Assembly: GCF_002196705.1 (NCBI RefSeq)
Contig: NZ_NADJ01000038.1
Coordinates: 303,420 to 367,419, forward strand
DNA: 64,000 bases
Source of the DNA: Desulfosporosinus sp. FKB
Lineage (GTDB): Bacteria; Bacillota; Desulfitobacteriia; Desulfitobacteriales; Desulfitobacteriaceae
Direction of reading: 5' to 3'
In this document: positions 1-64,000 of the stretch, in pieces
Numbering within the stretch: the first letter of the stretch is position 1
How the letters are laid out: every line of letters begins with the position of its first letter
Made by a program: the position numbers and the translations under genes
The notes under the pieces: generated by a model
Told to the model about the DNA's origin: nothing
The model's input: only the letters and a program-made list of their open reading frames with translations
Databases searched by the model: none

Positions 1-370
1 TATATTATAGAGGTTAATTTAGAGTAGGATTTTACATCCTACTCTTTTATTTTGTTTGCATTAATTTTGCATTAAAATAAGAAGCAATAAATTTTTACCC
101 AGGGTTTCGTTCTGGGGTAACCCGAAAGTATTAATACCTTAACCCCCGCCATCGCTCCTACATTCAAAGGCATTGCTCTCGCTCTAGGCGGAAAAGTGGA
201 CTATCATTAGCTCGATTATTTCCTATGAATAGACTTTAGCCTTTTTATTCCTGGGCTCTACTATTTTCTTACATATTTGTCGCAGAAGCATTAAGAATGT
301 CGGAAAGCAGGAAAATTTAAAATATCATCGAAGGGATAAAATCACACTCAAATAATAAGGAGGAATCAGA
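1..370. other. Non-coding left end of window
   Basis: No convincing gene is seen. It contains a strong hairpin terminator at 21-54 and, at 298-315, a TGTCGGAAAGCAGG motif that recurs at 4267. It probably lies close to the left end of the prophage, but no attachment core or tRNA half is present, so the boundary is outside the window. Confidence 0.6.
21..54 (+). terminator. Rho-independent terminator
   Basis: A perfect 10-bp stem AGAGTAGGAT / ATCCTACTCT with a TTTAC loop is followed by TTTATTTTG. It would end plus-strand transcription entering from the left, perhaps the tRNA-Trp or an upstream gene. Confidence 0.8.
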
Positions 371-658
371 ATGGGTTTTTTAGATAAAGCTAAGGAAAGC
401 TTAAAAGCTGAAATGAATAAACAAAGCGAAAAAGCTAAACAGGATCTATTAAGAAAAAAAGAAATGGATGAACAAGGAATTCCATATTGCCCAAAATGTT
501 TATCAACATCTGTTACCGCCAATAAAAAAGGAGTTGGCATAGGGAAGGCCGTTGTCGGTGGAGCTCTATTGGGTCCTGTTGGATTATTGGCCGGGGGAAT
601 CGGGAAAAATAAAATGGAGTTATACTGCATGAAATGCGGTCACAAGTTTAAGCCATGA
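371..658 (+). CDS. Zinc-ribbon protein with glycine-rich segment
   Basis: This 95-residue protein has a charged, probably helical N-terminus (residues 1-35), then CPKC and later CMKC, which would form one zinc ribbon. A Gly/Ala/Val-rich stretch (GVGIGKAVVGGALLGPVG) that could insert in a membrane lies between the two cysteine pairs. The start is set by AAGGAGGA seven bases upstream. Small zinc ribbons split by a glycine-zipper-like segment are common in Firmicutes and their phages, but I know of no assigned function. It overlaps the next gene by four bases (ATGA), so the two are probably translationally coupled. It lies in the cargo region of the prophage. Confidence 0.8.
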   Translation: MGFLDKAKESLKAEMNKQSEKAKQDLLRKKEMDEQGIPYCPKCLSTSVTANKKGVGIGKAVVGGALLGPVGLLAGGIGKNKMELYCMKCGHKFKP

Positions 659-861
659 ATGACATAATCGTCCCGGATTATACCCTCATCTCCGCGATTA
701 TATTACCGATTCTGAGCTTAATTACTGCATACTTCGTAATAAAAACAGCCGTCAGAAACGGAGTCCAAGAAGCTAATCGAAAAGCGTACGATTCACTTGA
801 ACGGATTGAAGATTTACTTAGAGGTTTAAACTTACAGCTAACAAAAAAGGAGAGCGATTAA
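655..861 (+). CDS. Small single-pass membrane protein
   Basis: This 68-residue protein has one hydrophobic helix (about residues 10-30, LISAIILPILSLITAYFVI) followed by a charged helical tail rich in Arg, Glu and Lys. The start overlaps the upstream stop (ATGA) and no separate strong ribosome site is visible, which suggests coupling. The orientation resembles an N-out/C-in anchored peptide. Function is unknown. It may work with the zinc-ribbon protein encoded just before it. Confidence 0.65.
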   Translation: MNDIIVPDYTLISAIILPILSLITAYFVIKTAVRNGVQEANRKAYDSLERIEDLLRGLNLQLTKKESD

Positions 862-868
862 GCTCTCT

Positions 869-1045
869 TTACTTTTGCCCATCAACCCTTGATTTCAATA
901 CTTTGTAGTATTCATTCAAAACCACATCAAGCATCTGGCTTGCAGTAACAACTTCTTGATCCGTGAGGCCTTTCCCTTCTTTAAGTTTTACCATGCTACG
1001 CCGCAGTTCTTCGATCTGCTTCATTATTTCTTCAAGTTCGCGCAT
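869..1045 (-). CDS. Spo0E-like aspartyl-phosphate phosphatase
   Basis: This 58-residue, all-helical protein carries the Spo0E signature SQMLD (residues 36-40) in the second helix, preceded by a LEEIMKQIEELRRSM helix. Spo0E family members dephosphorylate the response regulator Spo0A and so delay sporulation, acting in the cytoplasm. I chose the second Met because GGGAGGTC lies eight bases upstream; an in-frame ATG at 1060 is inside that ribosome site. It converges with the plus-strand pair to the left. In a prophage it could bias a lysogen against sporulation; that role is inference. Confidence 0.82.
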   Translation of the reverse strand: MRELEEIMKQIEELRRSMVKLKEGKGLTDQEVVTASQMLDVVLNEYYKVLKSRVDGQK

Positions 1046-1182
1046 ACTTTGACCTCCCATTTATATGGGAATAGTATGCCCAATATTGCTATGGAAATAA
1101 AAAGTCCCACCGTTATCGATGGGATCTTAGCAGGACGATTAATCTTCGTGAAATTATTTTTCCCGTATTTAACATAATTATG

Positions 1183-1431
1183 CTACATCTTCCACAACAT
1201 CCACTTACAAGTATTTAGTTCATACTTAAGTTCAAACCGTCTTAGCTCTCCATTAATTTCGCTCTGGCACTTGAACAATAGCATCCAATTGCCGGCAATC
1301 TTCTCCTCTTCCGTTGAGATGACCTGCTCGATCTTAAGTTCTTTGTCGTTGATTTTGAAGCGTACTGGATGAGGACGGCCGTTGAGTTCGGACCAGACAA
1401 GAACGGAGATCGGTGTGGCATAAATTTTCAT
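1183..1431 (-). CDS. Conserved hypothetical protein
   Basis: This 82-residue beta-rich protein begins MKIYATPISVLVWSELNG. It resembles small conserved hypothetical proteins I recall from clostridial genomes, but I cannot assign a function. It is the second gene of a two-gene minus-strand operon: its start overlaps the end of the adenine methylase by four bases. No membrane segment, metal ligand or catalytic motif is evident. Confidence 0.7.
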   Translation of the reverse strand: MKIYATPISVLVWSELNGRPHPVRFKINDKELKIEQVISTEEEKIAGNWMLLFKCQSEINGELRRFELKYELNTCKWMLWKM

Positions 1432-2210
1432 TTGTCTATCCCTATCTCATAATTGCTTATGAATAATTCTTTGGCAAAGCTGCTTTTATTGGTTCTGGAA
1501 ACTGAATATCTTACATCTATCTCTTTTATGTTAAAGCCTGAATACAGCGCTCGAATCTCCGGATGATCATTAATACTTAACAAAAACTTTCCCTTTATTT
1601 TAGCCAGACATTCCTTCAATCTAACATGATCATCCTTAGAAAATGGTTTACTCCCCTGACCTGTATAATCAGCCAACCCATAATAAGGAGGATCGCAGTA
1701 GAAAAACGTTGAAGAACGATCGTAACTTGATAAGATCTTTTCTACATCCCTTTTCTCTATAATAGTATTTATCAACCTGTCCTTCACAGAGGTTATGCTT
1801 TCCCTTACTCGTTCTAGAGTCATTGGTGGCTTCTTTAAAGGGCTAATCATAAAGCCCTTCATTAAGGCTCCAAAGCTAAAATGTAATAAGTAATAAAACC
1901 TGACCGCCCTTTTTACATCTGAGGTTCCGCTGAGATTTAGCGCCTTGTATTTCTGGAATATTTCTCTTGAAATAAGTAGATAATCGAATGCCTGAATGAA
2001 TTCTTCGGGCTTTTCTTTTACTACTCGAAAAAAATTAACTAGTTCAGAGTTTATGTCATTGTAGACTTCTACTTTAGAAGGAGATTTTTCAAAGAGGACC
2101 CAGCCAGCGCCTCCAAAGGGCTCGCAGTAACATATATGATCAGGTATCATTTTTACGATGGTTTTTCTTAGTCTATATTTGCCACCCATCCATTTAATTG
2201 GACTATTCAA
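1428..2210 (-). CDS. D12-class DNA adenine N6-methyltransferase
   Basis: This 260-residue protein has the Dam/D12 layout: a WMGGKYRLR N-terminus, AdoMet motif I PFGGAG (residues 31-36), and the catalytic DPPY (173-176) inside FFYCDPPYYG. It would methylate adenine at N6 in a short site, protecting phage DNA or altering regulation. No restriction nuclease partner is adjacent; the downstream gene is a small unknown. A second D12 methylase (6170-6997) is only 4 kb away and is not closely similar in sequence. Confidence 0.93.
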   Translation of the reverse strand: MNSPIKWMGGKYRLRKTIVKMIPDHICYCEPFGGAGWVLFEKSPSKVEVYNDINSELVNFFRVVKEKPEEFIQAFDYLLISREIFQKYKALNLSGTSDVKRAVRFYYLLHFSFGALMKGFMISPLKKPPMTLERVRESITSVKDRLINTIIEKRDVEKILSSYDRSSTFFYCDPPYYGLADYTGQGSKPFSKDDHVRLKECLAKIKGKFLLSINDHPEIRALYSGFNIKEIDVRYSVSRTNKSSFAKELFISNYEIGIDK

Positions 2211-2297
2211 GTCTTCACCACCAAACGTCTGTATTATTTGTTAGATCATTTGTTCTAATTATATAACTATAGTTCAAGGATGCCTAGCCCCAAAACG

Positions 2298-2324
2298 CAA
2301 AAAAATCCCCTCATTAAAGAGGGG
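2298..2324 (-). terminator. Terminator of the 2396-2923 gene
   Basis: On the minus strand CCCCTC-TTTAAT-GAGGGG is followed by ATTTTTTTG. It ends leftward transcription from the membrane protein gene. Confidence 0.85.
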
Positions 2325-2395
2325 ACATCAAGAAAAATGAGGGCCGCCGTTGATTTCGAATCAGGTGAAAACGGAGATGGGGGTGACAAAGATTT

Positions 2396-2923
2396 TCATG
2401 GGGTTGGCTCATCTTCCTTTTCTTGTAGCTTACGATATTCATTAACCATTCTGTCAAAAACGATAAATGTCAAAATAGCTCCATTGATTGCGGTTCTATA
2501 GTCATTTATATATTGACTCCTAATTAAATCAAACCCGCATTCTTTAAGATTCGTAAAAAGGGCTAAAATGAATGCTATAAAATAAACAACAAAGCGTAAT
2601 CGTAGTCGTGCTAAATCGGTAATAACACGAACTACAACCGAACCTTCGATATATCCTTTTGGACGATAAAGATCAGCTTCCATTAAAATTCCTGTTATTA
2701 CTGAAAGGTAATCTAAAATTTTATCTGGCAAATAAGCGAAAACTATCAAGGATAACAACAACGAAACAAAATTTGCAAATACAAAGTTACGCATAAGCAT
2801 ATTCAATAAATACCTAGTTAAGATAAAAAATCCACCGATAAAGGGTGAAATTGATAATAAGCAAATAATAACTATAAAAAATGAGGAAAACAATTCTTTA
2901 ATAAGATTATTCTTCTTATTCAT
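2396..2923 (-). CDS. Multi-pass membrane protein, unknown
   Basis: This 175-residue protein has at least three hydrophobic segments (about residues 8-35, 44-62 and 117-135), with a soluble loop between the second and third and an acidic C-terminal tail. The start at 2923 is chosen over an upstream in-frame start because AAAGGA sits six bases before it. It has its own terminator and appears to be a stand-alone cargo gene. No family is recognised. Confidence 0.7.
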   Translation of the reverse strand: MNKKNNLIKELFSSFFIVIICLLSISPFIGGFFILTRYLLNMLMRNFVFANFVSLLLSLIVFAYLPDKILDYLSVITGILMEADLYRPKGYIEGSVVVRVITDLARLRLRFVVYFIAFILALFTNLKECGFDLIRSQYINDYRTAINGAILTFIVFDRMVNEYRKLQEKEDEPTP

Positions 2924-2954
2924 TTTTATCCTTTCTTTTAGGCACACACTGTCA

Positions 2955-2980
2955 ACACCGATTTCATTCGGTGTCTTTTT
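2955..2980 (+). terminator. Plus-strand hairpin terminator
   Basis: A 7-bp stem ACACCGA/TCGGTGT with a six-base loop is followed by CTTTTT. It faces rightward although no plus-strand gene directly precedes it, so it may insulate the cargo genes or be left from a lost gene. Confidence 0.65.
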
Positions 2981-3059
2981 ATACTCAACGTTTGATCTTT
3001 TTCCTCAGTAAAGTAGAGAGCTGCTCGATGGTTACTGCAATATTTATTTGCTGTCTTCA

Positions 3060-3887
3060 TTACATTTCAGGTGTTTTAATTTTCTCAACAACACGTTTCG
3101 GTTGATCAGAGAATATTTTGTCCCAACGCTTTGCTATTCTAGGAAATTTCCGTTCAATAAAGAGCTGAATAATTGATTTATCCAATTTCCATGAAGTTGA
3201 TGCTATATATCTGGTCGCTAACATCATAGAAAAACCCCATAATGGAAAAATGATATAACCTATTGCCGAGAAACACAATGATTTGATGTCTTTGGGGATC
3301 ATGTGGTTTCCAATCAAACTATCCCATAAAATTATGTAAATTAAGAACAAGGACGCAAAGGATAAAGTCTTAAATGTCTCGTAGCAGATGCGACTAAATT
3401 CATGAAAGAATCTTGAAAGAAGACCTTTTCCAGAAATGAAACGCATCCAATCATACTCTCTAAACATAACCATTGTATTTATTCTGTACTCAGTTTTAAC
3501 TCTAGAAGAAAACAGATGAAAACAAATCCAAAAGTCATTCCAGTTTTCCTGTGTTCGCTGATTATAAAAAGTATAGTATTTATCTTCAAGCTGATAATAT
3601 TGTTCCCAAATAGACTTGTTTCCTATTTGGTATATCATTGTTGATGCTGCCCCATATTTATTAAAAAAATCTTTAAGGAGTCGTTGCCTCTCACATGAAC
3701 GAAATTGTCTTTCGATAATTCTGATATCGTGAAAAAGAGGACTAGATACTTTATTAAGGTTTTCCTGAACTTGACCAAAGAACCTATCAATCTTCCGAGT
3801 CCTTACTCCAAACAAATACCCTAAAATACCACCTAGTACTGTCGATAATATCGAAGGTAAAAATTGCAGAACTAAATTTAGGCTCAA
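3060..3887 (-). CDS. Membrane protein with cytoplasmic helical domain
   Basis: The N-terminus is hydrophobic (LSLNLVLQFLPSILSTVLGG). A long soluble, Arg/Phe/Tyr-rich region and two further membrane segments follow (near FASLFLIYIILW and AIGYIIFPLWGFSMML), then a basic tail. I favour the TTG start at 3887, preceded by GGGGTGA at good spacing; a GTG at 3935 is the alternative. The family is not recognised. Monocistronic position and AT-rich composition fit phage cargo, possibly superinfection exclusion, but that is only a guess. Confidence 0.65.
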   Translation of the reverse strand: MSLNLVLQFLPSILSTVLGGILGYLFGVRTRKIDRFFGQVQENLNKVSSPLFHDIRIIERQFRSCERQRLLKDFFNKYGAASTMIYQIGNKSIWEQYYQLEDKYYTFYNQRTQENWNDFWICFHLFSSRVKTEYRINTMVMFREYDWMRFISGKGLLSRFFHEFSRICYETFKTLSFASLFLIYIILWDSLIGNHMIPKDIKSLCFSAIGYIIFPLWGFSMMLATRYIASTSWKLDKSIIQLFIERKFPRIAKRWDKIFSDQPKRVVEKIKTPEM

Positions 3888-3944
3888 CTTTATCACCCCA
3901 TTTCTAAAATATACAATATGTATCACTAACACCACAACGGAGAT

Positions 3945-4208
3945 TTAACGTTCCCAAACCAACTCTTCATCATAACCCCAAGGGCAATCCCCTAAACTCA
4001 TAAGTACATATATTCTAGAGTATACTACGCCCGCCTCGATTAAAGGTTGTAGCTGATCCATACCAACAATATCAGCTATCTTTGCTAACTTACGCTCTTT
4101 GCGGTAATAAGCTAGATTTTTGTAGATTTGGGATGGGCCTGAACATTGGGATCGCTTCTCTTTAGCCCAATTATGATATATGCCTTGAAGTAAGCTTCTC
4201 ACACACAA
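3945..4208 (-). CDS. Small hypothetical protein, doubtful
   Basis: This is an open frame of up to 87 codons starting at a TTG without a clear ribosome site. It is rich in charged residues, with IADIVGMDQLQPLIEAGVVYSRIYVLMSLG in the middle, which reads like a small helical regulator. It lies just upstream of the membrane protein gene on the same strand. Start and reality are both uncertain. Confidence 0.4.
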   Translation of the reverse strand: MCVRSLLQGIYHNWAKEKRSQCSGPSQIYKNLAYYRKERKLAKIADIVGMDQLQPLIEAGVVYSRIYVLMSLGDCPWGYDEELVWER

Positions 4209-4266
4209 GGGATTCTTTTTATGAAGAAGGGCTTAATGCTAAATCGAATCGTAAAATAGAACATTT

Positions 4267-4284
4267 TGTCGAAAAGCAGGGAAA
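4267..4284 (+). promoter_or_regulatory. TGTCGAA (Spo0A-box-like) repeated motif
   Basis: TGTCGAAAAGCAGGGAAA here and TGTCGGAAAGCAGGAAAA at 298-315 match at 15 of 18 positions. Each lies upstream of a plus-strand gene. TGTCGAA equals the consensus 0A box bound by Spo0A-P. Regulatory use is inferred. Confidence 0.4.
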
Positions 4285-4426
4285 TCTTTCTTCAAAGAGA
4301 ACTGCAAAAAGCAGTACCCAAATTATTTACTGAGCTACGATTGTGACTTGTTGCACCCGTTACGCTGATCAAGCGGGAGAAGCTTTGAGGCCTATTAATT
4401 AGTGAATGTGGTAGGAGGAACCAGGG

Positions 4427-6094
4427 GTGTTAGAAAAAATTTCAATAATACAGTATAGAAAGATTAAGAATATTGAATTTAATTTCACGAAATATATTAA
4501 CGTAATTTCCGGAACAAACGGAACTTGCAAAACTTCCTTGCTGTATTTAATTAGTAACTCATTTCAGACAGTAAATAGTAGGAATTGCCCTTTGCTTCAA
4601 GATAAAAAATGCCTAGAAATAATTAAAAAAATCAATAATACGATAAACCCCAAAATAGAAAGCCTAACTCGCGGCGATAAACAATATAACGACCCTGCTA
4701 TCGGTCATAGCGGCACATTATTCACAACACATTATTTTAATCACCCAACTTTAGCATTTAGAAAGCACAATTCTCCTGAAAGCAATAGATATTCAGTTAA
4801 GCCATATTATCCAAAAGGTTCTCATGACAAACTACCTAGTTGCCCAGTTATATACTTAGGTTTATCTCGTCTAGTACCTTTTGGTGAATACCAGAACGAC
4901 AATGCCATAGAAGGAATTAAAAAATCATTACCTAATGAATATCAAGAGGAAATTATGCGGCTGTACGAACAATTGACCGGATTATCGATTTCTTCCATAA
5001 GCCCGCAAAAAATGGGCGATATAAAAATTAGATCAGAGTTTAATAGCACACACGATGGTATCGACTCTAATACAATATCAGCTGGTGAAGATAACTTATT
5101 TATAATTATTACTGCTATTGTATCCTTGAAATACTATTACGAAAATATTACAGGTAGCTCTAACTCCGTTGAAAGTATTCTCTTAATTGATGAACTCGAT
5201 GCTACGCTCCACCCTTCCGCACAAATTCAATTATTGGAACTATTTCATCAATATTCAAGTGATTACAAGATTCAATTCTTTTTTACTACACATAGTTTAT
5301 CTTTGCTAGAGTATGCACTTTTAAAAAAACACAATGTTGTTTATTTAATTGATAATATAACTACAGTTCACAAATTGGACTCGCCAGATATTTATAAAAT
5401 CAAGATGTTTCTTGAATCTAAAACACACACTGACATTTATACAAATAGATCCATTCCATTATTTATGGAAGATGATGAAGCAAGAATATTTTTGAATACA
5501 ATTTTTGACTATTTCTGCGACAAATTTCCTGACAAATTCCCTAGAGTTCGTAGATTCTTTCATTTAGTTGATGTTAAACTTGGGGCTGAAAACTTAATTA
5601 ATCTTTTTAATGATAATCATCTATTGAAATCAATCTTACAATCGATTTGTATTCTAGATGGAGATCAGAATGGAAAAAGAGAACTACGTAAACACATTAT
5701 TATTTTACCTGGCGGGAAGTCACCAGAAGAACTAATAATGCATTACTCCATTGAGTTATTCGACAACGACGATCCCTTTTGGACAGAACCAACAATCTTA
5801 GACCTTGGTTTCGGAAAAATCTATTATAGAGATAAAATCCGTCCTGATATAGATAATATCACAAACACGCTCGAGGATTTGTTGAAAAAAAAGGAATCTA
5901 CTAAAGGAATCAAACGAGAATTGAATAAAGCTACCTTTAATAAACATAAGGAGTTCTTTCAACTTTTATTCAAACACTGGGTAAATAGTAATGAACACGA
6001 GGAAGAACTAGATAAATTCCATACAGATTTGTACCATATGTTCAAAAAGGTTGCAGAATTTAATGGTATAAACCCTCATGAATGGAATAACTAA
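4427..6094 (+). CDS. AAA ATPase with TOPRIM-like C-terminus (OLD-like nuclease)
   Basis: This 555-residue protein has an ABC/RecF-type Walker A GTNGTCKTS (residues 29-37), an SAGED signature-like stretch (218-222), Walker B ILLIDELD (251-258) and a switch histidine in FFTTHS (286-291). The C-terminal half has FMEDDEA (346-352) and ILDGDQNG (409-416), acidic motifs that fit a TOPRIM metal site. This is the layout of OLD-family ATP-powered nucleases. The GTG start has AGGAGGA seven bases upstream. A D12 adenine methylase follows 75 bases later, so the pair may be a nuclease with a protective methylase. Specificity is unknown. Confidence 0.8.
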   Translation: MLEKISIIQYRKIKNIEFNFTKYINVISGTNGTCKTSLLYLISNSFQTVNSRNCPLLQDKKCLEIIKKINNTINPKIESLTRGDKQYNDPAIGHSGTLFTTHYFNHPTLAFRKHNSPESNRYSVKPYYPKGSHDKLPSCPVIYLGLSRLVPFGEYQNDNAIEGIKKSLPNEYQEEIMRLYEQLTGLSISSISPQKMGDIKIRSEFNSTHDGIDSNTISAGEDNLFIIITAIVSLKYYYENITGSSNSVESILLIDELDATLHPSAQIQLLELFHQYSSDYKIQFFFTTHSLSLLEYALLKKHNVVYLIDNITTVHKLDSPDIYKIKMFLESKTHTDIYTNRSIPLFMEDDEARIFLNTIFDYFCDKFPDKFPRVRRFFHLVDVKLGAENLINLFNDNHLLKSILQSICILDGDQNGKRELRKHIIILPGGKSPEELIMHYSIELFDNDDPFWTEPTILDLGFGKIYYRDKIRPDIDNITNTLEDLLKKKESTKGIKRELNKATFNKHKEFFQLLFKHWVNSNEHEEELDKFHTDLYHMFKKVAEFNGINPHEWNN

Positions 6095-6169
6095 ATAGTA
6101 TAGTGCCTTCTGTTTTCTATGGCCATGCATGTGAATTTATGTTATATTCAACGTGAGGAGGTGTACACC

Positions 6170-6997
6170 ATGCCAGCAACAGTAACTCCTTTACGATATC
6201 CTGGCGGAAAAACTAAATTATATGATTTCGTTCTTGACATAATAAAAAGAAACCATCTCGAAAAATGCACCTATATCGAGCCGTTTGCTGGCGGAGCTGG
6301 TCTCGCCCTAAAGCTATTATTCAAAAAGAATGTTTCCAAACTAATACTGAATGATTTAGATAATGCTGTCTATTCCTTTTGGTATAGTATACTAAATTAT
6401 ACGGAAGAATTTTGTAGATTAATCGAGCTAACCTCAATAACCATTGAAGAGAGAGAACATCAAAAATATATCTACAAAAATCAAAACATATTTTCAACTT
6501 TAGAAGTCGGCTTTGCAAGTTTCTTCCTCAATCGGACAAATATATCTGGTATCCTTCACGGAGGTCCGATTGGCGGTGCCGATCAGAAAGGTTCAAATAA
6601 ATTAGATGCTCGATTTAATAAAAAGACTTTGATCGAAAAGCTTCATCATATCTCTTTGTATAAAAATCATATCCGGTTTTACAATTACGATGTAAACGAA
6701 TTCATAGAAAGAATCATACCTGGCGAGGATCCGCGTAAATCCTTTATATACTTTGACCCACCTTATGTAAAAAAAGGACCTCTCCTTTATATGAATTGCT
6801 TTAAGCCTACTGACCATAGTAGATTAGCGGAAGAGATCTTACGCTCTAATAACAACTGGATTGTAACTTATGATAATTGCGAATTTATATCGAACCTCTA
6901 TAGAAACTTTAAACAGGAAATAATAAGCATAAATTATAGCGCAGGTAGCTCAAAAAAAAGTGAAGAAATAGTAATATATAGCCCTACTATTCACTGA
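6170..6997 (+). CDS. D12-class DNA adenine N6-methyltransferase
   Basis: This 275-residue methylase has RYPGGKTKL at the N-terminus, motif I PFAGGAG (38-44) and DPPY (196-199), the marks of D12/Dam enzymes. The start at 6170 is fixed by GGAGGTG eight bases upstream; the longer frame from 6119 has no such signal. It sits just downstream of the TOPRIM ATPase on the same strand and probably shares its transcript. Its methylation may mark self DNA for that nuclease; this is inference from gene order. Confidence 0.92.
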   Translation: MPATVTPLRYPGGKTKLYDFVLDIIKRNHLEKCTYIEPFAGGAGLALKLLFKKNVSKLILNDLDNAVYSFWYSILNYTEEFCRLIELTSITIEEREHQKYIYKNQNIFSTLEVGFASFFLNRTNISGILHGGPIGGADQKGSNKLDARFNKKTLIEKLHHISLYKNHIRFYNYDVNEFIERIIPGEDPRKSFIYFDPPYVKKGPLLYMNCFKPTDHSRLAEEILRSNNNWIVTYDNCEFISNLYRNFKQEIISINYSAGSSKKSEEIVIYSPTIH

Positions 6998-7090
6998 GTT
7001 TGAAAGCATCCTCCAGTACTCGAATTGGAGAACCGAAGTATTAAATTAAATTTCGATAGACTTGCATGTCCTTAATAAACTTTTATGACT

Positions 7091-7133
7091 AAACAAAAAG
7101 CCCCTCTCTCACATTTACATTGAGAGAGGGGCT
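7091..7133 (-). terminator. Terminator of the lysis/late operon
   Basis: The stem AGCCCCTCTCTCA / TGAGAGAGGGGCT (7099-7111 with 7121-7133) is followed on the minus strand by TTTTTGTTT. It lies between convergent genes and ends leftward late transcription. Confidence 0.88.
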
Positions 7134-7169
7134 TCGCCGTGGCTGCGCCGGCCGGCACCGGAGCTTTAA

Positions 7170-7826
7170 TTATGCAGGCTGTTGAGTTTGCGTTTGCGGA
7201 TCTGGTTGAGCTATTTGAGTGTCAGGAGTAGCTTGAGCAGCCTGCGGAGTCACAGCACCCGAAAAAGCTTGAGCCGTTTGGCTAATCACCCGCTGAACTG
7301 CATCGTTCGCGGCCTGTGTCGCAATCGGAGTAACAACCTGTTTGACCTTACTAGCAATGGCCTGGCTAACGGCTTGATCGGTAGCAGCGGGAGCTGTTTC
7401 TTCAGCAGGTGCGCTCGAATTCATATCAAACACACCGGTTTCGATCATATCTTTAACTGCTTTCTGGATTTCTGGCGTAGGTTCATACCCGGCAATTTTA
7501 AGCATATTCATGGCTGCGTCATAGGCGTTTTGGTTCTTCTGATCCTTCGCGATCTGGCTGCTATTGTAACGTTGTTCAGCTGCATGAACTCCGGCCTGTG
7601 ATACTTGAATCACTTTATCAATGACCATTTCTGCCGGTGCTGGTAGAAATACTTTGCCGATATCATCATTGAGCGTTTTGGCTTCTCCTAAAACCATGTC
7701 GGCAGTATTAAGAATCACTTTAGGATCTTTTCCCTTTTGAACTAAATAGTTAATAGCTAGTCCAGCGACAGAGCCAACTACTAAAGAACCTAAAGAAATG
7801 AGTAACATAATTACATTTGTATCCAT
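7170..7826 (-). CDS. Phage holin, LL-H type
   Basis: This 218-residue protein has one N-terminal membrane helix (residues 5-28, IMLLISLGSLVVGSVAGLAINYLV). The soluble middle contains AGVHAAEQRYNSSQIAKDQK, a hallmark of the Holin_LLH (superfamily 6) group. The C-terminal third is an unusual Ala/Gln/Pro/Thr-rich extension. Such holins accompany endolysins and act in the membrane to time lysis. It is the last gene before the late terminator. A second, different holin (9054-9452) lies beyond the endolysin, so this one could be an accessory or antiholin partner. Confidence 0.8.
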   Translation of the reverse strand: MDTNVIMLLISLGSLVVGSVAGLAINYLVQKGKDPKVILNTADMVLGEAKTLNDDIGKVFLPAPAEMVIDKVIQVSQAGVHAAEQRYNSSQIAKDQKNQNAYDAAMNMLKIAGYEPTPEIQKAVKDMIETGVFDMNSSAPAEETAPAATDQAVSQAIASKVKQVVTPIATQAANDAVQRVISQTAQAFSGAVTPQAAQATPDTQIAQPDPQTQTQQPA

Positions 7827-8188
7827 GATAAAACCTCCTAAAATTTAATTTTTGGCAATAGAGAAGCAGGCCATCTCTGACCTGCTCGTATTAAATCCTG
7901 TCTGCCGGGACAGGAAGAATTACTTTACTTTTTAACGAAAAAATATAATTTACTTGACTAAGAAAGTAAAGCGTTTCGTATCAATTTAATAAAAAAAGTC
8001 AAGTTCACTTGATAAAATTAACTAAATATACAGTTCTAATTGAAGTGTTAGAGTCATCAAGCAGACATATTTCTTGGCATATTTTACTTAATATCTGACA
8101 AGCTACACTCCCAAGCTATTGATATGAGCTAACCTAGCCGTTTCTTTTCATCGAAAATTCCTGGCCAAATTGGCAAGCGCTTGCGAAT
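7827..8188. other. Gene-free gap with two hairpins
   Basis: This gap lies between the LL-H holin and the endolysin. It has two GC-rich hairpins, AGCAGG..CCTGCT near 7864-7885 and CCTGTC-TGCCGG-GACAGG near 7898-7915, and a GCAAGCGCTTGC palindrome near 8172-8183. AT-rich DNA in between could carry a promoter for the holin. No gene is supported. Confidence 0.6.
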
Positions 8189-9052
8189 TTAGCCTAGATA
8201 TTTTTTCACAGCAGCCGCCGTACCAAACTTATCATCGCCGCTCAGCAGCGTTTCGTTTGGGTGCCCCGTGGTTGCTCCACCAACGACGATTAGGTGCACA
8301 GCTTTCATAGCATCAGCTGGCGGAGTAGCGTTATGTGATACCCGCACAAACAAAGCGCAGTTACCATTCCTCCTTGAAACGTCAATTGCTGACCAAAAAT
8401 CTTCCTCAGTATCCATTAAAACTGCTACATCTAACACTTCTTCGCTCCCCTTTTCTTCGGTAGTATTTGCCGTTGCTTCCGCGGTCCATAATCCTGCATC
8501 TTCATTTACGTAGTCCTGATCAACCTTAAACCCTGCTACTAGTACATTATTGCTGTATTGATAGATGTGATTTGGGGCCTTGTCTCCATAGGACCAGGCG
8601 TAAGTTTGAAAGAACTTATCCGGCGGGTAATCTGCGCCTTTCATGGCTTTGAGCACTGCAAATGACCCATAAACACCTACTTGATATTTCCCGGTCAGAA
8701 CCATATGAACGCCCCGGAAATACTCTTTTATAGTGGACATATCCCCCGGTTGGGCCTCAAAGTCTACCGCAAAATAAATACATACGCCCTTTAGAACTCC
8801 TAAAGCTTGAGCCTGGGCAAGAGCATATTGTGCATCAGATACCCCTCGTAAATAATTGAAGTAACTTGCCTTAGTGGGATCTAGTTCCAGGATAAGCCAC
8901 AAGGCCAAGCCTGCGTCTAAGATCGACTTTACTTCTGCAGCAGTTAGGCCATAATTACCTCCAAGATAACGCCCTACGGCTTTTACTCCCGCACTTTTCA
9001 GGGCTTGCACGTTCGCCGCAGTTAACCTGGTCGCGCAATCAATACCGTACAT
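8189..9052 (-). CDS. Endolysin with DUF1906 glycoside-hydrolase-like domain
   Basis: Residues 1-190 form a DUF1906 (Rv2525c-like) TIM-barrel domain: MYGIDCATRL at the start, VGRYLGG, LILELDP, YFAVDFEA and GVYGSF strand motifs with Asp/Glu at their ends. A linker and a C-terminal domain of about 80 residues (VAVLMDTEEDFWSAIDVSRR...HLIVVGG) resembling a cell-wall-targeting module follow. It would cut peptidoglycan at lysis. The true start is 9052, with AAAGGAG seven bases upstream inside the end of the holin gene; the longer frame is excluded. It is flanked by holins. Confidence 0.87.
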   Translation of the reverse strand: MYGIDCATRLTAANVQALKSAGVKAVGRYLGGNYGLTAAEVKSILDAGLALWLILELDPTKASYFNYLRGVSDAQYALAQAQALGVLKGVCIYFAVDFEAQPGDMSTIKEYFRGVHMVLTGKYQVGVYGSFAVLKAMKGADYPPDKFFQTYAWSYGDKAPNHIYQYSNNVLVAGFKVDQDYVNEDAGLWTAEATANTTEEKGSEEVLDVAVLMDTEEDFWSAIDVSRRNGNCALFVRVSHNATPPADAMKAVHLIVVGGATTGHPNETLLSGDDKFGTAAAVKKYLG

Positions 9053-9053
9053 A

Positions 9054-9452
9054 TTAATCTCCTTTCTCTTGTAATTGCTGAAAAATACTTTTAAATTTTG
9101 GCGGCATTCTGAGGCCAATCTTTCCAACGTTCTCAATCATAGAAATCCCTTCACGCCCGGCATAGTAGTACATCGCCATCGTTCTCAAGACCGGGCCGGA
9201 GTTTCCAAAAAGCTTATCCAGAAGAACTGCTAAGGCGACAAGAGAAAGAATAACAATCTTTCTAATGCCGCCCCAAAACATAACCTCGGAATTTACTTTC
9301 TTCTGCCTCACCGCCCCCAAGAAGCCGGTAATATAGTCAAGAACCATAAGGTAAACAAGAACCTTAAGCGCGATATCCCACCCGCCACACCAAGCCGTAA
9401 TGGCCGTCCCTATCGCGGCAAATGATGTTTTGAAAATGAATTTTTCGTTCAT
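9054..9452 (-). CDS. Phage holin, toxin-secretion/holin_4 family
   Basis: This 132-residue protein has three or four hydrophobic helices, including TSFAAIGTAITAWCGGWD, LVYLMVLDYITGFLGAV and IVILSLVALAVLLD. The DYITGF motif and length are typical of holin family 4 (TcdE/Cph1). It would form membrane lesions that release the endolysin encoded next to it. The start at 9452 follows GGAGG with six-base spacing. The next gene's ribosome site is embedded in its last codons, so holin and endolysin are coupled. Confidence 0.9.
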   Translation of the reverse strand: MNEKFIFKTSFAAIGTAITAWCGGWDIALKVLVYLMVLDYITGFLGAVRQKKVNSEVMFWGGIRKIVILSLVALAVLLDKLFGNSGPVLRTMAMYYYAGREGISMIENVGKIGLRMPPKFKSIFQQLQEKGD

Positions 9453-9531
9453 ATCTGCCTCCAAGTATTAGAATTGCCCTGGGTACCCTAGTCTCCGTCA
9501 CCTCCTGCGGATTTCGGGCTCAGATTCCAGG

Positions 9532-9562
9532 GCATAATAAAAACGCCCTGGTTAAGAGCGTT
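9532..9562 (-). terminator. Minus-strand hairpin terminator
   Basis: On the minus strand AACGCTC..GGGCGTT forms a 7-bp stem followed by TTTATT. It separates the 9699-10394 membrane gene from the lysis cassette. Confidence 0.65.
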
Positions 9563-9698
9563 TGTTATGCAAAATACGTCGATGGTCTCAAAGTTACGTT
9601 TGAAACTAAATCAACACTATTTCTTTGAAAAGTCAACCTTCGCTTTTGCTGCGCGTAATAGGTCTACTGTGAACTAAAAAACATTTTCAAGACCTTAG

Positions 9699-10394
9699 TC
9701 AAACGCGGTGTACATACATTTCACGTAATGCATTATACATATCGTCATTGTCATCTCTAGGCTTTTTGTTTTTGCCATAAACCAAAGATTTATATAACTG
9801 TTGTCGCGCTTGGTCCGTTAAAGACGTTGAATTAATTATTCCCACACTTTCGCTGAATGACTTGTCCTTAATAATTCCAAGCACTTTCTTAACTTGATCT
9901 TCTATGAATTCTTTTTGGCTAGTTACATCAAATGATTCAGCTAAAGTAGAATTGCCGGCTAACTGAACGGCAACTTCCTGCTTAAGTTTCTCAACTATAC
10001 CCTGATCTACTCCAGATTTCTCGAGTTTTGAAAATAACGTATCGGAGAAATCGTCAAGAGTAGCATTCACATTTGTCTGAACTAATGTAGCAATTTCTTT
10101 AGGATTAATACTTGTGACTTTTTCATTAACGTTTCCAACTTTCTCATCTATCCTTGCTAAAAGATTCGTTGTGTTTACATTTAGAATCTCCGAATTGTTG
10201 TTTTGCGATAACGATATATAAATTGCAATTAATGCCAAAGCAATAGAAACTCCCGTTCCTAGAATTGAAAGATAAGTGCCAACATCAGGTATTTTCATTA
10301 TCCAACCGGCTAATATTAGCACAATTATCCCGACTAAGATTCCTATTAACCACTTCCAATCCCTTGTTCGCCATTCTTTTATCATTAACCCCAT
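9699..10394 (-). CDS. Membrane-anchored coiled-coil protein, unknown
   Basis: This 231-residue protein has two N-terminal membrane helices (about residues 14-33 and 40-60, WLIGILVGIIVLILAGWIM and LSILGTGVSIALALIAIYI). A soluble heptad-rich region follows (LLARIDEKVGNVNEKVTSI) and then a basic tail ending EMYVHRV. It sits between tail-fibre and lysis genes, where phages often carry extra genes. No family is recognised; an envelope role such as exclusion is possible. The start is ambiguous between two Mets three codons apart. Confidence 0.7.
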   Translation of the reverse strand: MGLMIKEWRTRDWKWLIGILVGIIVLILAGWIMKIPDVGTYLSILGTGVSIALALIAIYISLSQNNNSEILNVNTTNLLARIDEKVGNVNEKVTSINPKEIATLVQTNVNATLDDFSDTLFSKLEKSGVDQGIVEKLKQEVAVQLAGNSTLAESFDVTSQKEFIEDQVKKVLGIIKDKSFSESVGIINSTSLTDQARQQLYKSLVYGKNKKPRDDNDDMYNALREMYVHRV

Positions 10395-10453
10395 TCCCCT
10401 TTCTAAAGAAAGTATTCTAAATTGAAGGGGTTAAATCCTTTATTCAATTAGTA

Positions 10454-10499
10454 GAAGGGCAAAGAAAAAAGACTATCACTAGTCCTTGCTTTGCCCTTC
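10454..10499 (-). terminator. Long hairpin downstream of small tail-region gene
   Basis: The outer stem GAAGGGCAAAG/CTTTGCCCTTC (10454-10464 with 10489-10499) encloses an inner GACT/AGTC stem. There is no clean T-run, so it is a terminator or processing hairpin at modest confidence. Confidence 0.45.
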
Positions 10500-10508
10500 G
10501 GTTTGGAA

Positions 10509-10649
10509 TTAAGCTGCTGTGCCGTTTACAACCTCTGTTACCACAGTTTTGAGGTTATAAAGATTAGGTACTTGGTCGAGTGTGTAAGTTCCTGTCATAA
10601 CCAGGGAAACCCACACTAGCACTAGGCCTGAATCCTTTGTGAATGTCAT
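10509..10649 (-). CDS. Small phage protein (46 aa)
   Basis: This is a short gene of 46 codons starting MTFTKDSGLVLVWVSLVMTG and containing YTLDQVPNLYNLKTVV. GAAGGAGACG lies a few bases upstream of the ATG. The N-terminal half is hydrophobic and the second half carries the LDQVPNL motif I associate with tiny proteins encoded near tail and lysis genes of Firmicutes phages. Function is unknown. It lies directly downstream of the 10687-11058 gene on the same strand. Confidence 0.7.
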   Translation of the reverse strand: MTFTKDSGLVLVWVSLVMTGTYTLDQVPNLYNLKTVVTEVVNGTAA

Positions 10650-10686
10650 AATCTCGTCTCCTTCCTCAATATAAAAAGCTAACACC

Positions 10687-11058
10687 TTAGGTAGTTGTAG
10701 GCGTTAGCAATGTTGACATCATAATGGTTAATTCCCCGATGGACTTGTTTGCTGCAGCTAGGTCAGATTGAAGTTGGGTTATTAACTGGTTTGGATCAGT
10801 ATTTATTGGAGTTTGGTATGAATATGACACATCTTTAGTCTGAGGATTTATATAAGTGCATGATAATATTTGACCTTGGGGCGGTTGTTGTGCTGGCATA
10901 CTATCTACTAATATACCCATTTGATTTAATTGGTCTTGTGTATATAGATTGCCATTTTCATCTTTCATCCCTTCTATTGGGTCTAATGGCATATTGTGTT
11001 GAAAACCCACAGCCCATTGTGTATCCGAGATTTTATTAAAATTTCCTAAAAAGATCAT
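10687..11058 (-). CDS. Tail-associated hypothetical protein
   Basis: This 123-residue protein begins MIFLGNFNKISDTQWAVGF, with a Gln/Pro-rich middle and a helical C-terminus (LITQLQSDLAAANKSIGEL). It follows the tail-fibre gene by 12 bases, the place where contractile-tail phages encode fibre chaperones or accessory fibre proteins. I infer such a role from position only; no family motif is certain. Confidence 0.65.
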   Translation of the reverse strand: MIFLGNFNKISDTQWAVGFQHNMPLDPIEGMKDENGNLYTQDQLNQMGILVDSMPAQQPPQGQILSCTYINPQTKDVSYSYQTPINTDPNQLITQLQSDLAAANKSIGELTIMMSTLLTPTTT

Positions 11059-11070
11059 TGTTATTACCTC

Positions 11071-13014
11071 CTAATTAGTTACTAATAAACCATAACACAG
11101 TTTATACCAATAATATAAAGTTGAACTAGATGATGCAACCGATACTAAAGTCCAAAAGTCACTTATCCCATTAAGCAAGATACCTTGATTTCCAAGAACG
11201 CCAATGCCAAATATATAATAAGGTGCGTAAGTAACAGATAAATCACTATCTATGATAGCCCCGTCAGATAACCTTATTTTCATATAAATCTGACCTGCGC
11301 AAATTACATATACATGCAATTTATCAGGTGTTGTGCCATAGGATAATGAACTATAATTTGCATTATAAGTTGAATTGACAGAAATCGAATATATCGGGGT
11401 TGGATTGTTAAAGGTAAATTTATAAAAATAGTTCCCCTTTACAATGACAAATGTATCAACGTCAGGAACAACCAACCAGTTAAATGATGGAGCTGAACTT
11501 ATTGTTATGGCCCATGTACTAATTAGGGTATTTGTAGTCATGTCTATCTTATCAATGTTTCCTTGATTATAATGTATATAAGCATATTTACCTACATTTA
11601 TGCATCCATCAACATATTGCGAAAATGGCACGAGTGTATTACCCGATAAAATAGAACCATCGGATTCCTGGACTTTTCCCCACTTCGGGTCATTTTGCGT
11701 TGTGTTTCCTATGAGATACATATACGTACCATCGGAATACATTGCCCTAACCCTATATCCGTTTACGGAACTCCATATAATATCCCATATAACGGTCATA
11801 GTTGTATAATCAATTTTAACTAATTTAGCTGCATTGTTATAGACATATGCAATATAAACATAATTACCCTCAACATAGGTTTTATCGACATAATTAACTG
11901 AATATGTGTTATTAAATTGTACACTCGAAATTAGAGTGTTATTATTGTTGTATTTACAGAAGACGTTAGAATTTACTATATAAAAATAGGTAGAAGTCTC
12001 CAACGCGAATCTATTAACATACGATCCACCCATTGATAACACAGGGATTGCTGTTAACCTTGACAGGGGTAATACGTCACCAACACCATATTCTTTAGTA
12101 TTCGTGCCAACTAGATACGATCCGGTGTCATTACTAAATGTCTTACCACTTGCCACATCTGAGGGCAGCGCCGTTCCACCTCCCCCCTTACCCTGTACAA
12201 TAAAATTTCCGGAAGTGGCCTCGTACTTCAGACTATAAATTGTATTTGCCTTGAAATTGGCTACTGGATTACTGAATGAATCCACTATGTTTTTAACTCC
12301 AAGGCCATTAACATTTATATCTGTTGCAGCTGTGCTGGCATTAGCTGGTTTAATGGTAACCCCCATGCCGTCTACATAACTTGTTGGTGCAGGACTTAAA
12401 GTCATTACTATATGATTAGATGTACCTGTATCTGGGGCGTATCCAGGTTGCCGCACATAATCGGCCTGATGCGTAGCAAGAGCCTGATTGGTTGCAGCAA
12501 TGGCATCGGCGTTTCCTTTAACTGTTTCGGTCGTTCTCCCTGCCCCGGCTAAGGCGTTTAAATCATTCTTGCTGGCAAGTACAATGGAGGGATCAACCTT
12601 TAACGTGACTGAAGCCGTATTAGATACCTGCAGGACTATTTTTAAATAGAGGTCTTTCGCGCTTCCATCAGCGACCAAAGGCTTATAAGTTTCTGGATAC
12701 TTGCCGACCGCGATCAAGTCTCCTGCATCATCAAATATCCCGGCTTCACGAACCGAAAATCCTCCATCAGTCGTTGGAATTATCGCTTCTACGACGAGCC
12801 AATTAGGGTTATCCGGATCAACATTAATAGCCTGTACCGAACCGCGCCAGACTTCATGAACAAGCGCGGTTTGTGTGTCTGTAGGATTGTAATAGGCCCC
12901 GTTGCCATCGCCTGCGGCAAATTGAGTAATATTTACTTTGGTACCTAAGGCAAAGGCATTGGCTATTTTGCCAGCTCCAACTTTCGTTAAGATACTATAA
13001 AAATTTTCGGCCAT
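11071..13014 (-). CDS. Tail fibre protein (P2 gpH-like N-terminus)
   Basis: This 647-residue protein has a conserved N-terminal domain (about residues 1-150: FYSILTKVGAGKIANA, FAAGDGNGAYYNPT, FSVREAGIFDDAGDLIAVG), as in P2-type tail-collar fibres. The C-terminal half (about 320-640) is Tyr/Asn-rich with repeating beta-strand motifs, suggesting a receptor-binding propeller or beta-solenoid. It attaches to the baseplate and recognises the host surface. It is preceded by gpI-like and gpJ-like baseplate genes, the P2 order. The AT-rich, Tyr/Asn-heavy C-terminus looks exchanged relative to the N-terminus. Confidence 0.9.
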   Translation of the reverse strand: MAENFYSILTKVGAGKIANAFALGTKVNITQFAAGDGNGAYYNPTDTQTALVHEVWRGSVQAINVDPDNPNWLVVEAIIPTTDGGFSVREAGIFDDAGDLIAVGKYPETYKPLVADGSAKDLYLKIVLQVSNTASVTLKVDPSIVLASKNDLNALAGAGRTTETVKGNADAIAATNQALATHQADYVRQPGYAPDTGTSNHIVMTLSPAPTSYVDGMGVTIKPANASTAATDINVNGLGVKNIVDSFSNPVANFKANTIYSLKYEATSGNFIVQGKGGGGTALPSDVASGKTFSNDTGSYLVGTNTKEYGVGDVLPLSRLTAIPVLSMGGSYVNRFALETSTYFYIVNSNVFCKYNNNNTLISSVQFNNTYSVNYVDKTYVEGNYVYIAYVYNNAAKLVKIDYTTMTVIWDIIWSSVNGYRVRAMYSDGTYMYLIGNTTQNDPKWGKVQESDGSILSGNTLVPFSQYVDGCINVGKYAYIHYNQGNIDKIDMTTNTLISTWAITISSAPSFNWLVVPDVDTFVIVKGNYFYKFTFNNPTPIYSISVNSTYNANYSSLSYGTTPDKLHVYVICAGQIYMKIRLSDGAIIDSDLSVTYAPYYIFGIGVLGNQGILLNGISDFWTLVSVASSSSTLYYWYKLCYGLLVTN

Positions 13015-13035
13015 TCAAATACTCCCTCCTATCTC

Positions 13036-13686
13036 CTAAAGTGGATATACTGTTGTTGTTTCTACGGATTGGCATCCTAATCCAATGACCATCAAACTAT
13101 TACTATCAACTTCCGTTTGATTCCAAGGATAAACTGTAATGGATTCTCCTGTTGTCATTGCAGCCGCCACATAAAATTTGCTATTCGAGGTTAGGAAGAT
13201 ATTAACAATCTCTAACCACGAACGAGTATTTTTATATTCATTGATTAAACTTTCTAGCTTGGTAAGATTGGATTGGGAAGCTCCTTGCTGACTGGCTTCA
13301 ACGTTAACCCGAAAAAAATAAGGATTTCCACCATAATTAAACCATTCATCAAGCGAGCAACGGCCAAATACGGTACTTGCGACCATCTCAACAGCTGCTG
13401 GAGTTCCTTTGAGCCTATGGGCTTGAACTGAATTCTTAACAAGAGCTCGACGAGTTTCAACAGGTAATTCTGCGTCGTAAAAGTCAACATGCAGTTCCCA
13501 GGCCAACAGATCTACCAAATCGCTCTCTAACTCATCGATCCGAGGTAATATAATGCAATCCTGTACCTCATTAACAACAAGTGTAAATTCACTATCAACC
13601 GCTTTGGAGGCGGCAATCATATCTGGATCTTGTTTGAGGTTAGGGGGAAGAAGATCTAAGACTGACACTGAATAAATATCAATCAT
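13036..13686 (-). CDS. Baseplate/tail protein I (P2 gpI-like)
   Basis: This 216-residue protein starts MIDIYSVSVLDLLPPNLKQD, the characteristic opening of tail protein I. LAWELHVDFYDAELPVETRRALV and HRLKGTPAAVE follow, both family hallmarks. It links the baseplate wedge to the tail fibre. The start at 13686 has GGAGGG seven bases upstream, and the gene begins inside the last codons of the J-like gene. Five extra upstream codons in frame are not supported by a ribosome site. Confidence 0.92.
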   Translation of the reverse strand: MIDIYSVSVLDLLPPNLKQDPDMIAASKAVDSEFTLVVNEVQDCIILPRIDELESDLVDLLAWELHVDFYDAELPVETRRALVKNSVQAHRLKGTPAAVEMVASTVFGRCSLDEWFNYGGNPYFFRVNVEASQQGASQSNLTKLESLINEYKNTRSWLEIVNIFLTSNSKFYVAAAMTTGESITVYPWNQTEVDSNSLMVIGLGCQSVETTTVYPL

Positions 13687-14818
13687 CTTCAAGCCCTCCA
13701 TAAATAACGCTCGTAACGTTAACTACAGCAATTTGCGTAGTTTCTATTGCTGTATAAACTGGGCTTGAAAGATCTACTCTCTTTGCCCCTACCGCCATAA
13801 TCAGAGAGATCAACTTTGAGGGATTTATGCTTCTTCCTATCGCTGATTTCTGCCATAACTCATAGCTTTCTATAGCTGCATTGACATTAGCCTGAATCGT
13901 TGCTTCCGAAGTTGAATTATCCGTTGAAATATAATAGGTGAGGATTATGTCATAGTTAACCGCTTCAGGTGCATTGACCGTTACATTATCGGTTAATGGA
14001 CGTTTCGTATCATCACTAAGATAGGATTTTAAACCCGCGAGAAAATCATTATCGGGAATTTCACCATTCTGGAGCAGAACCCTTATGTCAAGAGTACCGG
14101 CGCTAGGAGAAGATACTTTCACATCCATAACCGCTGCACTATATTGTTTGGCAAAGAATTCATAAGCTCCGCTAGGCCCAGCAACGCTAAATGATTCAGG
14201 AGCAAGCCAGATCCGTTCCCTCAGGCTTTCATCATCCTCGATATCGGCCCCACCGCCGCTTGTATCCGTATTCGTTACGCTGGCGATCCAAGGCAGCGGA
14301 TCTACAAGGATATTGATTTGTCCGGGAGTAAAACCGTTTCCCTGGCTGCCCGCAGCTGTACATTCCAAAGTCGTAGATATTTCAGTCGTTCCGGAAGGAA
14401 CCGCTATTGCAGACGTTACTTGAAAGTAGATATTATTTCCCGGGCTTACCCTTGTCCCAGCGGGAATCGTCTGATTAGTCGATTGTGGAGCGCTAAGAAT
14501 AAACTTTTCAGGTACCGTTGCCTTAGTCGCTGCCAATCTTGTGACCCATGGCGCTCCTTTATTGTCAAGGTAATCACCCTTCGCATATTTAAGTAAGTTT
14601 TGCTTTGCCGAAGCATCAATTAAGGTCCTTAGTTGAAATTCCCTCAAGGCCTGAGAATAAAGCCAAATTCTAATGGGATCACCAGGATAGAGAGTTTTGC
14701 TTTCTCCGGTCTGTTGCAAATAGGCTTGTTCATACCCTGAAATTAAATCGCTTAAAATCGTATCCACGTCTTTACTGGCAAATTCAACGTCTGGTAAATT
14801 ACTAAGATCCACTTTCAA
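13679..14818 (-). CDS. Baseplate J-like protein
   Basis: This 379-residue protein shows the gpJ/Mu gp47 pattern: YPGDPIRIWLYSQALREFQLRTLID near residues 45-70, YLDNKGAPWVTRL, PAGTRVSP, and GGADIEDDESLRERIWLAPESFS. It forms the baseplate periphery in contractile tails and is needed to connect tail fibres. It overlaps both neighbours by a few bases (W-like upstream, I-like downstream), so the V-W-J-I run is one translational unit. Confidence 0.94.
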   Translation of the reverse strand: MKVDLSNLPDVEFASKDVDTILSDLISGYEQAYLQQTGESKTLYPGDPIRIWLYSQALREFQLRTLIDASAKQNLLKYAKGDYLDNKGAPWVTRLAATKATVPEKFILSAPQSTNQTIPAGTRVSPGNNIYFQVTSAIAVPSGTTEISTTLECTAAGSQGNGFTPGQINILVDPLPWIASVTNTDTSGGGADIEDDESLRERIWLAPESFSVAGPSGAYEFFAKQYSAAVMDVKVSSPSAGTLDIRVLLQNGEIPDNDFLAGLKSYLSDDTKRPLTDNVTVNAPEAVNYDIILTYYISTDNSTSEATIQANVNAAIESYELWQKSAIGRSINPSKLISLIMAVGAKRVDLSSPVYTAIETTQIAVVNVTSVIYGGLEDD

Positions 14819-15098
14819 CCACCACCTTGGGGGTTATAGTTCCGTTCTCAGAATCTATTGCAAAAGATACTTCTTTCACTTTGACCCTGGGTTCGTATTG
14901 CTTGGCCTGATTAATATAGGCCACAGTGAGCTTCCCTTTAGCAATGTTTAAAGGCTCATCTAAAATACTGATATCAATACCAAAGGCACGGTCAAAGGGT
15001 ACCGTGCCTTGTGGCGTCGTGTAGATTACTTTTAAATTACGAAGAATCTCAGAATCACCCCTAATACCAATGATTTGCACGTTTTGAAGATCAATCAT
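14802..15098 (-). CDS. Baseplate wedge protein, gpW/gp25-like
   Basis: This 98-residue protein contains GTVPFDRAFGIDISILDEPL, the conserved core of the GPW/gp25 family, and ends with a beta-strand region (VKVKEVSFAID...PKVVVES). Family members nucleate sheath assembly at the baseplate. It overlaps the J-like gene by 17 bases and the U-like gene by 4 bases. Confidence 0.9.
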   Translation of the reverse strand: MIDLQNVQIIGIRGDSEILRNLKVIYTTPQGTVPFDRAFGIDISILDEPLNIAKGKLTVAYINQAKQYEPRVKVKEVSFAIDSENGTITPKVVVESGS

Positions 15099-15496
15099 CC
15101 TATCTCCTCCACGTATTCCTCTAATGTCACGTCAATCTTGCCGCTGTAAAGTTCCCCTTGATTGAATATCGTATCCCAGGCCTCGCTCACGCTTTGAACG
15201 TCCCAAAGGTTATCCCCTATGGGTCTTCCGCCAATTACCAGAACACCAGCAAACCCTTGAGATACATATTGAGCCCAACGCTCCATTTCGTCTCTTGGCT
15301 TAACGCCATAACTACCATTTAAGTTTACAGTAAAAGTGACCGTATCCAGATCCGGTCCCGAAAATTCTGAGACAGGCTTTTTGCCGATCACAGCATGTTT
15401 TTCCCAACGGCCTTTCACATCACGTTTAAAACCGCTAAAGGTTAAAATTCTTTGGTCCGACGTTTCAAAAATAATGTCACCAAAATAACCAATCAT
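15095..15496 (-). CDS. Tail protein, P2 gpU-like
   Basis: This 133-residue protein begins MIGYFGDIIFETSDQRILTF, continues with WEKHAVIGKKPVSEFSGPDL, and is all beta in its second half. This matches the P2 GpU family, which caps or terminates the tail tube. In P2 this gene lies near the tape measure; here it sits between V- and W-like genes, a rearrangement seen in Firmicutes myophages. It overlaps the W-like gene. Confidence 0.9.
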   Translation of the reverse strand: MIGYFGDIIFETSDQRILTFSGFKRDVKGRWEKHAVIGKKPVSEFSGPDLDTVTFTVNLNGSYGVKPRDEMERWAQYVSQGFAGVLVIGGRPIGDNLWDVQSVSEAWDTIFNQGELYSGKIDVTLEEYVEEIG

Positions 15497-15510
15497 ATAT
15501 GTCCACCGCC

Positions 15511-15999
15511 TTAAGCCGGATGAGTGTGGTGGTTCGTATTGCCGCCAACATCAATAATTGTTCCGGAGGCATTAATATTTCCTTGGACTGTCAGGTCCCC
15601 GGTAATATTCACGTTACCAGCAGCATTAATATTAACTCTTCCTGCTGCCACGATCTCAAGTTCTTTTACTTGCCGATCGTACTTTAAAGTAGTCCCATCG
15701 CCAAAGGCCTTAAAATATATGTTCTTATCCTGAACAGGAGGCGGATTGACATCGGAGTAAAACCCATTCAAGCAAAATCCTTGCTGAAGGCCATTAGGAA
15801 GAAACAAGCACAGGACTTGGCTGCCGATCGGAGGAATATCGTATTCAGAACTAAAAAGGGAGAGCTCCGGACTAATTAAATTGTCCTTATCGCCAAATTT
15901 TACTCGGACAGTGCCCTTTACTTCATTTACAGAACTGACTTGGCCAACTCTGATTAAATTCATGAGTGCTTGTAAGGCTTTCCTGGTCTCTGGGTCCAT
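15511..15999 (-). CDS. Baseplate spike protein V
   Basis: This 162-residue protein has an N-terminal OB-fold region (IRVGQVSSVNEVKGTVRVKFGD), IPPIGSQVLCLFLPNG, and a C-terminal triple-helix-type beta repeat (NINAAGNVNITGDLTVQGNI). It ends in NHHTHPA, the apex motif whose histidines bind iron at the spike tip in gpV proteins. It punctures the host envelope on contraction. Its start overlaps the stop of the D-like gene. Confidence 0.92.
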   Translation of the reverse strand: MDPETRKALQALMNLIRVGQVSSVNEVKGTVRVKFGDKDNLISPELSLFSSEYDIPPIGSQVLCLFLPNGLQQGFCLNGFYSDVNPPPVQDKNIYFKAFGDGTTLKYDRQVKELEIVAAGRVNINAAGNVNITGDLTVQGNINASGTIIDVGGNTNHHTHPA

Positions 16000-17021
16000 T
16001 AATATCCCTCCAAAACCCTATGCATTTCTAAATCAACCGTATAACTCGGTTGGTTATGTGCCGCTTTGTCTATGAAATACTTCCCGTCGAATTTTCCGAA
16101 ACCGCTAATGTCCACGCAAACACCGCCGATAAGTCGAACATCGCCGACAACATTCATCGTCACCGAAAATTCTTTCTTATTTAATTCGCGGAGTTTCTTT
16201 TGAGCAAGCCTCTGCGCCTCTTCCAAGCTATTGACTCGGGTATTTTCAACATAAACCTTATCTTTGGCGGGATCGATATCATCTTTAATGCTAAAAAGAT
16301 AATCAATCAATCGGCCCTTGTTGGCATCGTAATACGTTACTTGGCAACCGGCATAGGCTGTGTTCGTCAGCGAAGTTTTTAAGTTGTAGCTGTTAACAAG
16401 GCCGCCATCCTCTACTAAAGTACAAATGCTTGGCCTATTTTCGTAATCAGCTTCATTGAAAAGTACAATCGTATGATCCGTCACCTTAAACGATATGCCT
16501 TCAGACTTACACAAATCGGCTAGAAACGCCATATCTGAGGTATCTGATTGGTCCTTCCGGTCATAGGTTGGGTTAATTGAACTGTCAAAAAACAGATTCA
16601 GTCCTGCATTATCGGCAATATCCTGAGCGATTGTTTTAAGGTTAATCTGTTCCCAAGCCTTACTTTTCTTCGTTGTTGTGAAGTTGGTATTAGATGGTGT
16701 TGAAATACCCTTTAAAGTCATAACTCGGGGCCGGCCGGTATACTCCGGCTCGTCGACAATAAAGCTGCCGCAGGGAAGAGTTTGACTATCTCCGTCCTTG
16801 CGCCAGTTTGTCGTGTTGATTTCTACCGTAAGAGAATCCCCTTTCTCCGGCCACCAGTTATTCAGCCATTTACCACTTTTATCCTTGAGGGTTATTTCTA
16901 CGTCATCGGCATTATCGGCCGCATTATCAGTATATTTAAAACTCAAAAGATCCTTAATCAGATCCGTTGTGATATCAATTCCTTGGTAAAGGATCTTTAT
17001 CCCAGCGCTACGTGCCAGCAT
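15999..17021 (-). CDS. Tail hub protein, P2 gpD-like
   Basis: This protein of about 340 residues starts MLARSAGIKILYQGIDITTD. SFKYTDNAADNADDVEITLKDKSGKWL and a C-terminal region (EEAQRLAQKKLRELNKKEFSVTM..VGDVRLIGG) mark the late-control/gpD (gp27-like) hub family. It forms the baseplate hub holding spike V. The start at 17021 has AAGGTG six bases upstream and lies 14 bases inside the gpX-like gene; a longer open frame upstream is only overlap with that gene. Confidence 0.88.
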   Translation of the reverse strand: MLARSAGIKILYQGIDITTDLIKDLLSFKYTDNAADNADDVEITLKDKSGKWLNNWWPEKGDSLTVEINTTNWRKDGDSQTLPCGSFIVDEPEYTGRPRVMTLKGISTPSNTNFTTTKKSKAWEQINLKTIAQDIADNAGLNLFFDSSINPTYDRKDQSDTSDMAFLADLCKSEGISFKVTDHTIVLFNEADYENRPSICTLVEDGGLVNSYNLKTSLTNTAYAGCQVTYYDANKGRLIDYLFSIKDDIDPAKDKVYVENTRVNSLEEAQRLAQKKLRELNKKEFSVTMNVVGDVRLIGGVCVDISGFGKFDGKYFIDKAAHNQPSYTVDLEMHRVLEGY

Positions 17022-17232
17022 TGGCAGCACCTTGCTTCCATGGCGGTAACGCTGAATAATCTGTTGAAGTTGACAGTTCAGGTACATTAAGAACGATTCC
17101 TGCAGAGAAAAGGACCGTTTGAGCATATTGGGGATTAACTTCGATAAGATTTTTAGCCCATGTTTCATGACCGGATAGTTTATAAGCGATCATATCCCAA
17201 GTATCGCCTAAGACTGTTGTATAGGTAGTCAT
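17008..17232 (-). CDS. Tail protein X, LysM-like
   Basis: This 74-residue protein begins TTYTTVLGDTWDMIAYKLSG, continues LIEVNPQYAQTVLFSAGIVLNVPEL, and has the LysM-like fold of P2 gpX. It belongs to the tail completion set and binds the hub or the tape measure end. It lies between tape measure and hub genes, in canonical order, and overlaps the hub gene start. Confidence 0.92.
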   Translation of the reverse strand: MTTYTTVLGDTWDMIAYKLSGHETWAKNLIEVNPQYAQTVLFSAGIVLNVPELSTSTDYSALPPWKQGAANAGT

Positions 17233-17244
17233 CGCGGTACCTCC

Positions 17245-19464
17245 TTATCCCGGTTGAAAGGAAAGCCTTTGCTTCTTGGCATCGATTTGCTTTAAACGTT
17301 TCTCAAGATCATCGTTACCTCGTTCGACCCCTGCATAAACATCGTCTTCGCTGGCGTTTCCTTGAATGGTGATCTGGTAGGTAACTTGCATTACTTGGCC
17401 TAAAGCTCCTTGTGCTCCCCCTAAAATACTCTTTAGTTTAGAAACCGGCGATACAATTTCATCCTCATTACCTTCACCGATATTGGCCAAGATGCCCCCG
17501 GCTCTATGCCTAATGTATCCTCCTTGGGCAAGTTGGGGAATCTTGGGTATGTTTATACCAAATTGTTGACCACCAAGGCCAGGTACCCAATCAGGGATCT
17601 TAAAATTAATTTGGTTTATGCCGGAAATAGAAGCATTGATTAAGGTTATAACTGCATTCAACGGAGCTTTCAACAAAGTTCCCAGGGTACCAAAGATTCC
17701 GCTAAAAATTTTAGTAACCCCTTCCCAAGCACTTGACCAGTTCCCTGTGAAGACTCCCGAAATGAATTGAATGATTCCGTCCAGAATGTTGAACAAATTT
17801 TTGGCCAAGTTAGCGACAAAATTGATAATTCCCAAAGCAACAGTTCCAACCTCTGCTCCTACCATCGTGATTAAGCCGATGAGGAACTTCAGGATTGGAC
17901 TTATAATAGTCCATAAATTATTTACCATTTGGGCTATTCTCGGCATATAAGTCACAAAGGCACTGGCTACCAAGGGAACAATGTTCGTGGCTATAAAGTT
18001 AAATAGTTTTAACAATGGCGGCAAAACATTGTTTACAATAATACCGACAACTCCAGAAATCACCGGAGAGATTTTAATAAAAGCTCCGATAACCGACTGA
18101 GAAATCTTCTGGAATAAGGGAATCATTTTTACAAATCCTTGGCCGAATTTGAGAGCGAAGGATATGAGAGGAGGACCGTATTTCGACGCTATATCAGAGA
18201 TTGACTTTCCAAACGCTGCTATATTAGCTTTACCTTGTGAAAAGGCATTGATTACTGAAGCCTTTAGTCCTGAGAGAATGGATATTATTTTATTAACTTT
18301 ATCCTGTGTTCCCGCTTCATCAGGAAACATGGCGTAAAAAAAGTCGCCTGCCGATTTCATATCACCTTTAAGAAACGAAATTAAGCCTTTTGTTCCAAAT
18401 TCAAAATAACCAATCATGTTGGAAATGGCTCCGGCAGCGCCTTCGCCTAATGAGCTTTTAAAGGATGCCCAAAACGCCTGTGAAATGCTCGTTCCCGAGC
18501 TAAGATTTGTTTTAAATGTGGCAAACGATGAACTAATCTTATTAAACGATGTAGAGATTCCGCTAGACCCTGACGTGAAATAGTTTTTGATATTTTCTAT
18601 GACTTTTGGTCCTGTGGTCATTAAACTGTTAAACCCGATTAATATTCCATCCAGGAATGGCAACACTTTAGCCCCGATTGTCGCGCCTAATTGCGCTAAA
18701 TTGGTTTTTGCAATCCTAACCTGGTTGGCAAAGCTTTGCTGAGTCTTATTAAAATCGCCCTGAGCATCCTTAGATACACTGAGTAAGTAACCGTATCTCA
18801 TTTGAATTTGCTCAGCTTGAGACATGTTATTCCAGCTTTTCTTGATACCTTGGCTCAAGGCATAGGCCTGCAAGTTAGCAACGCTCATATTGATACCAAG
18901 ACTTTTTAGGGGCTCAGTTTCACCGGAAATACCGGACTTAATTTTTTCAAAGGAATCTCCTATGTCTAAATTATAAAAAGAAGCAAAGTCACCGGCCAGA
19001 CCGCTGAGATTTTCGCTCATATCGACGAGTTTGTCTCCAGCTATTCCACTAGACTTCATCATTGCTCCCATTGTCCCGGTGAATTGTTTGGCTTGTAATT
19101 CAGATAATCCAAAAGCATTAAGGGCTGTTTTGCTCCAAGCATCAATTTGCTTTGACCCGTTACCAAAGGTTGTGTCTACGACGTTTTGGACCTCATTCAG
19201 ATCCGAGGCCAATTCAATCGACTGTTTGGCAATTTCAGCAAACCCGATCCCGCCAGCTACACCAGCCGCCATTTTTACGACGTTTCCTAATCCTTCGCCG
19301 AGTCCTAAAAAACCCTTGCTTGCTTTTTCTGAAGCTGTAGCAGCTTCGATTTGCCGCTCATTTAAGTTACCCATCTGTCTTTGGGCAGATGCAAAGGTAC
19401 TGCCAAAGCTAGAACTTAACTTTGCTCCAAGTTGAAATGCGATTTGATAAAGTTTACTGGCCAT
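17245..19464 (-). CDS. Tail tape measure protein
   Basis: This 739-residue protein has an N-terminal helical segment (LGAKLSSSFGSTFASAQRQMGNLNERQIEAA), Gly-rich membrane-insertion stretches (NVVKMAAGVAGGIGFAEIAK), multiple hydrophobic helices in the middle (VGIIVNNVLPPLLKLFNFIA, FLIGLITMVGAEVGTVALGII) and a typical C-terminus (IPKIPQLAQGGYIRHRAGGILANIGEGNEDEIV). It sets tail length and aids DNA passage. Its ATG overlaps the stop of the frameshifted chaperone, as in P2 and lambda. Confidence 0.95.
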   Translation of the reverse strand: MASKLYQIAFQLGAKLSSSFGSTFASAQRQMGNLNERQIEAATASEKASKGFLGLGEGLGNVVKMAAGVAGGIGFAEIAKQSIELASDLNEVQNVVDTTFGNGSKQIDAWSKTALNAFGLSELQAKQFTGTMGAMMKSSGIAGDKLVDMSENLSGLAGDFASFYNLDIGDSFEKIKSGISGETEPLKSLGINMSVANLQAYALSQGIKKSWNNMSQAEQIQMRYGYLLSVSKDAQGDFNKTQQSFANQVRIAKTNLAQLGATIGAKVLPFLDGILIGFNSLMTTGPKVIENIKNYFTSGSSGISTSFNKISSSFATFKTNLSSGTSISQAFWASFKSSLGEGAAGAISNMIGYFEFGTKGLISFLKGDMKSAGDFFYAMFPDEAGTQDKVNKIISILSGLKASVINAFSQGKANIAAFGKSISDIASKYGPPLISFALKFGQGFVKMIPLFQKISQSVIGAFIKISPVISGVVGIIVNNVLPPLLKLFNFIATNIVPLVASAFVTYMPRIAQMVNNLWTIISPILKFLIGLITMVGAEVGTVALGIINFVANLAKNLFNILDGIIQFISGVFTGNWSSAWEGVTKIFSGIFGTLGTLLKAPLNAVITLINASISGINQINFKIPDWVPGLGGQQFGINIPKIPQLAQGGYIRHRAGGILANIGEGNEDEIVSPVSKLKSILGGAQGALGQVMQVTYQITIQGNASEDDVYAGVERGNDDLEKRLKQIDAKKQRLSFQPG

Positions 19465-19926
19465 CTGCAGTCACCTCTTTGATCTCTAAGGCAATATCGA
19501 GAAAATCCGAGATGTTTAACGTTAGATAAAATTCTATCGACGTGAAGGTATCCAAACCAAGACGGACAGCAGCTTTTCTCAGCCACTGTCCGTCTCCCTG
19601 TTTAATACCTAATTGTAAAAAAAACTTGAAATGATCGTTTTAATCTTAATGCCTTCCTTTGCGGGAAGAGCCTGAAAGAATTCGACAGGCTTATTCGAGA
19701 CCATGCTTGCAATGATACAGACATAACCTGTCGACATCTCGTTCATCATGGCGACCTGACCGGTTGAAATAAACATTTTATCAGCTCTCGCCAAGTCCAT
19801 GGTTGTTAACCTTTCCAGGCCTGACAAATCTACTTCGTTATAGTCTCTTCCTTCAAAGTTAAAGGTCTTATTAAATTCGACCAAATATTCATTACCCTTT
19901 TTTTCGATAACAACCACTTTTTCCAT
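19454..19926 (-). CDS. Frameshifted tail assembly chaperone (gpE+E'-like)
   Basis: If ribosomes slip -1 on the T-run at 19617-19624 near the end of the short chaperone frame, reading continues LQLGIKQGDGQWLRKAAVRL and then about 40 more residues including DTFTSIEFYLTLNISDFLD. It stops at TAA 19454-19456, overlapping the tape measure ATG. The extra frame is open for the whole interval, has no start of its own, and reads as a sensible tail chaperone tail. P2 E/E' and lambda G/GT use the same trick in the same place. Confidence 0.85.
19609..19926 (-). CDS. Tail assembly chaperone, short form
   Basis: This 105-residue protein has VVVIEKKGNEYLVEFNKTFNFEGRDYNEVDLSGL and then DLARADKMFISTG, the pattern of Phage_TAC/gp41-type proteins encoded between tail tube and tape measure genes. 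It chaperones the tape measure protein during tail assembly. The short form ends SSFFYN directly on the slippery run, so it and the longer fusion would be made in a set ratio. Confidence 0.88.
   Translation of the reverse strand: MEKVVVIEKKGNEYLVEFNKTFNFEGRDYNEVDLSGLERLTTMDLARADKMFISTGQVAMMNEMSTGYVCIIASMVSNKPVEFFQALPAKEGIKIKTIISSFFYN
19617..19624 (-). promoter_or_regulatory. Programmed -1 frameshift site
   Basis: Eight consecutive T on the minus strand place T_TTT_TTT in the chaperone frame, which fits the X_XXY_YYZ slippery rule. The stop of the short frame follows two codons later. Confidence 0.8.
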
Positions 19927-19937
19927 TGCAAATCCTC

Positions 19938-20459
19938 CTAAATTTGATTGCGGATATCGGCAAGAACGTCGACACCAAAGACATTGTAAATAAAATTGAT
20001 CTTGTCGAGTTCTAGCAGGGTATTCCCATTTTCCTCAATCTTGATATAAAGCACTTCAAATGTATTCTTCGTGCCTGTAGCCTTCCCAGGTGAAATTTTG
20101 CCCAGATCTACGCCCTTGGTTAACACTTTTAAGGTAATCTTCAAGGGTCTATATTGCATTTGTCCGCCCGCGACATCATAACTCTGTTGCGAAGCGCGAA
20201 GAACCAAGGATTTTGTTCCCGGAACCAAGAGTTTTGCTGAGTCTTCGCTCACGGTATTAAAACTAAGGTCCATTTCAATCTTGCCAAAATGGCCGGGAAC
20301 TGGACTTTCATACTCGCCTGCTAGCCCAGCCCCCGAAACTGTTTCGGTCATAGGTTCAAGTTTTGGGAGTGTCGCATCTGCATTGACGCCAATTAGCTTT
20401 TCGTTGTCAAAATAGACGTTGTAATTGATCACTTTTTCTGGAATTGCATTAACGGACAT
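19938..20459 (-). CDS. Major tail tube protein (P2 FII-like)
   Basis: This 173-residue protein begins with the P2-FII pattern IPEKVINYNVYFDNEKLIGV, continues ATLPKLEPMTETVSGAGLAGEYESP, and has strand-rich remaining sequence (YRPLKITLKVLTKG). It polymerises into the inner tail tube. The one-base junction with the sheath stop indicates coupled translation with the sheath gene. Confidence 0.94.
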   Translation of the reverse strand: MSVNAIPEKVINYNVYFDNEKLIGVNADATLPKLEPMTETVSGAGLAGEYESPVPGHFGKIEMDLSFNTVSEDSAKLLVPGTKSLVLRASQQSYDVAGGQMQYRPLKITLKVLTKGVDLGKISPGKATGTKNTFEVLYIKIEENGNTLLELDKINFIYNVFGVDVLADIRNQI

Positions 20460-21925
20460 TATTGACCACCTCCAAAGAGGGCTGCCTGAAGAATATTCGG
20501 ATCAAATTGAAGCACATCAATGATATTTTCAGCCGGAGGAAATGCCCCAATCGATTGGATAAACTGAATTTGGCCACCCTGAATTGCACTTATGGGGTTA
20601 TCTTGTTGCCTGAATTCAATCTTTGCCCCAGCAATTTGCCCCGCCGCTTGATATCCGTTGGCTTTGATATTTTCATCATCTACAACGGATTCAATAAGGC
20701 GGTAATTCGTTGGATCATCAGCCTTCGAGAAGAAATCCACAATAAACGAATTTCCCCACCAATCGAAGATCCGGCGAACCGGAATAAAGCGGTCTTTCAC
20801 GTCCGTTGATGAGGGATAAATCCCGGTATTATTCCCCCAAGAACGCCACCCCGCCATATTAATAGCGGTTACAATCCCATTGCCGTTTAATTCGTTCGCC
20901 TGCAGCATATCCAAATAAATTTCAGTGCCATCGGCTAGAACTGTAGCATCAATGGGCAATACTTTGTTCGAAGGAGATTTATACGGGACACTATTGTTTT
21001 GGGCATCCGTATAGGAGATTAATGCTGCCATCACTGCGCTGTACCAATAAATCTTGCTGCCGACTTTGAGCTTTGGCCAAAGGACAATATCGCGCTTATC
21101 CGTATAGCCATTGGTCGTTTTCCATGATGCTACCGCTGTATAATCCTTAACGGCAGAGCAATCGACATCAAGAACAACTTCGGCGCTAAAACATCCATTA
21201 ATTGCGGAACTATTGGCATTTAAGGCTTCCTTAACCTCTGGCTTATGACTCCATCCGGGGGCAAGTAATAGCCCCGGTACAAGGGCAAGCCGGGGAAATA
21301 CCTGTTGAACGCATTCAATTCCTTTATAGGTACCCGTTGCCGAAATATAACTCCCGATAATATCCGTTTCCGTGACCTTCGACGGATCGATTTTTTTACA
21401 GGTAACTTTTAACTGCGTGGCATCTGAAGGAATATCACCGGTGCTGACAACTGTTATGATCGGATACCCATCAGCATCAAAGGAAACTGTGTAATCGGTT
21501 CCTTTGCTATAGGTTGTCGTGCCCGTGCTGTCCTTGACAACGAATGTATTGTCTAGAAGAACGCCAAACGTGTTTACCTTAGCTGAATTGTTGACAATAG
21601 CCACGGTTTGTTCTGGCACGTCCACATTATGGACAGCGGGATCTAAAACATTAATAAGCACTAATGGGCTAACGCCAAACAGGTTGAAACAAGCGTCAAT
21701 CGACTGGCAAAGCGTATAATTGTCGAAATCGTCGCTATACCCTACTGCAGCCTTCGCTTCATCAAGGTAATGGACTACAATAGGCTTGTTAACCGCCGCG
21801 GCCGGATCAGCCAACAAATTAACCGGCGCCGTACCGATGACAACCTGCACTGACGACAGAGATTCAATGGGCTCCGTGACAGGCGTTGCCAGCTCTTGAA
21901 TGGAAATTCCATGTTGATAAGCCAT
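20459..21925 (-). CDS. Tail sheath protein
   Basis: This 488-residue protein opens with YQHGISIQELATPVTEPI and VQVVIGTAPVNL, typical of contractile sheath subunits. The C-terminal domain contains GWRSWGNNTGIYPSSTDVKDRFIPVRRIFDWWGNSF, the conserved sheath core. It forms the contractile outer tube. Gene order sheath, tube, chaperone, tape measure is the standard myovirus one. Confidence 0.96.
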   Translation of the reverse strand: MAYQHGISIQELATPVTEPIESLSSVQVVIGTAPVNLLADPAAAVNKPIVVHYLDEAKAAVGYSDDFDNYTLCQSIDACFNLFGVSPLVLINVLDPAVHNVDVPEQTVAIVNNSAKVNTFGVLLDNTFVVKDSTGTTTYSKGTDYTVSFDADGYPIITVVSTGDIPSDATQLKVTCKKIDPSKVTETDIIGSYISATGTYKGIECVQQVFPRLALVPGLLLAPGWSHKPEVKEALNANSSAINGCFSAEVVLDVDCSAVKDYTAVASWKTTNGYTDKRDIVLWPKLKVGSKIYWYSAVMAALISYTDAQNNSVPYKSPSNKVLPIDATVLADGTEIYLDMLQANELNGNGIVTAINMAGWRSWGNNTGIYPSSTDVKDRFIPVRRIFDWWGNSFIVDFFSKADDPTNYRLIESVVDDENIKANGYQAAGQIAGAKIEFRQQDNPISAIQGGQIQFIQSIGAFPPAENIIDVLQFDPNILQAALFGGGQ

Positions 21926-21926
21926 C

Positions 21927-22406
21927 TTAAGTTAATCCCTCCTCATCATCAAAAAGTAACTTAGGCACGGTCCAATTAGTTTCCATGCCTCCAAAATAGT
22001 AGGGGCAGACATCCTCTTCATTGACCGTCCATTTATAGGGGTAAACACATTCAAACTGTTTGTTGAAAATGCGTTTTTTAAAGAGATGCTGCCGTATTTT
22101 TTCCAAAACATTGAGTACATCTTTATGACCTTGGTTGCTTTCATCGTCGTCAAACGTTCCGACGACAAACATAAGCTTGCAAGTATCGCCCGATTCTTCA
22201 TCGACGCCCTCGCCCTCTTGGATCCGGACGACAACATAAGGGAATGGCGAAATAGTATTCTCGTGCTCATCTTTCTTTGGAACAGGCAAACATTGAGGAT
22301 AAATATTCACTGCTACATACTCGCCATCAGGATTCTTAAGCTGCATTCCGCTGAACAGAGAGCCCATCTCTTTAACCAGAACGTCCTGTAACTCGGTAGG
22401 TATCAT
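21927..22406 (-). CDS. Putative tail completion/terminator protein
   Basis: This 159-residue protein contains FPYVVVRIQEGEGVDEESGDTCKLMFVVGTFD and then HKDVLNVLEKIRQHLF, a strand-helix layout like tail terminator or head-tail closure proteins. It lies between the gpZ-like gene and the sheath, where such genes occur. The assignment rests on position and predicted fold; no diagnostic motif is present. Confidence 0.65.
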   Translation of the reverse strand: MIPTELQDVLVKEMGSLFSGMQLKNPDGEYVAVNIYPQCLPVPKKDEHENTISPFPYVVVRIQEGEGVDEESGDTCKLMFVVGTFDDDESNQGHKDVLNVLEKIRQHLFKKRIFNKQFECVYPYKWTVNEEDVCPYYFGGMETNWTVPKLLFDDEEGLT

Positions 22407-22408
22407 TC

Positions 22409-22960
22409 TTAACCGCTCTCCAATATCCTTTGAATTTCATGATCAAGCCGTTGATCAAACATTTTGGACGCTTCGGATTCAACAAACTGCCTGACACTTG
22501 AACTTCCTAACATTTGAGGAACCGCAGGGCCATAAAGCTGCTCGATAGGAAGACGGCTCTTTCCCGTACGGCGAAAAACCTTATTTCCGTTGATGTCGGC
22601 CACAAAAGCCCCTACGATTTCTTTGAGACCCGTCTTTTTTACCTGGACTTTTAGAACGCTTGGCGGCTTCTTAGGTCTCGGATTCGAAGGGCTTACTTTA
22701 AATTTAATTAAGGGAATTCGTTCCCCCGTCGATTTCACGACGGCCCCAAGAGTCGTCCTATTGGCTTGCGTAATTTTAATGGTACTCCGAACGTCACCGG
22801 CTTTAATTTGATAATCCTCTCGGACTTTCTTAACCGCATTAGTCCGGGCATTTTGAGCCGCCCGATTTAAGGCCCTGGCAATAACATTGGGAGCCTTATT
22901 TTTAAAGCTCCCAAGTCGTTCTTCAACTTCTTTTAGTTTTTCGGCGTCAATCGTAATCAT
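22409..22960 (-). CDS. Minor tail protein Z-like
   Basis: This 183-residue basic protein begins MITIDAEKLKEVEERLGSFKNKAP. VIARALNRAAQNARTNAVKKVREDYQIKAGDV is the signature of the prophage minor tail protein Z family. It ends with a helical region. It helps connect the tail to the head. The start at 22960 has GGAGG nine bases upstream; an in-frame upstream extension overlaps the previous gene and is discounted. Confidence 0.88.
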   Translation of the reverse strand: MITIDAEKLKEVEERLGSFKNKAPNVIARALNRAAQNARTNAVKKVREDYQIKAGDVRSTIKITQANRTTLGAVVKSTGERIPLIKFKVSPSNPRPKKPPSVLKVQVKKTGLKEIVGAFVADINGNKVFRRTGKSRLPIEQLYGPAVPQMLGSSSVRQFVESEASKMFDQRLDHEIQRILESG

Positions 22961-23274
22961 GAGCCAATAGCCTCCAGGATAATCGTGCAAACACCATCAT
23001 TCTCTTGATAATCCGAAGCGTGGTATTTTTTACCATCAAACTTAATAATCTGAGATTTGATTGAAGGTTTTAGCCCCCATTCAGACTTCCGGACATGAAA
23101 AAGGAGGTCTCCTAAATAGGTACCCTCTGCTGCTTTGAGTTTCCGCTCTTTAAGCTCTTCGTTGTCAGGAACAATGGTCATGAGTTTATCGTCAATGATG
23201 TGCTCTTCGCCCAATTCATCAAGATTAAAGAAAATATCTAAATCGCTGGCTAGATAATCTTTAAAATTAGCCAT
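22957..23274 (-). CDS. Head-tail joining protein
   Basis: This 105-residue protein begins MANFKDYLASDLDIFFNLDELG, continues with a central GTYLGDLLFHVRKSEWG, and closes with beta strands (DGVCTIILEAI). This resembles small head-tail joining proteins that follow the capsid in siphophage and myophage gene maps. It overlaps the Z-like gene by four bases and the preceding gene by eight, so the block is coupled. Confidence 0.7.
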   Translation of the reverse strand: MANFKDYLASDLDIFFNLDELGEEHIIDDKLMTIVPDNEELKERKLKAAEGTYLGDLLFHVRKSEWGLKPSIKSQIIKFDGKKYHASDYQENDGVCTIILEAIGS

Positions 23275-23620
23275 TTGCGGCCGCCGTGGTAGAAGGAGCT
23301 GCGGAAGAATTAGCCGGATCAGCAGGAGTTACCGGAGGCATAGACGTTGCTGGTCCTTCAGGCGTCTCACTTGGAGAAGTTGCCGTTTCGGCTTGTGCTG
23401 GAGTTTGTACAGATGAATCTGTTGGGGGTGCAGAAGTTTCGGGAGCAGCAGGGGGAACATTTGATTTTGAATTTTGTTTAGCTCCTTCTATCGCCTTTTC
23501 GGCAATACCTTTTGAAATAAGCTTGTCTTCTTCAGCTTGAGAAAGCCCTTTGACCGTTTCCCCAACTTTATATGATTTATTTTTAAACCGTATATACCCT
23601 TCTTTAACAATAATAGCCAC
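23267..23620 (-). CDS. Head-region protein with Pro/Ala/Ser-rich tail
   Basis: Residues 1-50 form a compact domain (YIRFKNKSYKVGETVKGLSQAEEDKLISKG). The rest is low-complexity Pro/Ala/Ser/Thr with no obvious fold. Small proteins with this N-terminal domain commonly follow the capsid gene in Firmicutes phages, and I infer a head-completion role. The low-complexity tail may be surface exposed. It overlaps the next gene. Confidence 0.65.
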   Translation of the reverse strand: MAIIVKEGYIRFKNKSYKVGETVKGLSQAEEDKLISKGIAEKAIEGAKQNSKSNVPPAAPETSAPPTDSSVQTPAQAETATSPSETPEGPATSMPPVTPADPANSSAAPSTTAAANG

Positions 23621-23647
23621 GTTCTTTATCCTCCCTTAATCTGTAAA

Positions 23648-24703
23648 TTAAAGAACTGTTCCTACATACCAAGAATCAACTTCCTGGGGAACTGTCAACG
23701 GCCGGCTATGGAGCGCTAAGAATCGTTGCGGCGGATCTTCTTCGATCCATGTTTGGGCGGCTTTTTCGCCAACGATCGAACGGAATCCGCTTGCTGTTGT
23801 AGCATCGGTCAGCTTAATTTCGCCGTAATAAATGGTAGTCTTAGCATTGGTGGAACCTAGCAAAACAGTACCAGGGGGAACGATGGGACTTTCCGTCGGG
23901 TTGGCAGGATCCGTCCAGTCATCTAAGAACCATTCGTTATAAATATAAATCGGCATGTTATACTTAAGGATCATGCCGCCATAGATGACATTCTCCGATA
24001 ACTGACGGGGATTGAGTTGCAGAACATTTAGATTGAGACTTAATTGATCTAAATAGCCTTGTGCTTTAACTCTGGTCATAAAGGCATTATAGGCATCCGA
24101 AGACATCAAGCAAACGTTGGGAGTATGGTATCCATTCTGTTGGCAAATAAGAACCCAGCGATCAATGTCCGCCATTGGATCGCTAGTATCAGCGCTCCAA
24201 AGTGCTCCCCCGGCAAGTGCTTCTTTATTCGTAAATCCAAAATCAATTTCGTAGTTAACACCTTCACCGATAACCGGTATTTTTCCGGTTAACATTGCTC
24301 TGGAAGCCATCCATTCTTCACGACGGATATTCATATCGTTAAAGTCGTTTAAGGCATTAGTGAGCATGATCAAGCCTCTTTCTTCAGCTGCCACGGCATT
24401 ATAAAGACCTTCGCCCGGTAATCTTACAGAAATATCCTCAACGCCAGTTACGTCTTTTGGTTTGAGCAACGGAGTCTTAAAAGTATTGGTCTTATAACCA
24501 ATTTTCTCAATGGTCTTCCCGGCACTTTTAGGGCTGACAAAGGGCGAAATTCGTCGTTTCCCCTTGTAAAAATCAACATCAACCGTGTCACCGAGAATGG
24601 GCAAATGCCTATTGAAAAAGGTATCCCTGAAAAATCCTCCGGTGGCCGGCATAACGCTTACGAGTTGGTCCATAACTCTGGGATCATAAATATTGATTGG
24701 CAT
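23648..24703 (-). CDS. Major capsid protein (lambda gpE family)
   Basis: This 351-residue protein opens MPINIYDPRVMDQLVSVMPA and continues FFRDTFFNRHLP. EERGLIMLTNALNDFNDMNIRREEWMASRAMLTGK is the core of the Phage_cap_E family. The C-terminal SFRSIVGEKAAQTWIEEDPPQRFLALHSRPL-like region is also typical of the family. It builds the icosahedral head. The decoration protein and nested scaffold genes come just before it, as in lambda. Confidence 0.95.
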   Translation of the reverse strand: MPINIYDPRVMDQLVSVMPATGGFFRDTFFNRHLPILGDTVDVDFYKGKRRISPFVSPKSAGKTIEKIGYKTNTFKTPLLKPKDVTGVEDISVRLPGEGLYNAVAAEERGLIMLTNALNDFNDMNIRREEWMASRAMLTGKIPVIGEGVNYEIDFGFTNKEALAGGALWSADTSDPMADIDRWVLICQQNGYHTPNVCLMSSDAYNAFMTRVKAQGYLDQLSLNLNVLQLNPRQLSENVIYGGMILKYNMPIYIYNEWFLDDWTDPANPTESPIVPPGTVLLGSTNAKTTIYYGEIKLTDATTASGFRSIVGEKAAQTWIEEDPPQRFLALHSRPLTVPQEVDSWYVGTVL

Positions 24704-24730
24704 GTAAGTTTCCCCCTCTTATTGTTTGAT

Positions 24731-25135
24731 TTACTGCTTAACTGCTTGCCTGAGGTAAATATTTTGGGCCGCTAGGATATCCCGGTTGTCATCGGCCGTA
24801 GAGGCTCCACCGAAACGCATCGAATTCTCGTTGAAAACCCCAGCTCGATACCCGATGGTTTTGGCTGTAACTCCCGCTCCGGTTGTAATATCTTCGGATG
24901 CTACCGCATAAAAACTGTTTTCGTCAGCAGCTCCTGACGGCCTAACAAAATTAGTAGCGACAGTTCGATTGGTAGTCCCAACGGCTCCCTCAACGGCAAT
25001 GGTTTCAGTGACCTTTTTCTCAAGTAAGTCGCCACGTAGAATCGTTTGGTTCTCTCCAATGGTGATTTCTTCCGTTACAACGTCAATATTCCCGGCAAAA
25101 AGATTGTCATAGGTCAATGTGTCAAGATTTGGCAT
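24731..25135 (-). CDS. Head decoration protein (lambda gpD-like)
   Basis: This 134-residue protein shows the HDPD pattern: VVTEEITIGENQTILRGDLLEK, then FYAVASEDITTGAGVT and GYRAGVFNENSMRFGG. It would sit as trimers on the capsid and stabilise packed DNA. Its start abuts the stop of the protease gene, and the capsid gene follows. Confidence 0.9.
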   Translation of the reverse strand: MPNLDTLTYDNLFAGNIDVVTEEITIGENQTILRGDLLEKKVTETIAVEGAVGTTNRTVATNFVRPSGAADENSFYAVASEDITTGAGVTAKTIGYRAGVFNENSMRFGGASTADDNRDILAAQNIYLRQAVKQ

Positions 25136-25518
25136 TATTTATTACCTCCTTCTGCAATCCCAAGGGTTTTCTTGGCAATTGCTGTAACCCTGTTTAGGAT
25201 CCCTGTTACTTCGTCTGGTTTAGTATCATCAGATGCGCTGCCGGGAACTTGATTTGCATTATTGGCATCAGCTTCAGCCTGAGCAACATAGGCTGAATTG
25301 ATCATTTTCCCTTCCTGTAAGGCTTTAAAAAGCACGCTTTCAGCCGTTGCCCCGTCTTCATACTTGGCCTTGGCCAAAAACTCCGGATCAACTTTGCCAT
25401 TTAAGACATCAAACGCCTTGAGCCGTTCGGTTTCGGCCTTAACTGCGTTCACTCTTCCCTCATTGATAGCCGCATTGTAGATGTCCGGATGCTTTTCTTT
25501 GAGTTCAGCCAAATCCAT
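25135..25518 (-). CDS. Nested scaffold protein (internal start)
   Basis: Within the protease gene and in the same frame, an ATG at 25518 is preceded by GAGGAGGAAACG, as good as any ribosome site in the window. The 127-residue product (MDLAELKEKHPDIY...) is helical with an acidic/Ala-rich middle and a basic end (RVTAIAKKTLGIAEGGNK). This mirrors lambda C/Nu3, where the scaffold is translated from inside the protease gene. Confidence 0.78.
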   Translation of the reverse strand: MDLAELKEKHPDIYNAAINEGRVNAVKAETERLKAFDVLNGKVDPEFLAKAKYEDGATAESVLFKALQEGKMINSAYVAQAEADANNANQVPGSASDDTKPDEVTGILNRVTAIAKKTLGIAEGGNK

Positions 25519-26331
25519 AATCGTTTCCTCCTCATTATGTTTATTTTGAGGCACCAAAATGGCGCCAGAATCTAAGAGCGTCATCAAATGCTTTATGGAT
25601 TCATTCGCGCTATTGATGACTGAAAGCCTATTGTAGGCAAAATTCATGACATCACCTGGTTTTTCGCCGGTTTGGTAAAGAATATCGTCGGCAAAGCCTT
25701 CCTTCGTGGCGACATTAGCGCTCATATAGGTTTCATCATCCATCATGCTGGAGATTTTATCCCTTGCTATTCCTGTTTTATTAGCATAAGCGTTAATGAT
25801 GGTGTCTTTAATGACGTCAAGCACATCGGCAGCTTTTCTCATGTCGCTTGCATACCCTTGGACGCTCGATAATGGGTTATGAACCATCAGAATTGCGACA
25901 GGAGCCATGAGAATTTGGTCACAGGCCATAAGAGGGATGGTTCCGGCGCTCATGGCCTTACTTCCCACCTTGCCGGTGATGGTTGACCCTGTCTGCTTAT
26001 GTTCCATGAGAGCAACATACATACCGGTCGCTGCAAAGACGTTGCCGCCATAGCTATCCACCCAAAGCGTAAGGTCTTTCCCGGCATATTGGGAAAGTTC
26101 ATCGCGAAAAGCATTCGGCGCAGCAGACGGAATACCGTACCACTCATATAACCAGGCGTCCTCATCGTCAACAATAGTACCCTCAATGCGAAGTTCAACG
26201 CACTCGGGCTCTGTTTCGGTGGCCGCATTCATGACAAAGTTCCAATATCTAGTTTTAGGTGTTTTCATCGGGTTTGTCGCTTGCCCCATTATTGGCTTGT
26301 TGCCGTTTACTGGGGCTAATTGCTGGCCCAT
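25135..26331 (-). CDS. ClpP-type head maturation protease with scaffold domain
   Basis: This 398-residue protein has an S14/ClpP domain: LTLWVDSYGGNVFAATGMY, the nucleophile region GSKAMSAGTIPLMA, and the His in ILMVHNPLSSVQG, over about residues 30-230. A helical region (MDLAELKEKHPDIYNAAINEG onward) follows and serves as the scaffold in such fusions. It processes the prohead. The ATG at 26331 has GGAGG nearby, and the gene overlaps the end of the portal gene by 77 bases. An internal start makes the scaffold separately. Confidence 0.94.
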   Translation of the reverse strand: MGQQLAPVNGNKPIMGQATNPMKTPKTRYWNFVMNAATETEPECVELRIEGTIVDDEDAWLYEWYGIPSAAPNAFRDELSQYAGKDLTLWVDSYGGNVFAATGMYVALMEHKQTGSTITGKVGSKAMSAGTIPLMACDQILMAPVAILMVHNPLSSVQGYASDMRKAADVLDVIKDTIINAYANKTGIARDKISSMMDDETYMSANVATKEGFADDILYQTGEKPGDVMNFAYNRLSVINSANESIKHLMTLLDSGAILVPQNKHNEEETIMDLAELKEKHPDIYNAAINEGRVNAVKAETERLKAFDVLNGKVDPEFLAKAKYEDGATAESVLFKALQEGKMINSAYVAQAEADANNANQVPGSASDDTKPDEVTGILNRVTAIAKKTLGIAEGGNK

Positions 26332-27919
26332 TAAATCCCGCCTCCTTCATCTGGGCGTTTTCTCGTTTGGCCTGTTGAACATTTCGGTCAAAGTTACCGC
26401 CGTTAATCTCCATCGTCTCTTGTTCCCTCGTACTGAAACCATTTTCCACTCGCATTTGTGCAGCTTCAGCTTCTTTTGTTGGATCAAGTTGGCCGGCGGC
26501 AGGTCCATTCCATTCAGCTCCACACCATGCTTTACGGATAACCGGATCATCAAAAAACCTCGGGGCCTTTATTCTCCCGAGGCTAACCGCTTGAGCAAGC
26601 CATTCTTCATATATCGGCTGGCAAAAATCCTGAGCCATCCAAGCGCGACGCATTTTAAACATTTTCCAGGCCTCAAGAAGTGCCGCTCTTGCTGCAGAAT
26701 AACTGGCCTTAAATGATTTTTGCAACAGTTCTTGAGGAATCTCTAGGGCTGCACCAATATATTTTGAAAGTGCATCCACAAAGCCTTCAAAGGCTGTGTT
26801 GGGCCTGCCTGGATTCGCCATCTCTACGTCCTCACCAGGCTGAAGAATATTGATAGCGCCGTTGCCTAATTTATAGTCCACTGATTCATTGGTTTCTGCT
26901 TGTGGATTTTCCTGGCCCATAGATTCAGGCACCATTGACCCCAAGGGCATTTCACTAGTAGGGCCTTCGGTCTTTACAAATACGGTAAACATGCCTGTTA
27001 CTACTGCAGCCATAAGCTCCGCTTCGGTATATCGCGTGAGTTGCTTCAAAGTTTCAATAACCGGAGCAAGGAAAGGCACACCTCTTCGCTGTTCAGGACG
27101 TTCCGATTCCATGAGATGTAAGACATTGGGCCTGCCGGTTAGAGGCCCAAAAGCTTCAACTCTTGTCCAAGTTAAAGGCGATAAATCACTGGCAAAATAA
27201 AAGGATTGCGGGTAACGATTACAAATCCAATACGCAACAACAGCCCCATTAGCATCAATTTCCACGCCAGATATGACTCGATTGCCATTCGGGGCTTTGC
27301 CTTCAATGGCAAAGATGCTTATTTCGCCGGCAATAACATTGCTAAAAGTATTGGGAGTGCATACTCTGTCTGCCTCAATAAGATGTACTCTCAGGCCATA
27401 AGGCATAAATGGCTGGGGCCTATCCTGTTTTAATAGGGCAAAACCGTCTCCGCTTTGGAGCCATGATAACTGGGCAAGTTGTTGTAGCTCATAAAAGTTG
27501 TTCATTTTTAAAGCGTCGCAATGGACCGATTCCGCCCATAGGGAAAATTCTCTCTCAACGGTCTGTTCCCATTCGTCCGCTTCTTCTTCGGATAATCCAA
27601 GGAAATTAAAATCAATGCGGGATTTTAGCTTAAGCCCTGATCCAATGACATTGGTGCGCGTCGTTTGTATAGATCCTCTGGCCAACGGGGCATTCATGTA
27701 CAAATCACGACACCGATTACGAAGTGTATAAAGATTGAGGTCGATATCTTCTTCCGGGCTGGCGCTCCTGCTTCTCCAACCGCGCATAGATTTTTTACGA
27801 ACGGACGCCCCGCCCTCTGAATAGCCGGTATTCAATACTTTTAGAGCATTTCTGGCGGCTACGCGACGTACTGCCCTATTTGGTGCAAAATACGAAACTG
27901 CTCGGTCGATTAAATTCAA
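26255..27919 (-). CDS. Portal protein (lambda gpB family)
   Basis: This 554-residue protein carries LYTLRNRCRDLYMNAPLARGSIQTTRTNVIGSG-type sequence near residues 60-95, then WLQSGDGFALL, LHLMESERPEQRRGVPFLAPVIETLKQL and SFKASYSAARAALLEAWKMF, the classic gpB pattern. It forms the dodecameric DNA entry ring. The start is TTG with AAAGGTGG upstream. The last 77 bases overlap the protease gene in another frame. Confidence 0.95.
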   Translation of the reverse strand: MNLIDRAVSYFAPNRAVRRVAARNALKVLNTGYSEGGASVRKKSMRGWRSRSASPEEDIDLNLYTLRNRCRDLYMNAPLARGSIQTTRTNVIGSGLKLKSRIDFNFLGLSEEEADEWEQTVEREFSLWAESVHCDALKMNNFYELQQLAQLSWLQSGDGFALLKQDRPQPFMPYGLRVHLIEADRVCTPNTFSNVIAGEISIFAIEGKAPNGNRVISGVEIDANGAVVAYWICNRYPQSFYFASDLSPLTWTRVEAFGPLTGRPNVLHLMESERPEQRRGVPFLAPVIETLKQLTRYTEAELMAAVVTGMFTVFVKTEGPTSEMPLGSMVPESMGQENPQAETNESVDYKLGNGAINILQPGEDVEMANPGRPNTAFEGFVDALSKYIGAALEIPQELLQKSFKASYSAARAALLEAWKMFKMRRAWMAQDFCQPIYEEWLAQAVSLGRIKAPRFFDDPVIRKAWCGAEWNGPAAGQLDPTKEAEAAQMRVENGFSTREQETMEINGGNFDRNVQQAKRENAQMKEAGFNGPAISPSKRQQANNGASDKPDENT

Positions 27920-27937
27920 ATTCTCACCACCTTTCAG

Positions 27938-27972
27938 GGCAAAAAATAAAACACCTTAAATTTTTAGGTGTT
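27938..27972 (-). terminator. Hairpin inside the late operon
   Basis: On the minus strand AACACCT-AAAAATTTA-AGGTGTT is followed by TTATTTTTTG, immediately after the stop of the gpW-like gene. It looks like a weak or regulated terminator between gpW-like and portal genes. Confidence 0.55.
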
Positions 27973-28216
27973 AAATGTCGATCGGAATGGCACCGGCAAC
28001 AAGATTTCTTCCCCTGCCCCTGGATCGGCTTTCTTCCTGAGCGATTTCCTTTTCGAGATATTTAATCATCTCGGCGACTTCCTGTAAATTTGCCCTAGTA
28101 ATCGTCTTTTTCGCTAAGGCATAGCTTTGAGCCCCGTTTAAAATCGAATCCTCACACTGAAGATATTCAGCGAGCCGATTATTCAGAGTTTCTAATCTTG
28201 TTGCCGTAGTAATCAC
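27971..28216 (-). CDS. gpW-like head-tail joining protein (DUF6148-like)
   Basis: This protein of about 81 residues contains TRLETLNNRLAEYLQCEDSILNGAQSYALAKKTITRANLQEV-type sequence, a helix-strand-helix pattern typical of the DUF6148/gpW group encoded between terminase and portal. The start is uncertain: GTG at 28216 lies right against AAAGGA, and an ATT at 28213 has better spacing. The C-terminus is basic (SRSRGRGRN). Confidence 0.75.
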   Translation of the reverse strand: MITTATRLETLNNRLAEYLQCEDSILNGAQSYALAKKTITRANLQEVAEMIKYLEKEIAQEESRSRGRGRNLVAGAIPIDI

Positions 28217-28223
28217 TCCTTTT

Positions 28224-30155
28224 TTACAAATCAATGCCTCTTGAAACAACACCGTAACGCCTTTTTTTCGGCGTGTTGTTGGCAATATTACTAGGCTTTT
28301 GAGGGCTGTTATCGGTCGTTTCACGCAATTTTTTAAGCATTTCCAAGTTAGGCTTCAAGATTTCAAGCGCTGCAGTGGCGTAATTTCGAAGGTCAAACGG
28401 CTCATTGCGTGCCCCGGATGAGCGTTTTTCCCATCGTAATATGGTTTGTCCCCTGGAATAATGGGTTGTTCTGTGCTCAGAAGTCAGCCCTTCGAAGTAA
28501 GTTCGGTCATAACCTTTATCATTATCGATAGGGAAATGGCAATACCCAGGCCCTTCAAACTCAACTTTTAGACGCGAAGTAATGGTATCTTTCCCGGCGT
28601 CAACACCAATGTTAAATAACCACGCTCCGGCATCATTTCGTTTCGTTGGCCGATGAATAAAGGGTATTCCGCTTCCGCCCTGGCCTTTAATGGCCCATAC
28701 TCTATTAATTTCTCGGGCTTTGCAATAACTATAAACAGTATCCGAATGATAACCTGAGTCAATACAGGCCGTCATGATCTGAAGCACCTGGCCATCTTCG
28801 GTAAGGTATTCTTTGTTTAGGATATCGTCGAGCATTTCCCAGGGAGATCGTATTTTCAATCCTTCCGGGCTTGTAATCGTGGTAAGTTGTCCAGGATCGC
28901 CCATAATAACGCCATATTGAATGCCCCAGGACTCCTTTTCCAGGCCCCAGCCTACAATTTCATATTCAAGACGGTTCTTTTGGACGTCAACCCCGCAGGT
29001 TAAAACCAAGACATCCTTTGGAACGTCGCAATCATAGCGTTCCCGCCGCTTAACTAAGTCATCCGATTCAACGCCCTCACCCTTTTCCTCCCAAAGTTCA
29101 CCAAAAAGAGTATTCACGACAACCTTTAGTTTCTGCGGATTATGCTGAGCTTCAAGAAATTTACGTATGATTTTGCTCCAGGATGTCCACGGAGAAGAGA
29201 ACGCATTCAGCCAGAAAGAGCGAACACCATTGTTATAGGCTTCGGGATTGGCTGCTATCCATTTCGCCGGCTGTTTACGCATGACATTCTCGGGTGAAAT
29301 ACACCCACATGAGGGACATGCCCAGCCGCTTATCGTTACGTTATAGGTTTTCTTCTTGCCAACTTTAATTTCCTCATAGTCATATTTCACATTTCCGAAA
29401 ACAATATTATGCCAATCGCCACATTCCGGGCATTGATGACACCACCGTTCCTGAGTTCCAAGATAAAACGACGCCTCAATATTACTGCTGCCTTTAATCG
29501 TCGGCGTTGATACCTCTACGGATTTTGCATTATAAAATGTCGCCTGCCTCGCTTCAGCCAAGGCCCATGGATCACCTTCATCACCGGCACTTATGGCCCA
29601 GCGATCGCGTTCGTCACCAAGGATATATCGTGCTGGAGTTGAGGCCAAAGCCGCGGCGCTGTTTGATCCTATGATCATGAGTGAACCGCCAGGAAATGAC
29701 TTTTGCAGAATAGTATTGCCGCTATCCTTACCCTTGGCATCAGCTACTTTCGACTTTAACGGCTTACTATCGCGGATCATTGGGGCCACACGGAGACGGG
29801 AAAACTTTTTAGCTTCCACAACAGACGGTTGTACAAAAATGATGGTTCCAGGATCTTGGTCGATGATATAGCCAATAACATTAAGTTCAAACTCGGATTT
29901 CCCGACCTGTGACGCAGCTACCATGATAATATGATGAACCTTTGCATCACTAAAAGCATTCATCGGCTCTTCCAGATAAGGGGTTCGCGAAGTTCTCCAT
30001 GGTCCGGCCTCTGCTGAACTCTCAGGGGATAGGCGGCGGTTCCTGTCAGCCCATTCCGAAACAGTGAGGTCTTCGGGAGGCTTGAAGTTTTTGAGCGCAT
30101 TCGAAATGGCTGCATTCAGCCGGTCGATCGCTCGCTTATCCTTCGTCCGGGCCAT
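28224..30155 (-). CDS. Terminase large subunit (lambda gpA family)
   Basis: This 643-residue protein has the N-terminal LTVSEWADRNRRLSPESSAEAG typical of GpA, then Walker A AASQVGKSEFEL and TIIFVQPSVVEAKKFSRLRVAPMI. Zinc-binding CPECGDW and CPSCGCI follow, then the nuclease domain (LTCGVDVQKNRLEYEIVGWG, CIDSGYHSDTVYSYCK). It packages DNA into the prohead and cuts it. Its start overlaps the small subunit gene by 20 bases. Confidence 0.96.
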   Translation of the reverse strand: MARTKDKRAIDRLNAAISNALKNFKPPEDLTVSEWADRNRRLSPESSAEAGPWRTSRTPYLEEPMNAFSDAKVHHIIMVAASQVGKSEFELNVIGYIIDQDPGTIIFVQPSVVEAKKFSRLRVAPMIRDSKPLKSKVADAKGKDSGNTILQKSFPGGSLMIIGSNSAAALASTPARYILGDERDRWAISAGDEGDPWALAEARQATFYNAKSVEVSTPTIKGSSNIEASFYLGTQERWCHQCPECGDWHNIVFGNVKYDYEEIKVGKKKTYNVTISGWACPSCGCISPENVMRKQPAKWIAANPEAYNNGVRSFWLNAFSSPWTSWSKIIRKFLEAQHNPQKLKVVVNTLFGELWEEKGEGVESDDLVKRRERYDCDVPKDVLVLTCGVDVQKNRLEYEIVGWGLEKESWGIQYGVIMGDPGQLTTITSPEGLKIRSPWEMLDDILNKEYLTEDGQVLQIMTACIDSGYHSDTVYSYCKAREINRVWAIKGQGGSGIPFIHRPTKRNDAGAWLFNIGVDAGKDTITSRLKVEFEGPGYCHFPIDNDKGYDRTYFEGLTSEHRTTHYSRGQTILRWEKRSSGARNEPFDLRNYATAALEILKPNLEMLKKLRETTDNSPQKPSNIANNTPKKRRYGVVSRGIDL

Positions 30156-30720
30156 CTTTCTCCTGCTCTTTCCAACCTTGACGTTCCCTTACCCGCCGTT
30201 TATATTCTTCGGGATCGTAACGATAGTTAGAAAGATCATTAAGGATACCGAAACATTCTTGCTTAATGCGTTCTGAGGCTTCAGCGGCTGTCGTAATACC
30301 GGCAACATCAATGGCTAAACGTCCAGGCAAAGCCATAATCATACTTCGAATTGAAAAGACTAAATCGGTTGTCATAGCTTCAACGTCCTCACTACGATGC
30401 ATTTTCCCCTCAAGCTCATCCAATTCAAGAGCTGCCATACTGGCTTTGCTTTCTTTCAGATCCGCTTCAGCTTTTGACTTTCTAGCCTCGTTCTTTAATG
30501 CTTCACTATTTTTAGGCTCGCGGTTGTTAATTTTATTGCTGAGGTATTTAATATACCCCTGAACCGTTGGCATAAGGTCATAACAATTGGCATTCTTAAC
30601 CTTGGTGGCAACAATGACTCCCTCTTTAGTGAGCTGTTGAATCCTACGCTTCGATACACCAAAAACCTCGGCGAGGTAATCACTGCCCACTAGTTTTGCG
30701 TTCGATTCATTGTCTGACAT
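30136..30720 (-). CDS. Terminase small subunit (Nu1-like)
   Basis: This 194-residue protein has an N-terminal winged helix (YLAEVFGVSKRRIQQLTKEG) like Nu1. A long charged coiled region (KNEARKSKAEADLKESKASMAALELDELEG) follows, then a C-terminal domain (IRSMIMALPGRLA) seen in phage small terminases. It recognises the packaging site. The start at 30720 is supported by GAGGAGG; the longer frame has no ribosome site. Confidence 0.9.
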   Translation of the reverse strand: MSDNESNAKLVGSDYLAEVFGVSKRRIQQLTKEGVIVATKVKNANCYDLMPTVQGYIKYLSNKINNREPKNSEALKNEARKSKAEADLKESKASMAALELDELEGKMHRSEDVEAMTTDLVFSIRSMIMALPGRLAIDVAGITTAAEASERIKQECFGILNDLSNYRYDPEEYKRRVRERQGWKEQEKDGPDEG

Positions 30721-30776
30721 TTTACCTGCCTCCTCGATTTGGCGAAACGAAACGCCCCAAAAAAATTTTTTCAAAA

Positions 30777-30998
30777 CTAGTTTTTTTTCGGGACTCGCAA
30801 GACCCGCATTTGGTCAAGTTCTCTGGAAGTACCTTGAACGTCTAAGTTAGTCAACTTGACACTTCTGTTGCCCACATCACTCTTCTCTTTCTCCTTAGTA
30901 CACTCTAGACATAACAAACTTTCTTGAAAAGAGAAGTATTTCTTTTTACATCTTGTACATTGGAAAAGGATTGGCTCAATTCTCGTTCTCTTGACCAA
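30777..30998 (-). CDS. Small zinc-ribbon protein
   Basis: This protein of about 73 residues has CTRCKKKYFSFQESLLCLEC, one four-cysteine zinc ribbon near the N-terminus, and then a basic tail ending RVLRVPKKN. AGGAGTG lies six bases before a TTG at 30998; a GTG three codons earlier is the alternative. It is just upstream of the small terminase on the same strand, so it may be the first gene of the late operon. Function is unknown. Confidence 0.6.
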   Translation of the reverse strand: MVKRTRIEPILFQCTRCKKKYFSFQESLLCLECTKEKEKSDVGNRSVKLTNLDVQGTSRELDQMRVLRVPKKN

Positions 30999-31168
30999 GA
31001 CTCTCACTCCTATTCCGCAAAAGAAAAGAGCCCTCAGGCTAATTAAAAACTAACTCCTATATAAAGATCGCATTTAAACAAGGGTATTACAAATTTGCAT
31101 GATTATGGATTTCACCATGCAGGATTTGCCTCTTTCTTTCCAGAATTAGTAGATTGGAGGTGTTCTAT

Positions 31169-31684
31169 ATGACCTGGTTACCTGATTGGTATTATGAATG
31201 GTTAAAGGTAAACGGTTATGAATTATATGCAACTATAATTAGCGCAATATTACTACCAATTATGTTATATTCTCTCCTGCGATTATCCGACAAGTGGAAT
31301 GAAAATAATGAAGAAACAACTGAAAGCTTAAAGATGGAAACCAATATTGACAAGCTTAATCTATTATCTAAAAAGGTCGAAGCTGTATCAAAGGAATTAA
31401 ACCAAACTTTTAATTTATTGGCTTACGATTTATCAAAACGAATAGAGATAATTGATAAACAAAAAAAGAATATTAATTATCTCAAAGAGCAAGAAAAACA
31501 ATTACAAGACGATGTAGATGTTCTCAAAAACACATCTGTCGAATCTGCTGAGTATTTTTACAGAGCTATAAAAAGTTATTACAGCGAAGTAGAAAAAAAA
31601 AGTTCTATGCGAGCTACTCTTTTCTTTTTCCTGGGTATACTTTCGGGAATTATAATTGATATCGTTAAAGGATTATTTTTTTAG
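31169..31684 (+). CDS. Two-TM coiled-coil membrane protein
   Basis: This 171-residue protein has an N-terminal membrane helix (near ATIISAILLPIMLYSLL), about 100 residues of heptad-like helix (KKVEAVSKELNQTFNLLAYDLSKR), and a C-terminal membrane helix (ATLFFFLGILSGIIIDIV). GGAGGTG precedes the ATG at 31169. It is on the strand opposite to the phage late genes and is AT-rich, so it is probably an independently expressed lysogenic gene. Exclusion of other phages is possible but unproven. Confidence 0.75.
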   Translation: MTWLPDWYYEWLKVNGYELYATIISAILLPIMLYSLLRLSDKWNENNEETTESLKMETNIDKLNLLSKKVEAVSKELNQTFNLLAYDLSKRIEIIDKQKKNINYLKEQEKQLQDDVDVLKNTSVESAEYFYRAIKSYYSEVEKKSSMRATLFFFLGILSGIIIDIVKGLFF

Positions 31685-31739
31685 GTTTAATAGCTCTTCA
31701 TTAGCAAAATTATCCCTTCTGATACTCTATTTAAACTAC

Positions 31740-31762
31740 AAAAAGCCGCCCTTTCGGACGGC
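31740..31762 (-). terminator. Terminator of the early minus-strand operon
   Basis: On the minus strand GCCGTCC-GAAA-GGGCGGC is followed by TTTTTGT: a perfect short stem with a stable tetraloop. It ends leftward transcription arriving from the early genes. Confidence 0.88.
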
Positions 31763-31890
31763 CTCTCTTAATACCATGATACCACTGATTTGCACCTAAG
31801 CACTGCTAATTTTGTGCCAGATTTCTGCCAAAACACAAAAATAATTCAGCGGAAAATTATTTTCAAATATTATGGCTAGGGAGGATCAAT

Positions 31891-32826
31891 ATGAATGACT
31901 TAATTAGTGTTAGAGAGTATGCTAATAAGATTGACGAAGTTACAATGAAACAATTTGGGAAAGATATAACTATTGACCTTGACTTTATTCTTGAAGAGAA
32001 AAAAAAGGAATTTAGGAGTCTCATTGAAAACAGGCTTGAAGATTTTATAGTTTTATTTGATATTGCACTGAAATTATCAATTCAGATTCATGAAATATGT
32101 AAAAAGAATAATTCAGAAAGCAAAACCAGCTTAGCATTAGTAGTATTAAGCGCAAAAATAGTAACCATGATGATAAGTATTAGGACATTACTCTATAGTG
32201 GTATGATGGACGGAATAAAATGTTTACAGCGATCACTAATTGAAACAATAAATCTATTTTTCTCTTGTTTAAGTAATAAAGAATTTAGCAATAAATTTGC
32301 CAATAAGGAGGAAATGTATGATAACGACGAATTTTGGAATAAAAATATCTCTCGTGGAAAACTCAATAAAGACATTGTGCGATTATTTAGTAAGCTAGAT
32401 TATAAACAAGAATTTATTGATTACTTTCGTAATCGAAGAAATGAACAGCAAAAATTTTTGTCTAATTCAATTCATTCATCATTTAACTCGTCGTTTTCGA
32501 ACTTTATTATGATAACTTTAGACTTTAAATATAATGATGATTGCTATGGTAAAGTGACCACAGCCTACCCCAACATGATATTAAGTCTTTTGGAAGATAT
32601 CAATATTTTGTCAATGGTATTCTATGATTCAGTAAATAAAAAGATATCTGAACACTTTCTGACATTTGATTTTGGAAAAGACAATTTTGTATATTGTCAT
32701 TTTTATAATCAATATAAAATTCTATTTGAAGAATATCATCTTAGGCTTAAAAATGAAGGGGATAAATACTCTCAAATGTTAAAAGAGGCATACAATTTTT
32801 TCCTTCAAAATCAATTCAAAGATTAA
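31891..32826 (+). CDS. Unknown cytoplasmic helical protein, cargo gene
   Basis: This 311-residue, AT-rich, mostly helical protein has no membrane segment. The middle (MDGIKCLQRSLIETINLFFSCL) and the later LSNSIHSSFNSSF faintly recall the DUF5677/HEPN-like style of Arg/Glu helix followed by an Asn-x-x-His element; I cannot confirm this. GGGAGGA seven bases before the ATG fixes the start. It is wedged between the ArpU-like gene and the early terminator on the opposite strand, with its stop overlapping the stop region of its neighbour. This placement fits a defence or lysogenic-conversion gene. Confidence 0.7.
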   Translation: MNDLISVREYANKIDEVTMKQFGKDITIDLDFILEEKKKEFRSLIENRLEDFIVLFDIALKLSIQIHEICKKNNSESKTSLALVVLSAKIVTMMISIRTLLYSGMMDGIKCLQRSLIETINLFFSCLSNKEFSNKFANKEEMYDNDEFWNKNISRGKLNKDIVRLFSKLDYKQEFIDYFRNRRNEQQKFLSNSIHSSFNSSFSNFIMITLDFKYNDDCYGKVTTAYPNMILSLLEDINILSMVFYDSVNKKISEHFLTFDFGKDNFVYCHFYNQYKILFEEYHLRLKNEGDKYSQMLKEAYNFFLQNQFKD

Positions 32827-33326
32827 GGTGATACCCACCCTAACTCCTCAAAACTAATCTGCTCTCTCTTTACATACCCAAACAACTGAGCAGCTAGAAC
32901 AATAAGCTCGTCCTTCAATCTGTAATACGACCTCACAGCCATCCCAATCTCACCAGCTACCCAAAAATCCTTATTAAATCTTTGCATATACTTAAGCTCA
33001 ATCAATTTCTTTTCTGTCGATCCTAAAGAATTAAGAATCATATCTACCTCACGGATCTTTAGCCTTAAATCCCTGATTTCAATCTCCATTTCTAATCTAC
33101 TCTCCGCATATCCCCCTGTCTTATCACTAATACTTCCAATAGAACGGCCAGGACTTAGACTAAGCTGAGCCGTATTGCTCGGAAATTCAGTCTCAAGCTG
33201 TGCAATAAGTATTTGTAGACGAAGTTTATCCTGCGTGTAAGTCATGAACCGACGGATCGTTTGTCGGTACCATAACGGCTTTACACGCTTTTTCTTTTCT
33301 GTTGTCACAATTTCAGCCTCGCCCAA
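32823..33326 (-). CDS. ArpU/RinA-like late transcription regulator
   Basis: This 167-residue protein is basic at the N-terminus, with LILNSLGSTEKKLIELKYMQ-type sequence near residues 95-115. A C-terminal sigma-region-4-like helix-turn-helix (WVAGEIGMAVRSYYRLKDELI) follows. ArpU/RinA-type proteins at this position activate late genes in Firmicutes phages. The TTG start has GGAGGG seven bases upstream. It is the last early gene before the late block, as expected. Confidence 0.8.
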   Translation of the reverse strand: MGEAEIVTTEKKKRVKPLWYRQTIRRFMTYTQDKLRLQILIAQLETEFPSNTAQLSLSPGRSIGSISDKTGGYAESRLEMEIEIRDLRLKIREVDMILNSLGSTEKKLIELKYMQRFNKDFWVAGEIGMAVRSYYRLKDELIVLAAQLFGYVKREQISFEELGWVSP

Positions 33327-33356
33327 GCCCTTTCCCTCCTTATCCGCAGGAATAAC

Positions 33357-33704
33357 TTATCGTTTAGTTTCCCTTCCCGCTAAATCCTGACCAGCTTCCC
33401 ACTCCCGATAAATTGCAAACCACTGCTCAGCATCCATACATATTTTCCAATTCTCACGATTTCGGCGGAAGGCCACAATTGGCATTTCTCCCTCTTTGGC
33501 GTCCCTGCGACTTTGGGCCATAGCCTCTTCAATGTTCAGCTTTTCGACTCTCTTACACTCAATATGAATCCCAGGAAGGCCAACAACATCTTCACCCTCG
33601 ATACCGCAGAATTGTTGTCCGCGCCTGCAGTTGTATCCTTGATCTCGGCAGAGGCGGGCGAATTCGCGTTCACCTTCTGCTCCTTTTGCTCGGCTATTTG
33701 TCAT
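33357..33704 (-). CDS. Phage Holliday-junction resolvase-like nuclease
   Basis: This 115-residue PD-(D/E)xK-type protein begins SRAKGAEGEREFARLCRDQG, then CRRGQQFCG, and has the catalytic strand DVVGLPGIHIECKRVEKL with Asp and Glu-x-Lys, followed by EEAMAQSRRDA. This pattern is shared by small phage resolvases that cut branched DNA during replication and packaging. It overlaps the metallopeptidase-like gene by four bases. Confidence 0.85.
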   Translation of the reverse strand: MTNSRAKGAEGEREFARLCRDQGYNCRRGQQFCGIEGEDVVGLPGIHIECKRVEKLNIEEAMAQSRRDAKEGEMPIVAFRRNRENWKICMDAEQWFAIYREWEAGQDLAGRETKR

Positions 33705-34222
33705 TGGGCCATCTTCATCTCCTGTTCACGCTCTGCATCATAGATAGTCATTTGGTAATCTGCCTTTCTTACGGCCTCAGCAAACTTTTCAATTCCATAA
33801 TCCCAAAGTCCATGACGATGAATCACGTCTGAAAATTCTTCAACGTCATGCTCACGTACATACCAGCTATCAGGATCGCTTTTCTTGGCCCATTCCTTGC
33901 GAATAACTTTTCCTGTTTCCGGGTTGATTACTTCCATTCCCGTTTTACGCTGAATATGGCAAAGTTCATGATCAACCAAGGCCTCAAGCCTGTCCATGGA
34001 CCAATTTTCAAGGGCAACATCGATAATAAAAACATGAAACATCATGCCCGTTAAGAAACGTTCGAAACTTGAGCATTTCTTGCATTTGCCTGCCCAATCC
34101 ACTCCACTGTCATCACGAGTGTAATATTCTATGAGTTCCTTAGCATCCTTAAGATGCGGATGGTGTTCGTCAATCAATCTCTCAGCGATATCTCGAATTC
34201 TTGGCGATTTTTCGTAACCCAT
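33701..34222 (-). CDS. Putative phage metallopeptidase
   Basis: This 173-residue protein contains LEALVDHELCHIQRK. HELCH matches HExxH and would bind zinc, with a later acidic helix (DVEEFSDVIHRHG) possibly supplying a third ligand. CKKC at about residue 47 may bind another metal. Proteins of this type are common in early regions of Firmicutes phages, with no known substrate. GAGAGGA lies upstream of the ATG. Confidence 0.8.
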   Translation of the reverse strand: MGYEKSPRIRDIAERLIDEHHPHLKDAKELIEYYTRDDSGVDWAGKCKKCSSFERFLTGMMFHVFIIDVALENWSMDRLEALVDHELCHIQRKTGMEVINPETGKVIRKEWAKKSDPDSWYVREHDVEEFSDVIHRHGLWDYGIEKFAEAVRKADYQMTIYDAEREQEMKMAQ

Positions 34223-34295
34223 TGCGTATCCTCTCTTTCTTGTAACACTTGTCTTCTATCGCTCATAAGCTACCCTTGAAGGTGGTGAAACAATA

Positions 34296-34469
34296 GTGTT
34301 GTTAAGCTGTCCCAATTGCCAGAACATGGATCACTTAAGCAAGTGGATCCAACATACAGCCGAAATCTTAAGGATAAACATAATTCCAGCTGCTATAAGT
34401 CCTATTTATTTCTGTACAAATTGTTTAAATGCTTCGGCTAGCGCAAACCTTCCTCGCATCGAGCATTAA
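34296..34469 (+). CDS. Small zinc-ribbon protein on opposite strand
   Basis: This is a 57-codon plus-strand frame between two minus-strand genes, starting GTG TTG with AAGGTGGTG upstream. The product begins MLLSCPNCQNMDHLSKW and later has YFCTNCLNAS: two CxxC pairs 35 residues apart, as in small zinc ribbons. The paired cysteines argue that it is real. It fills an otherwise unexplained 262-base gap. Function is unknown. Confidence 0.5.
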   Translation: MLLSCPNCQNMDHLSKWIQHTAEILRINIIPAAISPIYFCTNCLNASASANLPRIEH

Positions 34470-34484
34470 ACACCGGTTATTGCC

Positions 34485-35285
34485 TCACAAATAAAAGTTA
34501 TCGTACTTGGTTGATGAACCTGTCCTTTTTGGGTTTGTCGGGCCTCTCGTCTGCTGTCCCTTATTCGCGTAATTCTTAAACGGATCGCTCTCAGTCTTGA
34601 ACTTATCCAGCCCTCGAACAAGAAAATCACTCAGTCCCCATTTGTATGTCCAGAAATATTTCTCATTGTCCTTGAGGATAGTGTCATAATTATCGACGGC
34701 TTCAAGGATTTCATGAACTGAATATCCTTCTTCGAATCTCGCATTTATGTGACCGGATATTTTTTCAGTGAGCGTTTTGTGGGTAATGATTTTTTTAGAA
34801 TTCCAATGCGAAAAGACTATATATATATTTTCTTTATATATTTCTTTCTTTTCTTTCTTGGGTGAACGATCGTTCCCCTCATGAGGGGAAGAATTGTTCC
34901 CCTCACAGGGGATTGATTGTTCCCCTGGTGAATGATTGTTCCCCACCTTTTGAGGGGAATGATTGTTCCCCAGCCAAGTGTCAAAATCCTTGTTAAATTT
35001 CAAAGTCCTTGATTCTGCTTTCGTGTTTTCTTTTGTGACTAAAAGGATATTTCTATCAATAAGGACCTTTAATTCCTTTTTGATTGCTCTGCCTGAAAAT
35101 CCGGTCGCATTTGCAAGGAAGCTCACTGACATCTCATGTTCACTTCTTTGAAATCCATAAGTAAATCTCCAAACTGTGAGAATGATTGAATACTGGGTAC
35201 CGTTCAGGTGGAGTTGCGCTGATTTCTCAAGTAAACTATTTGCAATTCTTGTGAACTCCCCTGAGTCAATTTGAACGTCAGCCAT
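34485..35285 (-). CDS. Phage replication initiator (lambda O-like N-terminus)
   Basis: This 266-residue protein has an N-terminal winged helix (FTRIANSLLEKSAQLHLNGTQYSIILTVWRFTYGF..SVSFLANATGFSGRAIKKELKVL) of the phage replication protein O type. A linker of repeated GNNHSP/GNNSSP units follows (about residues 111-142), encoded by iterons, then a C-terminal domain (SHWNSKKIITHKTLTEKI) like DnaD-type tails. It probably binds its own gene to start replication and recruits the host helicase. Confidence 0.87.
   Translation of the reverse strand: MADVQIDSGEFTRIANSLLEKSAQLHLNGTQYSIILTVWRFTYGFQRSEHEMSVSFLANATGFSGRAIKKELKVLIDRNILLVTKENTKAESRTLKFNKDFDTWLGNNHSPQKVGNNHSPGEQSIPCEGNNSSPHEGNDRSPKKEKKEIYKENIYIVFSHWNSKKIITHKTLTEKISGHINARFEEGYSVHEILEAVDNYDTILKDNEKYFWTYKWGLSDFLVRGLDKFKTESDPFKNYANKGQQTRGPTNPKRTGSSTKYDNFYL
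34872..34971. repeat. Iterons: likely replication origin
   Basis: Five GTTCCCC cores at 34872, 34896, 34919, 34938 and 34965, most inside GATTGTTCCCC, interspersed with inverted GGGGAA copies. They lie inside the replication initiator gene in its linker region, as in lambda ori within O. Confidence 0.75.
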
Positions 35286-35363
35286 TTCTCCACCTTCTCC
35301 GTTAAAACAATGATTTTTGGGGAAAGATTAACCTATCCTTAAATCACAAAGGGGTTGTATCTT

Positions 35364-35552
35364 ATGTCTGGCAAACTCAAGATTGAAATCGTCGACGATA
35401 AGAATGTACTCGAAATTTTTGAATCAGAACCTGGTAAACTAGCCTTTGTGATGTATCCCGATGATCCTAAAGATGACAGTATTCTTGAAGTTACCACTGA
35501 TACGTCAGAATTTACATCGCTACTTAAACGACTTCTGGATATTACAGGCTAA
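35364..35552 (+). CDS. Small acidic hypothetical protein
   Basis: This is a 62-residue protein with a strand-rich start (KLKIEIVDDKNVLEIFES) and a final helix (EFTSLLKRLLDI). AAAGGGG is about nine bases upstream of the ATG at 35364. It is on the plus strand within the minus-strand early region. No family is recognised. The fold looks like a small alpha/beta domain. Confidence 0.6.
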   Translation: MSGKLKIEIVDDKNVLEIFESEPGKLAFVMYPDDPKDDSILEVTTDTSEFTSLLKRLLDITG

Positions 35553-35661
35553 AACAACGTTGTCCCCATTGACTTAGACGCAAGTGGATTATTCCATAAT
35601 ACTTCTTCGCGCTCGCGGCCGCCTTCCGCTAATGTCTTAGCTGTTTTCTGAATCCAGTGTT

Positions 35662-36372
35662 TTATAGTGAACAAATAAGGCATGGTTCCGCATCTGGCTC
35701 AGGCCATAATTTGAGCTGTTGTTCATCTGCTACTCTTAATTGACTAAGAGTAAACCTTTGGTTCCAACCCCATCCCTGTTTTGTGGTAATACTTGATTGT
35801 CTTTCCCATTCCTCTGCGACTCCATAAAGGGTCGGATGATGTTTAAGAAGTCCTAACCAATCACGTTTTTTCTGAAAGAAGCAAAAGAAACAAGATACAT
35901 TACTGCGCCATTCGTAAACTGGATTTAGCAAGTCATAATTTGCGCAAAGTGCTTTTACATCTTTCTTGCCCATTCCAGCCTCAGCAAGGGGATATGCATT
36001 TTCGTATTTCTCAGTATTTTTACGTTCTAACCTTCGAGGTTCATCAGCTCTAATACCCACAAACACCTTTTCCGCTCTTATCTGATTAAAGAAATTCCTT
36101 TGAGGAACCATTTTGACCAACTTTGTACACCATCTCATTCTTGGACCAGGCAAAAGAAAACCATATTGCACTAAATGTTGAAAGAAACTTCCGTTACTCA
36201 CAACATTTAGTTTTTTATCAATCCTCTGGGCCAATCTTGGGAGTATCCAATAAGTTTCGGGAAGTTCTCCCCCAGTATCACTGAAAACCATTTCAAAGTC
36301 TTCTCCACGTTCCCAAAGAAGGAGTGCCAATGCCGTACTATCTGCCCCGCCACTTACTGCTACATAGTTCAA
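35662..36372 (-). CDS. PAPS-reductase-like PP-loop protein
   Basis: This 236-residue protein starts with the PP-loop SGGADSTALALLL (residues 7-19), which binds ATP in adenine nucleotide alpha hydrolases. It also has FSDTGGELPETYW, RWCTKLVK and paired cysteines CFFCFF and CLIC, which may hold an Fe-S cluster. Phage members of the phosphoadenosine phosphosulfate reductase family are common but their substrate is unclear; sulfur modification of DNA or tRNA is possible. The TTG start has AAGGAGGAGG upstream. It follows the MBL gene. Confidence 0.87.
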   Translation of the reverse strand: MNYVAVSGGADSTALALLLWERGEDFEMVFSDTGGELPETYWILPRLAQRIDKKLNVVSNGSFFQHLVQYGFLLPGPRMRWCTKLVKMVPQRNFFNQIRAEKVFVGIRADEPRRLERKNTEKYENAYPLAEAGMGKKDVKALCANYDLLNPVYEWRSNVSCFFCFFQKKRDWLGLLKHHPTLYGVAEEWERQSSITTKQGWGWNQRFTLSQLRVADEQQLKLWPEPDAEPCLICSL

Positions 36373-36387
36373 AGAAATACCTCCTCC

Positions 36388-37137
36388 TTAAAACGGGCAC
36401 ATTTTCAACTCAATAACCTTCCTAGGCTCTGCGACCTCAACGTCCTTCATAGTCAGATCACGTATCTCCCGGACCATTCTCGCTGCGTCTGCATTTCCAT
36501 CCGAAAGGTGAATGAGTACAATTGTCCTTACTTGCATCAGATCATTGGCCTGAAGAAAGCTCTTAACATTATCCAAACTAAAATGACTTTCGAGCAGCCG
36601 GTTCTTTAATGATTCTGGGATCCGTCCGGCCACGATGTTTTCCTCGAGGATATCTCGACAGTAATTACATTCGACCATGATGTAATTAAGGCCATTGAAC
36701 CGATATCGAATGTAAAAGGTATCCGTCGCAAAGAGCAATTTCTCTCCGGTTGGCCGATACTGAATTAGATACCCGAGTGGTTCAGCAGCATCATGTTGAA
36801 CATCAAATGCCATGATAGCAAAATCCTCAATATTGAACTGCATACCATTCTTTACTACTTGCGCCCGATAAAACCTATGCTCATAAGCATTAAGCGCCTT
36901 GGCTGTGCCATTTGACATAACAGTAGTAATCCCAGCCCACATAACGTCCTTAACAGCCTTAGAATGGTCTTTGTGTTCGTGAGTGATAAGACAGCCGTGT
37001 ACGTTATATAAATCAAAATCCAAAGCCTTTTGTATTTCTTTGAAGGGAACCCCTGCATCTAGCAGGAGGCTACCTGTTTGTGTCTCGAGGATGTAACAAT
37101 TTCCTTTGCTCGATGAGCCTATTACTTTTAGTATCAT
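36388..37137 (-). CDS. Phage MBL-fold hydrolase
   Basis: This 249-residue protein has the metallo-beta-lactamase signature THEHKDHSKAV (HxHxDH), with further ligands in FDVQHDA, FATDTF and VLIHLS. It resembles YycJ-like single-domain enzymes that sit beside RecT in many Firmicutes phages, probably a nuclease or a processing enzyme in recombination. It abuts the RecT stop. Confidence 0.9.
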   Translation of the reverse strand: MILKVIGSSSKGNCYILETQTGSLLLDAGVPFKEIQKALDFDLYNVHGCLITHEHKDHSKAVKDVMWAGITTVMSNGTAKALNAYEHRFYRAQVVKNGMQFNIEDFAIMAFDVQHDAAEPLGYLIQYRPTGEKLLFATDTFYIRYRFNGLNYIMVECNYCRDILEENIVAGRIPESLKNRLLESHFSLDNVKSFLQANDLMQVRTIVLIHLSDGNADAARMVREIRDLTMKDVEVAEPRKVIELKMCPF

Positions 37138-37140
37138 GGC

Positions 37141-37866
37141 TTAGAAGTCCGGTCCTAGAGTTTGTTGGAGTTCTGCTTCGTGTTCTGGCTTATCCTCGAT
37201 TTGCTCTGTTTCAGGCGAAGGTTCTGGTTCTGATTCTGGCCCGATATCAATGATTGGTCCTTTATTGGCATTTTGATCAATTACGATCTCGGGATCATTA
37301 CCGCCAATATCGATAATTTCTTCTGTCGTGTGCATTCCCATGGCCATCTCAGGAGCATATGCTCGGATAAACCAACTAGCAGCCCGGTACATAAGCATTT
37401 GTTCTTGCATGGTCTGCCACTTGCTCCCGTTCTTGGTGTACCATCCTTCTTTTTTGGCGATCTCTATTGTCACTGTTGATCCTTCAAGTTTTTCACCTGT
37501 TGCCTTTTCAATAGCCCAGGCTTTACAGCCATATTGATCTGTGCCTTTTTTACCAATCCATTCATAGCGAAGGGATGAGAAACGTCCTGAGGTATTAAAT
37601 GTGGAAATTAAGAATTGGCTTGACCATCCTGGGCGCCCATATACAATAAATAGATTTTGCATAACCATTAATGGATCCGCGCCCATTCTACTTGCCATAT
37701 TTAGGGCAATTACGCAGTTTGGTATGTTATTTTGATAATCCTTGGGAACAAGTGAAGAGTTGGCTAATAACGTGGCTGCTCTTTGGGTAAATTCAAAACT
37801 TTTTAAGCTCATAAATCCTGGCATTATTTCGGAATCCTCATTTTTGACGGCTAATTCATTTGACAT
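37141..37866 (-). CDS. recT: RecT-family single-strand annealing protein
   Basis: This 241-residue protein has the RecT core: IPNCVIALNMASRMGADPLMVMQNLFIVYGRPGWSSQFLISTFN-type sequence, followed by WQTMQEQMLMYRAASWFIRAYAPE, both diagnostic. The C-terminal tail is very acidic and Pro-rich. It anneals DNA strands during phage recombination. ACGGAGGAA precedes the ATG. Partner nuclease functions may come from the MBL protein and the zinc-hook ATPase next to it. Confidence 0.93.
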   Translation of the reverse strand: MSNELAVKNEDSEIMPGFMSLKSFEFTQRAATLLANSSLVPKDYQNNIPNCVIALNMASRMGADPLMVMQNLFIVYGRPGWSSQFLISTFNTSGRFSSLRYEWIGKKGTDQYGCKAWAIEKATGEKLEGSTVTIEIAKKEGWYTKNGSKWQTMQEQMLMYRAASWFIRAYAPEMAMGMHTTEEIIDIGGNDPEIVIDQNANKGPIIDIGPESEPEPSPETEQIEDKPEHEAELQQTLGPDF

Positions 37867-37902
37867 GGTATATTCCTCCGTTTTCTTGTTATTATTTTAA
37901 AT

Positions 37903-38199
37903 TCATCTTGAATTACACTCGCAACATCCTGGTAGGGCCTTTGTTAACTCGTGATTGGCATTATAAATACCGGAAATGGTAGAAGTTCCTCTGCTATTAG
38001 TGATAATCAAATTGTTATCGCTTCGTTCTATTAAAAGTTTTTTTCTTAACTCATTAATACCTCGCATTATATTTTCTCTTTCTCGTGGGTTCGTGCTATA
38101 GCAAGATCCATCAAATTCGCTTTCTAATCTCTTGAGAGCGCTCATCATGCGCCCCCTAGCTCTCTTTGCCTTTTTACGTGCTCTTGTTTCTGGCCGCAT
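37903..38199 (-). CDS. Small basic hypothetical protein
   Basis: This 98-residue protein has a very basic N-terminus (RARKKAKRARGRMMSALKRL) and ends with a Cys-rich GCCECNSR. No family is known. It lies between recT and the zinc-hook ATPase on the same strand. The ribosome site is weak. The basic helix could bind nucleic acid. Confidence 0.6.
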   Translation of the reverse strand: MRPETRARKKAKRARGRMMSALKRLESEFDGSCYSTNPRERENIMRGINELRKKLLIERSDNNLIITNSRGTSTISGIYNANHELTKALPGCCECNSR

Positions 38200-38243
38200 A
38201 TCTTAACCATCTCTCTCACTTTCTTGTTTATTGTGCGTTAATC

Positions 38244-40205
38244 TCATACAACCTCCACTCTCAGAACCTTATCCGGTTCACTCTTAATCAAGTTAATGAC
38301 CTGACTTTGAGTATCAATGATCCTTGAAACCGACTCTCTAAAGTCAATCCAGATTGGAGCTAAGCAGCCATAGTGATCAGCCAGGACATTTATAATGTCT
38401 AAGCCAGCATTAACCTTTCCAGCATGGTTCACGTTCGGCCAGGTAACACCATCAACCATAGCCTCGCAACATTCGTTTATACCGCCGTTAATCTGAACAT
38501 CAAAGAGCTTCCACTTAACGATCTTGAACCGACTGTTAATGTTCCCCTCTAAGAGATTAACCTTAGCCATAATGAACTGCTCGATAAGATTCCGTTGTTT
38601 CTCAAACTCGCTAAGTTGTTGAGCAAGTGTACGTTCCTCAGCCTTGAGTTCTTCGATCCTAGCCTTAGTTTTAATGGCAACATCCCGCGTATGAAGAAGG
38701 TTATTCAGAGTCTCAATTTGCTCAGTAACTTTAGCTTTCTGTTGAAGAAGTTCAGAAGTTGTGTCCTCGACAGGTTTATTTAGCTCCTCCATAAGAGCGT
38801 TATATTGGGATTGAAGGCGTCGATATTGTTCATCGACATTATAATTAGGCGCGGTGTGATCTTTGGCCTCAGCATTGATCTCTTTGTTGATCTCAGACAG
38901 GCGCTCATCAATTTCCGCGATCTTTAATTCATTATTGGTTAAGTCTTTCTTCATGGTCTCAATCTCTTCCGAGATGGCTGTTTGCTTGGCGCCAATCTCC
39001 TTACCCTCGGATCTGGCTTTATCCATAGTTTGAGCTTTAGCATGTTCGAAGTTATGCCGCATCTGTTCAATACGCTCTTGCTTCTGGCCTTGGGGAAGAC
39101 CTTGTCCACACGTTGGGCAAACAAAAGCTTCCGGATCAGGTTCTTTGAACTGCTTCTCGTTCTCTTGAATCCAGGTTTGACGTAATTCAACGAGTTTTGC
39201 CTCGTTATTGGCAAATAAGGTTTCCTTGTCCTTGATTTTTGGCCCCGTCATTTGAGAAGCAACTTCTAGGCGATATTTTTCATTTTCAAGCTTGGCCTTT
39301 TCATCAGTCAGCTGCCTTGATCCAGCCCGAGCTTCTGCATCAAGTTCGTTCTTCCGTTTCTCAATTGCAGAACTCAGTTTAAAGGATTCTTGTTGCTTCT
39401 GGCGAAAATCGGCGGTTAATTGACTCGCATCTAACATGCTTTTCTCGATCTTCTGAAGAGTTGCTTTATGTTCGAGCAATCCAGCTTCAACCACGGAATA
39501 ATTAATTTCTTCACCAAGTACGGTCCTGGAAAGCTCGTTGATCTTGATGGGTATAGCTTTGATTTGCTCATTGAGCATTTTGATTTTCTCAGCAATAATC
39601 TTTCGTTGGTCATTGATCGATTTGCCTGAAAGGATTTCCGTTAGAGATTCCAAGCTTTTATCCGAAGCAATAACATCGGCATCAGATACATCTCCGCAAA
39701 TCTCCATGAGTGTTTTACGTCGGTCCTCCCATTTGATCTGGGTACAAAAGAAAAATGGATTCGTCAGGAGCTTAAAAACTGTCTCATTAATAATCGAGTT
39801 GATAGCTGCTGCATATTCCCTGGCCTTGGCCGGGACCTCATCAATCCAATAACTTGTTTCATGGCCATCGAATTCATCAGTTGTAGTACCACGTTTTCTG
39901 GTCCATTTTTCCTTGAGCATCTTTCGAAGAGTTTTGGGCTGCCCATTGATTAATAGATGGAGAGTAACGTCCGTCTCAAGGAAATGAATGTCGCTTCCGT
40001 CCTTGTCTTGAGGCTTGACTGAGAAGTCTGCCCTGTTTGCGCTATCCTTACCGAACAGAACCCAAAGAAAAGCGTCTTCACCAGTTGTTTTCCCGGTACC
40101 GTTCTCGCCAAATATAAAAGCGTTTAGGCCGCCAATATCCAGGATAAAATCCTTGATCCCTTTAAAATTCCGAATCTCCATTTTGGAGAGTAAAATTTGA
40201 TTCAT
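38244..40205 (-). CDS. Rad50/SbcC-like ATPase with zinc hook
   Basis: This 653-residue protein has Walker A FGENGTGKTTGED (near residues 32-44). Long coiled coils are interrupted by AFVCPTCGQGLPQG, a CxxC zinc hook as in Rad50/SbcC. The C-terminal ATPase half (GVTWPNVNHAGKVNAGLDIINVLADHYG and IWIDFRESV) has an Asp instead of the usual Glu after Walker B. It likely forms dimers that act on DNA ends with RecT. No SbcD-type nuclease is adjacent. The start at 40205 has AAGGAGA seven bases upstream. Confidence 0.88.
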   Translation of the reverse strand: MNQILLSKMEIRNFKGIKDFILDIGGLNAFIFGENGTGKTTGEDAFLWVLFGKDSANRADFSVKPQDKDGSDIHFLETDVTLHLLINGQPKTLRKMLKEKWTRKRGTTTDEFDGHETSYWIDEVPAKAREYAAAINSIINETVFKLLTNPFFFCTQIKWEDRRKTLMEICGDVSDADVIASDKSLESLTEILSGKSINDQRKIIAEKIKMLNEQIKAIPIKINELSRTVLGEEINYSVVEAGLLEHKATLQKIEKSMLDASQLTADFRQKQQESFKLSSAIEKRKNELDAEARAGSRQLTDEKAKLENEKYRLEVASQMTGPKIKDKETLFANNEAKLVELRQTWIQENEKQFKEPDPEAFVCPTCGQGLPQGQKQERIEQMRHNFEHAKAQTMDKARSEGKEIGAKQTAISEEIETMKKDLTNNELKIAEIDERLSEINKEINAEAKDHTAPNYNVDEQYRRLQSQYNALMEELNKPVEDTTSELLQQKAKVTEQIETLNNLLHTRDVAIKTKARIEELKAEERTLAQQLSEFEKQRNLIEQFIMAKVNLLEGNINSRFKIVKWKLFDVQINGGINECCEAMVDGVTWPNVNHAGKVNAGLDIINVLADHYGCLAPIWIDFRESVSRIIDTQSQVINLIKSEPDKVLRVEVV

Positions 40206-40223
40206 CTGCAATTCTCCTTTTCA

Positions 40224-40445
40224 TCAAATTGCTGCCGGCACCGGCACATAAGACCCGCAATTTGGCCTATTCGTACAACTATCACAATTCAAGAAACACG
40301 CCTCTTCGCCGCAGATCAACATTGTCAACTCTTCGTAACTTTCTTTCCAAGACTGAGCGCAACTTAGACATTTACATACTCTCTTGGCCTTAGACCGAGA
40401 ATTTCTGATCTTCCTGTTTGGCATAACGTAATTTTTAATGGTCAT
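40224..40445 (-). CDS. Small Cys-rich protein
   Basis: This 73-residue protein has a basic N-terminus and cysteines in CKCLSCAQSW, ICGEEACFLNCDSCTNRPNC: at least eight Cys that could bind zinc or an Fe-S cluster. GAGAGGTG precedes the ATG at 40445, which overlaps the end of the next gene. The upstream gene also has a Cys-rich C-terminus, so the two may work together. Function is unknown. Confidence 0.7.
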   Translation of the reverse strand: MTIKNYVMPNRKIRNSRSKAKRVCKCLSCAQSWKESYEELTMLICGEEACFLNCDSCTNRPNCGSYVPVPAAI

Positions 40446-40900
40446 GCCAAACACCTCTCAACATGATAAATACAAATTCGCTTAGCCGCAGATCCCCTGC
40501 ATTCGTTATGGCAGTGATAAACTGTAGAGGGTAATTCGAGATGACAATCTCCAAGGAATTTGCATTTAAAGCAAAGACAATTTTTGCAATCCGGTCCAAG
40601 TTCAATTAAGGGAAAGTTCATTAATGGTTCTATTTTTGAGGTATCCATGTTACAATCAGGGTGAATATTTTTTGTTTGAGCTTCCGTTGGCGCGGGAGCT
40701 ATTTTTATTTCCCGGGGTAATGGGTTATCCATTCCGGCTTCATCATATGCTTTGAGCATCTCCACGATCTCGGCAAACTTTTCCTCTAAATCAATATGAC
40801 CAAGGCCAGCAATTCCTTCGATAACGCCAATAGTATAGTCTGCTAAAAATTCCTTGCCATTTTTCTCAACATAGCTGACTAACATCGATTTGTAATCCAT
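40442..40900 (-). CDS. Cys-rich hypothetical protein
   Basis: This 152-residue protein has an acidic helical N-terminus (MDYKSMLVSYVEKNGKEFLA). A Cys/His-rich C-terminal half (CKNCLCFKCKFLGDCHLE, YHCHNECRGSAAKRICIYHVERC) suggests two metal sites. The start at 40900 has GGGGGC upstream. It overlaps the next Cys-rich gene by four bases. No family is recognised. Confidence 0.68.
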   Translation of the reverse strand: MDYKSMLVSYVEKNGKEFLADYTIGVIEGIAGLGHIDLEEKFAEIVEMLKAYDEAGMDNPLPREIKIAPAPTEAQTKNIHPDCNMDTSKIEPLMNFPLIELGPDCKNCLCFKCKFLGDCHLELPSTVYHCHNECRGSAAKRICIYHVERCLA

Positions 40901-40902
40901 AG

Positions 40903-41133
40903 TTATTGCCCCCAATTCGTTGAATCGATATAGACTGGATTTACATACTTTTGTCCTATCTTCCGGTCATCTACATAATCCACGACGACTTCATCATCGG
41001 TTACAGTAACGAGCGTTTTGTGGTCCCTCACTGTTAGGCCGCTACGCATGAGTTGGGCCCAATGCTTGCGATAGCGATAATCGGCGATATAATCTTTCAC
41101 TAACTTAATTAACTTTGTAATCTTTTTAATCAT
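40903..41133 (-). CDS. Small hypothetical protein
   Basis: This 76-residue protein has a basic N-terminal helix (MIKKITKLIKLVKDYIADY) and then strand-like segments (HKTLVTVTDDEVVVDYV). GGAGGGAG lies just before the ATG. Coupled by overlap with the gene before it, it belongs to the early small-gene cluster. Function is unknown. Confidence 0.65.
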   Translation of the reverse strand: MIKKITKLIKLVKDYIADYRYRKHWAQLMRSGLTVRDHKTLVTVTDDEVVVDYVDDRKIGQKYVNPVYIDSTNWGQ

Positions 41134-41363
41134 CGTCTCCCTCCTTTTCCCTTTCTTTTGTTTCGCCTGGACATATAGCGTTCATAACGGCTTGACTTGG
41201 TTTTGATTGTTTCCGTGGTAATAATGGGTCCTTGTGTATACCAATAACCTTCTGGGCCTAGAACCCAAAGAGCACCACATAAGCATTTAGTCTTGACTTC
41301 TGCCTCTGGGAATTCCATGGGTAAACCGCAGTAACATGTTTGGGATGCTTGCTTGAGTACCAT
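41130..41363 (-). CDS. Small zinc-ribbon protein with basic tail
   Basis: This 77-residue protein has CYCGLPMEFPEAEVKTKCLC, a four-cysteine ribbon, then a Trp/Tyr segment (GYWYTQGP) and a very basic C-terminus (RRNKRKGKGGRR). The start at 41363 follows AAGGAGG; the upstream in-frame Met is not used. It may bind nucleic acid. No family is known. Confidence 0.68.
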   Translation of the reverse strand: MVLKQASQTCYCGLPMEFPEAEVKTKCLCGALWVLGPEGYWYTQGPIITTETIKTKSSRYERYMSRRNKRKGKGGRR

Positions 41364-41376
41364 GGGGCTTACCTCC

Positions 41377-41478
41377 TTAAGCAATGACTCCGACAATCAA
41401 GAGAATGCGCTGAGCTTTTAAATAGCGCTTGAAGTCCGATATGCTACCACGAAAGCTGTCAATGCCGAGCTTGTCCAA
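41377..41478 (-). CDS. Tiny early phage protein (33 aa)
   Basis: This is a 33-codon frame with TTG start and a near-ideal ribosome site GGGGAGGTGATC. The product begins MDKLGIDSFRGSISDFKRYL and ends with the hydrophobic ILLIVGVIA, so it may be a membrane-associated peptide. It fits neatly between the excisionase-like gene and the zinc-ribbon gene, filling a gap. Function is unknown. Confidence 0.52.
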   Translation of the reverse strand: MDKLGIDSFRGSISDFKRYLKAQRILLIVGVIA

Positions 41479-41560
41479 TGTGATCACCTCCCCTCAATAC
41501 CAACGTTTTCACAAGCAAGCCTCGCTCCTCCTCAATATAGAACTCATCCAAAAATAAGAC

Positions 41561-41752
41561 TCAAACTATTTTGAAATTCTCTACCTCTTGTTGCGTCATC
41601 CATGCATCAAGACCTGCTTGCCGGAAAAGATATCTTCCTCCACATCGAATTGGAGTTATTTTTTTACGCTTAACCATTTCTAGTAATAACCAGTACGAAA
41701 TCCCAAGGTATTCTGCTGCCTCTTTTGAGCTAAGTGTTGCTCTTTGAATCAT
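41561..41752 (-). CDS. Excisionase-like helix-turn-helix protein
   Basis: This 63-residue protein begins MIQRATLSSKEAAEYLGISYWLLLEMVKRKKITPIRCGGRYLFR-type sequence, the MerR-like winged helix of excisionase-family (excise) proteins. It may act as Xis with the integrase or as an early regulator. The ATG at 41752 follows AAGGTGGGG. It is the second gene after the rightward-facing repressor region, expressed from the early promoter. Confidence 0.83.
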   Translation of the reverse strand: MIQRATLSSKEAAEYLGISYWLLLEMVKRKKITPIRCGGRYLFRQAGLDAWMTQQEVENFKIV

Positions 41753-41786
41753 GCCATTCCCCACCTTTTTGTTAACGCGCCCGCCT

Positions 41787-41996
41787 TTATCTACTTAAAG
41801 TAGATCCGGGGCTAAAAAAAATTTCATCCACAGGCAAATTAACTATTTTACAGAACTCTTTTGCTTTTCCAACAGGCATCTCGTCAGCATTATGCTCCCA
41901 TTTCATATATGTTTGCCGGTGTACTCCGAGTAATTCGGCTACTTTCTTCTGCGAAAGCTCCTTTCTCAGTCTTGCTTGTTTTGCTGATATTGCCAT
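41787..41996 (-). CDS. Cro-like XRE regulator
   Basis: This 69-residue single helix-turn-helix protein contains AKQARLRKELSQKKVAELLGVHRQTYMKWEHNADEMP, typical of XRE/Cro. It is the first gene of the leftward early operon, divergent from the repressor, and probably competes with it at the shared operators. One operator palindrome overlaps its stop codon. GAGGGGAG precedes its ATG. Confidence 0.88.
   Translation of the reverse strand: MAISAKQARLRKELSQKKVAELLGVHRQTYMKWEHNADEMPVGKAKEFCKIVNLPVDEIFFSPGSTLSR
41789..41805. promoter_or_regulatory. Operator 1 (perfect palindrome)
   Basis: ATCTACTT-A-AAGTAGAT is a perfect 17-bp palindrome at the 3' end of the Cro-like gene. It matches the two operators in the divergent promoter region, TCTACTAAAAGTAGA and TCTACTTAAAATAGA. 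Confidence 0.8.
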
Positions 41997-42030
41997 GTTT
42001 TTCTCCCCTCTTTTCTTATAGCTTGAGTTA

Positions 42031-42059
42031 ATAGTAGTCTACTAAAAGTAGATTGTCAA
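42031..42059 (-). promoter_or_regulatory. Early leftward promoter with operator 2
   Basis: On the minus strand TTGACA, a 17-base spacer, then TACTAT. The spacer contains the operator TCTACTAAAAGTAGA (42038-42052, read on plus). Repressor binding would block the polymerase directly. Confidence 0.85.
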
Positions 42060-42090
42060 CAACAAAAACTATATTTTTTCTATCTTTTGG

Positions 42091-42133
42091 TTGATATTTT
42101 TCAACATATCAATTATAATCTACTTAAAATAGA
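42091..42133 (+). promoter_or_regulatory. Repressor promoter with operator 3
   Basis: TTGATA (42091-42096), 17-base spacer, TATAAT (42114-42119), followed at the start-site region by TCTACTTAAAATAGA (42119-42133). The half-sites differ, suggesting weaker binding and autoregulation of the repressor. Confidence 0.83.
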
Positions 42134-42157
42134 CAGGGAAATAATGGAGGTAAAACC

Positions 42158-42481
42158 GTGGGAATTAGTGAAAATATTAAGGCCCTACGCGAAAAATATG
42201 GACTTACACAACAGGATCTAGCTGAGATAGCTGGTGTATCAAATAAGGCGGTATCAGCTTGGGAAACAGGTCAGAAAGAGCCCCGCATGGGAGCAATTGA
42301 AAAAATAGCTAATCACTTCAAGATTAGAAAGAGTAACTTAATTGAAGAAGATGGATTAGCAGAATCCGAAACAGATCTGCCAAAGACGATCGCAGCGCAT
42401 TTTGAGGGGGATGATTATACACAAGAAGAACTACAGGAAATTTTAGAATATGCAAAATACATCAAGTCAAAGCGGAAATGA
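42158..42481 (+). CDS. CI-like XRE repressor
   Basis: This 107-residue protein has an N-terminal helix-turn-helix (NIKALREKYGLTQQDLAEIAGVSNKAVSAWETGQKEP) and an acidic, helical C-terminus (TQEELQEILEYAKYIKSKRK) for oligomerisation, as in short Firmicutes phage repressors. It should bind the TCTACTTWAAGTAGA operators to keep the prophage silent. The GTG start has GGAGGT seven bases upstream. Its end overlaps the ImmA-like gene. Confidence 0.92.
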   Translation: MGISENIKALREKYGLTQQDLAEIAGVSNKAVSAWETGQKEPRMGAIEKIANHFKIRKSNLIEEDGLAESETDLPKTIAAHFEGDDYTQEELQEILEYAKYIKSKRK

Positions 42482-42965
42482 GAGTGATGTCGGTTTGGTT
42501 TTGTCTAATTCATTATTGATAGAAGTAGAAAAACGAGGAATAAGTATTGAGGAACATTGTTTTAAAACAAAAAAGCTTAAGGGGCTCTATGTAGATAATG
42601 TAATCATTCTTAATCCGGCAAATATCAAGAATAGCGCAGAAAGACGTTGCGTTTTATGCGAAGAACTTGGACATTATGAAACAACTGATGGCAACATCCT
42701 AGACTTATCAGATATTCGAAATCGAAAACAGGAAAAACGTGCACGAAATTGGGCATACGAAAAACTAATACCTCTCCAGAGCATTGTGGAAGCTTCCAAA
42801 GAGGGAGTTTGCAACAGATATGAACTCGCAGAATTTTTAGATGTTACAGAGGACTTCCTGGACGAGGCAATAAAGCATTACAGAGAGAAATATGGACTTT
42901 ATTCGGAATGGGAAAGCTTCATAATATATTTTGATCCGTTAGGGGTACTTGAGACTTACAACTAG
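42450..42965 (+). CDS. ImmA/IrrE-like putative metallopeptidase
   Basis: This 171-residue protein has RRCVLCEELGHYETTDG (residues 65-81). EELGH replaces the HELGH zinc motif, so the first zinc His is a Glu, a variant I associate with phage members of this family. A C-terminal winged-helix-like region (RYELAEFLDVTEDFLDEAI) follows. ImmA proteins cleave the adjacent repressor on induction. It overlaps the repressor gene by 32 bases, which supports the pairing. Confidence 0.85.
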   Translation: MQNTSSQSGNESDVGLVLSNSLLIEVEKRGISIEEHCFKTKKLKGLYVDNVIILNPANIKNSAERRCVLCEELGHYETTDGNILDLSDIRNRKQEKRARNWAYEKLIPLQSIVEASKEGVCNRYELAEFLDVTEDFLDEAIKHYREKYGLYSEWESFIIYFDPLGVLETYN

Positions 42966-43065
42966 TATTACTTTAAGATAATGTCCCCTTATATATATTT
43001 TTTTACCATTTTGGGAACGTATGTTTCTAATAATGGGAACCTACATTCGAAAGGAGATAACTCAG

Positions 43066-44415
43066 ATGGCCCATGCAGAATTCAAGGGGATAGGAACCAA
43101 AGGGCAGGCTAAATTTCGCCTCTATTTCGACGGCCCCAAAAAAGCCGATGGCAGACGAAACCAGAAGAAGGAATCCTATTCCATCGACCCCCTACCCGAG
43201 AAAGCCGGCGCTATTGCTAATGCTGCAAAGAATAGGCAAAAAGGCATTGCAACTAAAACTGAAAACCTCCTATTAGAGCGATTCGAGAAAAAAGCTACTG
43301 AATCAGCTGAGACTGAAGCAAAGAAAAGAGAAGATGAAATTAATAAACCGAACTATGTTGAACCGGTTGTAAACAAAGAACACTTTGTGAATCATTCTGC
43401 TCGTTGGCTGAAATATAAAGCTGGCACTGCACGCAAGGGAAAGCGTCAGCCTAAGACCGTCTGGAGATATGAGCAACTACTTCAGCGTATCGATGATTTT
43501 TTTCAGAGCGATTTTGTTGAAGACATAAACATTGATAGGGTTGAGGAGTTCTATGCTTGGTTAGCAAGGCAACCCAAAAAAAGGGGGAAAAATCAAAAGA
43601 AAGATCCCGAAGGTTTTCTCTCGGAACGGACGCAGTGGCATTATCACCGCTGTCTCTATTACATCTTAGAGTATGCTGTCGCTCGTGAAAAGTTAGCCTC
43701 TAACCCTTGTCGCCATGTCAGACCACAAGAAATACCTGATGATCTAGACGAAAAAAGGCCAGACTCTTACACGGCTGACGAGGCAGCCAAAATACGCGAA
43801 TTAATGGAGAAGGAACCTCTAAAGAATAGAGTTTTTGTACAGATCGCCCTAGAGATTGGACCACGCCCAGAAGAAATACATGCCCTCAAGTGGGTAGATA
43901 TTGATTTCAAAAACCGGCTTATAGACTTTAATAAAACGTGGCAATATATCCCCAAAAAAGGATCTTTTGAAAAGCCGCATTTAAAAAACAAATCTAGTCG
44001 CCGTAAAATTAAGGTATCGGCGAGCACCACATTTCTTCTGAAGCAACTAAAAAATGAGCAGGAAGTCGAAGCAAAGAAAGCAGGTAGCAAATGGGTCAAT
44101 AGCGGTGCTTTATTTGTAAATTGGCAAGGGAAACAACTATCTGCCACTTGGGCCGGTGACTGGTGGAGGAAGTGGATACTTACAACAGATCTGCCAGTTA
44201 AAACTTTATATTGCCTGCGCCATACGTGTCTTAGTCTTCTTCTTGATGCTGGAGCAAACCCACTCGAGGTAGCCCGTATGGCAGGACACTCTAACGCAGA
44301 AATGCTCTGGAGGGTTTACGGGCACGCCGTAGAAAAAGAACATTTTGCCGGTGCAGATATCATGGAGTCAATCATGAAGAAGAAACAAAAAGAACCTTCT
44401 CCGCAACTAAGTTAA
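43066..44415 (+). CDS. Phage tyrosine integrase (element 1)
   Basis: This 449-residue integrase has an unusually Lys-rich N-terminal arm-binding domain with charged insertion (residues 60-105) and a core-binding domain (about 105-220). The catalytic domain has Arg267 (IALEIGPRPEE), Arg385 in YCLRHT, His408 in AGHSN and Tyr418 (RVYGH). The usual first His of HxxR is Tyr. It integrates the phage in tRNA-Trp. The start at 43066 follows AAAGGAG. The gene ends 136 bases before the attachment core, as expected. Confidence 0.94.
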   Translation: MAHAEFKGIGTKGQAKFRLYFDGPKKADGRRNQKKESYSIDPLPEKAGAIANAAKNRQKGIATKTENLLLERFEKKATESAETEAKKREDEINKPNYVEPVVNKEHFVNHSARWLKYKAGTARKGKRQPKTVWRYEQLLQRIDDFFQSDFVEDINIDRVEEFYAWLARQPKKRGKNQKKDPEGFLSERTQWHYHRCLYYILEYAVAREKLASNPCRHVRPQEIPDDLDEKRPDSYTADEAAKIRELMEKEPLKNRVFVQIALEIGPRPEEIHALKWVDIDFKNRLIDFNKTWQYIPKKGSFEKPHLKNKSSRRKIKVSASTTFLLKQLKNEQEVEAKKAGSKWVNSGALFVNWQGKQLSATWAGDWWRKWILTTDLPVKTLYCLRHTCLSLLLDAGANPLEVARMAGHSNAEMLWRVYGHAVEKEHFAGADIMESIMKKKQKEPSPQLS

Positions 44416-44551
44416 AAGGTGGAACAAAAGTGGAACTTTCGATTCAAAAACAAGCCCAAATCAACATTACGATACCTGAAACTAAAATTTCAAAACATGG
44501 ATATACCAATGGTTTCAGCACTTAACCTAAACATACAAAACGAAAAGGAAT

Positions 44552-44599
44552 GGTCTCCAAAACCGTCAGTGAGGGTTCGACTCCTTCATCCCCTGCCAA
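44552..44599 (+). repeat. Attachment core, tRNA-Trp 3' half (element 1/2 junction)
   Basis: GGTCTCCAAAACC with CCA anticodon in a 7-base loop, a T-arm GAGGG-TTCGACT-CCTTC, the acceptor ATCCCCT and GCCA. This is the 3' part of a tRNA-Trp. No 5' half precedes it; integrase DNA does. It is identical to 63790-63837 over 48 bases. Confidence 0.93.
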
Positions 44600-44738
44600 T
44601 GACGTTTAAAACGTAGAGTACATAAGGGTTTCGTACATTTTTCGTGAATGTTACGAGACTCTTTTTGATTTGTCTGATTATTCGAGACCGTTGGTGTGGT
44701 TTGCTCCTCATCTAAATATTAGAAAGTGAGGAATACCA

Positions 44739-45731
44739 ATGGTTAGACAACGATTAACGGTCAAGGACAACAACGGTTTTAAACCGTCTGTTATTCGTGA
44801 CCGACGTGAGCAGACCGTCCTATCAACACAAGATTTCCTAGAATTACACGGCAAGTTCATCCAGCACAAAGCCTTAGAAGGTCTGGCTCCACGGACTCTA
44901 AAGGACCATCTTACCCATATGGGGTACTTCAAAAAATTTCTCTTTGAAGACCAACGGTTTAGTCTAGACCGTTATATTGACGTGGACGTGTTTCGAGGGT
45001 ATTTAAGCCATATGATTTCCGATAAGAGTCTAAAACCATGCACAATTAACATTAGATTACGGACCCTAAAATGTTTTTTGAAATGGTTGTTCGATGAAGA
45101 TTATATCGATTTTAACTACTCCCTAAAATTAAAACTAGTTAAAACCCCCGAAGACACTATTAAGCCTCTTTCCGATTCGGACACCCGTAAAATGTTAAAA
45201 GCCCCAGACAGAAGTACGTATTCAGGCTTGAGAGACTTTTGCCTAATGGTTCTAATGTTAGACTGTGGAATCAGAATCGGTGAGGCCGTAAAATTAACGG
45301 TCAACGATGTTGATACAAGGCTTGGTTTAATTAATGTACGTCCTGAAAATGCCAAAACACGAGTTTATCGGCAATTGCCCATAAGCCAAAAGACTTGTAA
45401 ACTCTTGATCGAGTTAATCAAGATTGCCCAAGATAATGACTCAGAGTACGTTTTTCAATCCACTTTTGGTGGGATGGTGAGCAAGGATAACATTATTGCT
45501 TATTTTGAAAAGTATGGCAAGAAAGCCGGGGTCAAGGTTCGGTGTACCCCTCACATTTTTAGACATACTTTTGCAACAAACTTCGTCAGGTCAGGTGGGG
45601 ATATCTTTACACTACAAAAAATACTAGGACACTCCACCCTTGTAATGTGCCGTAAATATATTCAACTAGATAACTCAGACTTAGTTCGGAAACATCACCA
45701 AGCTAATCCATTAGATAAATATATTCAATAA
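44739..45731 (+). CDS. Tyrosine recombinase/integrase (element 2)
   Basis: This 330-residue XerC/D-like recombinase has an N-terminal SAM-like domain (FLELHGKFIQHKALEGLAPRTLKDHLTHM). Catalytic residues lie in CGIRIGEAVKL (Arg), TPHIFRHTFATNF (His and Arg), LGHSTL (His) and CRKYIQL (Tyr). It begins 139 bases right of the left core and is oriented away from it, so it is the integrase of the second element. It is not a close copy of the first integrase although both target the same tRNA. Confidence 0.93.
   Translation: MVRQRLTVKDNNGFKPSVIRDRREQTVLSTQDFLELHGKFIQHKALEGLAPRTLKDHLTHMGYFKKFLFEDQRFSLDRYIDVDVFRGYLSHMISDKSLKPCTINIRLRTLKCFLKWLFDEDYIDFNYSLKLKLVKTPEDTIKPLSDSDTRKMLKAPDRSTYSGLRDFCLMVLMLDCGIRIGEAVKLTVNDVDTRLGLINVRPENAKTRVYRQLPISQKTCKLLIELIKIAQDNDSEYVFQSTFGGMVSKDNIIAYFEKYGKKAGVKVRCTPHIFRHTFATNFVRSGGDIFTLQKILGHSTLVMCRKYIQLDNSDLVRKHHQANPLDKYIQ
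44809..44827. repeat. Putative arm-type site, left copy
   Basis: AGCAGACCGTCCTATCAAC matches AGCAAACCGTCCTATCGAC at 63709-63727 (17 of 19). One copy lies near each end of element 2; here it is inside the recombinase gene. ACCGTC also occurs in the cores. Confidence 0.45.
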
Positions 45732-46106
45732 TGAGCTATAAGAAGTGAGACACTCACCTTACTTTTGTCGAATTAAACTGTGTAATCGTTACGGAAATAA
45801 ACCCCACCGACCCTACCCAACCAAAACAACATCCAAGAGGTAGAGGTAAAACCAACCAAGATCCTCCAATCTACCTACGTAAGGTGTCATATTCAAGTGG
45901 TGGCTAATTCCAGACATTAATTAACTCGTCTACACCATACAGTTACTTTACTTTAGGAAATCAAGAAAGCAGTCGATAACTGGGTACAATCTTCCCATGT
46001 CGGCTGCTCTAATGATCTCGGTTTAAAATTAAAACTGAACAGTATTAATTAACAATTTGTCCCCCTTTTAGCTAAGATTTTTATGACATTGGCAATTTGA
46101 GTAAAT
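45732..46106. other. Intergenic gap, 375 bp
   Basis: A GTGAG-ACA-CTCAC hairpin near 45746-45760 with a short T-run may end recombinase transcription. The rest is C-rich then AT-rich DNA with no convincing frame. The genes on either side converge here. Confidence 0.5.
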
Positions 46107-48038
46107 TTACTCCAATAGTTTATTAACGTCTTTAAAAAATTTTTCAAATCGTTCTAATGTAATTTCTAGATCCGGCCATTCAATTTCCGGGTGTTCCACT
46201 AGGTAAACAGATGGTTGAAAATGATCAAACTCTGGAACTTCTGGGGGCAACGTCCCAAAGTATTCTTCCACCTTCTTAACAATCCTCATCGACTTGCATT
46301 CACTTTTTGCTGCATTAAATTCACACCCGCCTTCCAATTTATAACAATGGTTGATAAGGCTACTATAAAAATTTATACCTATTAAATCCTCTACGTCAGC
46401 CTCTGATTGTCCTGCATACATTTCGGCAGAAAAGACATGTCCCTGCCTTAATAATTCTGACTCTCTTAAACTCCTAATCTTCTTTTTATCCCCTTCTGCA
46501 TAATCAGTTAGAACTGCTACATGTAATTTATTCCCACCAAAAAGAGCCACGAAACTAGAAATTTTATCCACACCACCAGCTGGAGCAACTGTCCACCTAG
46601 GGTCAAGTCCTTCTCTATTTCTTTTCTTCAATTGAGTAGTAAACCATCTTATGTAAAGGAGGTCTGAAGGTCCCTCAACTAATAATGTATTTTTTCCAAC
46701 AAATAATGTTTGGGTTATATCATAACCTAAGGCAGCCTGTAATGGGAATATAGTATCAGAATCGGTTGCAAGTACATGATCCCCAACTTTAGTTCCAAGA
46801 ACTTCCCCCTCAATCGAAGAAAGATCCTCGACTGTTCTAACACTTAGTATGTTTTCTGCATCTATCATAAATGGAGAATGAGTTGTATAAATAACCTGAT
46901 ACTTTGGTAGGAGCTTTTCCTTAATAAATCGAAGTAAATCACTCTGTGCTTTGGCATGTAAATTTAGACCAGGTTCATCTAATAGCAATAAAAGGTTATC
47001 TCCGTAAACATTTTGAATGTGTGAAAACCATGCCAAAAATGAAAAGAACCAAATGAATCCTGAACTTCGTTCATCGAAATTGACAGATACTTCATGACGT
47101 TTATTGTAAATACGAGTCCTTAAAATATTACCTGTATTAAATGGTGGTGGATCATTTGGTCTTCCAACATCGAATCTAATTTGAACAGACAGATCCTTGT
47201 TTTGACTCCAATACTCGAAGATTTGTTTAGATATACGATTTGAAGTAGACTCAAGCTTTGCAATCAATCGTTCAGCTTTAGTTGCTGAAGAAAATGTTTC
47301 TGGTGTAACCCCTGCAAGATATAAGAGAGCAACAAAGGTCTTTTCTTGGGTGTTCAATTGGTTTTGACTACGTTTCTGAATAAATTGTTCATATTGGACT
47401 TGTCCAGGAAGAGTTTGATATTGGGAAAAATATAGAATTTTAGGAATGTACTCTATAAGTAACTTATTTGCAACTTCACTAACGGACCGATCAGGAAATA
47501 TCTTAATCAGCATTTGGAATAACTTGTCCTGTTCGTCGTTTCTTCCTTGTATCTGTTCCAAATGGTTAATTAAGGCTTTTACATCTTCAAAATTGCCATC
47601 AACAGGCATCTCTTCAATGCCACATTGTTCTAAATAGTAGTTTATTACAGACTGCTGATTTATTTCTATCTTAAGGATATATTCATTGTCATAACCTTTT
47701 AATATTACTATTGTAGGGCTCAACAGTGAACCTCTACCCAATACCTGTTCGATTTGTTCAACCTCTTTGTCCGTCAATTCCCATTGTGTATTAAGCACGT
47801 TTGAACGATCTACAAGTAATCCTTCTTCAAACTCCGACAGGAACCTTCTCGGATACTCTTCAATATCAAATTTGTCCTGACTTAAATCTACAGGATTTAG
47901 TTTATACAAGGCTTCTAATAGACTACTTTTTCCAGATTCGTTCTTCCCCACAAGACAAGTGACGGGTTCAATTGTAAATTCTCCAGAATCCTCAATGCAC
48001 TTGTAGTTTTCAATACGTAATGTTTTAAGAATCACCAA
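46107..48038 (-). CDS. OLD-family ATP-dependent endonuclease
   Basis: This 643-residue protein has Walker A GKNESGKSS (31-39), a signature RSSGF (324-328), Walker B LLLLDEPG (350-357) and His387 in TTHSPF. A TOPRIM domain with LLVEGPSD (452-459) and VLTDYAEGD (509-517) follows, the metal-binding Glu and Asp of OLD nucleases. OLD proteins act against other phages or rec-deficient states. No UvrD-like helicase is next to it, so it is the stand-alone class rather than Gabija. The GTG start has AGGGGGGA upstream. Confidence 0.92.
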   Translation of the reverse strand: MVILKTLRIENYKCIEDSGEFTIEPVTCLVGKNESGKSSLLEALYKLNPVDLSQDKFDIEEYPRRFLSEFEEGLLVDRSNVLNTQWELTDKEVEQIEQVLGRGSLLSPTIVILKGYDNEYILKIEINQQSVINYYLEQCGIEEMPVDGNFEDVKALINHLEQIQGRNDEQDKLFQMLIKIFPDRSVSEVANKLLIEYIPKILYFSQYQTLPGQVQYEQFIQKRSQNQLNTQEKTFVALLYLAGVTPETFSSATKAERLIAKLESTSNRISKQIFEYWSQNKDLSVQIRFDVGRPNDPPPFNTGNILRTRIYNKRHEVSVNFDERSSGFIWFFSFLAWFSHIQNVYGDNLLLLLDEPGLNLHAKAQSDLLRFIKEKLLPKYQVIYTTHSPFMIDAENILSVRTVEDLSSIEGEVLGTKVGDHVLATDSDTIFPLQAALGYDITQTLFVGKNTLLVEGPSDLLYIRWFTTQLKKRNREGLDPRWTVAPAGGVDKISSFVALFGGNKLHVAVLTDYAEGDKKKIRSLRESELLRQGHVFSAEMYAGQSEADVEDLIGINFYSSLINHCYKLEGGCEFNAAKSECKSMRIVKKVEEYFGTLPPEVPEFDHFQPSVYLVEHPEIEWPDLEITLERFEKFFKDVNKLLE

Positions 48039-48232
48039 AATCCCCCCTTAATCCGGTCAATATAATGGCATAATTCTCTATTTTACATTAAATACCTCTA
48101 TAAATTTTTAAATATATTCGTAGTAATTGATTTAAACGATGAAATTCACTTGACGTAATGTAAGAGATGTTTTATGAATGCAAAATTCTCGTAAGAACGG
48201 GTAAGGATTAACAATATCGTACCGTAAGGTGT

Positions 48233-48375
48233 ACCTTTTGATACGGAAATCAATCTTTCAAGAATCTAGTCATATCAGCATTTCGGAAACGTCAATTACG
48301 TAGCAAAAGGTTCTAAAGTAAATTATGGTACGTATCATTATCTTTATTGACCTTTTGATACATCAATGATACTAT
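48233..48375 (+). promoter_or_regulatory. Resolvase promoter with repeated sites
   Basis: TTGACC (48347-48352), 17-base spacer, TACTAT (48370-48375). ACCTTTTGATAC occurs at 48233-48244 and 48350-48361, each followed within a few bases by ATCAAT. The second copy overlaps the -35, so the resolvase may bind there and repress itself, as res sites do. Confidence 0.55.
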
Positions 48376-48407
48376 TGGATCAGATAAGTGTATTGGAGGT
48401 CTTGACA

Positions 48408-49043
48408 ATGAACGGTGCAAACAAAATCTATGGATATGCCAGAGTATCGACTAAAGAGCAGAATTTGGACAGGCAGATTGCAGAGTTGATGAAATATGTA
48501 GCCAACGAAAGGGACATCATTACAGACAAGGCCAGTGGTAAAAACTTTAACCGTTCAGGTTATATGATACTTAGAGAAACACTACTTAGGCCAGGAGATA
48601 CACTCGTTATTAAGGAGCTTGATCGGCTGGGCAGAGATATGTGCATGATAAAAGAAGAATGGAACACCTTGATCAAAATGGGGGTTGATATTATCGTTAT
48701 AGATACCCCCATGCTGAACACTAACGGCAAGGACACTCTTGAAAAGACTTTGATTAGCAATATCGTGTTTGAGCTTTTGTCGTATATGGCACAGAAGGAA
48801 CGAGACAAGATTAGATCTAGGCAAGCAGAAGGCATAGCAGCCTTAAGGGCAAGGAACAATGGCAAGGGCATTGGCAGACCTGTGATTATTGAACTCTCGA
48901 ACAGGTTTACAGAGGTTTACAATCAATGGAAGGCAGAAGAGATTACAGCAGTAAAAGCAATGGAACTATGTGGACTAAGTAAGGCAACGTTCTACAGAAA
49001 AGTAAAAGAGTATGAAGCTCAGCAAGCAAAAAAGCAGGGGTAG
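48408..49043 (+). CDS. Serine resolvase/invertase
   Basis: This 211-residue protein begins YGYARVSTKEQNLDRQIAEL near residue 8, with the nucleophile Ser14. DKASGKNFNR, LVIKELDRLGRDM and QKERDKIRSRQAEGIAALRARN (E-helix) follow, and then a helix-turn-helix (SKATFYRKVKEYEAQ). It is the Tn3-type small serine recombinase family, acting in resolution or inversion. GGAGGTC eight bases before ATG 48408 sets the start. No inverted repeats of a transposon were found around it. Confidence 0.93.
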   Translation: MNGANKIYGYARVSTKEQNLDRQIAELMKYVANERDIITDKASGKNFNRSGYMILRETLLRPGDTLVIKELDRLGRDMCMIKEEWNTLIKMGVDIIVIDTPMLNTNGKDTLEKTLISNIVFELLSYMAQKERDKIRSRQAEGIAALRARNNGKGIGRPVIIELSNRFTEVYNQWKAEEITAVKAMELCGLSKATFYRKVKEYEAQQAKKQG

Positions 49044-49664
49044 TACCTGCTTTCTCTAATACATAAAGACTTTTTAGTCCACTGCCCATATCGAGAAATC
49101 CAACGTTCAATTTACCACTTCACAAAAACAATGGACGTTTACGAAAGTGAAGCCACCGTGGGTAAAATCATGGGGGTACGTCAAATTGCCTGTGCCTAGT
49201 GTAACGACTAAATACACCACATATCTAATATTCTCAATCAGACGGTCCTATCCATTATAATTACTGCCCTTACCACCAACAAGGCTACCCTATCTGTACA
49301 ATCCTAGTTGTTAAAAGTGGATATGTAAGATTTTTCATATTTTTTTGTTTAAAAACTCCGGCCCCCCTGGCTGATAGAACAGTTCTTCCACGACTCACTC
49401 ACCTATAAAGTCACTTCCGGGCAAACATGCACAATTTTCTTGGGGTGGCTTTTTGGACAAATGGGTCTATGGTTAACTAAGCAGCTATCGATAAGGCATT
49501 CTCCCCTGATGGGGAATGTCTTTTTCAATTAAAGGGATGCCACCGTCAGTATAGAAATGCCCCCCACACTATTTCCCAATAAAAGAAAAAACCTATGTCG
49601 ATTCTAAATGTACAACCTCGTTGGTATCCATCGTTATATCACATGCCACCCGTTTTAGAACATC
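49044..49664. other. Gene-free region, 620 bp
   Basis: No gene is supported. A bulged hairpin with GGCATTCTCCCC..GGGGAATGTC followed by TTTTT near 49495-49525 may end the resolvase transcript. The remainder has many short broken frames, and could include decayed genes. Confidence 0.5.
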
Positions 49665-50300
49665 TTAATATTCAATGTCGTCAAACACAACGGGAATTAC
49701 TTCTTTAAATTTATCCAGCAGTGGTCTTGCAATTTGTCTTATTTGAGGGTGGGCACTTAGTGTTGTTCTTAATCTGAAAAAATGTCTCCATTCCCTAAGG
49801 TTCATAGTCATAACAATTTCGGTCTTAAGACTATTAGGCAATATACTTCGAGCCTGCTGTGGTTCTGCCCCGAGTTTAATCAGTTCGAAATAATTCTTCT
49901 CAATAGTTTCCATTGTGGACTTCCATATTAAGTATTTTTCTTTGCTCTGTTTGCTATCATCCTCCCAGAAATAAGGTTTGATAAAGGTAAGTTCATTGTT
50001 AAATCTATCTTTACTATAATTACAATATCTTGTGCTCTCTTGACTGTAACTTGCAATCCTGTGCCTAACGATCTCATGACTGACTCCACGGTCACAGACA
50101 ACTCTTACTGTTATTTTCTCATGTTCTAGAACAGATTCATGTCCACTCGTTATAATTTTCTTGACGAAATTCATTGCTGTCACTTCCGAAATTTGGTCCT
50201 CACTTTTATAGCAGGTCCTCCCTGCTCGTTCCACTTTTTTAATTAATTCCATTCCATTTATTTGTTCCTCTAACGTACTGGATGGCTCGATTATTTTCAC
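49665..50300 (-). CDS. thyX: Flavin-dependent thymidylate synthase ThyX
   Basis: This 211-residue protein has the ThyX signature RHRIASYSQESTR (79-91), and LEHEKITVRVVCDRGVSHEIVRH before it. ERAGRTCYKS near the N-terminus and SLKTEIVMTMNLREWRHFFRLR complete the FAD/dUMP site. It makes dTMP from dUMP. The GTG start follows AAGGAGG. It lies 12 bases after the HD-PRTase gene on the same strand, so it is part of that operon. In a mobile element it may counter or supply a nucleotide imbalance produced by the system. Confidence 0.96.
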   Translation of the reverse strand: MKIIEPSSTLEEQINGMELIKKVERAGRTCYKSEDQISEVTAMNFVKKIITSGHESVLEHEKITVRVVCDRGVSHEIVRHRIASYSQESTRYCNYSKDRFNNELTFIKPYFWEDDSKQSKEKYLIWKSTMETIEKNYFELIKLGAEPQQARSILPNSLKTEIVMTMNLREWRHFFRLRTTLSAHPQIRQIARPLLDKFKEVIPVVFDDIEY

Positions 50301-50312
50301 AAATATTCCTCC

Positions 50313-51974
50313 TTAAGAAATCGGCTTGTTCATATAAAGGTTTATTCCATGTTTTTTGAAAATGCAATTGTCACCTTTATTACAAATTTCAACGTCTATT
50401 TCTTTATTTAATACAACTAATTTCTTCTTTAAATTTGAATCTAGGCATGAAGTTGAACAAAATATTTTCTCCCTATAAAAAATAGAGAATATCTCGGTAA
50501 TATCCTCATCCTTTACCGAGTAGACCTTTTTAAGATCTTCGATTGTATTATTTAAAGTATTCCCAGTTACTATTACATCAGTAATTAATATAATACTCAT
50601 ATCCTTAGGTATTTCCAAATTTGTTTCATGTTTACTATGATAGGCCTTATATCTCTCTGGTATTATGTAAGAAAAAGGGTTACCTGTCATAAATCCAATA
50701 TATGAAGCCATCCGTAACCCATTAATGTCTATACCCAGTAAATAGCAATTATTACCTTGAATCCTATTAATAAATTTACTGGTAATCGAATCAAAATATA
50801 ATGGATTCGTTAACAATTTTGGAACATCAATCCAATCTCTTGCACAGTTATTACCATCTATTTCCCAATGCCCACTTTGAATCAATCTATCAGTTATAAC
50901 CCATTGTGTTATAGTTTTTTGAAATTCGTCATCTAATAGTCTAACTTCATCTGAATTAGTAAAAGAGTCTGAGACACCATCTACTACTTCGGAACCCCCC
51001 CGTTCTTCTTCACTAGCTGTCTTATTCATATTATTATGTTCAATTAATGGATTTAATGGTCTATCCTTACTTTGAATCTTCTCTAGCAATTCACCAGTTG
51101 CTTGAATTTTTATTGTATTGAAATTCCATCCTAATAGAAAGTCTGGAAAGTAGTAGACTATTTTCTTATTAAAATCATCTAACTCATTCATAATCTTATC
51201 TCGGACTTCAATTAATAAGTCCACATCTGTTTCAAAGTTCCCTTCACTCGTAATTGTTGATTCACGGGGTAACAATAATATTACATGAGGATCATTTGGA
51301 TCTATTTTAGGCATATGAAGGATATCACACTTTCTCCAGTGAGGTTCAGATTTTTCCTCCTTCATGTAACCTTTATGTTCAATTAGGACTCTGTTCGAAT
51401 TAATATCTAACTCATCAGCTAATCTTAGAAGCCCAGATAAAACTCTTACGTTTATAGGTTCATGCATCTTTCCTGGAACAAATTGTTCTTTTGTGGGTAA
51501 CATATCCATTGTCTTCTGTCCGTTCTGATTTTTTATGTCACTATGGCCAAAAATAACAAAACCAATACTATCTGCCTCATCAGGGGTTAAAACCATAGAC
51601 AAAGCAGAATTAAATTCCTTAACGGTATCAATAACATATTTCATTCCAGCCTGGCTGTGTTCAGGACGTTTCAATGGATTGTAGGTCATCATTATGTCGT
51701 GCAAAATTACTGCTACATCTAAGATAAATAAGTGTTCAGTATTAATTGAACGATAAGAAGAATCAGGGATTAACCAGCTTAAAATATTATAGATGTTTAC
51801 ACAATGTCCTGAATAATCATGTGGAGTCATTGTTACTCCTTCTTCTTGTATTAACGGCCCTTTATCTAATTTGGGGGCATAAACATCTCGGACTATTTTC
51901 CACCTGTGAAAATAATCTCCTGTCTCCTTAAGTTTAGAAATACATTTATAACTCACTTCAATAGGTTCTTGCAT
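50313..51974 (-). CDS. HD phosphohydrolase - phosphoribosyltransferase fusion
   Basis: Residues 1-280 form an HD domain: His57 (SGH), His92-Asp93 (ILHD), His144 (FGHSD) and Asp187 (LRLADELD). This resembles the HD domains of predicted conflict effectors. Residues about 340-553 form a PRTase: LLGIDINGLRMASYIGF and the PRPP loop ILITDVIVTGNT (462-473). A disordered acidic linker joins them. It could hydrolyse or transfer on a nucleotide or base; substrate is unknown. It follows the PRTase-like gene by two bases and precedes thyX. Confidence 0.85.
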   Translation of the reverse strand: MQEPIEVSYKCISKLKETGDYFHRWKIVRDVYAPKLDKGPLIQEEGVTMTPHDYSGHCVNIYNILSWLIPDSSYRSINTEHLFILDVAVILHDIMMTYNPLKRPEHSQAGMKYVIDTVKEFNSALSMVLTPDEADSIGFVIFGHSDIKNQNGQKTMDMLPTKEQFVPGKMHEPINVRVLSGLLRLADELDINSNRVLIEHKGYMKEEKSEPHWRKCDILHMPKIDPNDPHVILLLPRESTITSEGNFETDVDLLIEVRDKIMNELDDFNKKIVYYFPDFLLGWNFNTIKIQATGELLEKIQSKDRPLNPLIEHNNMNKTASEEERGGSEVVDGVSDSFTNSDEVRLLDDEFQKTITQWVITDRLIQSGHWEIDGNNCARDWIDVPKLLTNPLYFDSITSKFINRIQGNNCYLLGIDINGLRMASYIGFMTGNPFSYIIPERYKAYHSKHETNLEIPKDMSIILITDVIVTGNTLNNTIEDLKKVYSVKDEDITEIFSIFYREKIFCSTSCLDSNLKKKLVVLNKEIDVEICNKGDNCIFKKHGINLYMNKPIS

Positions 51975-51976
51975 TG

Positions 51977-52963
51977 TTACCCCTCACCAGCTTCAATATG
52001 TTCTCTTTTTTCAAAGTAAACCTCATAGCTAAGATTACAATCTGTATTAATATCTATTAAAGAAAAAACTTTATGCTTATTTTCACGATCTTCAAATCTA
52101 TATTTAGCCACTCCAACAGCCCCGACGAGATCTGCATCTTTAGTATTTACGACAGTTTTAGTTATTTTAAACTCCGTGCCTAAGCAAATAAAATCATATA
52201 TAAAAAGGTATCTTTTTTTGGGTATAATACTATTCAATAATTCTTTATCCCTAATAGTCAGATGAGGTCCCAGATTCATTAAATACAGAACATCTTTATT
52301 TAATATCTTTCCAATAATTGTCGATAAAGCAGATCCGTTATTACTTGAACTAACCAAAGCATCAAATCGTTTATTAAAGTGAGTTACTACAAGGTTACAT
52401 AATTCATAGATTATTAGACTGTACATCTTTCGATTGTTAAATATCTTTTTTATATCTACATACATGTTGCTATAAACACTTGAAGATTCTAAAAATTGTT
52501 CTTCCATAATAACAATTTCTTTAACATAAAGCCCAATTATCTTTTTTTTATAATCTATTATATATTCTTGATAGTTACCAATTGAATCAATAAATTCAAT
52601 TCCTATGTGATTTGAAAGAGCAGTTTTCGTTTTATCATAAATTACTAGCCCATAACAATCAGCATTATGAATGAAGTTCGATATTCTATTGTTAAGATTA
52701 ACAAAAATAATAGTCTTTTCAGTACTGCTTAAAATATCTGCAAATATTTCAAAGACCCTCGATTCAGTCATTTTGATTCTACAAAAATCCAAAAAGTAAT
52801 ACTTTGCTTTAGTTTTGCTGACTTCTTCAAAGATACTTTCTACAAGTGAAAGGTTGACATAATCTTTTTCAAAGTTTATTTCACCCTGAAAGAAAATTGT
52901 ATTTAAATGCAAAGGTATGTAAATGCAATTATTAGAAAAACCGTAAGATAATAACATTTTCAC
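51977..52963 (-). CDS. STAS-like / PRTase-like protein
   Basis: The N-terminal region (about 1-110) alternates strand and helix, with KYYFLDFCRIKMTESRVFEIFADIL and TIIFVNLNN, like a STAS-type regulatory domain. The C-terminal half resembles a PRTase: FDALVSSSNNGSALSTIIGKIL and KRYLFIYDFICLGTEF (250-265), where the acidic pair is reduced to YD. The site may be weakened, so it may bind rather than turn over PRPP. It overlaps the GHKL gene by four bases. Confidence 0.72.
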   Translation of the reverse strand: MKMLLSYGFSNNCIYIPLHLNTIFFQGEINFEKDYVNLSLVESIFEEVSKTKAKYYFLDFCRIKMTESRVFEIFADILSSTEKTIIFVNLNNRISNFIHNADCYGLVIYDKTKTALSNHIGIEFIDSIGNYQEYIIDYKKKIIGLYVKEIVIMEEQFLESSSVYSNMYVDIKKIFNNRKMYSLIIYELCNLVVTHFNKRFDALVSSSNNGSALSTIIGKILNKDVLYLMNLGPHLTIRDKELLNSIIPKKRYLFIYDFICLGTEFKITKTVVNTKDADLVGAVGVAKYRFEDRENKHKVFSLIDINTDCNLSYEVYFEKREHIEAGEG

Positions 52964-53976
52964 TCATCCATTCTTAAAGGTATTTCTATTTCTAAATGGC
53001 AGCCCTTTAAACGACTCTCATTTTTCCTAAAAGGAGAAAATTGCATATCTGATTTTTTATTTGCTAATTTAATATAATCGAGATATTCATCCAATTCATT
53101 TGGATTATTAATATATCTTAAAAATGTATTCTTTGTAAATATTAATTGAGTATCCTCGGAATGGACTCTAATAACTCCATCTTGTTCAAAGACGTATTTA
53201 AACACTTGAAAAATACCATATTCATCATTTTTCTTTCTATAAAAAATGGCTTCTAAAATACCAAATAAATTTTTATGTTTGTCAATATCTAACAAAGTAT
53301 ATTGTGATTTAGAGATGAAATTCAACTCATTAATTTTAGAAAGCTGTTTTAGAATTGAATTATAATACCCTATACCATAATCACTAATGGAAATGTATGC
53401 TTTCTTATGCTTTATATTACTGCCTATATTAGACTGGAAGGTTGATATGCATCTACTTCCACTATGAATACAGGCATTGCAGCAAATTTCTGTAAGAGTA
53501 TTTAGTAAATCATCTAGAGTGTTCTCGGAATACTTTTCTTCGATAAGTAGTTTAATAGATTTATTAAGAGTATATCTAATATCCCCTTTAGTTGCCCCCG
53601 GTTCGAAAATAAATGTCTTGCAAGCATGATTAATCTTTCCTGACTCATAACCACCAATTAATCTTTCATCTAAATTAAAAATCTTATATTTTCGTACTAT
53701 TGCAAAGAAGCCTATATCATCTAAGTAAGATAGTAGTTCTGGCTTCCAAGGAATGTATAGCTCCACAGGCTTTACAAAATATTCTTTCAGTATGAATCCT
53801 ACTGCAATAATATTAGGGATCACCAATGGATTAATGAAATTTACGTTGGAAAAATCCAGAAGGAGACTTTTTGATAATTTCCTTTCAAAATAAATGTGTA
53901 GTTGTGGTAGAATTTTACTATAGAAACTATAAGAAGTAACGTTTTCATCAAAATCAACAAGATAATATTCTTCCAT
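52960..53976 (-). CDS. STAS-like / GHKL ATPase protein
   Basis: The N-terminal region (about 10-100) is STAS-like (SLLLDFSNVNFINPLVIPNIIA). A GHKL ATPase follows: N-box LTEICCNACIHSG with Glu163 and Asn167, and G1 box ISDYGIGY (197-204). There is no phosphoacceptor histidine domain, so it resembles anti-sigma or Hsp90-like sensors rather than a kinase. As first gene of the operon it may sense infection or regulate the two downstream PRTase proteins through STAS contacts. This role is inference. Confidence 0.78.
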   Translation of the reverse strand: MEEYYLVDFDENVTSYSFYSKILPQLHIYFERKLSKSLLLDFSNVNFINPLVIPNIIAVGFILKEYFVKPVELYIPWKPELLSYLDDIGFFAIVRKYKIFNLDERLIGGYESGKINHACKTFIFEPGATKGDIRYTLNKSIKLLIEEKYSENTLDDLLNTLTEICCNACIHSGSRCISTFQSNIGSNIKHKKAYISISDYGIGYYNSILKQLSKINELNFISKSQYTLLDIDKHKNLFGILEAIFYRKKNDEYGIFQVFKYVFEQDGVIRVHSEDTQLIFTKNTFLRYINNPNELDEYLDYIKLANKKSDMQFSPFRKNESRLKGCHLEIEIPLRMDE

Positions 53977-54450
53977 TAAAACACCCTTTTCAAAAATACA
54001 CTTATTATGGCTATTCTTCTTTTAATTGAAAAAATCCTGCCAGTTAAAGAAGAACATTCCAGGAAAACAATAAAATGTGACATAGGCACCCCTTCCTAAG
54101 AAACACTCCCTATGCCATATTGCCTATACTTGATGCAGGGAACCCACGTTCACTAATGTTTAGATACGACTCTTCTCGATCTTGTTGGAAGTGCAGGCTT
54201 CACTTGTACTATGAACGTATATAGAGCCACCCCTTTGAGGTTATTTCGAACGTTGAAAGGTGGGGTTCTGTAATTTCTAAAAATACTTTGGCTTAGAATC
54301 TGCCAAATCCCACGGCAGTCCTACATTTCATTTGCTCCCCAGCAGAAAAACTAGTCACCTCCTAGCACTGTTAGCTTGAGGGTGACTTGAAGTATTTTAT
54401 GACATATCAAGAACTTCTTGAAACTCAGCAGAAGAAAAGTTCCTGATGCA
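53977..54450. other. Gene-free region, 474 bp
   Basis: It lies between the PRTase operon and a membrane protein gene, both leftward. It should contain the operon promoter, which I cannot place securely. Inverted repeat AGTCACC/GGTGACT near 54352-54393, and CCACCCC/GGTGGGG near 54233-54258. No frame is convincing. Confidence 0.5.
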
Positions 54451-55302
54451 TTATATTTCTGACAATCGTCTTGACACTCTCTCAAATTCAAAAACAATGT
54501 TCCACGGTTCAAAATGAGTTAGTTTAGATGTGAGCTGTATAGTACTGTTAATTTTAATATAAAGTGAATTAATATCTTCATAAGAATAATTATCCACATC
54601 TTTATATTCTATTTTTATATCAAAGAGTTTAAATCTACCATTTACAGCATAATTATTATTAATGGGGTTTTTCATTTCAATATTCTTCTTGTAGCAATAC
54701 AAAAGATTGCATAAGAATCCTTCCAACCAAGGTTCTGGTGGTGGTAATATTACATTATCTCCCTGTTTTATAAGACTCTTTTTAAAGTAATCCTTATTAT
54801 CTTTAGAATATGAATTGTATATGTTATTGTAATCTTCTTCACTTACTTTTAGCAATTTTACACTATTCAAGAAATCTTCTAAATTAGTTATTGATACTTT
54901 TAAATTTAATGCAGGGTATAACCCAACATTGTTCAATTCTAATGAAAAACTCTTTTCAGCTTCATTAACATCGTCATCAGTTTTACAATCCTTATCAAGG
55001 AAATAATTACAAATACCAAATAAATTCAAATAATAGTAAGTCGAAAAGTCATTAAAATAAAGAAGTGGTCTATGATCTTCTTTAACTCTAATAATTGTGA
55101 AGTATATAGTTATTAACGTTGCTAATCCACCAATTGCTCCTCCAAAATAGCCAGTTAATGATTGAAACATTGATGGATTATCACCAGCCGATGGTATGAA
55201 GTTAGTAATCAATACTAGAAAATTTAATATAAAGGGTAAAATAATTATTACCCCCAAAAAAATAAAGATCATATTTTTAAATCTTTTATCCATTCCATCC
55301 AA
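54451..55302 (-). CDS. Two-TM membrane protein with soluble domain
   Basis: This 283-residue protein has two N-terminal helices (about 10-33, MIFIFLGVIIILPFILNFLVLI; about 50-72, LTGYFGGAIGGLATLITIYF). The GxxGG-type second helix and arrangement are common in a family of unknown two-TM proteins. A beta-rich soluble domain with LELNNVGLYPALNLKVSI follows. It could be a defence effector or sensor, but no motif proves it. Confidence 0.7.
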   Translation of the reverse strand: MDGMDKRFKNMIFIFLGVIIILPFILNFLVLITNFIPSAGDNPSMFQSLTGYFGGAIGGLATLITIYFTIIRVKEDHRPLLYFNDFSTYYYLNLFGICNYFLDKDCKTDDDVNEAEKSFSLELNNVGLYPALNLKVSITNLEDFLNSVKLLKVSEEDYNNIYNSYSKDNKDYFKKSLIKQGDNVILPPPEPWLEGFLCNLLYCYKKNIEMKNPINNNYAVNGRFKLFDIKIEYKDVDNYSYEDINSLYIKINSTIQLTSKLTHFEPWNIVFEFERVSRRLSEI

Positions 55303-55375
55303 TTGCAGCCCCCCCTCATCGAATGTTCATGTTTATTCTTAAACATTCCACATGTTTCCAATAATTCCTTCTTAT

Positions 55376-55421
55376 AATAAAAAGAGCCGGTACGATCACG
55401 TATGATCCACCCTGGCTCTTT
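55376..55421 (-). terminator. Terminator of SEC-C gene
   Basis: On the minus strand AAAGAGCC .. GGCTCTTT is followed by TTATT, with an internal GGTACGATCACG region. It ends the 55486-56133 transcript. Confidence 0.8.
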
Positions 55422-55485
55422 AGTTTTATCTTTATATGGGTCCGATGTCACGATTAAAATGATTGCAACCTAAAATATTTCATAT

Positions 55486-56133
55486 CTAGTTTACCTTATA
55501 AACCCATTTCGTTTGTGAATACTTTTCTTTTAACTGCTCAAGATCAAAGTCCAATGACATCTCATTTCCCAAATCCTTTATGACTCCCCATAAACCATTT
55601 TTATTGTCGGGGAATCCACTCATATAACTGTTAAATGGAATATTAGTTAGCATTTGAGCAGTGGGGTCTAACCCTTCAAATTTTATTCCATAAATCCCTT
55701 TTGTTTGTTCTTTCGTGTCAATATCATACCCTTTAATAACTGGGGCAAACATCATTCCATAATCAAGGTTTTTATAAACAGATACATCAAATATTTTATC
55801 CTCAACCTCAACCCAAGAATGATCAAAAAAGCCTCGATCACCCCTAACTTCACCTACACAAAGAGTGGGACTAAGTCCTATCTCACTTAGCAGCACATAT
55901 AATACTGATGACACTGCATGACAAGCCCCTGCCCAATTTTTCCTTTCAATATATTCCAGTGTGGTGAAAAAAACTGCTAGAATGGAATCCCTTTGTGGTT
56001 CATTAGCCAAAATCTCTAAGGCATTAACCTTCCATGTTGCAAACTTGTCTGACTCTGGCTTGTTCAGACAACAATGTTTGTATTTTTTGCCACTTCCACA
56101 CGGGCAAGATTCATTTCTTCCAACGTTGCTCAT
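55486..56133 (-). CDS. SEC-C zinc motif + transglutaminase-like protein
   Basis: This 215-residue protein begins with a SEC-C motif CPCGSGKKYKHCC (10-22), which binds zinc. A papain-like domain follows: Cys71 in GACHAVSSVLY, His105 in DHSWVEV and Asp116 in FDVSVY, a Cys-His-Asp triad as in transglutaminase or arylamine acetyltransferase folds. It may cleave or cross-link a protein. AAGGTGAG precedes the ATG. It has its own terminator. Confidence 0.8.
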   Translation of the reverse strand: MSNVGRNESCPCGSGKKYKHCCLNKPESDKFATWKVNALEILANEPQRDSILAVFFTTLEYIERKNWAGACHAVSSVLYVLLSEIGLSPTLCVGEVRGDRGFFDHSWVEVEDKIFDVSVYKNLDYGMMFAPVIKGYDIDTKEQTKGIYGIKFEGLDPTAQMLTNIPFNSYMSGFPDNKNGLWGVIKDLGNEMSLDFDLEQLKEKYSQTKWVYKVN

Positions 56134-56254
56134 TCAATTCTCACCTTCAATCACAATTTAATATGTAAGACATTCTTTTCACTAAACTTACATATTCAAC
56201 ATAAGCCTACATAAACCTGCAAATAATCAGGGATTTAGGATGTTAATATGACGT

Positions 56255-56281
56255 AAAAAAGATGCCCGTGATCGGACATCT
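56255..56281 (-). terminator. Terminator of GNAT gene
   Basis: On the minus strand AGATGTCC-GATCAC-GGGCATCT is followed by TTTTTACG. The position fits the 56412-56912 gene. Confidence 0.78.
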
Positions 56282-56411
56282 AGCAAATAAATACTTCTAC
56301 TTTGATTTTCCGTCCTAACAAGACACTCTATCAATACTATTGTCACTTATAATGACGTAAAAACCTTTTAGCTACTTCTACTTGACTCGTTAGAACTACG
56401 AGGTTACCTAG

Positions 56412-56912
56412 TCAATTAGAACTTGGCCAAGGCAGTTCTATTGTTGGATCAAAGCATAACTCATCATAGATACCGTCAAATCTTAGTACATGGTTACCCT
56501 GGAAGTGGCTGGTTCTCTGTTTACTCATAAGATCACTAAAATAATCCGGTTTAAAATTATGTTTATTGCAGAATGACCAGGACTCATACGTGTTAGCACA
56601 CTCAACCATGATACCTTCAAATCCTTTTTTAGCTCCGTAATCTTTAAGGATATTCAGAATCAAAGTTCCCTGGCCCACCCTTTGGTTCCTAAGAGAAATG
56701 GTGGAAATAATGAGATATCGAGAGTCCCTTTTGAGATATATTTCCGACCCAATATCCCCCTGAAAAAAAACATCTTTACCATATGGAGTCTCTGTTATTA
56801 CGGGTACTTTCCCTGAATCGTTTTGAATTATTGTTTTAATCTCTTGTAATTCGTCAGGGCTGATCTTAATCTTTTTTGTTTCCCTACAACGTATTCTCAA
56901 ATCCTCTTTCAC
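56412..56912 (-). CDS. GNAT-family acetyltransferase-like protein
   Basis: This protein of about 166 residues has the motif A region STISLRNQRVGQGTLILNIL (RxxGxG/A acetyl-CoA loop), then FEGIMVECANTYESWSFCNKHNFKP, which is the beta5/alpha4 pattern of GNAT enzymes. The target is unknown; antitoxin-dependent tRNA-acetylating toxins belong to this fold, but no antitoxin is seen. The start is probably GTG with a weak ribosome site. Confidence 0.82.
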   Translation of the reverse strand: MKEDLRIRCRETKKIKISPDELQEIKTIIQNDSGKVPVITETPYGKDVFFQGDIGSEIYLKRDSRYLIISTISLRNQRVGQGTLILNILKDYGAKKGFEGIMVECANTYESWSFCNKHNFKPDYFSDLMSKQRTSHFQGNHVLRFDGIYDELCFDPTIELPWPSSN

Positions 56913-56989
56913 CGTTCAGAACCTCACTTTATATTACTTCTTTTTTGTAAATAGGCTTGCTTATATATCACAAGCCCCTTTGCAATTGA

Positions 56990-57631
56990 TCATGAATGGA
57001 AGACTTCATTTTCGGGCACTTGCTCTACCTCCAATATTGTCTCTACCAATTCAGTTAATCTATTTACTTCCTCAACGTCTTCAGCATCAATTAGCCAATA
57101 AATGGAGAAGAACTCCTTAACTTTGCTGATAGACATATAGTTATAACCAAACCCCATTGATACAGACGTGTCAATATCATATATATTTGAAATTTCTTCA
57201 TAGTCAAGTTCTTTGGTGTATCTAATACCATTTTCCACTAAGTAAATTCTAAATCTCTCACCGAAAGTCCCTGGTCTAAGAAGATCTTCCTTATAGAAAT
57301 GAACAAATTGCTTATAAAGTTTTTGAAGTTGCCCAGGTTCGAAGGCTTTAAACTTATAGAACCTAGTGATCTCTACATTTCTAAGCCTTTTCTCATTTTT
57401 CTGAGTAGGTTCTGAATCGGATACTTTCACGACATTGCTTAGAGTATATATTTTTGCAGTCTTTTCCACTTTAGCACCGATCAACTCTTTATCACCGGCT
57501 AAAGCAATATTTTCCTTATTCATCTGGTCAATTAGGGACGAAGCAAACTCAATAACCTTATAAAGCTGTCGTGTAGACATCGAATTGGCAATAATGTTAA
57601 GTTTGTCCCGAAGTTCATCCTCAGATGTCAT
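56990..57631 (-). CDS. Hypothetical protein
   Basis: This 213-residue, mostly helical, acidic protein has an N-terminal helix (LRDKLNIIANSMSTRQLYKVIEFASSLID) and a C-terminal half with aromatic residues (FYKFKAFEPGQLQKLYKQFVHFYKED). GGGAGG precedes the ATG. It follows the coiled-coil gene by 25 bases. No family is recognised. Confidence 0.65.
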   Translation of the reverse strand: MTSEDELRDKLNIIANSMSTRQLYKVIEFASSLIDQMNKENIALAGDKELIGAKVEKTAKIYTLSNVVKVSDSEPTQKNEKRLRNVEITRFYKFKAFEPGQLQKLYKQFVHFYKEDLLRPGTFGERFRIYLVENGIRYTKELDYEEISNIYDIDTSVSMGFGYNYMSISKVKEFFSIYWLIDAEDVEEVNRLTELVETILEVEQVPENEVFHS

Positions 57632-57656
57632 CTAATAACCTCCCAATAATAGCAAA

Positions 57657-57884
57657 TTAACGGTCGTTCTGTTCTGCATGAGCCGTCAATTCTTCTGCAA
57701 CGACCTTAACGTCCTTGGATACATGCTCAATCAGTATTGTCAGCTTGTCCACTTTCTGATCTAAGCCCTCAACTTTCTGGTCTAAACTACCCAACTTCTG
57801 ATTTACCTCGACTATATCAGCCTTGATGCCATCTAATTCTCCCAACTTTGACAAAACTAATCTTTGAAATTCCCCGTTATCCAT
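57657..57884 (-). CDS. Small coiled-coil protein
   Basis: This 75-residue protein carries heptad repeats (LGSLDQKVEGLDQKVDKLTILIEHV), a clear coiled coil. ATG 57884 follows GGGAGGA; the longer upstream frame is not supported. It may oligomerise or pair with the next gene's product. Function is unknown. Confidence 0.72.
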   Translation of the reverse strand: MDNGEFQRLVLSKLGELDGIKADIVEVNQKLGSLDQKVEGLDQKVDKLTILIEHVSKDVKVVAEELTAHAEQNDR

Positions 57885-58122
57885 TAGGTTTCCTCCCATT
57901 ATGCTCTTACAGGCATACAACCCTATATGATCACAAAGTTACAAGACACTTCTTCTTAACTTGAGTCCCATAAGAATTTTCACCTACTGTTGAATCGAGA
58001 CGGCCTATTCAATTTCGGCAATAAGTTTGAAAACCCTTCTCAAGTTGCATCAAATTACCAATTGGGAATAAGTGGATTTCAGCTCGTTTTTGTGTAATTA
58101 GATTGTGAAGGGGGAACTAACG

Positions 58123-58209
58123 ATGACGGAAAAGAGAAATATTTCAACATTGGGCAATCTCAAAATAATGCCTAGTATTCGTAGGAATTGCTGTGCAGGT
58201 TCTGGATAG
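58123..58209 (+). pseudogene. Fossil BRO-N fragment
   Basis: The DNA ATTTCAACATTGGG and CCTAG.ATTCGTA here match 59173-59216 of the intact BRO antirepressor gene (FQHWVNHEVLPSIRKTGG), with a changed reading frame in between. A short frame of 28 codons with AAGGGGGA upstream crosses it (MTEKRNISTLGNLKIMPSIR...). It looks like a decayed copy of the antirepressor. Confidence 0.55.
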
Positions 58210-58447
58210 ATTATTTCTTGCTCACCTTCATACTTTAACGAAGCACTAATTAATCTGCCTAAAACTACCAATCAAAAAAGAGTGAATTTCGGGTCGTATT
58301 ACACCAATTAACCAATGAAAGGATTAATTGACCTTGTTGATTGTGTTTCACCATTAATTACCAAGAGGAAATGAGTGAATTTCGAACCGTTTCCCACCAA
58401 TTAACTTATGAAGGGGTAATTAAACAATGATAAAAGGAGAATTCCAT

Positions 58448-58537
58448 ATGACAAAGAAAGAACGTGCTTCCCCTACAACTAAAACGTCCCCAAAAGTGTT
58501 ATGTATTCCAAGTGAATTTTGGCCTAATATTGTTTAA
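58448..58537 (+). CDS. Possible 29-aa peptide
   Basis: ATG with AAAGGAGAA upstream, giving MTKKERASPTTKTSPKVLCI and nine more residues (PSEFWPNIV). The start region resembles that of the BRO gene (AAAAGGAGAAT). It is basic and Thr/Ser/Pro-rich. It may be a remnant or a leader peptide; there is no protein family evidence. Confidence 0.3.
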   Translation: MTKKERASPTTKTSPKVLCIPSEFWPNIV

Positions 58538-58884
58538 TTAACTTACGAGAGGGTTTATCAAATTACACGAAAGGAGCCAAGGATGATTTAACAGGCATGT
58601 GCTTATCCTTTTTCAAAACAATGACTCCATAGTTTATTGTAACTTATATAAAGGGTAGATGCTTCCCGGAATTTGGACAAATAGTTTTTAGCTAAGGCAA
58701 CCCCCAATCCTTAATAGAAATTTAAATCAAAACTTCATATTGTTAGGCAATGAATATTCGAACAGCCTAATTAACAGCAAACCGTGTGGATTTGGACCAG
58801 ACGGATTTTTTGTTGTCCTCTTTCCAGACCAATCCAAAATCCGAATCTTAAAACCTCAAAAATCATAAAAGGAGAATGAAAGTA

Positions 58885-59658
58885 ATGAATAACTTAAAAA
58901 ACACCAACAACGTGGAACAAATCTTCAACTTTATGGGGACTTCAATCAGAGTAGTCATGATCGATGGTGAACCGTGGTTCGTGGCAAAGGACGTTTGTGA
59001 CATTTTGGAGATTGGAAACCCTACTATGGCACTCCGTAGACTTAACCCTAACGAGAAGAATACCCTCAATCTGATTGAGGGAAATAAGAAAGGCAATCCA
59101 AAAAAGAACGTTGTCAATGAGCCGGGACTGTACTCTTTAATAAGCAGAAGTGATAAACCAGAGGCAAAAGCATTTCAACATTGGGTAAACCATGAAGTGT
59201 TACCTAGCATTCGTAAAACTGGTGGGTACGTTGCTAATGACGATCTATTTATAGAGACTTACTTTCCATTTGCCGATGATCAAACTAAATCATTGTTCCG
59301 TGACACACTGGAAACAATCCGAAAGCAGAACAATGAAATTGCTATGATGCAACCCAAAGCTATTTTCTACGATGCCCTTGTTGATCGGGGATTGCTCACA
59401 AACTTCCGTGATACTGCCAAAGAGTTGAAGATCGGGCAGAAAGAATTTATCAATTGGTTGATCGACAACGGATATGTTTATCGTGATGGTCGTGGAAAAC
59501 TAAAGCCCTACAAACAGCATGTGCCAAAACTGTTTGAGATAAAGGAACCAAGTATGGATGATTGGCAAGGAGTCCAAACATTGATAACACCTATAGGTAA
59601 GAAGGTATTCTTCGAAAAGTTAACTAACACTGACACTGGCTCCACAAAAACAAAATAA
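58885..59658 (+). CDS. BRO-family antirepressor (Bro-N + ANT-like)
   Basis: This 257-residue protein has Bro-N (about residues 12-110: GTSIRVVMIDGEPWFVAKDVCDILEIGN, NEPGLYSLISRSDKPEAKAFQHWVNHEVLPSIRKTGGYV). A C-terminal antirepressor domain (about 145-230: FYDALVDRGLLTNFRDTAKELKIGQKEFINWLIDNGYVYR) follows. Such proteins counter phage repressors or bind DNA. AGGAGA precedes the ATG at 58885. In element 2 it may sense a co-resident phage and trigger excision. Confidence 0.9.
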   Translation: MNNLKNTNNVEQIFNFMGTSIRVVMIDGEPWFVAKDVCDILEIGNPTMALRRLNPNEKNTLNLIEGNKKGNPKKNVVNEPGLYSLISRSDKPEAKAFQHWVNHEVLPSIRKTGGYVANDDLFIETYFPFADDQTKSLFRDTLETIRKQNNEIAMMQPKAIFYDALVDRGLLTNFRDTAKELKIGQKEFINWLIDNGYVYRDGRGKLKPYKQHVPKLFEIKEPSMDDWQGVQTLITPIGKKVFFEKLTNTDTGSTKTK

Positions 59659-59992
59659 ACATCAAGGTTAGATAACATTTGGATAATTAAGAAATACAAA
59701 AAACAAAAAATACCAGAAAAATATGCCATATATCATTTCAAAATGGAATTCTTAGATCTGAATAATTATGGAGTATTCTTGATTCATTAGTATAATAGCT
59801 GCTCTCTATATACGATTACAAACCTAAACCATCGGGACGTGATTTTTTTTGTTTCGAGGTGATTGGTGCTTCTGCCGTCACCTCTTTTGTTTGGTCTAGA
59901 AACTCCCGTACTAGGCTTAGGCTTCAATTCGATTTCAACAAAAATAATCAATCAACTTTGTCTAGCAAACAAAAATAATAGGAGGTATCACC
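59659..59992. other. Intergenic gap, 334 bp
   Basis: AT-rich, with a plus-strand terminator at 59856-59891. No gene is supported. The rightward part should contain the promoter of the 59993 gene. Confidence 0.55.
59856..59891 (+). terminator. Terminator after BRO gene
   Basis: GAGGTGA (59856-59862) pairs with TCACCTC (59878-59884), followed by TTTTGTTT. It ends transcription from the antirepressor gene. Confidence 0.8.
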
Positions 59993-60700
59993 ATGTTATT
60001 TAATCGTAAAAATGCTCGAATTACTCTCAAGTTAATTGATGTAAATTCAAGATTAACCCTTTCCTTAGCAGACTCTAGTCTTTCAACTGAAGAATATAAA
60101 AAATTGTTAGGTCAGAAAATTGTTACCATTAAGTGGATGGTGGAGCAGCAAATTAATTGCCTAGAGAATGCAGAAAAGGATCGTCAGTATGTTATTAATT
60201 ATCTTAAAGGTGACCCAAAAGAACTACAATTTCTAAATACAATCGAAGTAACTAGCCGTCAAGCACACTGGGTGATAGCCAACTTAGGTTACGAACTTGA
60301 ACCATTGTTGTTAGCTTATGGAGGGGTTGCAGATCGAAAGGAATTTGCTCAATTAATTAATGCTGGTGTCGTTGAGACAATGTGGAAAACTCAAGCTTGT
60401 GATTCCTTTGATAAAGACACAACGTATGAAGAATGGAAATATATCATGGAACATCTCTTTTTAAACTGGATGATTGATAATCAATATCGTCCGTTCAAAA
60501 GTAATCCTCTTAGTTATGCTTTGTGGAAATCTAAAATTCAGAACAATCCTGAAACAGAATTTACGTTAGACCCTGATTATATTAAGAGAAGGGTTGCAAC
60601 TGATACAGATTTTTTGAAAGAAATCAATATGATGATAAACGGAACGGACACGGACTCTGAATCTAAATCAAATGTTATGGGGGGCTCTGATTTGTTCTAA
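59993..60700 (+). CDS. Hypothetical protein, element 2 core
   Basis: This 235-residue, mainly helical protein begins MLFNRKNARITLKLIDVNSR. The middle has WVIANLGYELEPLLLAYGG. The acidic C-terminus ends VMGGSDLF, which loosely recalls the acidic-hydrophobic tail of single-strand binding proteins. AGGAGGT precedes the ATG. It lies upstream of the helicase-like gene on the same strand, so a replication role is plausible but unproven. Confidence 0.7.
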   Translation: MLFNRKNARITLKLIDVNSRLTLSLADSSLSTEEYKKLLGQKIVTIKWMVEQQINCLENAEKDRQYVINYLKGDPKELQFLNTIEVTSRQAHWVIANLGYELEPLLLAYGGVADRKEFAQLINAGVVETMWKTQACDSFDKDTTYEEWKYIMEHLFLNWMIDNQYRPFKSNPLSYALWKSKIQNNPETEFTLDPDYIKRRVATDTDFLKEINMMINGTDTDSESKSNVMGGSDLF

Positions 60701-60866
60701 TACCAAATGAGATTGAGGGGATGTTCAAACGGACTCCCCTCTATATCAGCAAGGCTCGATCAAGTTTATCGACCTTAAACCGACTGCACTTCATTCAGAA
60801 AAGTATTCAATTTACTTTTCAAGTACACTTGTATGTATCCTTTTTAATCTTATGGAGGTAGCAAAT

Positions 60867-62603
60867 GTGGTGTCAAATATACCAAGTCAAACAGCTATAA
60901 ACCTGGAATTGAAAACCACGGCCATTGAAAGACTCGAACATCTGTTGACCGAGTACGAGTCGGGAAGTGAAAAATTTACCGTGTTCGGCCTAGTGGCAGG
61001 AGGTGGGAAAACTCAAGAGACGATCCGAATTATTGCCTCTCACATCTTAAATGGAGGACAACGTAACTACATCTTGGTGATAAAGCAAAATATTGAGGTC
61101 ATGGAATATGCCTACACAATTAACAAAATGTGTGGTCATCAAATGGCTTTGCCAATAACATGTGACAATTGGAGAGAACTCAGAAACAACCCAGAGGTAT
61201 TGTGGAACTACCGTGTTTTAGTAATTACTCACAAACGTTATCAGGATTTGTGCACTAATCCTAGATTAAGGAGGTATTTTGAGAAAAACCGACATACCCT
61301 TGTTATAGATGAGCAATTGGACGTTCCCACTGTGAGCCTTTCAGAGAAGGATTACGAGAAAATCATTGGTTACCTTCCCTGGACCCTTCATAATGAGTTT
61401 ATAGAACTGTGTAGAGGGCTTATAAGTCAAATTGTTACCTGTCGGGGAATTAGCAATAGGATGATATTAACTGGAACCTTAGTCGATCATGTAGCCGTCA
61501 AAACTTTTAGGAGTGACTTGCAAAATAATTGGACTTATATAGACAGAAAGAACGAAGTCTCTGAATTCATGAAATCGTTAGAAGTGTTTTCTCTCTTCCC
61601 TGCCCTGTACAACAATGGTAAACTGCATACCGTGGACTATAGGATAGTACGATGGAAACTGCAAAATAACATTATCCTAGATGCTAATGCCGAAATAGAT
61701 TTTCGGTACAAAATTGATCCAGATATGAATATTGAGTCACAGCCCCAAATTATGAATTACTCAGGGTCGACCATCCACGTAGCTAATTTCAATTCAACTA
61801 GAAATAACATTAATAAGACCGAAAACTACTTCCATGAGATTGCTAAGGCTATTCGTAAGTGGAAATCGTCATTGAACAAGACCCTAGTGATTGTGGATAA
61901 AAAGCATCAGGATTTGCTTGTAGATCATCTTAGGTTGGTCGGATTTCAGGAGATTGGGCAAGATGATGACTACCAAAGTGAAGACATAGCCGTTGCTCAC
62001 TTTGGAGACATCCTTGGTAAAAATCATTGGAGAGATTTCGACCAAGTATGGGTGATTGTTACCCCATTAATGCCAATGCCTTTATACCCACTTCATTGGA
62101 GTTACTTGGCTAGGATTCATATCACCGACCAAAACCTTGAGATGTTTGGGACCCTCGGTAAGTATAGCTTTCGAGACCCAATATTCGAGGATACCAAAGT
62201 GGGATGTCTAGTGTCAGAAATATATCAAGCAATAAAACGTATTAACCGAGATAATAGTAAGCCATCTCGGTCTTTTCTTGTCCAAAGTGACGAAAGAGTC
62301 GTCGAAGGAGTAATACGGCAATTCCCCGGAATAAAGATTGGAGAGCCTATTAATTTGGACGATGTCGAGTACAAAGAAGGAAAAAAGTCTAACAAGATTC
62401 CCCGGCCCATTCAACTAGCAAACCTTCTTAGAGATTTGGATCCCGGAACCTACACTAAAAAGTATTTATATGATCGTCTAGGGTGGCCCCCTCACAATAA
62501 GCTTGGAAGATACTTTACCGATCCAAAAATAAAGGAACTGGAAGCAATTGGTCTGATAAAAATACTGACCCGTAAGGTAGAAGTGTATGATAAAGCAGCT
62601 TAA
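60867..62603 (+). CDS. P-loop helicase-like protein with winged-helix tail
   Basis: This protein of about 578 residues has Walker A FGLVAGGGKTQETIR near residue 40 and Walker B HTLVIDEQLD near 148, in a superfamily 1/2-like N-terminal region (LVITHKRYQDL between them). A C-terminal winged-helix-like region (TYTKKYLYDRLGWPPHNKLGRYF) follows. The GTG at 60867 has GGAGGT upstream; an ATG five codons earlier lies in that site. It could open DNA for element replication or act as a primase-helicase. Downstream is the sigma-like gene. Confidence 0.78.
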   Translation: MVSNIPSQTAINLELKTTAIERLEHLLTEYESGSEKFTVFGLVAGGGKTQETIRIIASHILNGGQRNYILVIKQNIEVMEYAYTINKMCGHQMALPITCDNWRELRNNPEVLWNYRVLVITHKRYQDLCTNPRLRRYFEKNRHTLVIDEQLDVPTVSLSEKDYEKIIGYLPWTLHNEFIELCRGLISQIVTCRGISNRMILTGTLVDHVAVKTFRSDLQNNWTYIDRKNEVSEFMKSLEVFSLFPALYNNGKLHTVDYRIVRWKLQNNIILDANAEIDFRYKIDPDMNIESQPQIMNYSGSTIHVANFNSTRNNINKTENYFHEIAKAIRKWKSSLNKTLVIVDKKHQDLLVDHLRLVGFQEIGQDDDYQSEDIAVAHFGDILGKNHWRDFDQVWVIVTPLMPMPLYPLHWSYLARIHITDQNLEMFGTLGKYSFRDPIFEDTKVGCLVSEIYQAIKRINRDNSKPSRSFLVQSDERVVEGVIRQFPGIKIGEPINLDDVEYKEGKKSNKIPRPIQLANLLRDLDPGTYTKKYLYDRLGWPPHNKLGRYFTDPKIKELEAIGLIKILTRKVEVYDKAA

Positions 62604-62957
62604 TGCCAAAGTCGTCATTTCTCTATATATACTGTTAATAGAGTTTTGTCGACTTCAAAGACATAGGGATAGTTATGTAACGTAATAAATAGCTACCCTC
62701 CACTTTACCTTTAGGTAGTAAATATCTTTACCAACTTTACTGTTTAACTTGCTCGAACGAAGTGAAGAGCATCTTCGAAACGAAGTGAAGAAGATCACTA
62801 CTCTAATTTAGAGGGTGTCTTCTACTTTTATTTTAGCCTCTTCTGTCGTTAAAATGACCTGTGACCTGACTTAGTTCTATCCCGTATATCTTATTATCTC
62901 CTTTACAAACTCGTTCTTAAGGACGGGTTTTACTTTTTTAAAAGGGAGGAATATTAA
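62604..62957. other. Intergenic gap, 354 bp
   Basis: It contains the tandem near-repeat CGAACGAAGTGAAGA / CGAAACGAAGTGAAGA (62754-62790) and a hairpin AACTCGTTCTTAAGGACGGGTT with T-run near 62908-62937, close to the next gene. No frame is convincing. It could hold a regulatory region. Confidence 0.5.
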
Positions 62958-63641
62958 TTGACTATAGTTCAATCGGAACGACTGTGGATTGAAGCACATG
63001 AATCAAATACTTGGAAAGAAATTGAATATGACCGTGAAGTCAGGCTAAGTCATTATAACAGTGGAAAAAGGTCTGTTACAGAATCTCTCGAAAAAGTTCT
63101 TATGGGTGGTGATGACTGGCAGCTATACGAAATATTACGACTCCCCTTAAAGAAAAAGGCTAAAAGCTACGAGAATAGGTGGGAAAACTACAGAATTTCC
63201 CAACACGATTTTGAGTCAGCTTTTTGGGAAGAAACGTGGAAAGTAATTGAGAATCGTAAATGGACAGGTGCTAACGGAAAATTCCTGTTGTACGAGACGT
63301 TATGCATTTCTTGGGACAGGGCTGCTATAGACGTAATAAGATTTGCAACTAGAAAGAAACGAGAAAATAATGCCCGTGCCCTACCTCTTCACGATAGTTT
63401 CGAAGAGTATCATCCCGACACGAGAATTGATGTTGAAGCCGAAGTTATCAACAGACTCACGATCGAGGAAATATTGTCCGTTCAAGGATTAACATCTGAG
63501 GAAAAACAACTACTAGAGATTATCAGGTGGGATCCTGAAGGCTCGTTGAGAGAACTCGGAACACGGATAAATTGCAGCAAAGATAAAATTAGCAGAACAT
63601 TAGCCCGAATCCGAAAGAAAATTAACACAGATTTACTGTAA
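62958..63641 (+). CDS. Sigma-70-like factor
   Basis: This 227-residue protein has a region-2-like segment (DFESAFWEETWKVIENRKWT..FLLYETLCISWDRAAIDVIRFATRKKR) and a C-terminal region 4 helix-turn-helix (GSLRELGTRINCSKDKISRTLARIRKKI). It may redirect RNA polymerase to element 2 promoters, or regulate excision. The TTG start has GGGAGGA eight bases upstream. It is the last gene before the right core. Confidence 0.78.
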   Translation: MTIVQSERLWIEAHESNTWKEIEYDREVRLSHYNSGKRSVTESLEKVLMGGDDWQLYEILRLPLKKKAKSYENRWENYRISQHDFESAFWEETWKVIENRKWTGANGKFLLYETLCISWDRAAIDVIRFATRKKRENNARALPLHDSFEEYHPDTRIDVEAEVINRLTIEEILSVQGLTSEEKQLLEIIRWDPEGSLRELGTRINCSKDKISRTLARIRKKINTDLL

Positions 63642-63708
63642 GGGTTACGTAGAAAAACCTTGAATGTTCTTGCTAATAACGTGTTAATCGAATAAAATAA
63701 CAAATAGG

Positions 63709-63727
63709 AGCAAACCGTCCTATCGAC
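63709..63727. repeat. Putative arm-type site, right copy
   Basis: AGCAAACCGTCCTATCGAC, 63 bases left of the right core, matches the site at 44809-44827 in 17 of 19 positions. It may bind the element 2 recombinase. Confidence 0.45.
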
Positions 63728-63789
63728 GGCTCAAAAACAGTCTCAAACCCTTATGTGGCAAGGATTACAGGAATTTACAATTTCTGATG

Positions 63790-63837
63790 GGTCTCCAAAA
63801 CCGTCAGTGAGGGTTCGACTCCTTCATCCCCTGCCAA
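63790..63837 (+). repeat. Attachment core, right end of element 2
   Basis: This is the identical 48-base copy of the tRNA-Trp 3' half at 44552-44599. The preceding bases (TGATG) do not rebuild a tRNA stem as well as the left copy. It marks the element 2/right flank boundary. Confidence 0.92.
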
Positions 63838-64000
63838 ATGAAAAGTGAGACACCGCAAGGATTTGCGGTGTTTTTTGTTTTATGCATTGACTGTATAATT
63901 TGGAGTTTGGGGACTATTTGGGGACTAAAGATACGCTAAGTTACCATACCTTACGCCTAAGAACATCAAAACCAGTCTTTTTAAGTAGACTAGAATTACT
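63838..64000. other. Right flank beyond element 2
   Basis: After a terminator there is a tandem repeat TTTGGGGACTAT TTTGGGGACTAA near 63909-63932. A frame opening LEFGDYLGTKDTLSYHTLRL stays open to the window end but has no clear start. It could be the chromosome or a third element. Confidence 0.5.
63851..63880 (+). terminator. tRNA-Trp terminator
   Basis: CACCGCAA / TTGCGGTG with a four-base loop is followed by TTTTTTGTTTT, just after the tRNA 3' end. It is probably the native terminator of the tRNA gene, pushed here by both insertions. Confidence 0.88.

Follow-up and report, generated by a model that had tools for sequence, protein, structure and literature searches.

The analyzed window, a stretch of 64,000 nucleotides of Desulfosporosinus sp. 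FKB (contig NZ_NADJ01000038.1, positions 303,420–367,419), carries two neighboring genes on the plus strand, namely a gene for an OLD-type ABC-ATPase/Toprim protein (555 aa, GTG start, 4427–6094), followed after an intergenic gap of ~75 bp by a gene for a D12-class N6-adenine DNA methylase of the PD-Lambda-5_B family (275 aa, ATG start, 6170–6997). The two genes are located at one end of a prophage that encodes terminase, portal, head, sheath and tape measure proteins along with an integrase (43021–44412), where they adjoin the lysis cassette (endolysin, 8189–9136; holin, 9054–9464) on the strand opposite to that of the late genes. The GC content of the pair is 33% compared to 42% in the remaining prophage, which fits recently acquired cargo. 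No attachment-site repeats of at least 14 bp were found between positions 1–4430 and 42000–52000 of the window. Near the same prophage end, a second D12 methylase is encoded on the minus strand (1428–2210); it belongs to the Dam subfamily (TIGR00571, 141.9 bits, above the cutoff), is not closest to PD-Lambda-5_B and has no obvious nuclease partner. In another species of the same genus (locus L006), an ATPase that is 66% identical to the one in the window, and identical to a protein of Desulfosporosinus nitroreducens (L037), is also encoded together with a methylase beside phage-type genes. Across the loci that we collected, a phage repressor-like HTH gene lies directly upstream of the pair in 20 (e.g., L111 and L171) and an integrase is found near the pair in 15; these genes mark a recurrent prophage cargo slot.

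The ATPase gene, which is preceded by the ribosome-binding site AGGAGG (4413–4418, plus strand), encodes all the motifs expected of the OLD family, and their conservation could be assessed in an alignment of 65 diverse relatives. The Walker A motif (residues 29–36, GTNGTCKT, 4511–4534) retains G29, N31, G32 and K35 in at least 90% of these sequences, whereas S218 and G220 of the ABC signature (residues 218–223, SAGEDN, 5078–5095) and D255 and E256 of Walker B (residues 251–256, the LLIDE region, 5177–5194) are invariant. Within the Toprim domain, E348 together with D349 (5468–5473) and D411 and D413 of the DxD motif (residues 411–413, DGD, 5657–5665) are likewise invariant, and K501 (5927–5929) is conserved in at least 90% of the relatives. 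In BpOLD, the metal-A site consists of the Toprim glutamate and the DxD motif and is assisted by a distant lysine, K562 (PMC6755086). Going by their order along the chain, with no superposition involved, E348, D411/D413 and K501 would be the natural counterparts of these catalytic residues, K501 being the candidate equivalent of K562. The preliminary description, which was made from the letters of the sequence, had already recognized an OLD-like ATPase with Walker A beginning at residue 29 and DGD at 411–413; the DGD motif is where it had been placed, Walker A reads G29-T-N-G-T-C-K35-T, and the conservation of both across the 65-sequence alignment excludes chance motifs.

The family assignment is further supported by Pfam matches (AAA_15, 5.8e-16; AAA_21, 3.1e-9) and by an AlphaFold model (pLDDT 87, pTM 0.79) for which the closest solved folds are those of retron-Eco8 OLD, PtuA, GajA and TsOLD (6p74), with E-values of ~1e-10 to 1e-11. 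The global TM-scores in these comparisons are low (~0.3) because the domain arrangements differ, so that the fold match supports membership in the OLD family and not in a particular class. Taken together, alignment and model identify the window ATPase as an OLD-type protein, as originally proposed. It also matches, over the full length and with 365 bits, the phage protein family phrog_3940 (annotated as ‘unknown function’). The PADLOC matches, judged from the best 25 of 96 weak ones, reach superfamily-level scores only (40–62 bits), and we accordingly rejected the assignments to PARIS, Septu (PtuA), Gabija, HEC-04 and MADS.

The methylase frame opens at 6119, and the start that fits the homologs is the ATG at 6170, which follows the ribosome-binding site GAGGAGG (6155–6161, plus strand). 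Thus, the earlier claim of a D12 methylase on the same strand with a strong ribosome site stands, as do the outer coordinates of the pair, with the gene proper now delimited to 6170–6997. The protein matches MethyltransfD12 in Pfam (4.3e-22), contains the invariant catalytic motif DPPY (residues 196–199, 6755–6766) and yields an AF2 model (pLDDT 91.6) for which the closest solved folds are 7m6b, E. coli Dam and DpnM. In PADLOC it is assigned to PD-Lambda-5_B (PDLC04018, 1e-109, 364 bits), an identity that the preliminary description had missed. Residues 120–151 (LNRTN.SGI..GG.IGG..Q.G...D.RFNK, 6527–6622) sit at what we take to be the place where Dam-fold enzymes bear the target-recognition hairpin, and from Dam-fold topology this block is a putative recognition loop. 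Most of its columns are at least 80% conserved in ATPase-partnered and ParB-partnered methylases alike, that is, whichever the partner, suggesting a recognition site that is common to the whole methylase family.

To characterize the association of the two genes, relatives of the ATPase were gathered from genome and virus collections and evaluated against profiles of the ATPase and of the methylase; family members score above 250 bits and generic ABC ATPases 30–70 bits, a clean separation. The resulting 134 non-redundant members were found by ATPase patterns and are not a random sample of life, but this mode of collection introduces no bias towards finding methylases. The D12 methylase is encoded within 500 bp of the ATPase in 109 of the 134 (on the same strand in 102), and adjacent or in the same small cluster in 117. 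Among the eight additional clustered loci, six have a ParB/Srx-like gene that is interposed or divergent (L056, L077, L079, L098, L100, and L152), one has a frameshifted ATPase (L001), and in the last one the methylase is found at 3.8 kb (L048). Contig ends cut off six of the 134 loci. In same-strand pairs, the gap, measured between stop-to-stop frames, is mostly below 50 bp (median 13; at most 100 bp in 100 of 107), and no one-frame fusions of ATPase and methylase were reported among the loci examined. In 398 unselected genomes of the same phylum, the methylase is present in 18 and the ATPase in nine, and all nine ATPase genes directly adjoin the methylase. Conserved neighborhood was a test that the preliminary description had set beforehand for its own reading, and both the sample of 134 and the unselected genomes bear it out.

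These data bear on the possibility that the two are separate cargo genes that became neighbors via a shared cargo slot, the methylase serving as an anti-restriction device for the prophage DNA and the OLD-type gene excluding other phages in the manner of P2 Old. Both genes do occupy a typical prophage cargo position, the methylase family is also found in loci that lack the ATPase, and the Dam-type methylase at 1428–2210 stands alone. Nevertheless, the pairs are found in Bacillota, Pseudomonadota, Bacteroidota, Actinomycetota, Planctomycetota, Myxococcota, Deferribacterota and one methanogen, and on chromosomes, phages and plasmids alike; short gaps maintained over many bacterial phyla and an archaeon, together with the fact that methylases lacking the ATPase are nearly always adjoined by another effector gene, render independent cargo highly improbable.

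The identity of these other effectors becomes apparent in the loci that were anchored on the methylase. In these, the neighbor is PD-Lambda-5_A in 29 cases, the OLD-type ATPase in 22, both in three and something else in 11, the latter including HerA- and NurA-type genes. Methylases of the PD-Lambda-5_B family beside a HerA-type ATPase and/or NurA-domain genes were observed in L023, L286, L287, L288, and L292, with a DUF87 match in L286 and a NurA match in L288; the HerA/NurA-type partners constitute a third effector class. Furthermore, methylase, ATPase and ParB-type genes are all present in ~22 loci, in several of which they form tight operons (L040, L060, L063, L083, and L097). The ParB-type protein of the three-gene loci is independently called PD-Lambda-5_A by PADLOC, in which the best scores of bona fide PD-Lambda-5_A partners range from 144 to 834 bits.

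Mapping the partner on the methylase tree requires 35 changes, and the partner differs even between closely similar methylases, as in L034 (ATPase) vs. L202 (ParB), at 83% identity, and L189 (ATPase) vs. L217 (ParB), at 81%. The methylases of Vibrio phage ValB1MD-2 and V. maritimus share 86% identity and suggested a further partner swap, which was discarded as not clean given that a split ParB-type gene adjoins the phage methylase; the difference between these two loci is a gain or loss of the ATPase. Pairwise identities of the ATPases and methylases are only loosely correlated (Spearman 0.18): methylases that are 80% identical can be paired with ATPases that are just 24% identical, and between the window and L138 the respective values are 70% and 27%. 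Hence the ATPase and the methylase are not closely co-evolving. The effectors around the PD-Lambda-5_B-family methylase, whether ParB/Srx-like, OLD-type, both or sometimes HerA/NurA-type, are exchanged for one another. This exchangeability argues that what the effectors read is common to the methylase family.

Loose coupling and free exchange of partners would also fit a sensor that does not have to match a recognition sequence, and they underlie the main rival explanation, a PARIS-like guard. Under this scenario, the OLD-type protein would combine sensor and toxin: it would lie in wait for a phage protein, such as one acting by DNA mimicry or by blocking or degrading the methylase, and kill the cell upon encountering it, with the methylase serving as bait or restraint and not as a sequence-matched self mark. 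There is a precedent in AriA of PARIS, which, upon sensing Ocr, releases a Toprim nuclease. The methylase is absent beside the ATPase in 11 of the 134 relatives, which form two clades, and in the larger of these, two ATPases are encoded inside type I restriction operons (L071 and L061), one adjoins a C5 methylase and an NgoPII-type nuclease (L113) and one a C5 methylase (L107). Location within complete restriction operons is what is expected of a guard, although these contexts also imply that four of the methylase-less relatives still accompany DNA-methylation systems. Against the guard scenario, even very distant ATPases are specifically linked to one methylase family, the Toprim domain is fused to the ATPase, and the score of the protein (59.6 bits) is much too low for an assignment based on AriA. 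We consider a guard unlikely.

Broken copies of the pair are relevant to another alternative, according to which the two genes are retained mainly because loss of the methylase is lethal, as in post-segregational killing, phage defense being secondary. The ATPase is mostly the broken gene: it is disrupted beside an intact methylase in ~6 loci, and the reverse case was encountered once. In one paired locus, a transposase-type insertion lies inside the ATPase (L157:3500–6278). The single opposite case, L067 (2172–4966), in which a transposase-type insertion interrupts the methylase and the ATPase frame is still open, is a counter-example that argues, if mildly, against loss of the methylase being strictly lethal. 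The numbers are small and some of the breaks may be sequencing errors (a homopolymer in L051); we rejected the asymmetric decay as proof of lethality given that the cases are too few and some involve insertion sequences or homopolymers, and an addiction module accordingly appears a rather far-fetched explanation. On a human gut phage scaffold (L003:4018–5134), remnants of the ATPase and the methylase are joined through an internal deletion.

We therefore favor, with reasonable though not high confidence, the interpretation that the two genes function as a single unit, namely an anti-phage system carried by the prophage, with a mode of action resembling that of a compact restriction-modification system. 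Under this interpretation, the D12 methylase would mark adenines of its own DNA, that of both the host and the prophage, with methylation as the presumed self mark. The ABC ATPase of the OLD-type protein might sense, or load on, DNA that lacks the mark, such as incoming phage DNA, and the Toprim domain would then nick or cut nucleic acid or abort the infection, so that the protein either acts on unmarked DNA or is unleashed by it. In addition to the adjacency in both samples, the one-unit reading is supported by the invariance of the active sites of both proteins, the similarity of the ATPase fold to retron-Eco8 OLD, GajA, TsOLD and PtuA, the membership of the methylase in the family that belongs to PD-lambda-5, a system with proven anti-phage activity, and the nature of the known methylase partner classes, which are nuclease- or ATPase-type proteins. 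Some observations run counter to it. The loose co-evolution would be odd for proteins that have to agree on a single recognition sequence, except if this site is family-wide; the open ATPase frame beside the interrupted methylase in L067 and the 11 ATPase relatives without a PD-Lambda-5_B-type methylase are not readily accommodated either. The restriction-like two-gene system envisaged in the preliminary description is thus partly supported, namely in the conserved neighborhood and the retained catalytic residues; that the nuclease spares methylated DNA and cuts unmethylated DNA is presumed.

The best reading of the combined evidence is a PD-lambda-5-like system with methylation-based discrimination of self from non-self and exchangeable effectors, in which the window represents the OLD-type variant. 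A more far-reaching possibility, which we put forward tentatively and with considerable doubt, is that a single methylase family with a near-invariant putative recognition block provides a common self mark that is read by several unrelated effectors, i.e., a plug-in immune platform instead of a matched pair. If so, the OLD-type, ParB/Srx-like and HerA/NurA effectors could be swapped or stacked while the mark remains unchanged. If methylation is indeed the self mark, it would offer a simple handle on how OLD proteins tell self from non-self. We found no earlier description of an OLD protein paired with a D12 methylase in the open-access literature searched, and the pair is a widespread, newly recognized version of PD-lambda-5-type systems in which the effector is of the OLD type. 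Given that PADLOC provides only weak superfamily matches for the ATPase, defense finders can be expected to annotate many such loci simply as orphan methylases.

Three classes of OLD proteins are distinguished, typified by P2 Old and TsOLD (class 1), GajA (class 2) and the retron OLD (class 3). The window protein shares with all of them the N-terminal ABC ATPase with Walker A, signature and Walker B and the C-terminal Toprim domain with the glutamate, DxD and a conserved lysine, but differs in its partner, which is a D12 methylase as opposed to none in class 1, a UvrD-like helicase in class 2 and a reverse transcriptase in class 3. As this partner is conserved, the protein is not a class 1 OLD, a single gene lacking such a partner. 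Neither a UvrD-like GajB helicase of Gabija nor a retron reverse transcriptase was detected among the neighboring ORFs scanned. With PARIS, the pair shares an AAA_15-type ABC ATPase and a Toprim nuclease; however, in the window these belong to a single protein and a methylase is present, the score with the AriA model is as low as noted above, there is no Pfam match to DUF4435, and AriB is not among the PADLOC matches listed. This sets the system apart from Gabija, retrons and PARIS, and the original suggestion that it departs from the usual OLD and PARIS arrangements holds. The OLD nucleases thereby gain a further class, defined by the methylase partner.

The pair resembles type II restriction-modification systems in having a stand-alone adenine methylase, with the D12 DPPY active site and the Dam fold, that adjoins a nuclease-type gene, but departs from them in that the latter encodes an ATPase-Toprim protein of no known restriction enzyme family and coevolves loosely with the methylase. 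The closest relationship is with PD-lambda-5 (Vassallo et al., 2022, PMC9519451), which protects E. coli against most of the phages tried in assays that used a host without the mrr region; its discoverers describe it as an RM+Abi system in a compacted prophage version. Both systems employ the same methylase family, are compact and often prophage-encoded, and have one large partner gene next to the methylase. The partner of PD-lambda-5 itself is a ParB/Srx-like protein of 440–510 aa that matches neither ABC ATPases nor Toprim domains, whereas that in the window is the OLD-type ATPase-Toprim protein, and no PD-Lambda-5_A gene is found beside the window pair among the neighbors scanned with Pfam and PADLOC (for the ATPase, among the best 25 of 96 matches). 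With the methylase in the PD-lambda-5 family and a different partner, the window pair is a modified form of an arrangement already known; it links phrog_3940 to PD-lambda-5 defense and presents PD-lambda-5 as one among several effector versions built around a common methylase.
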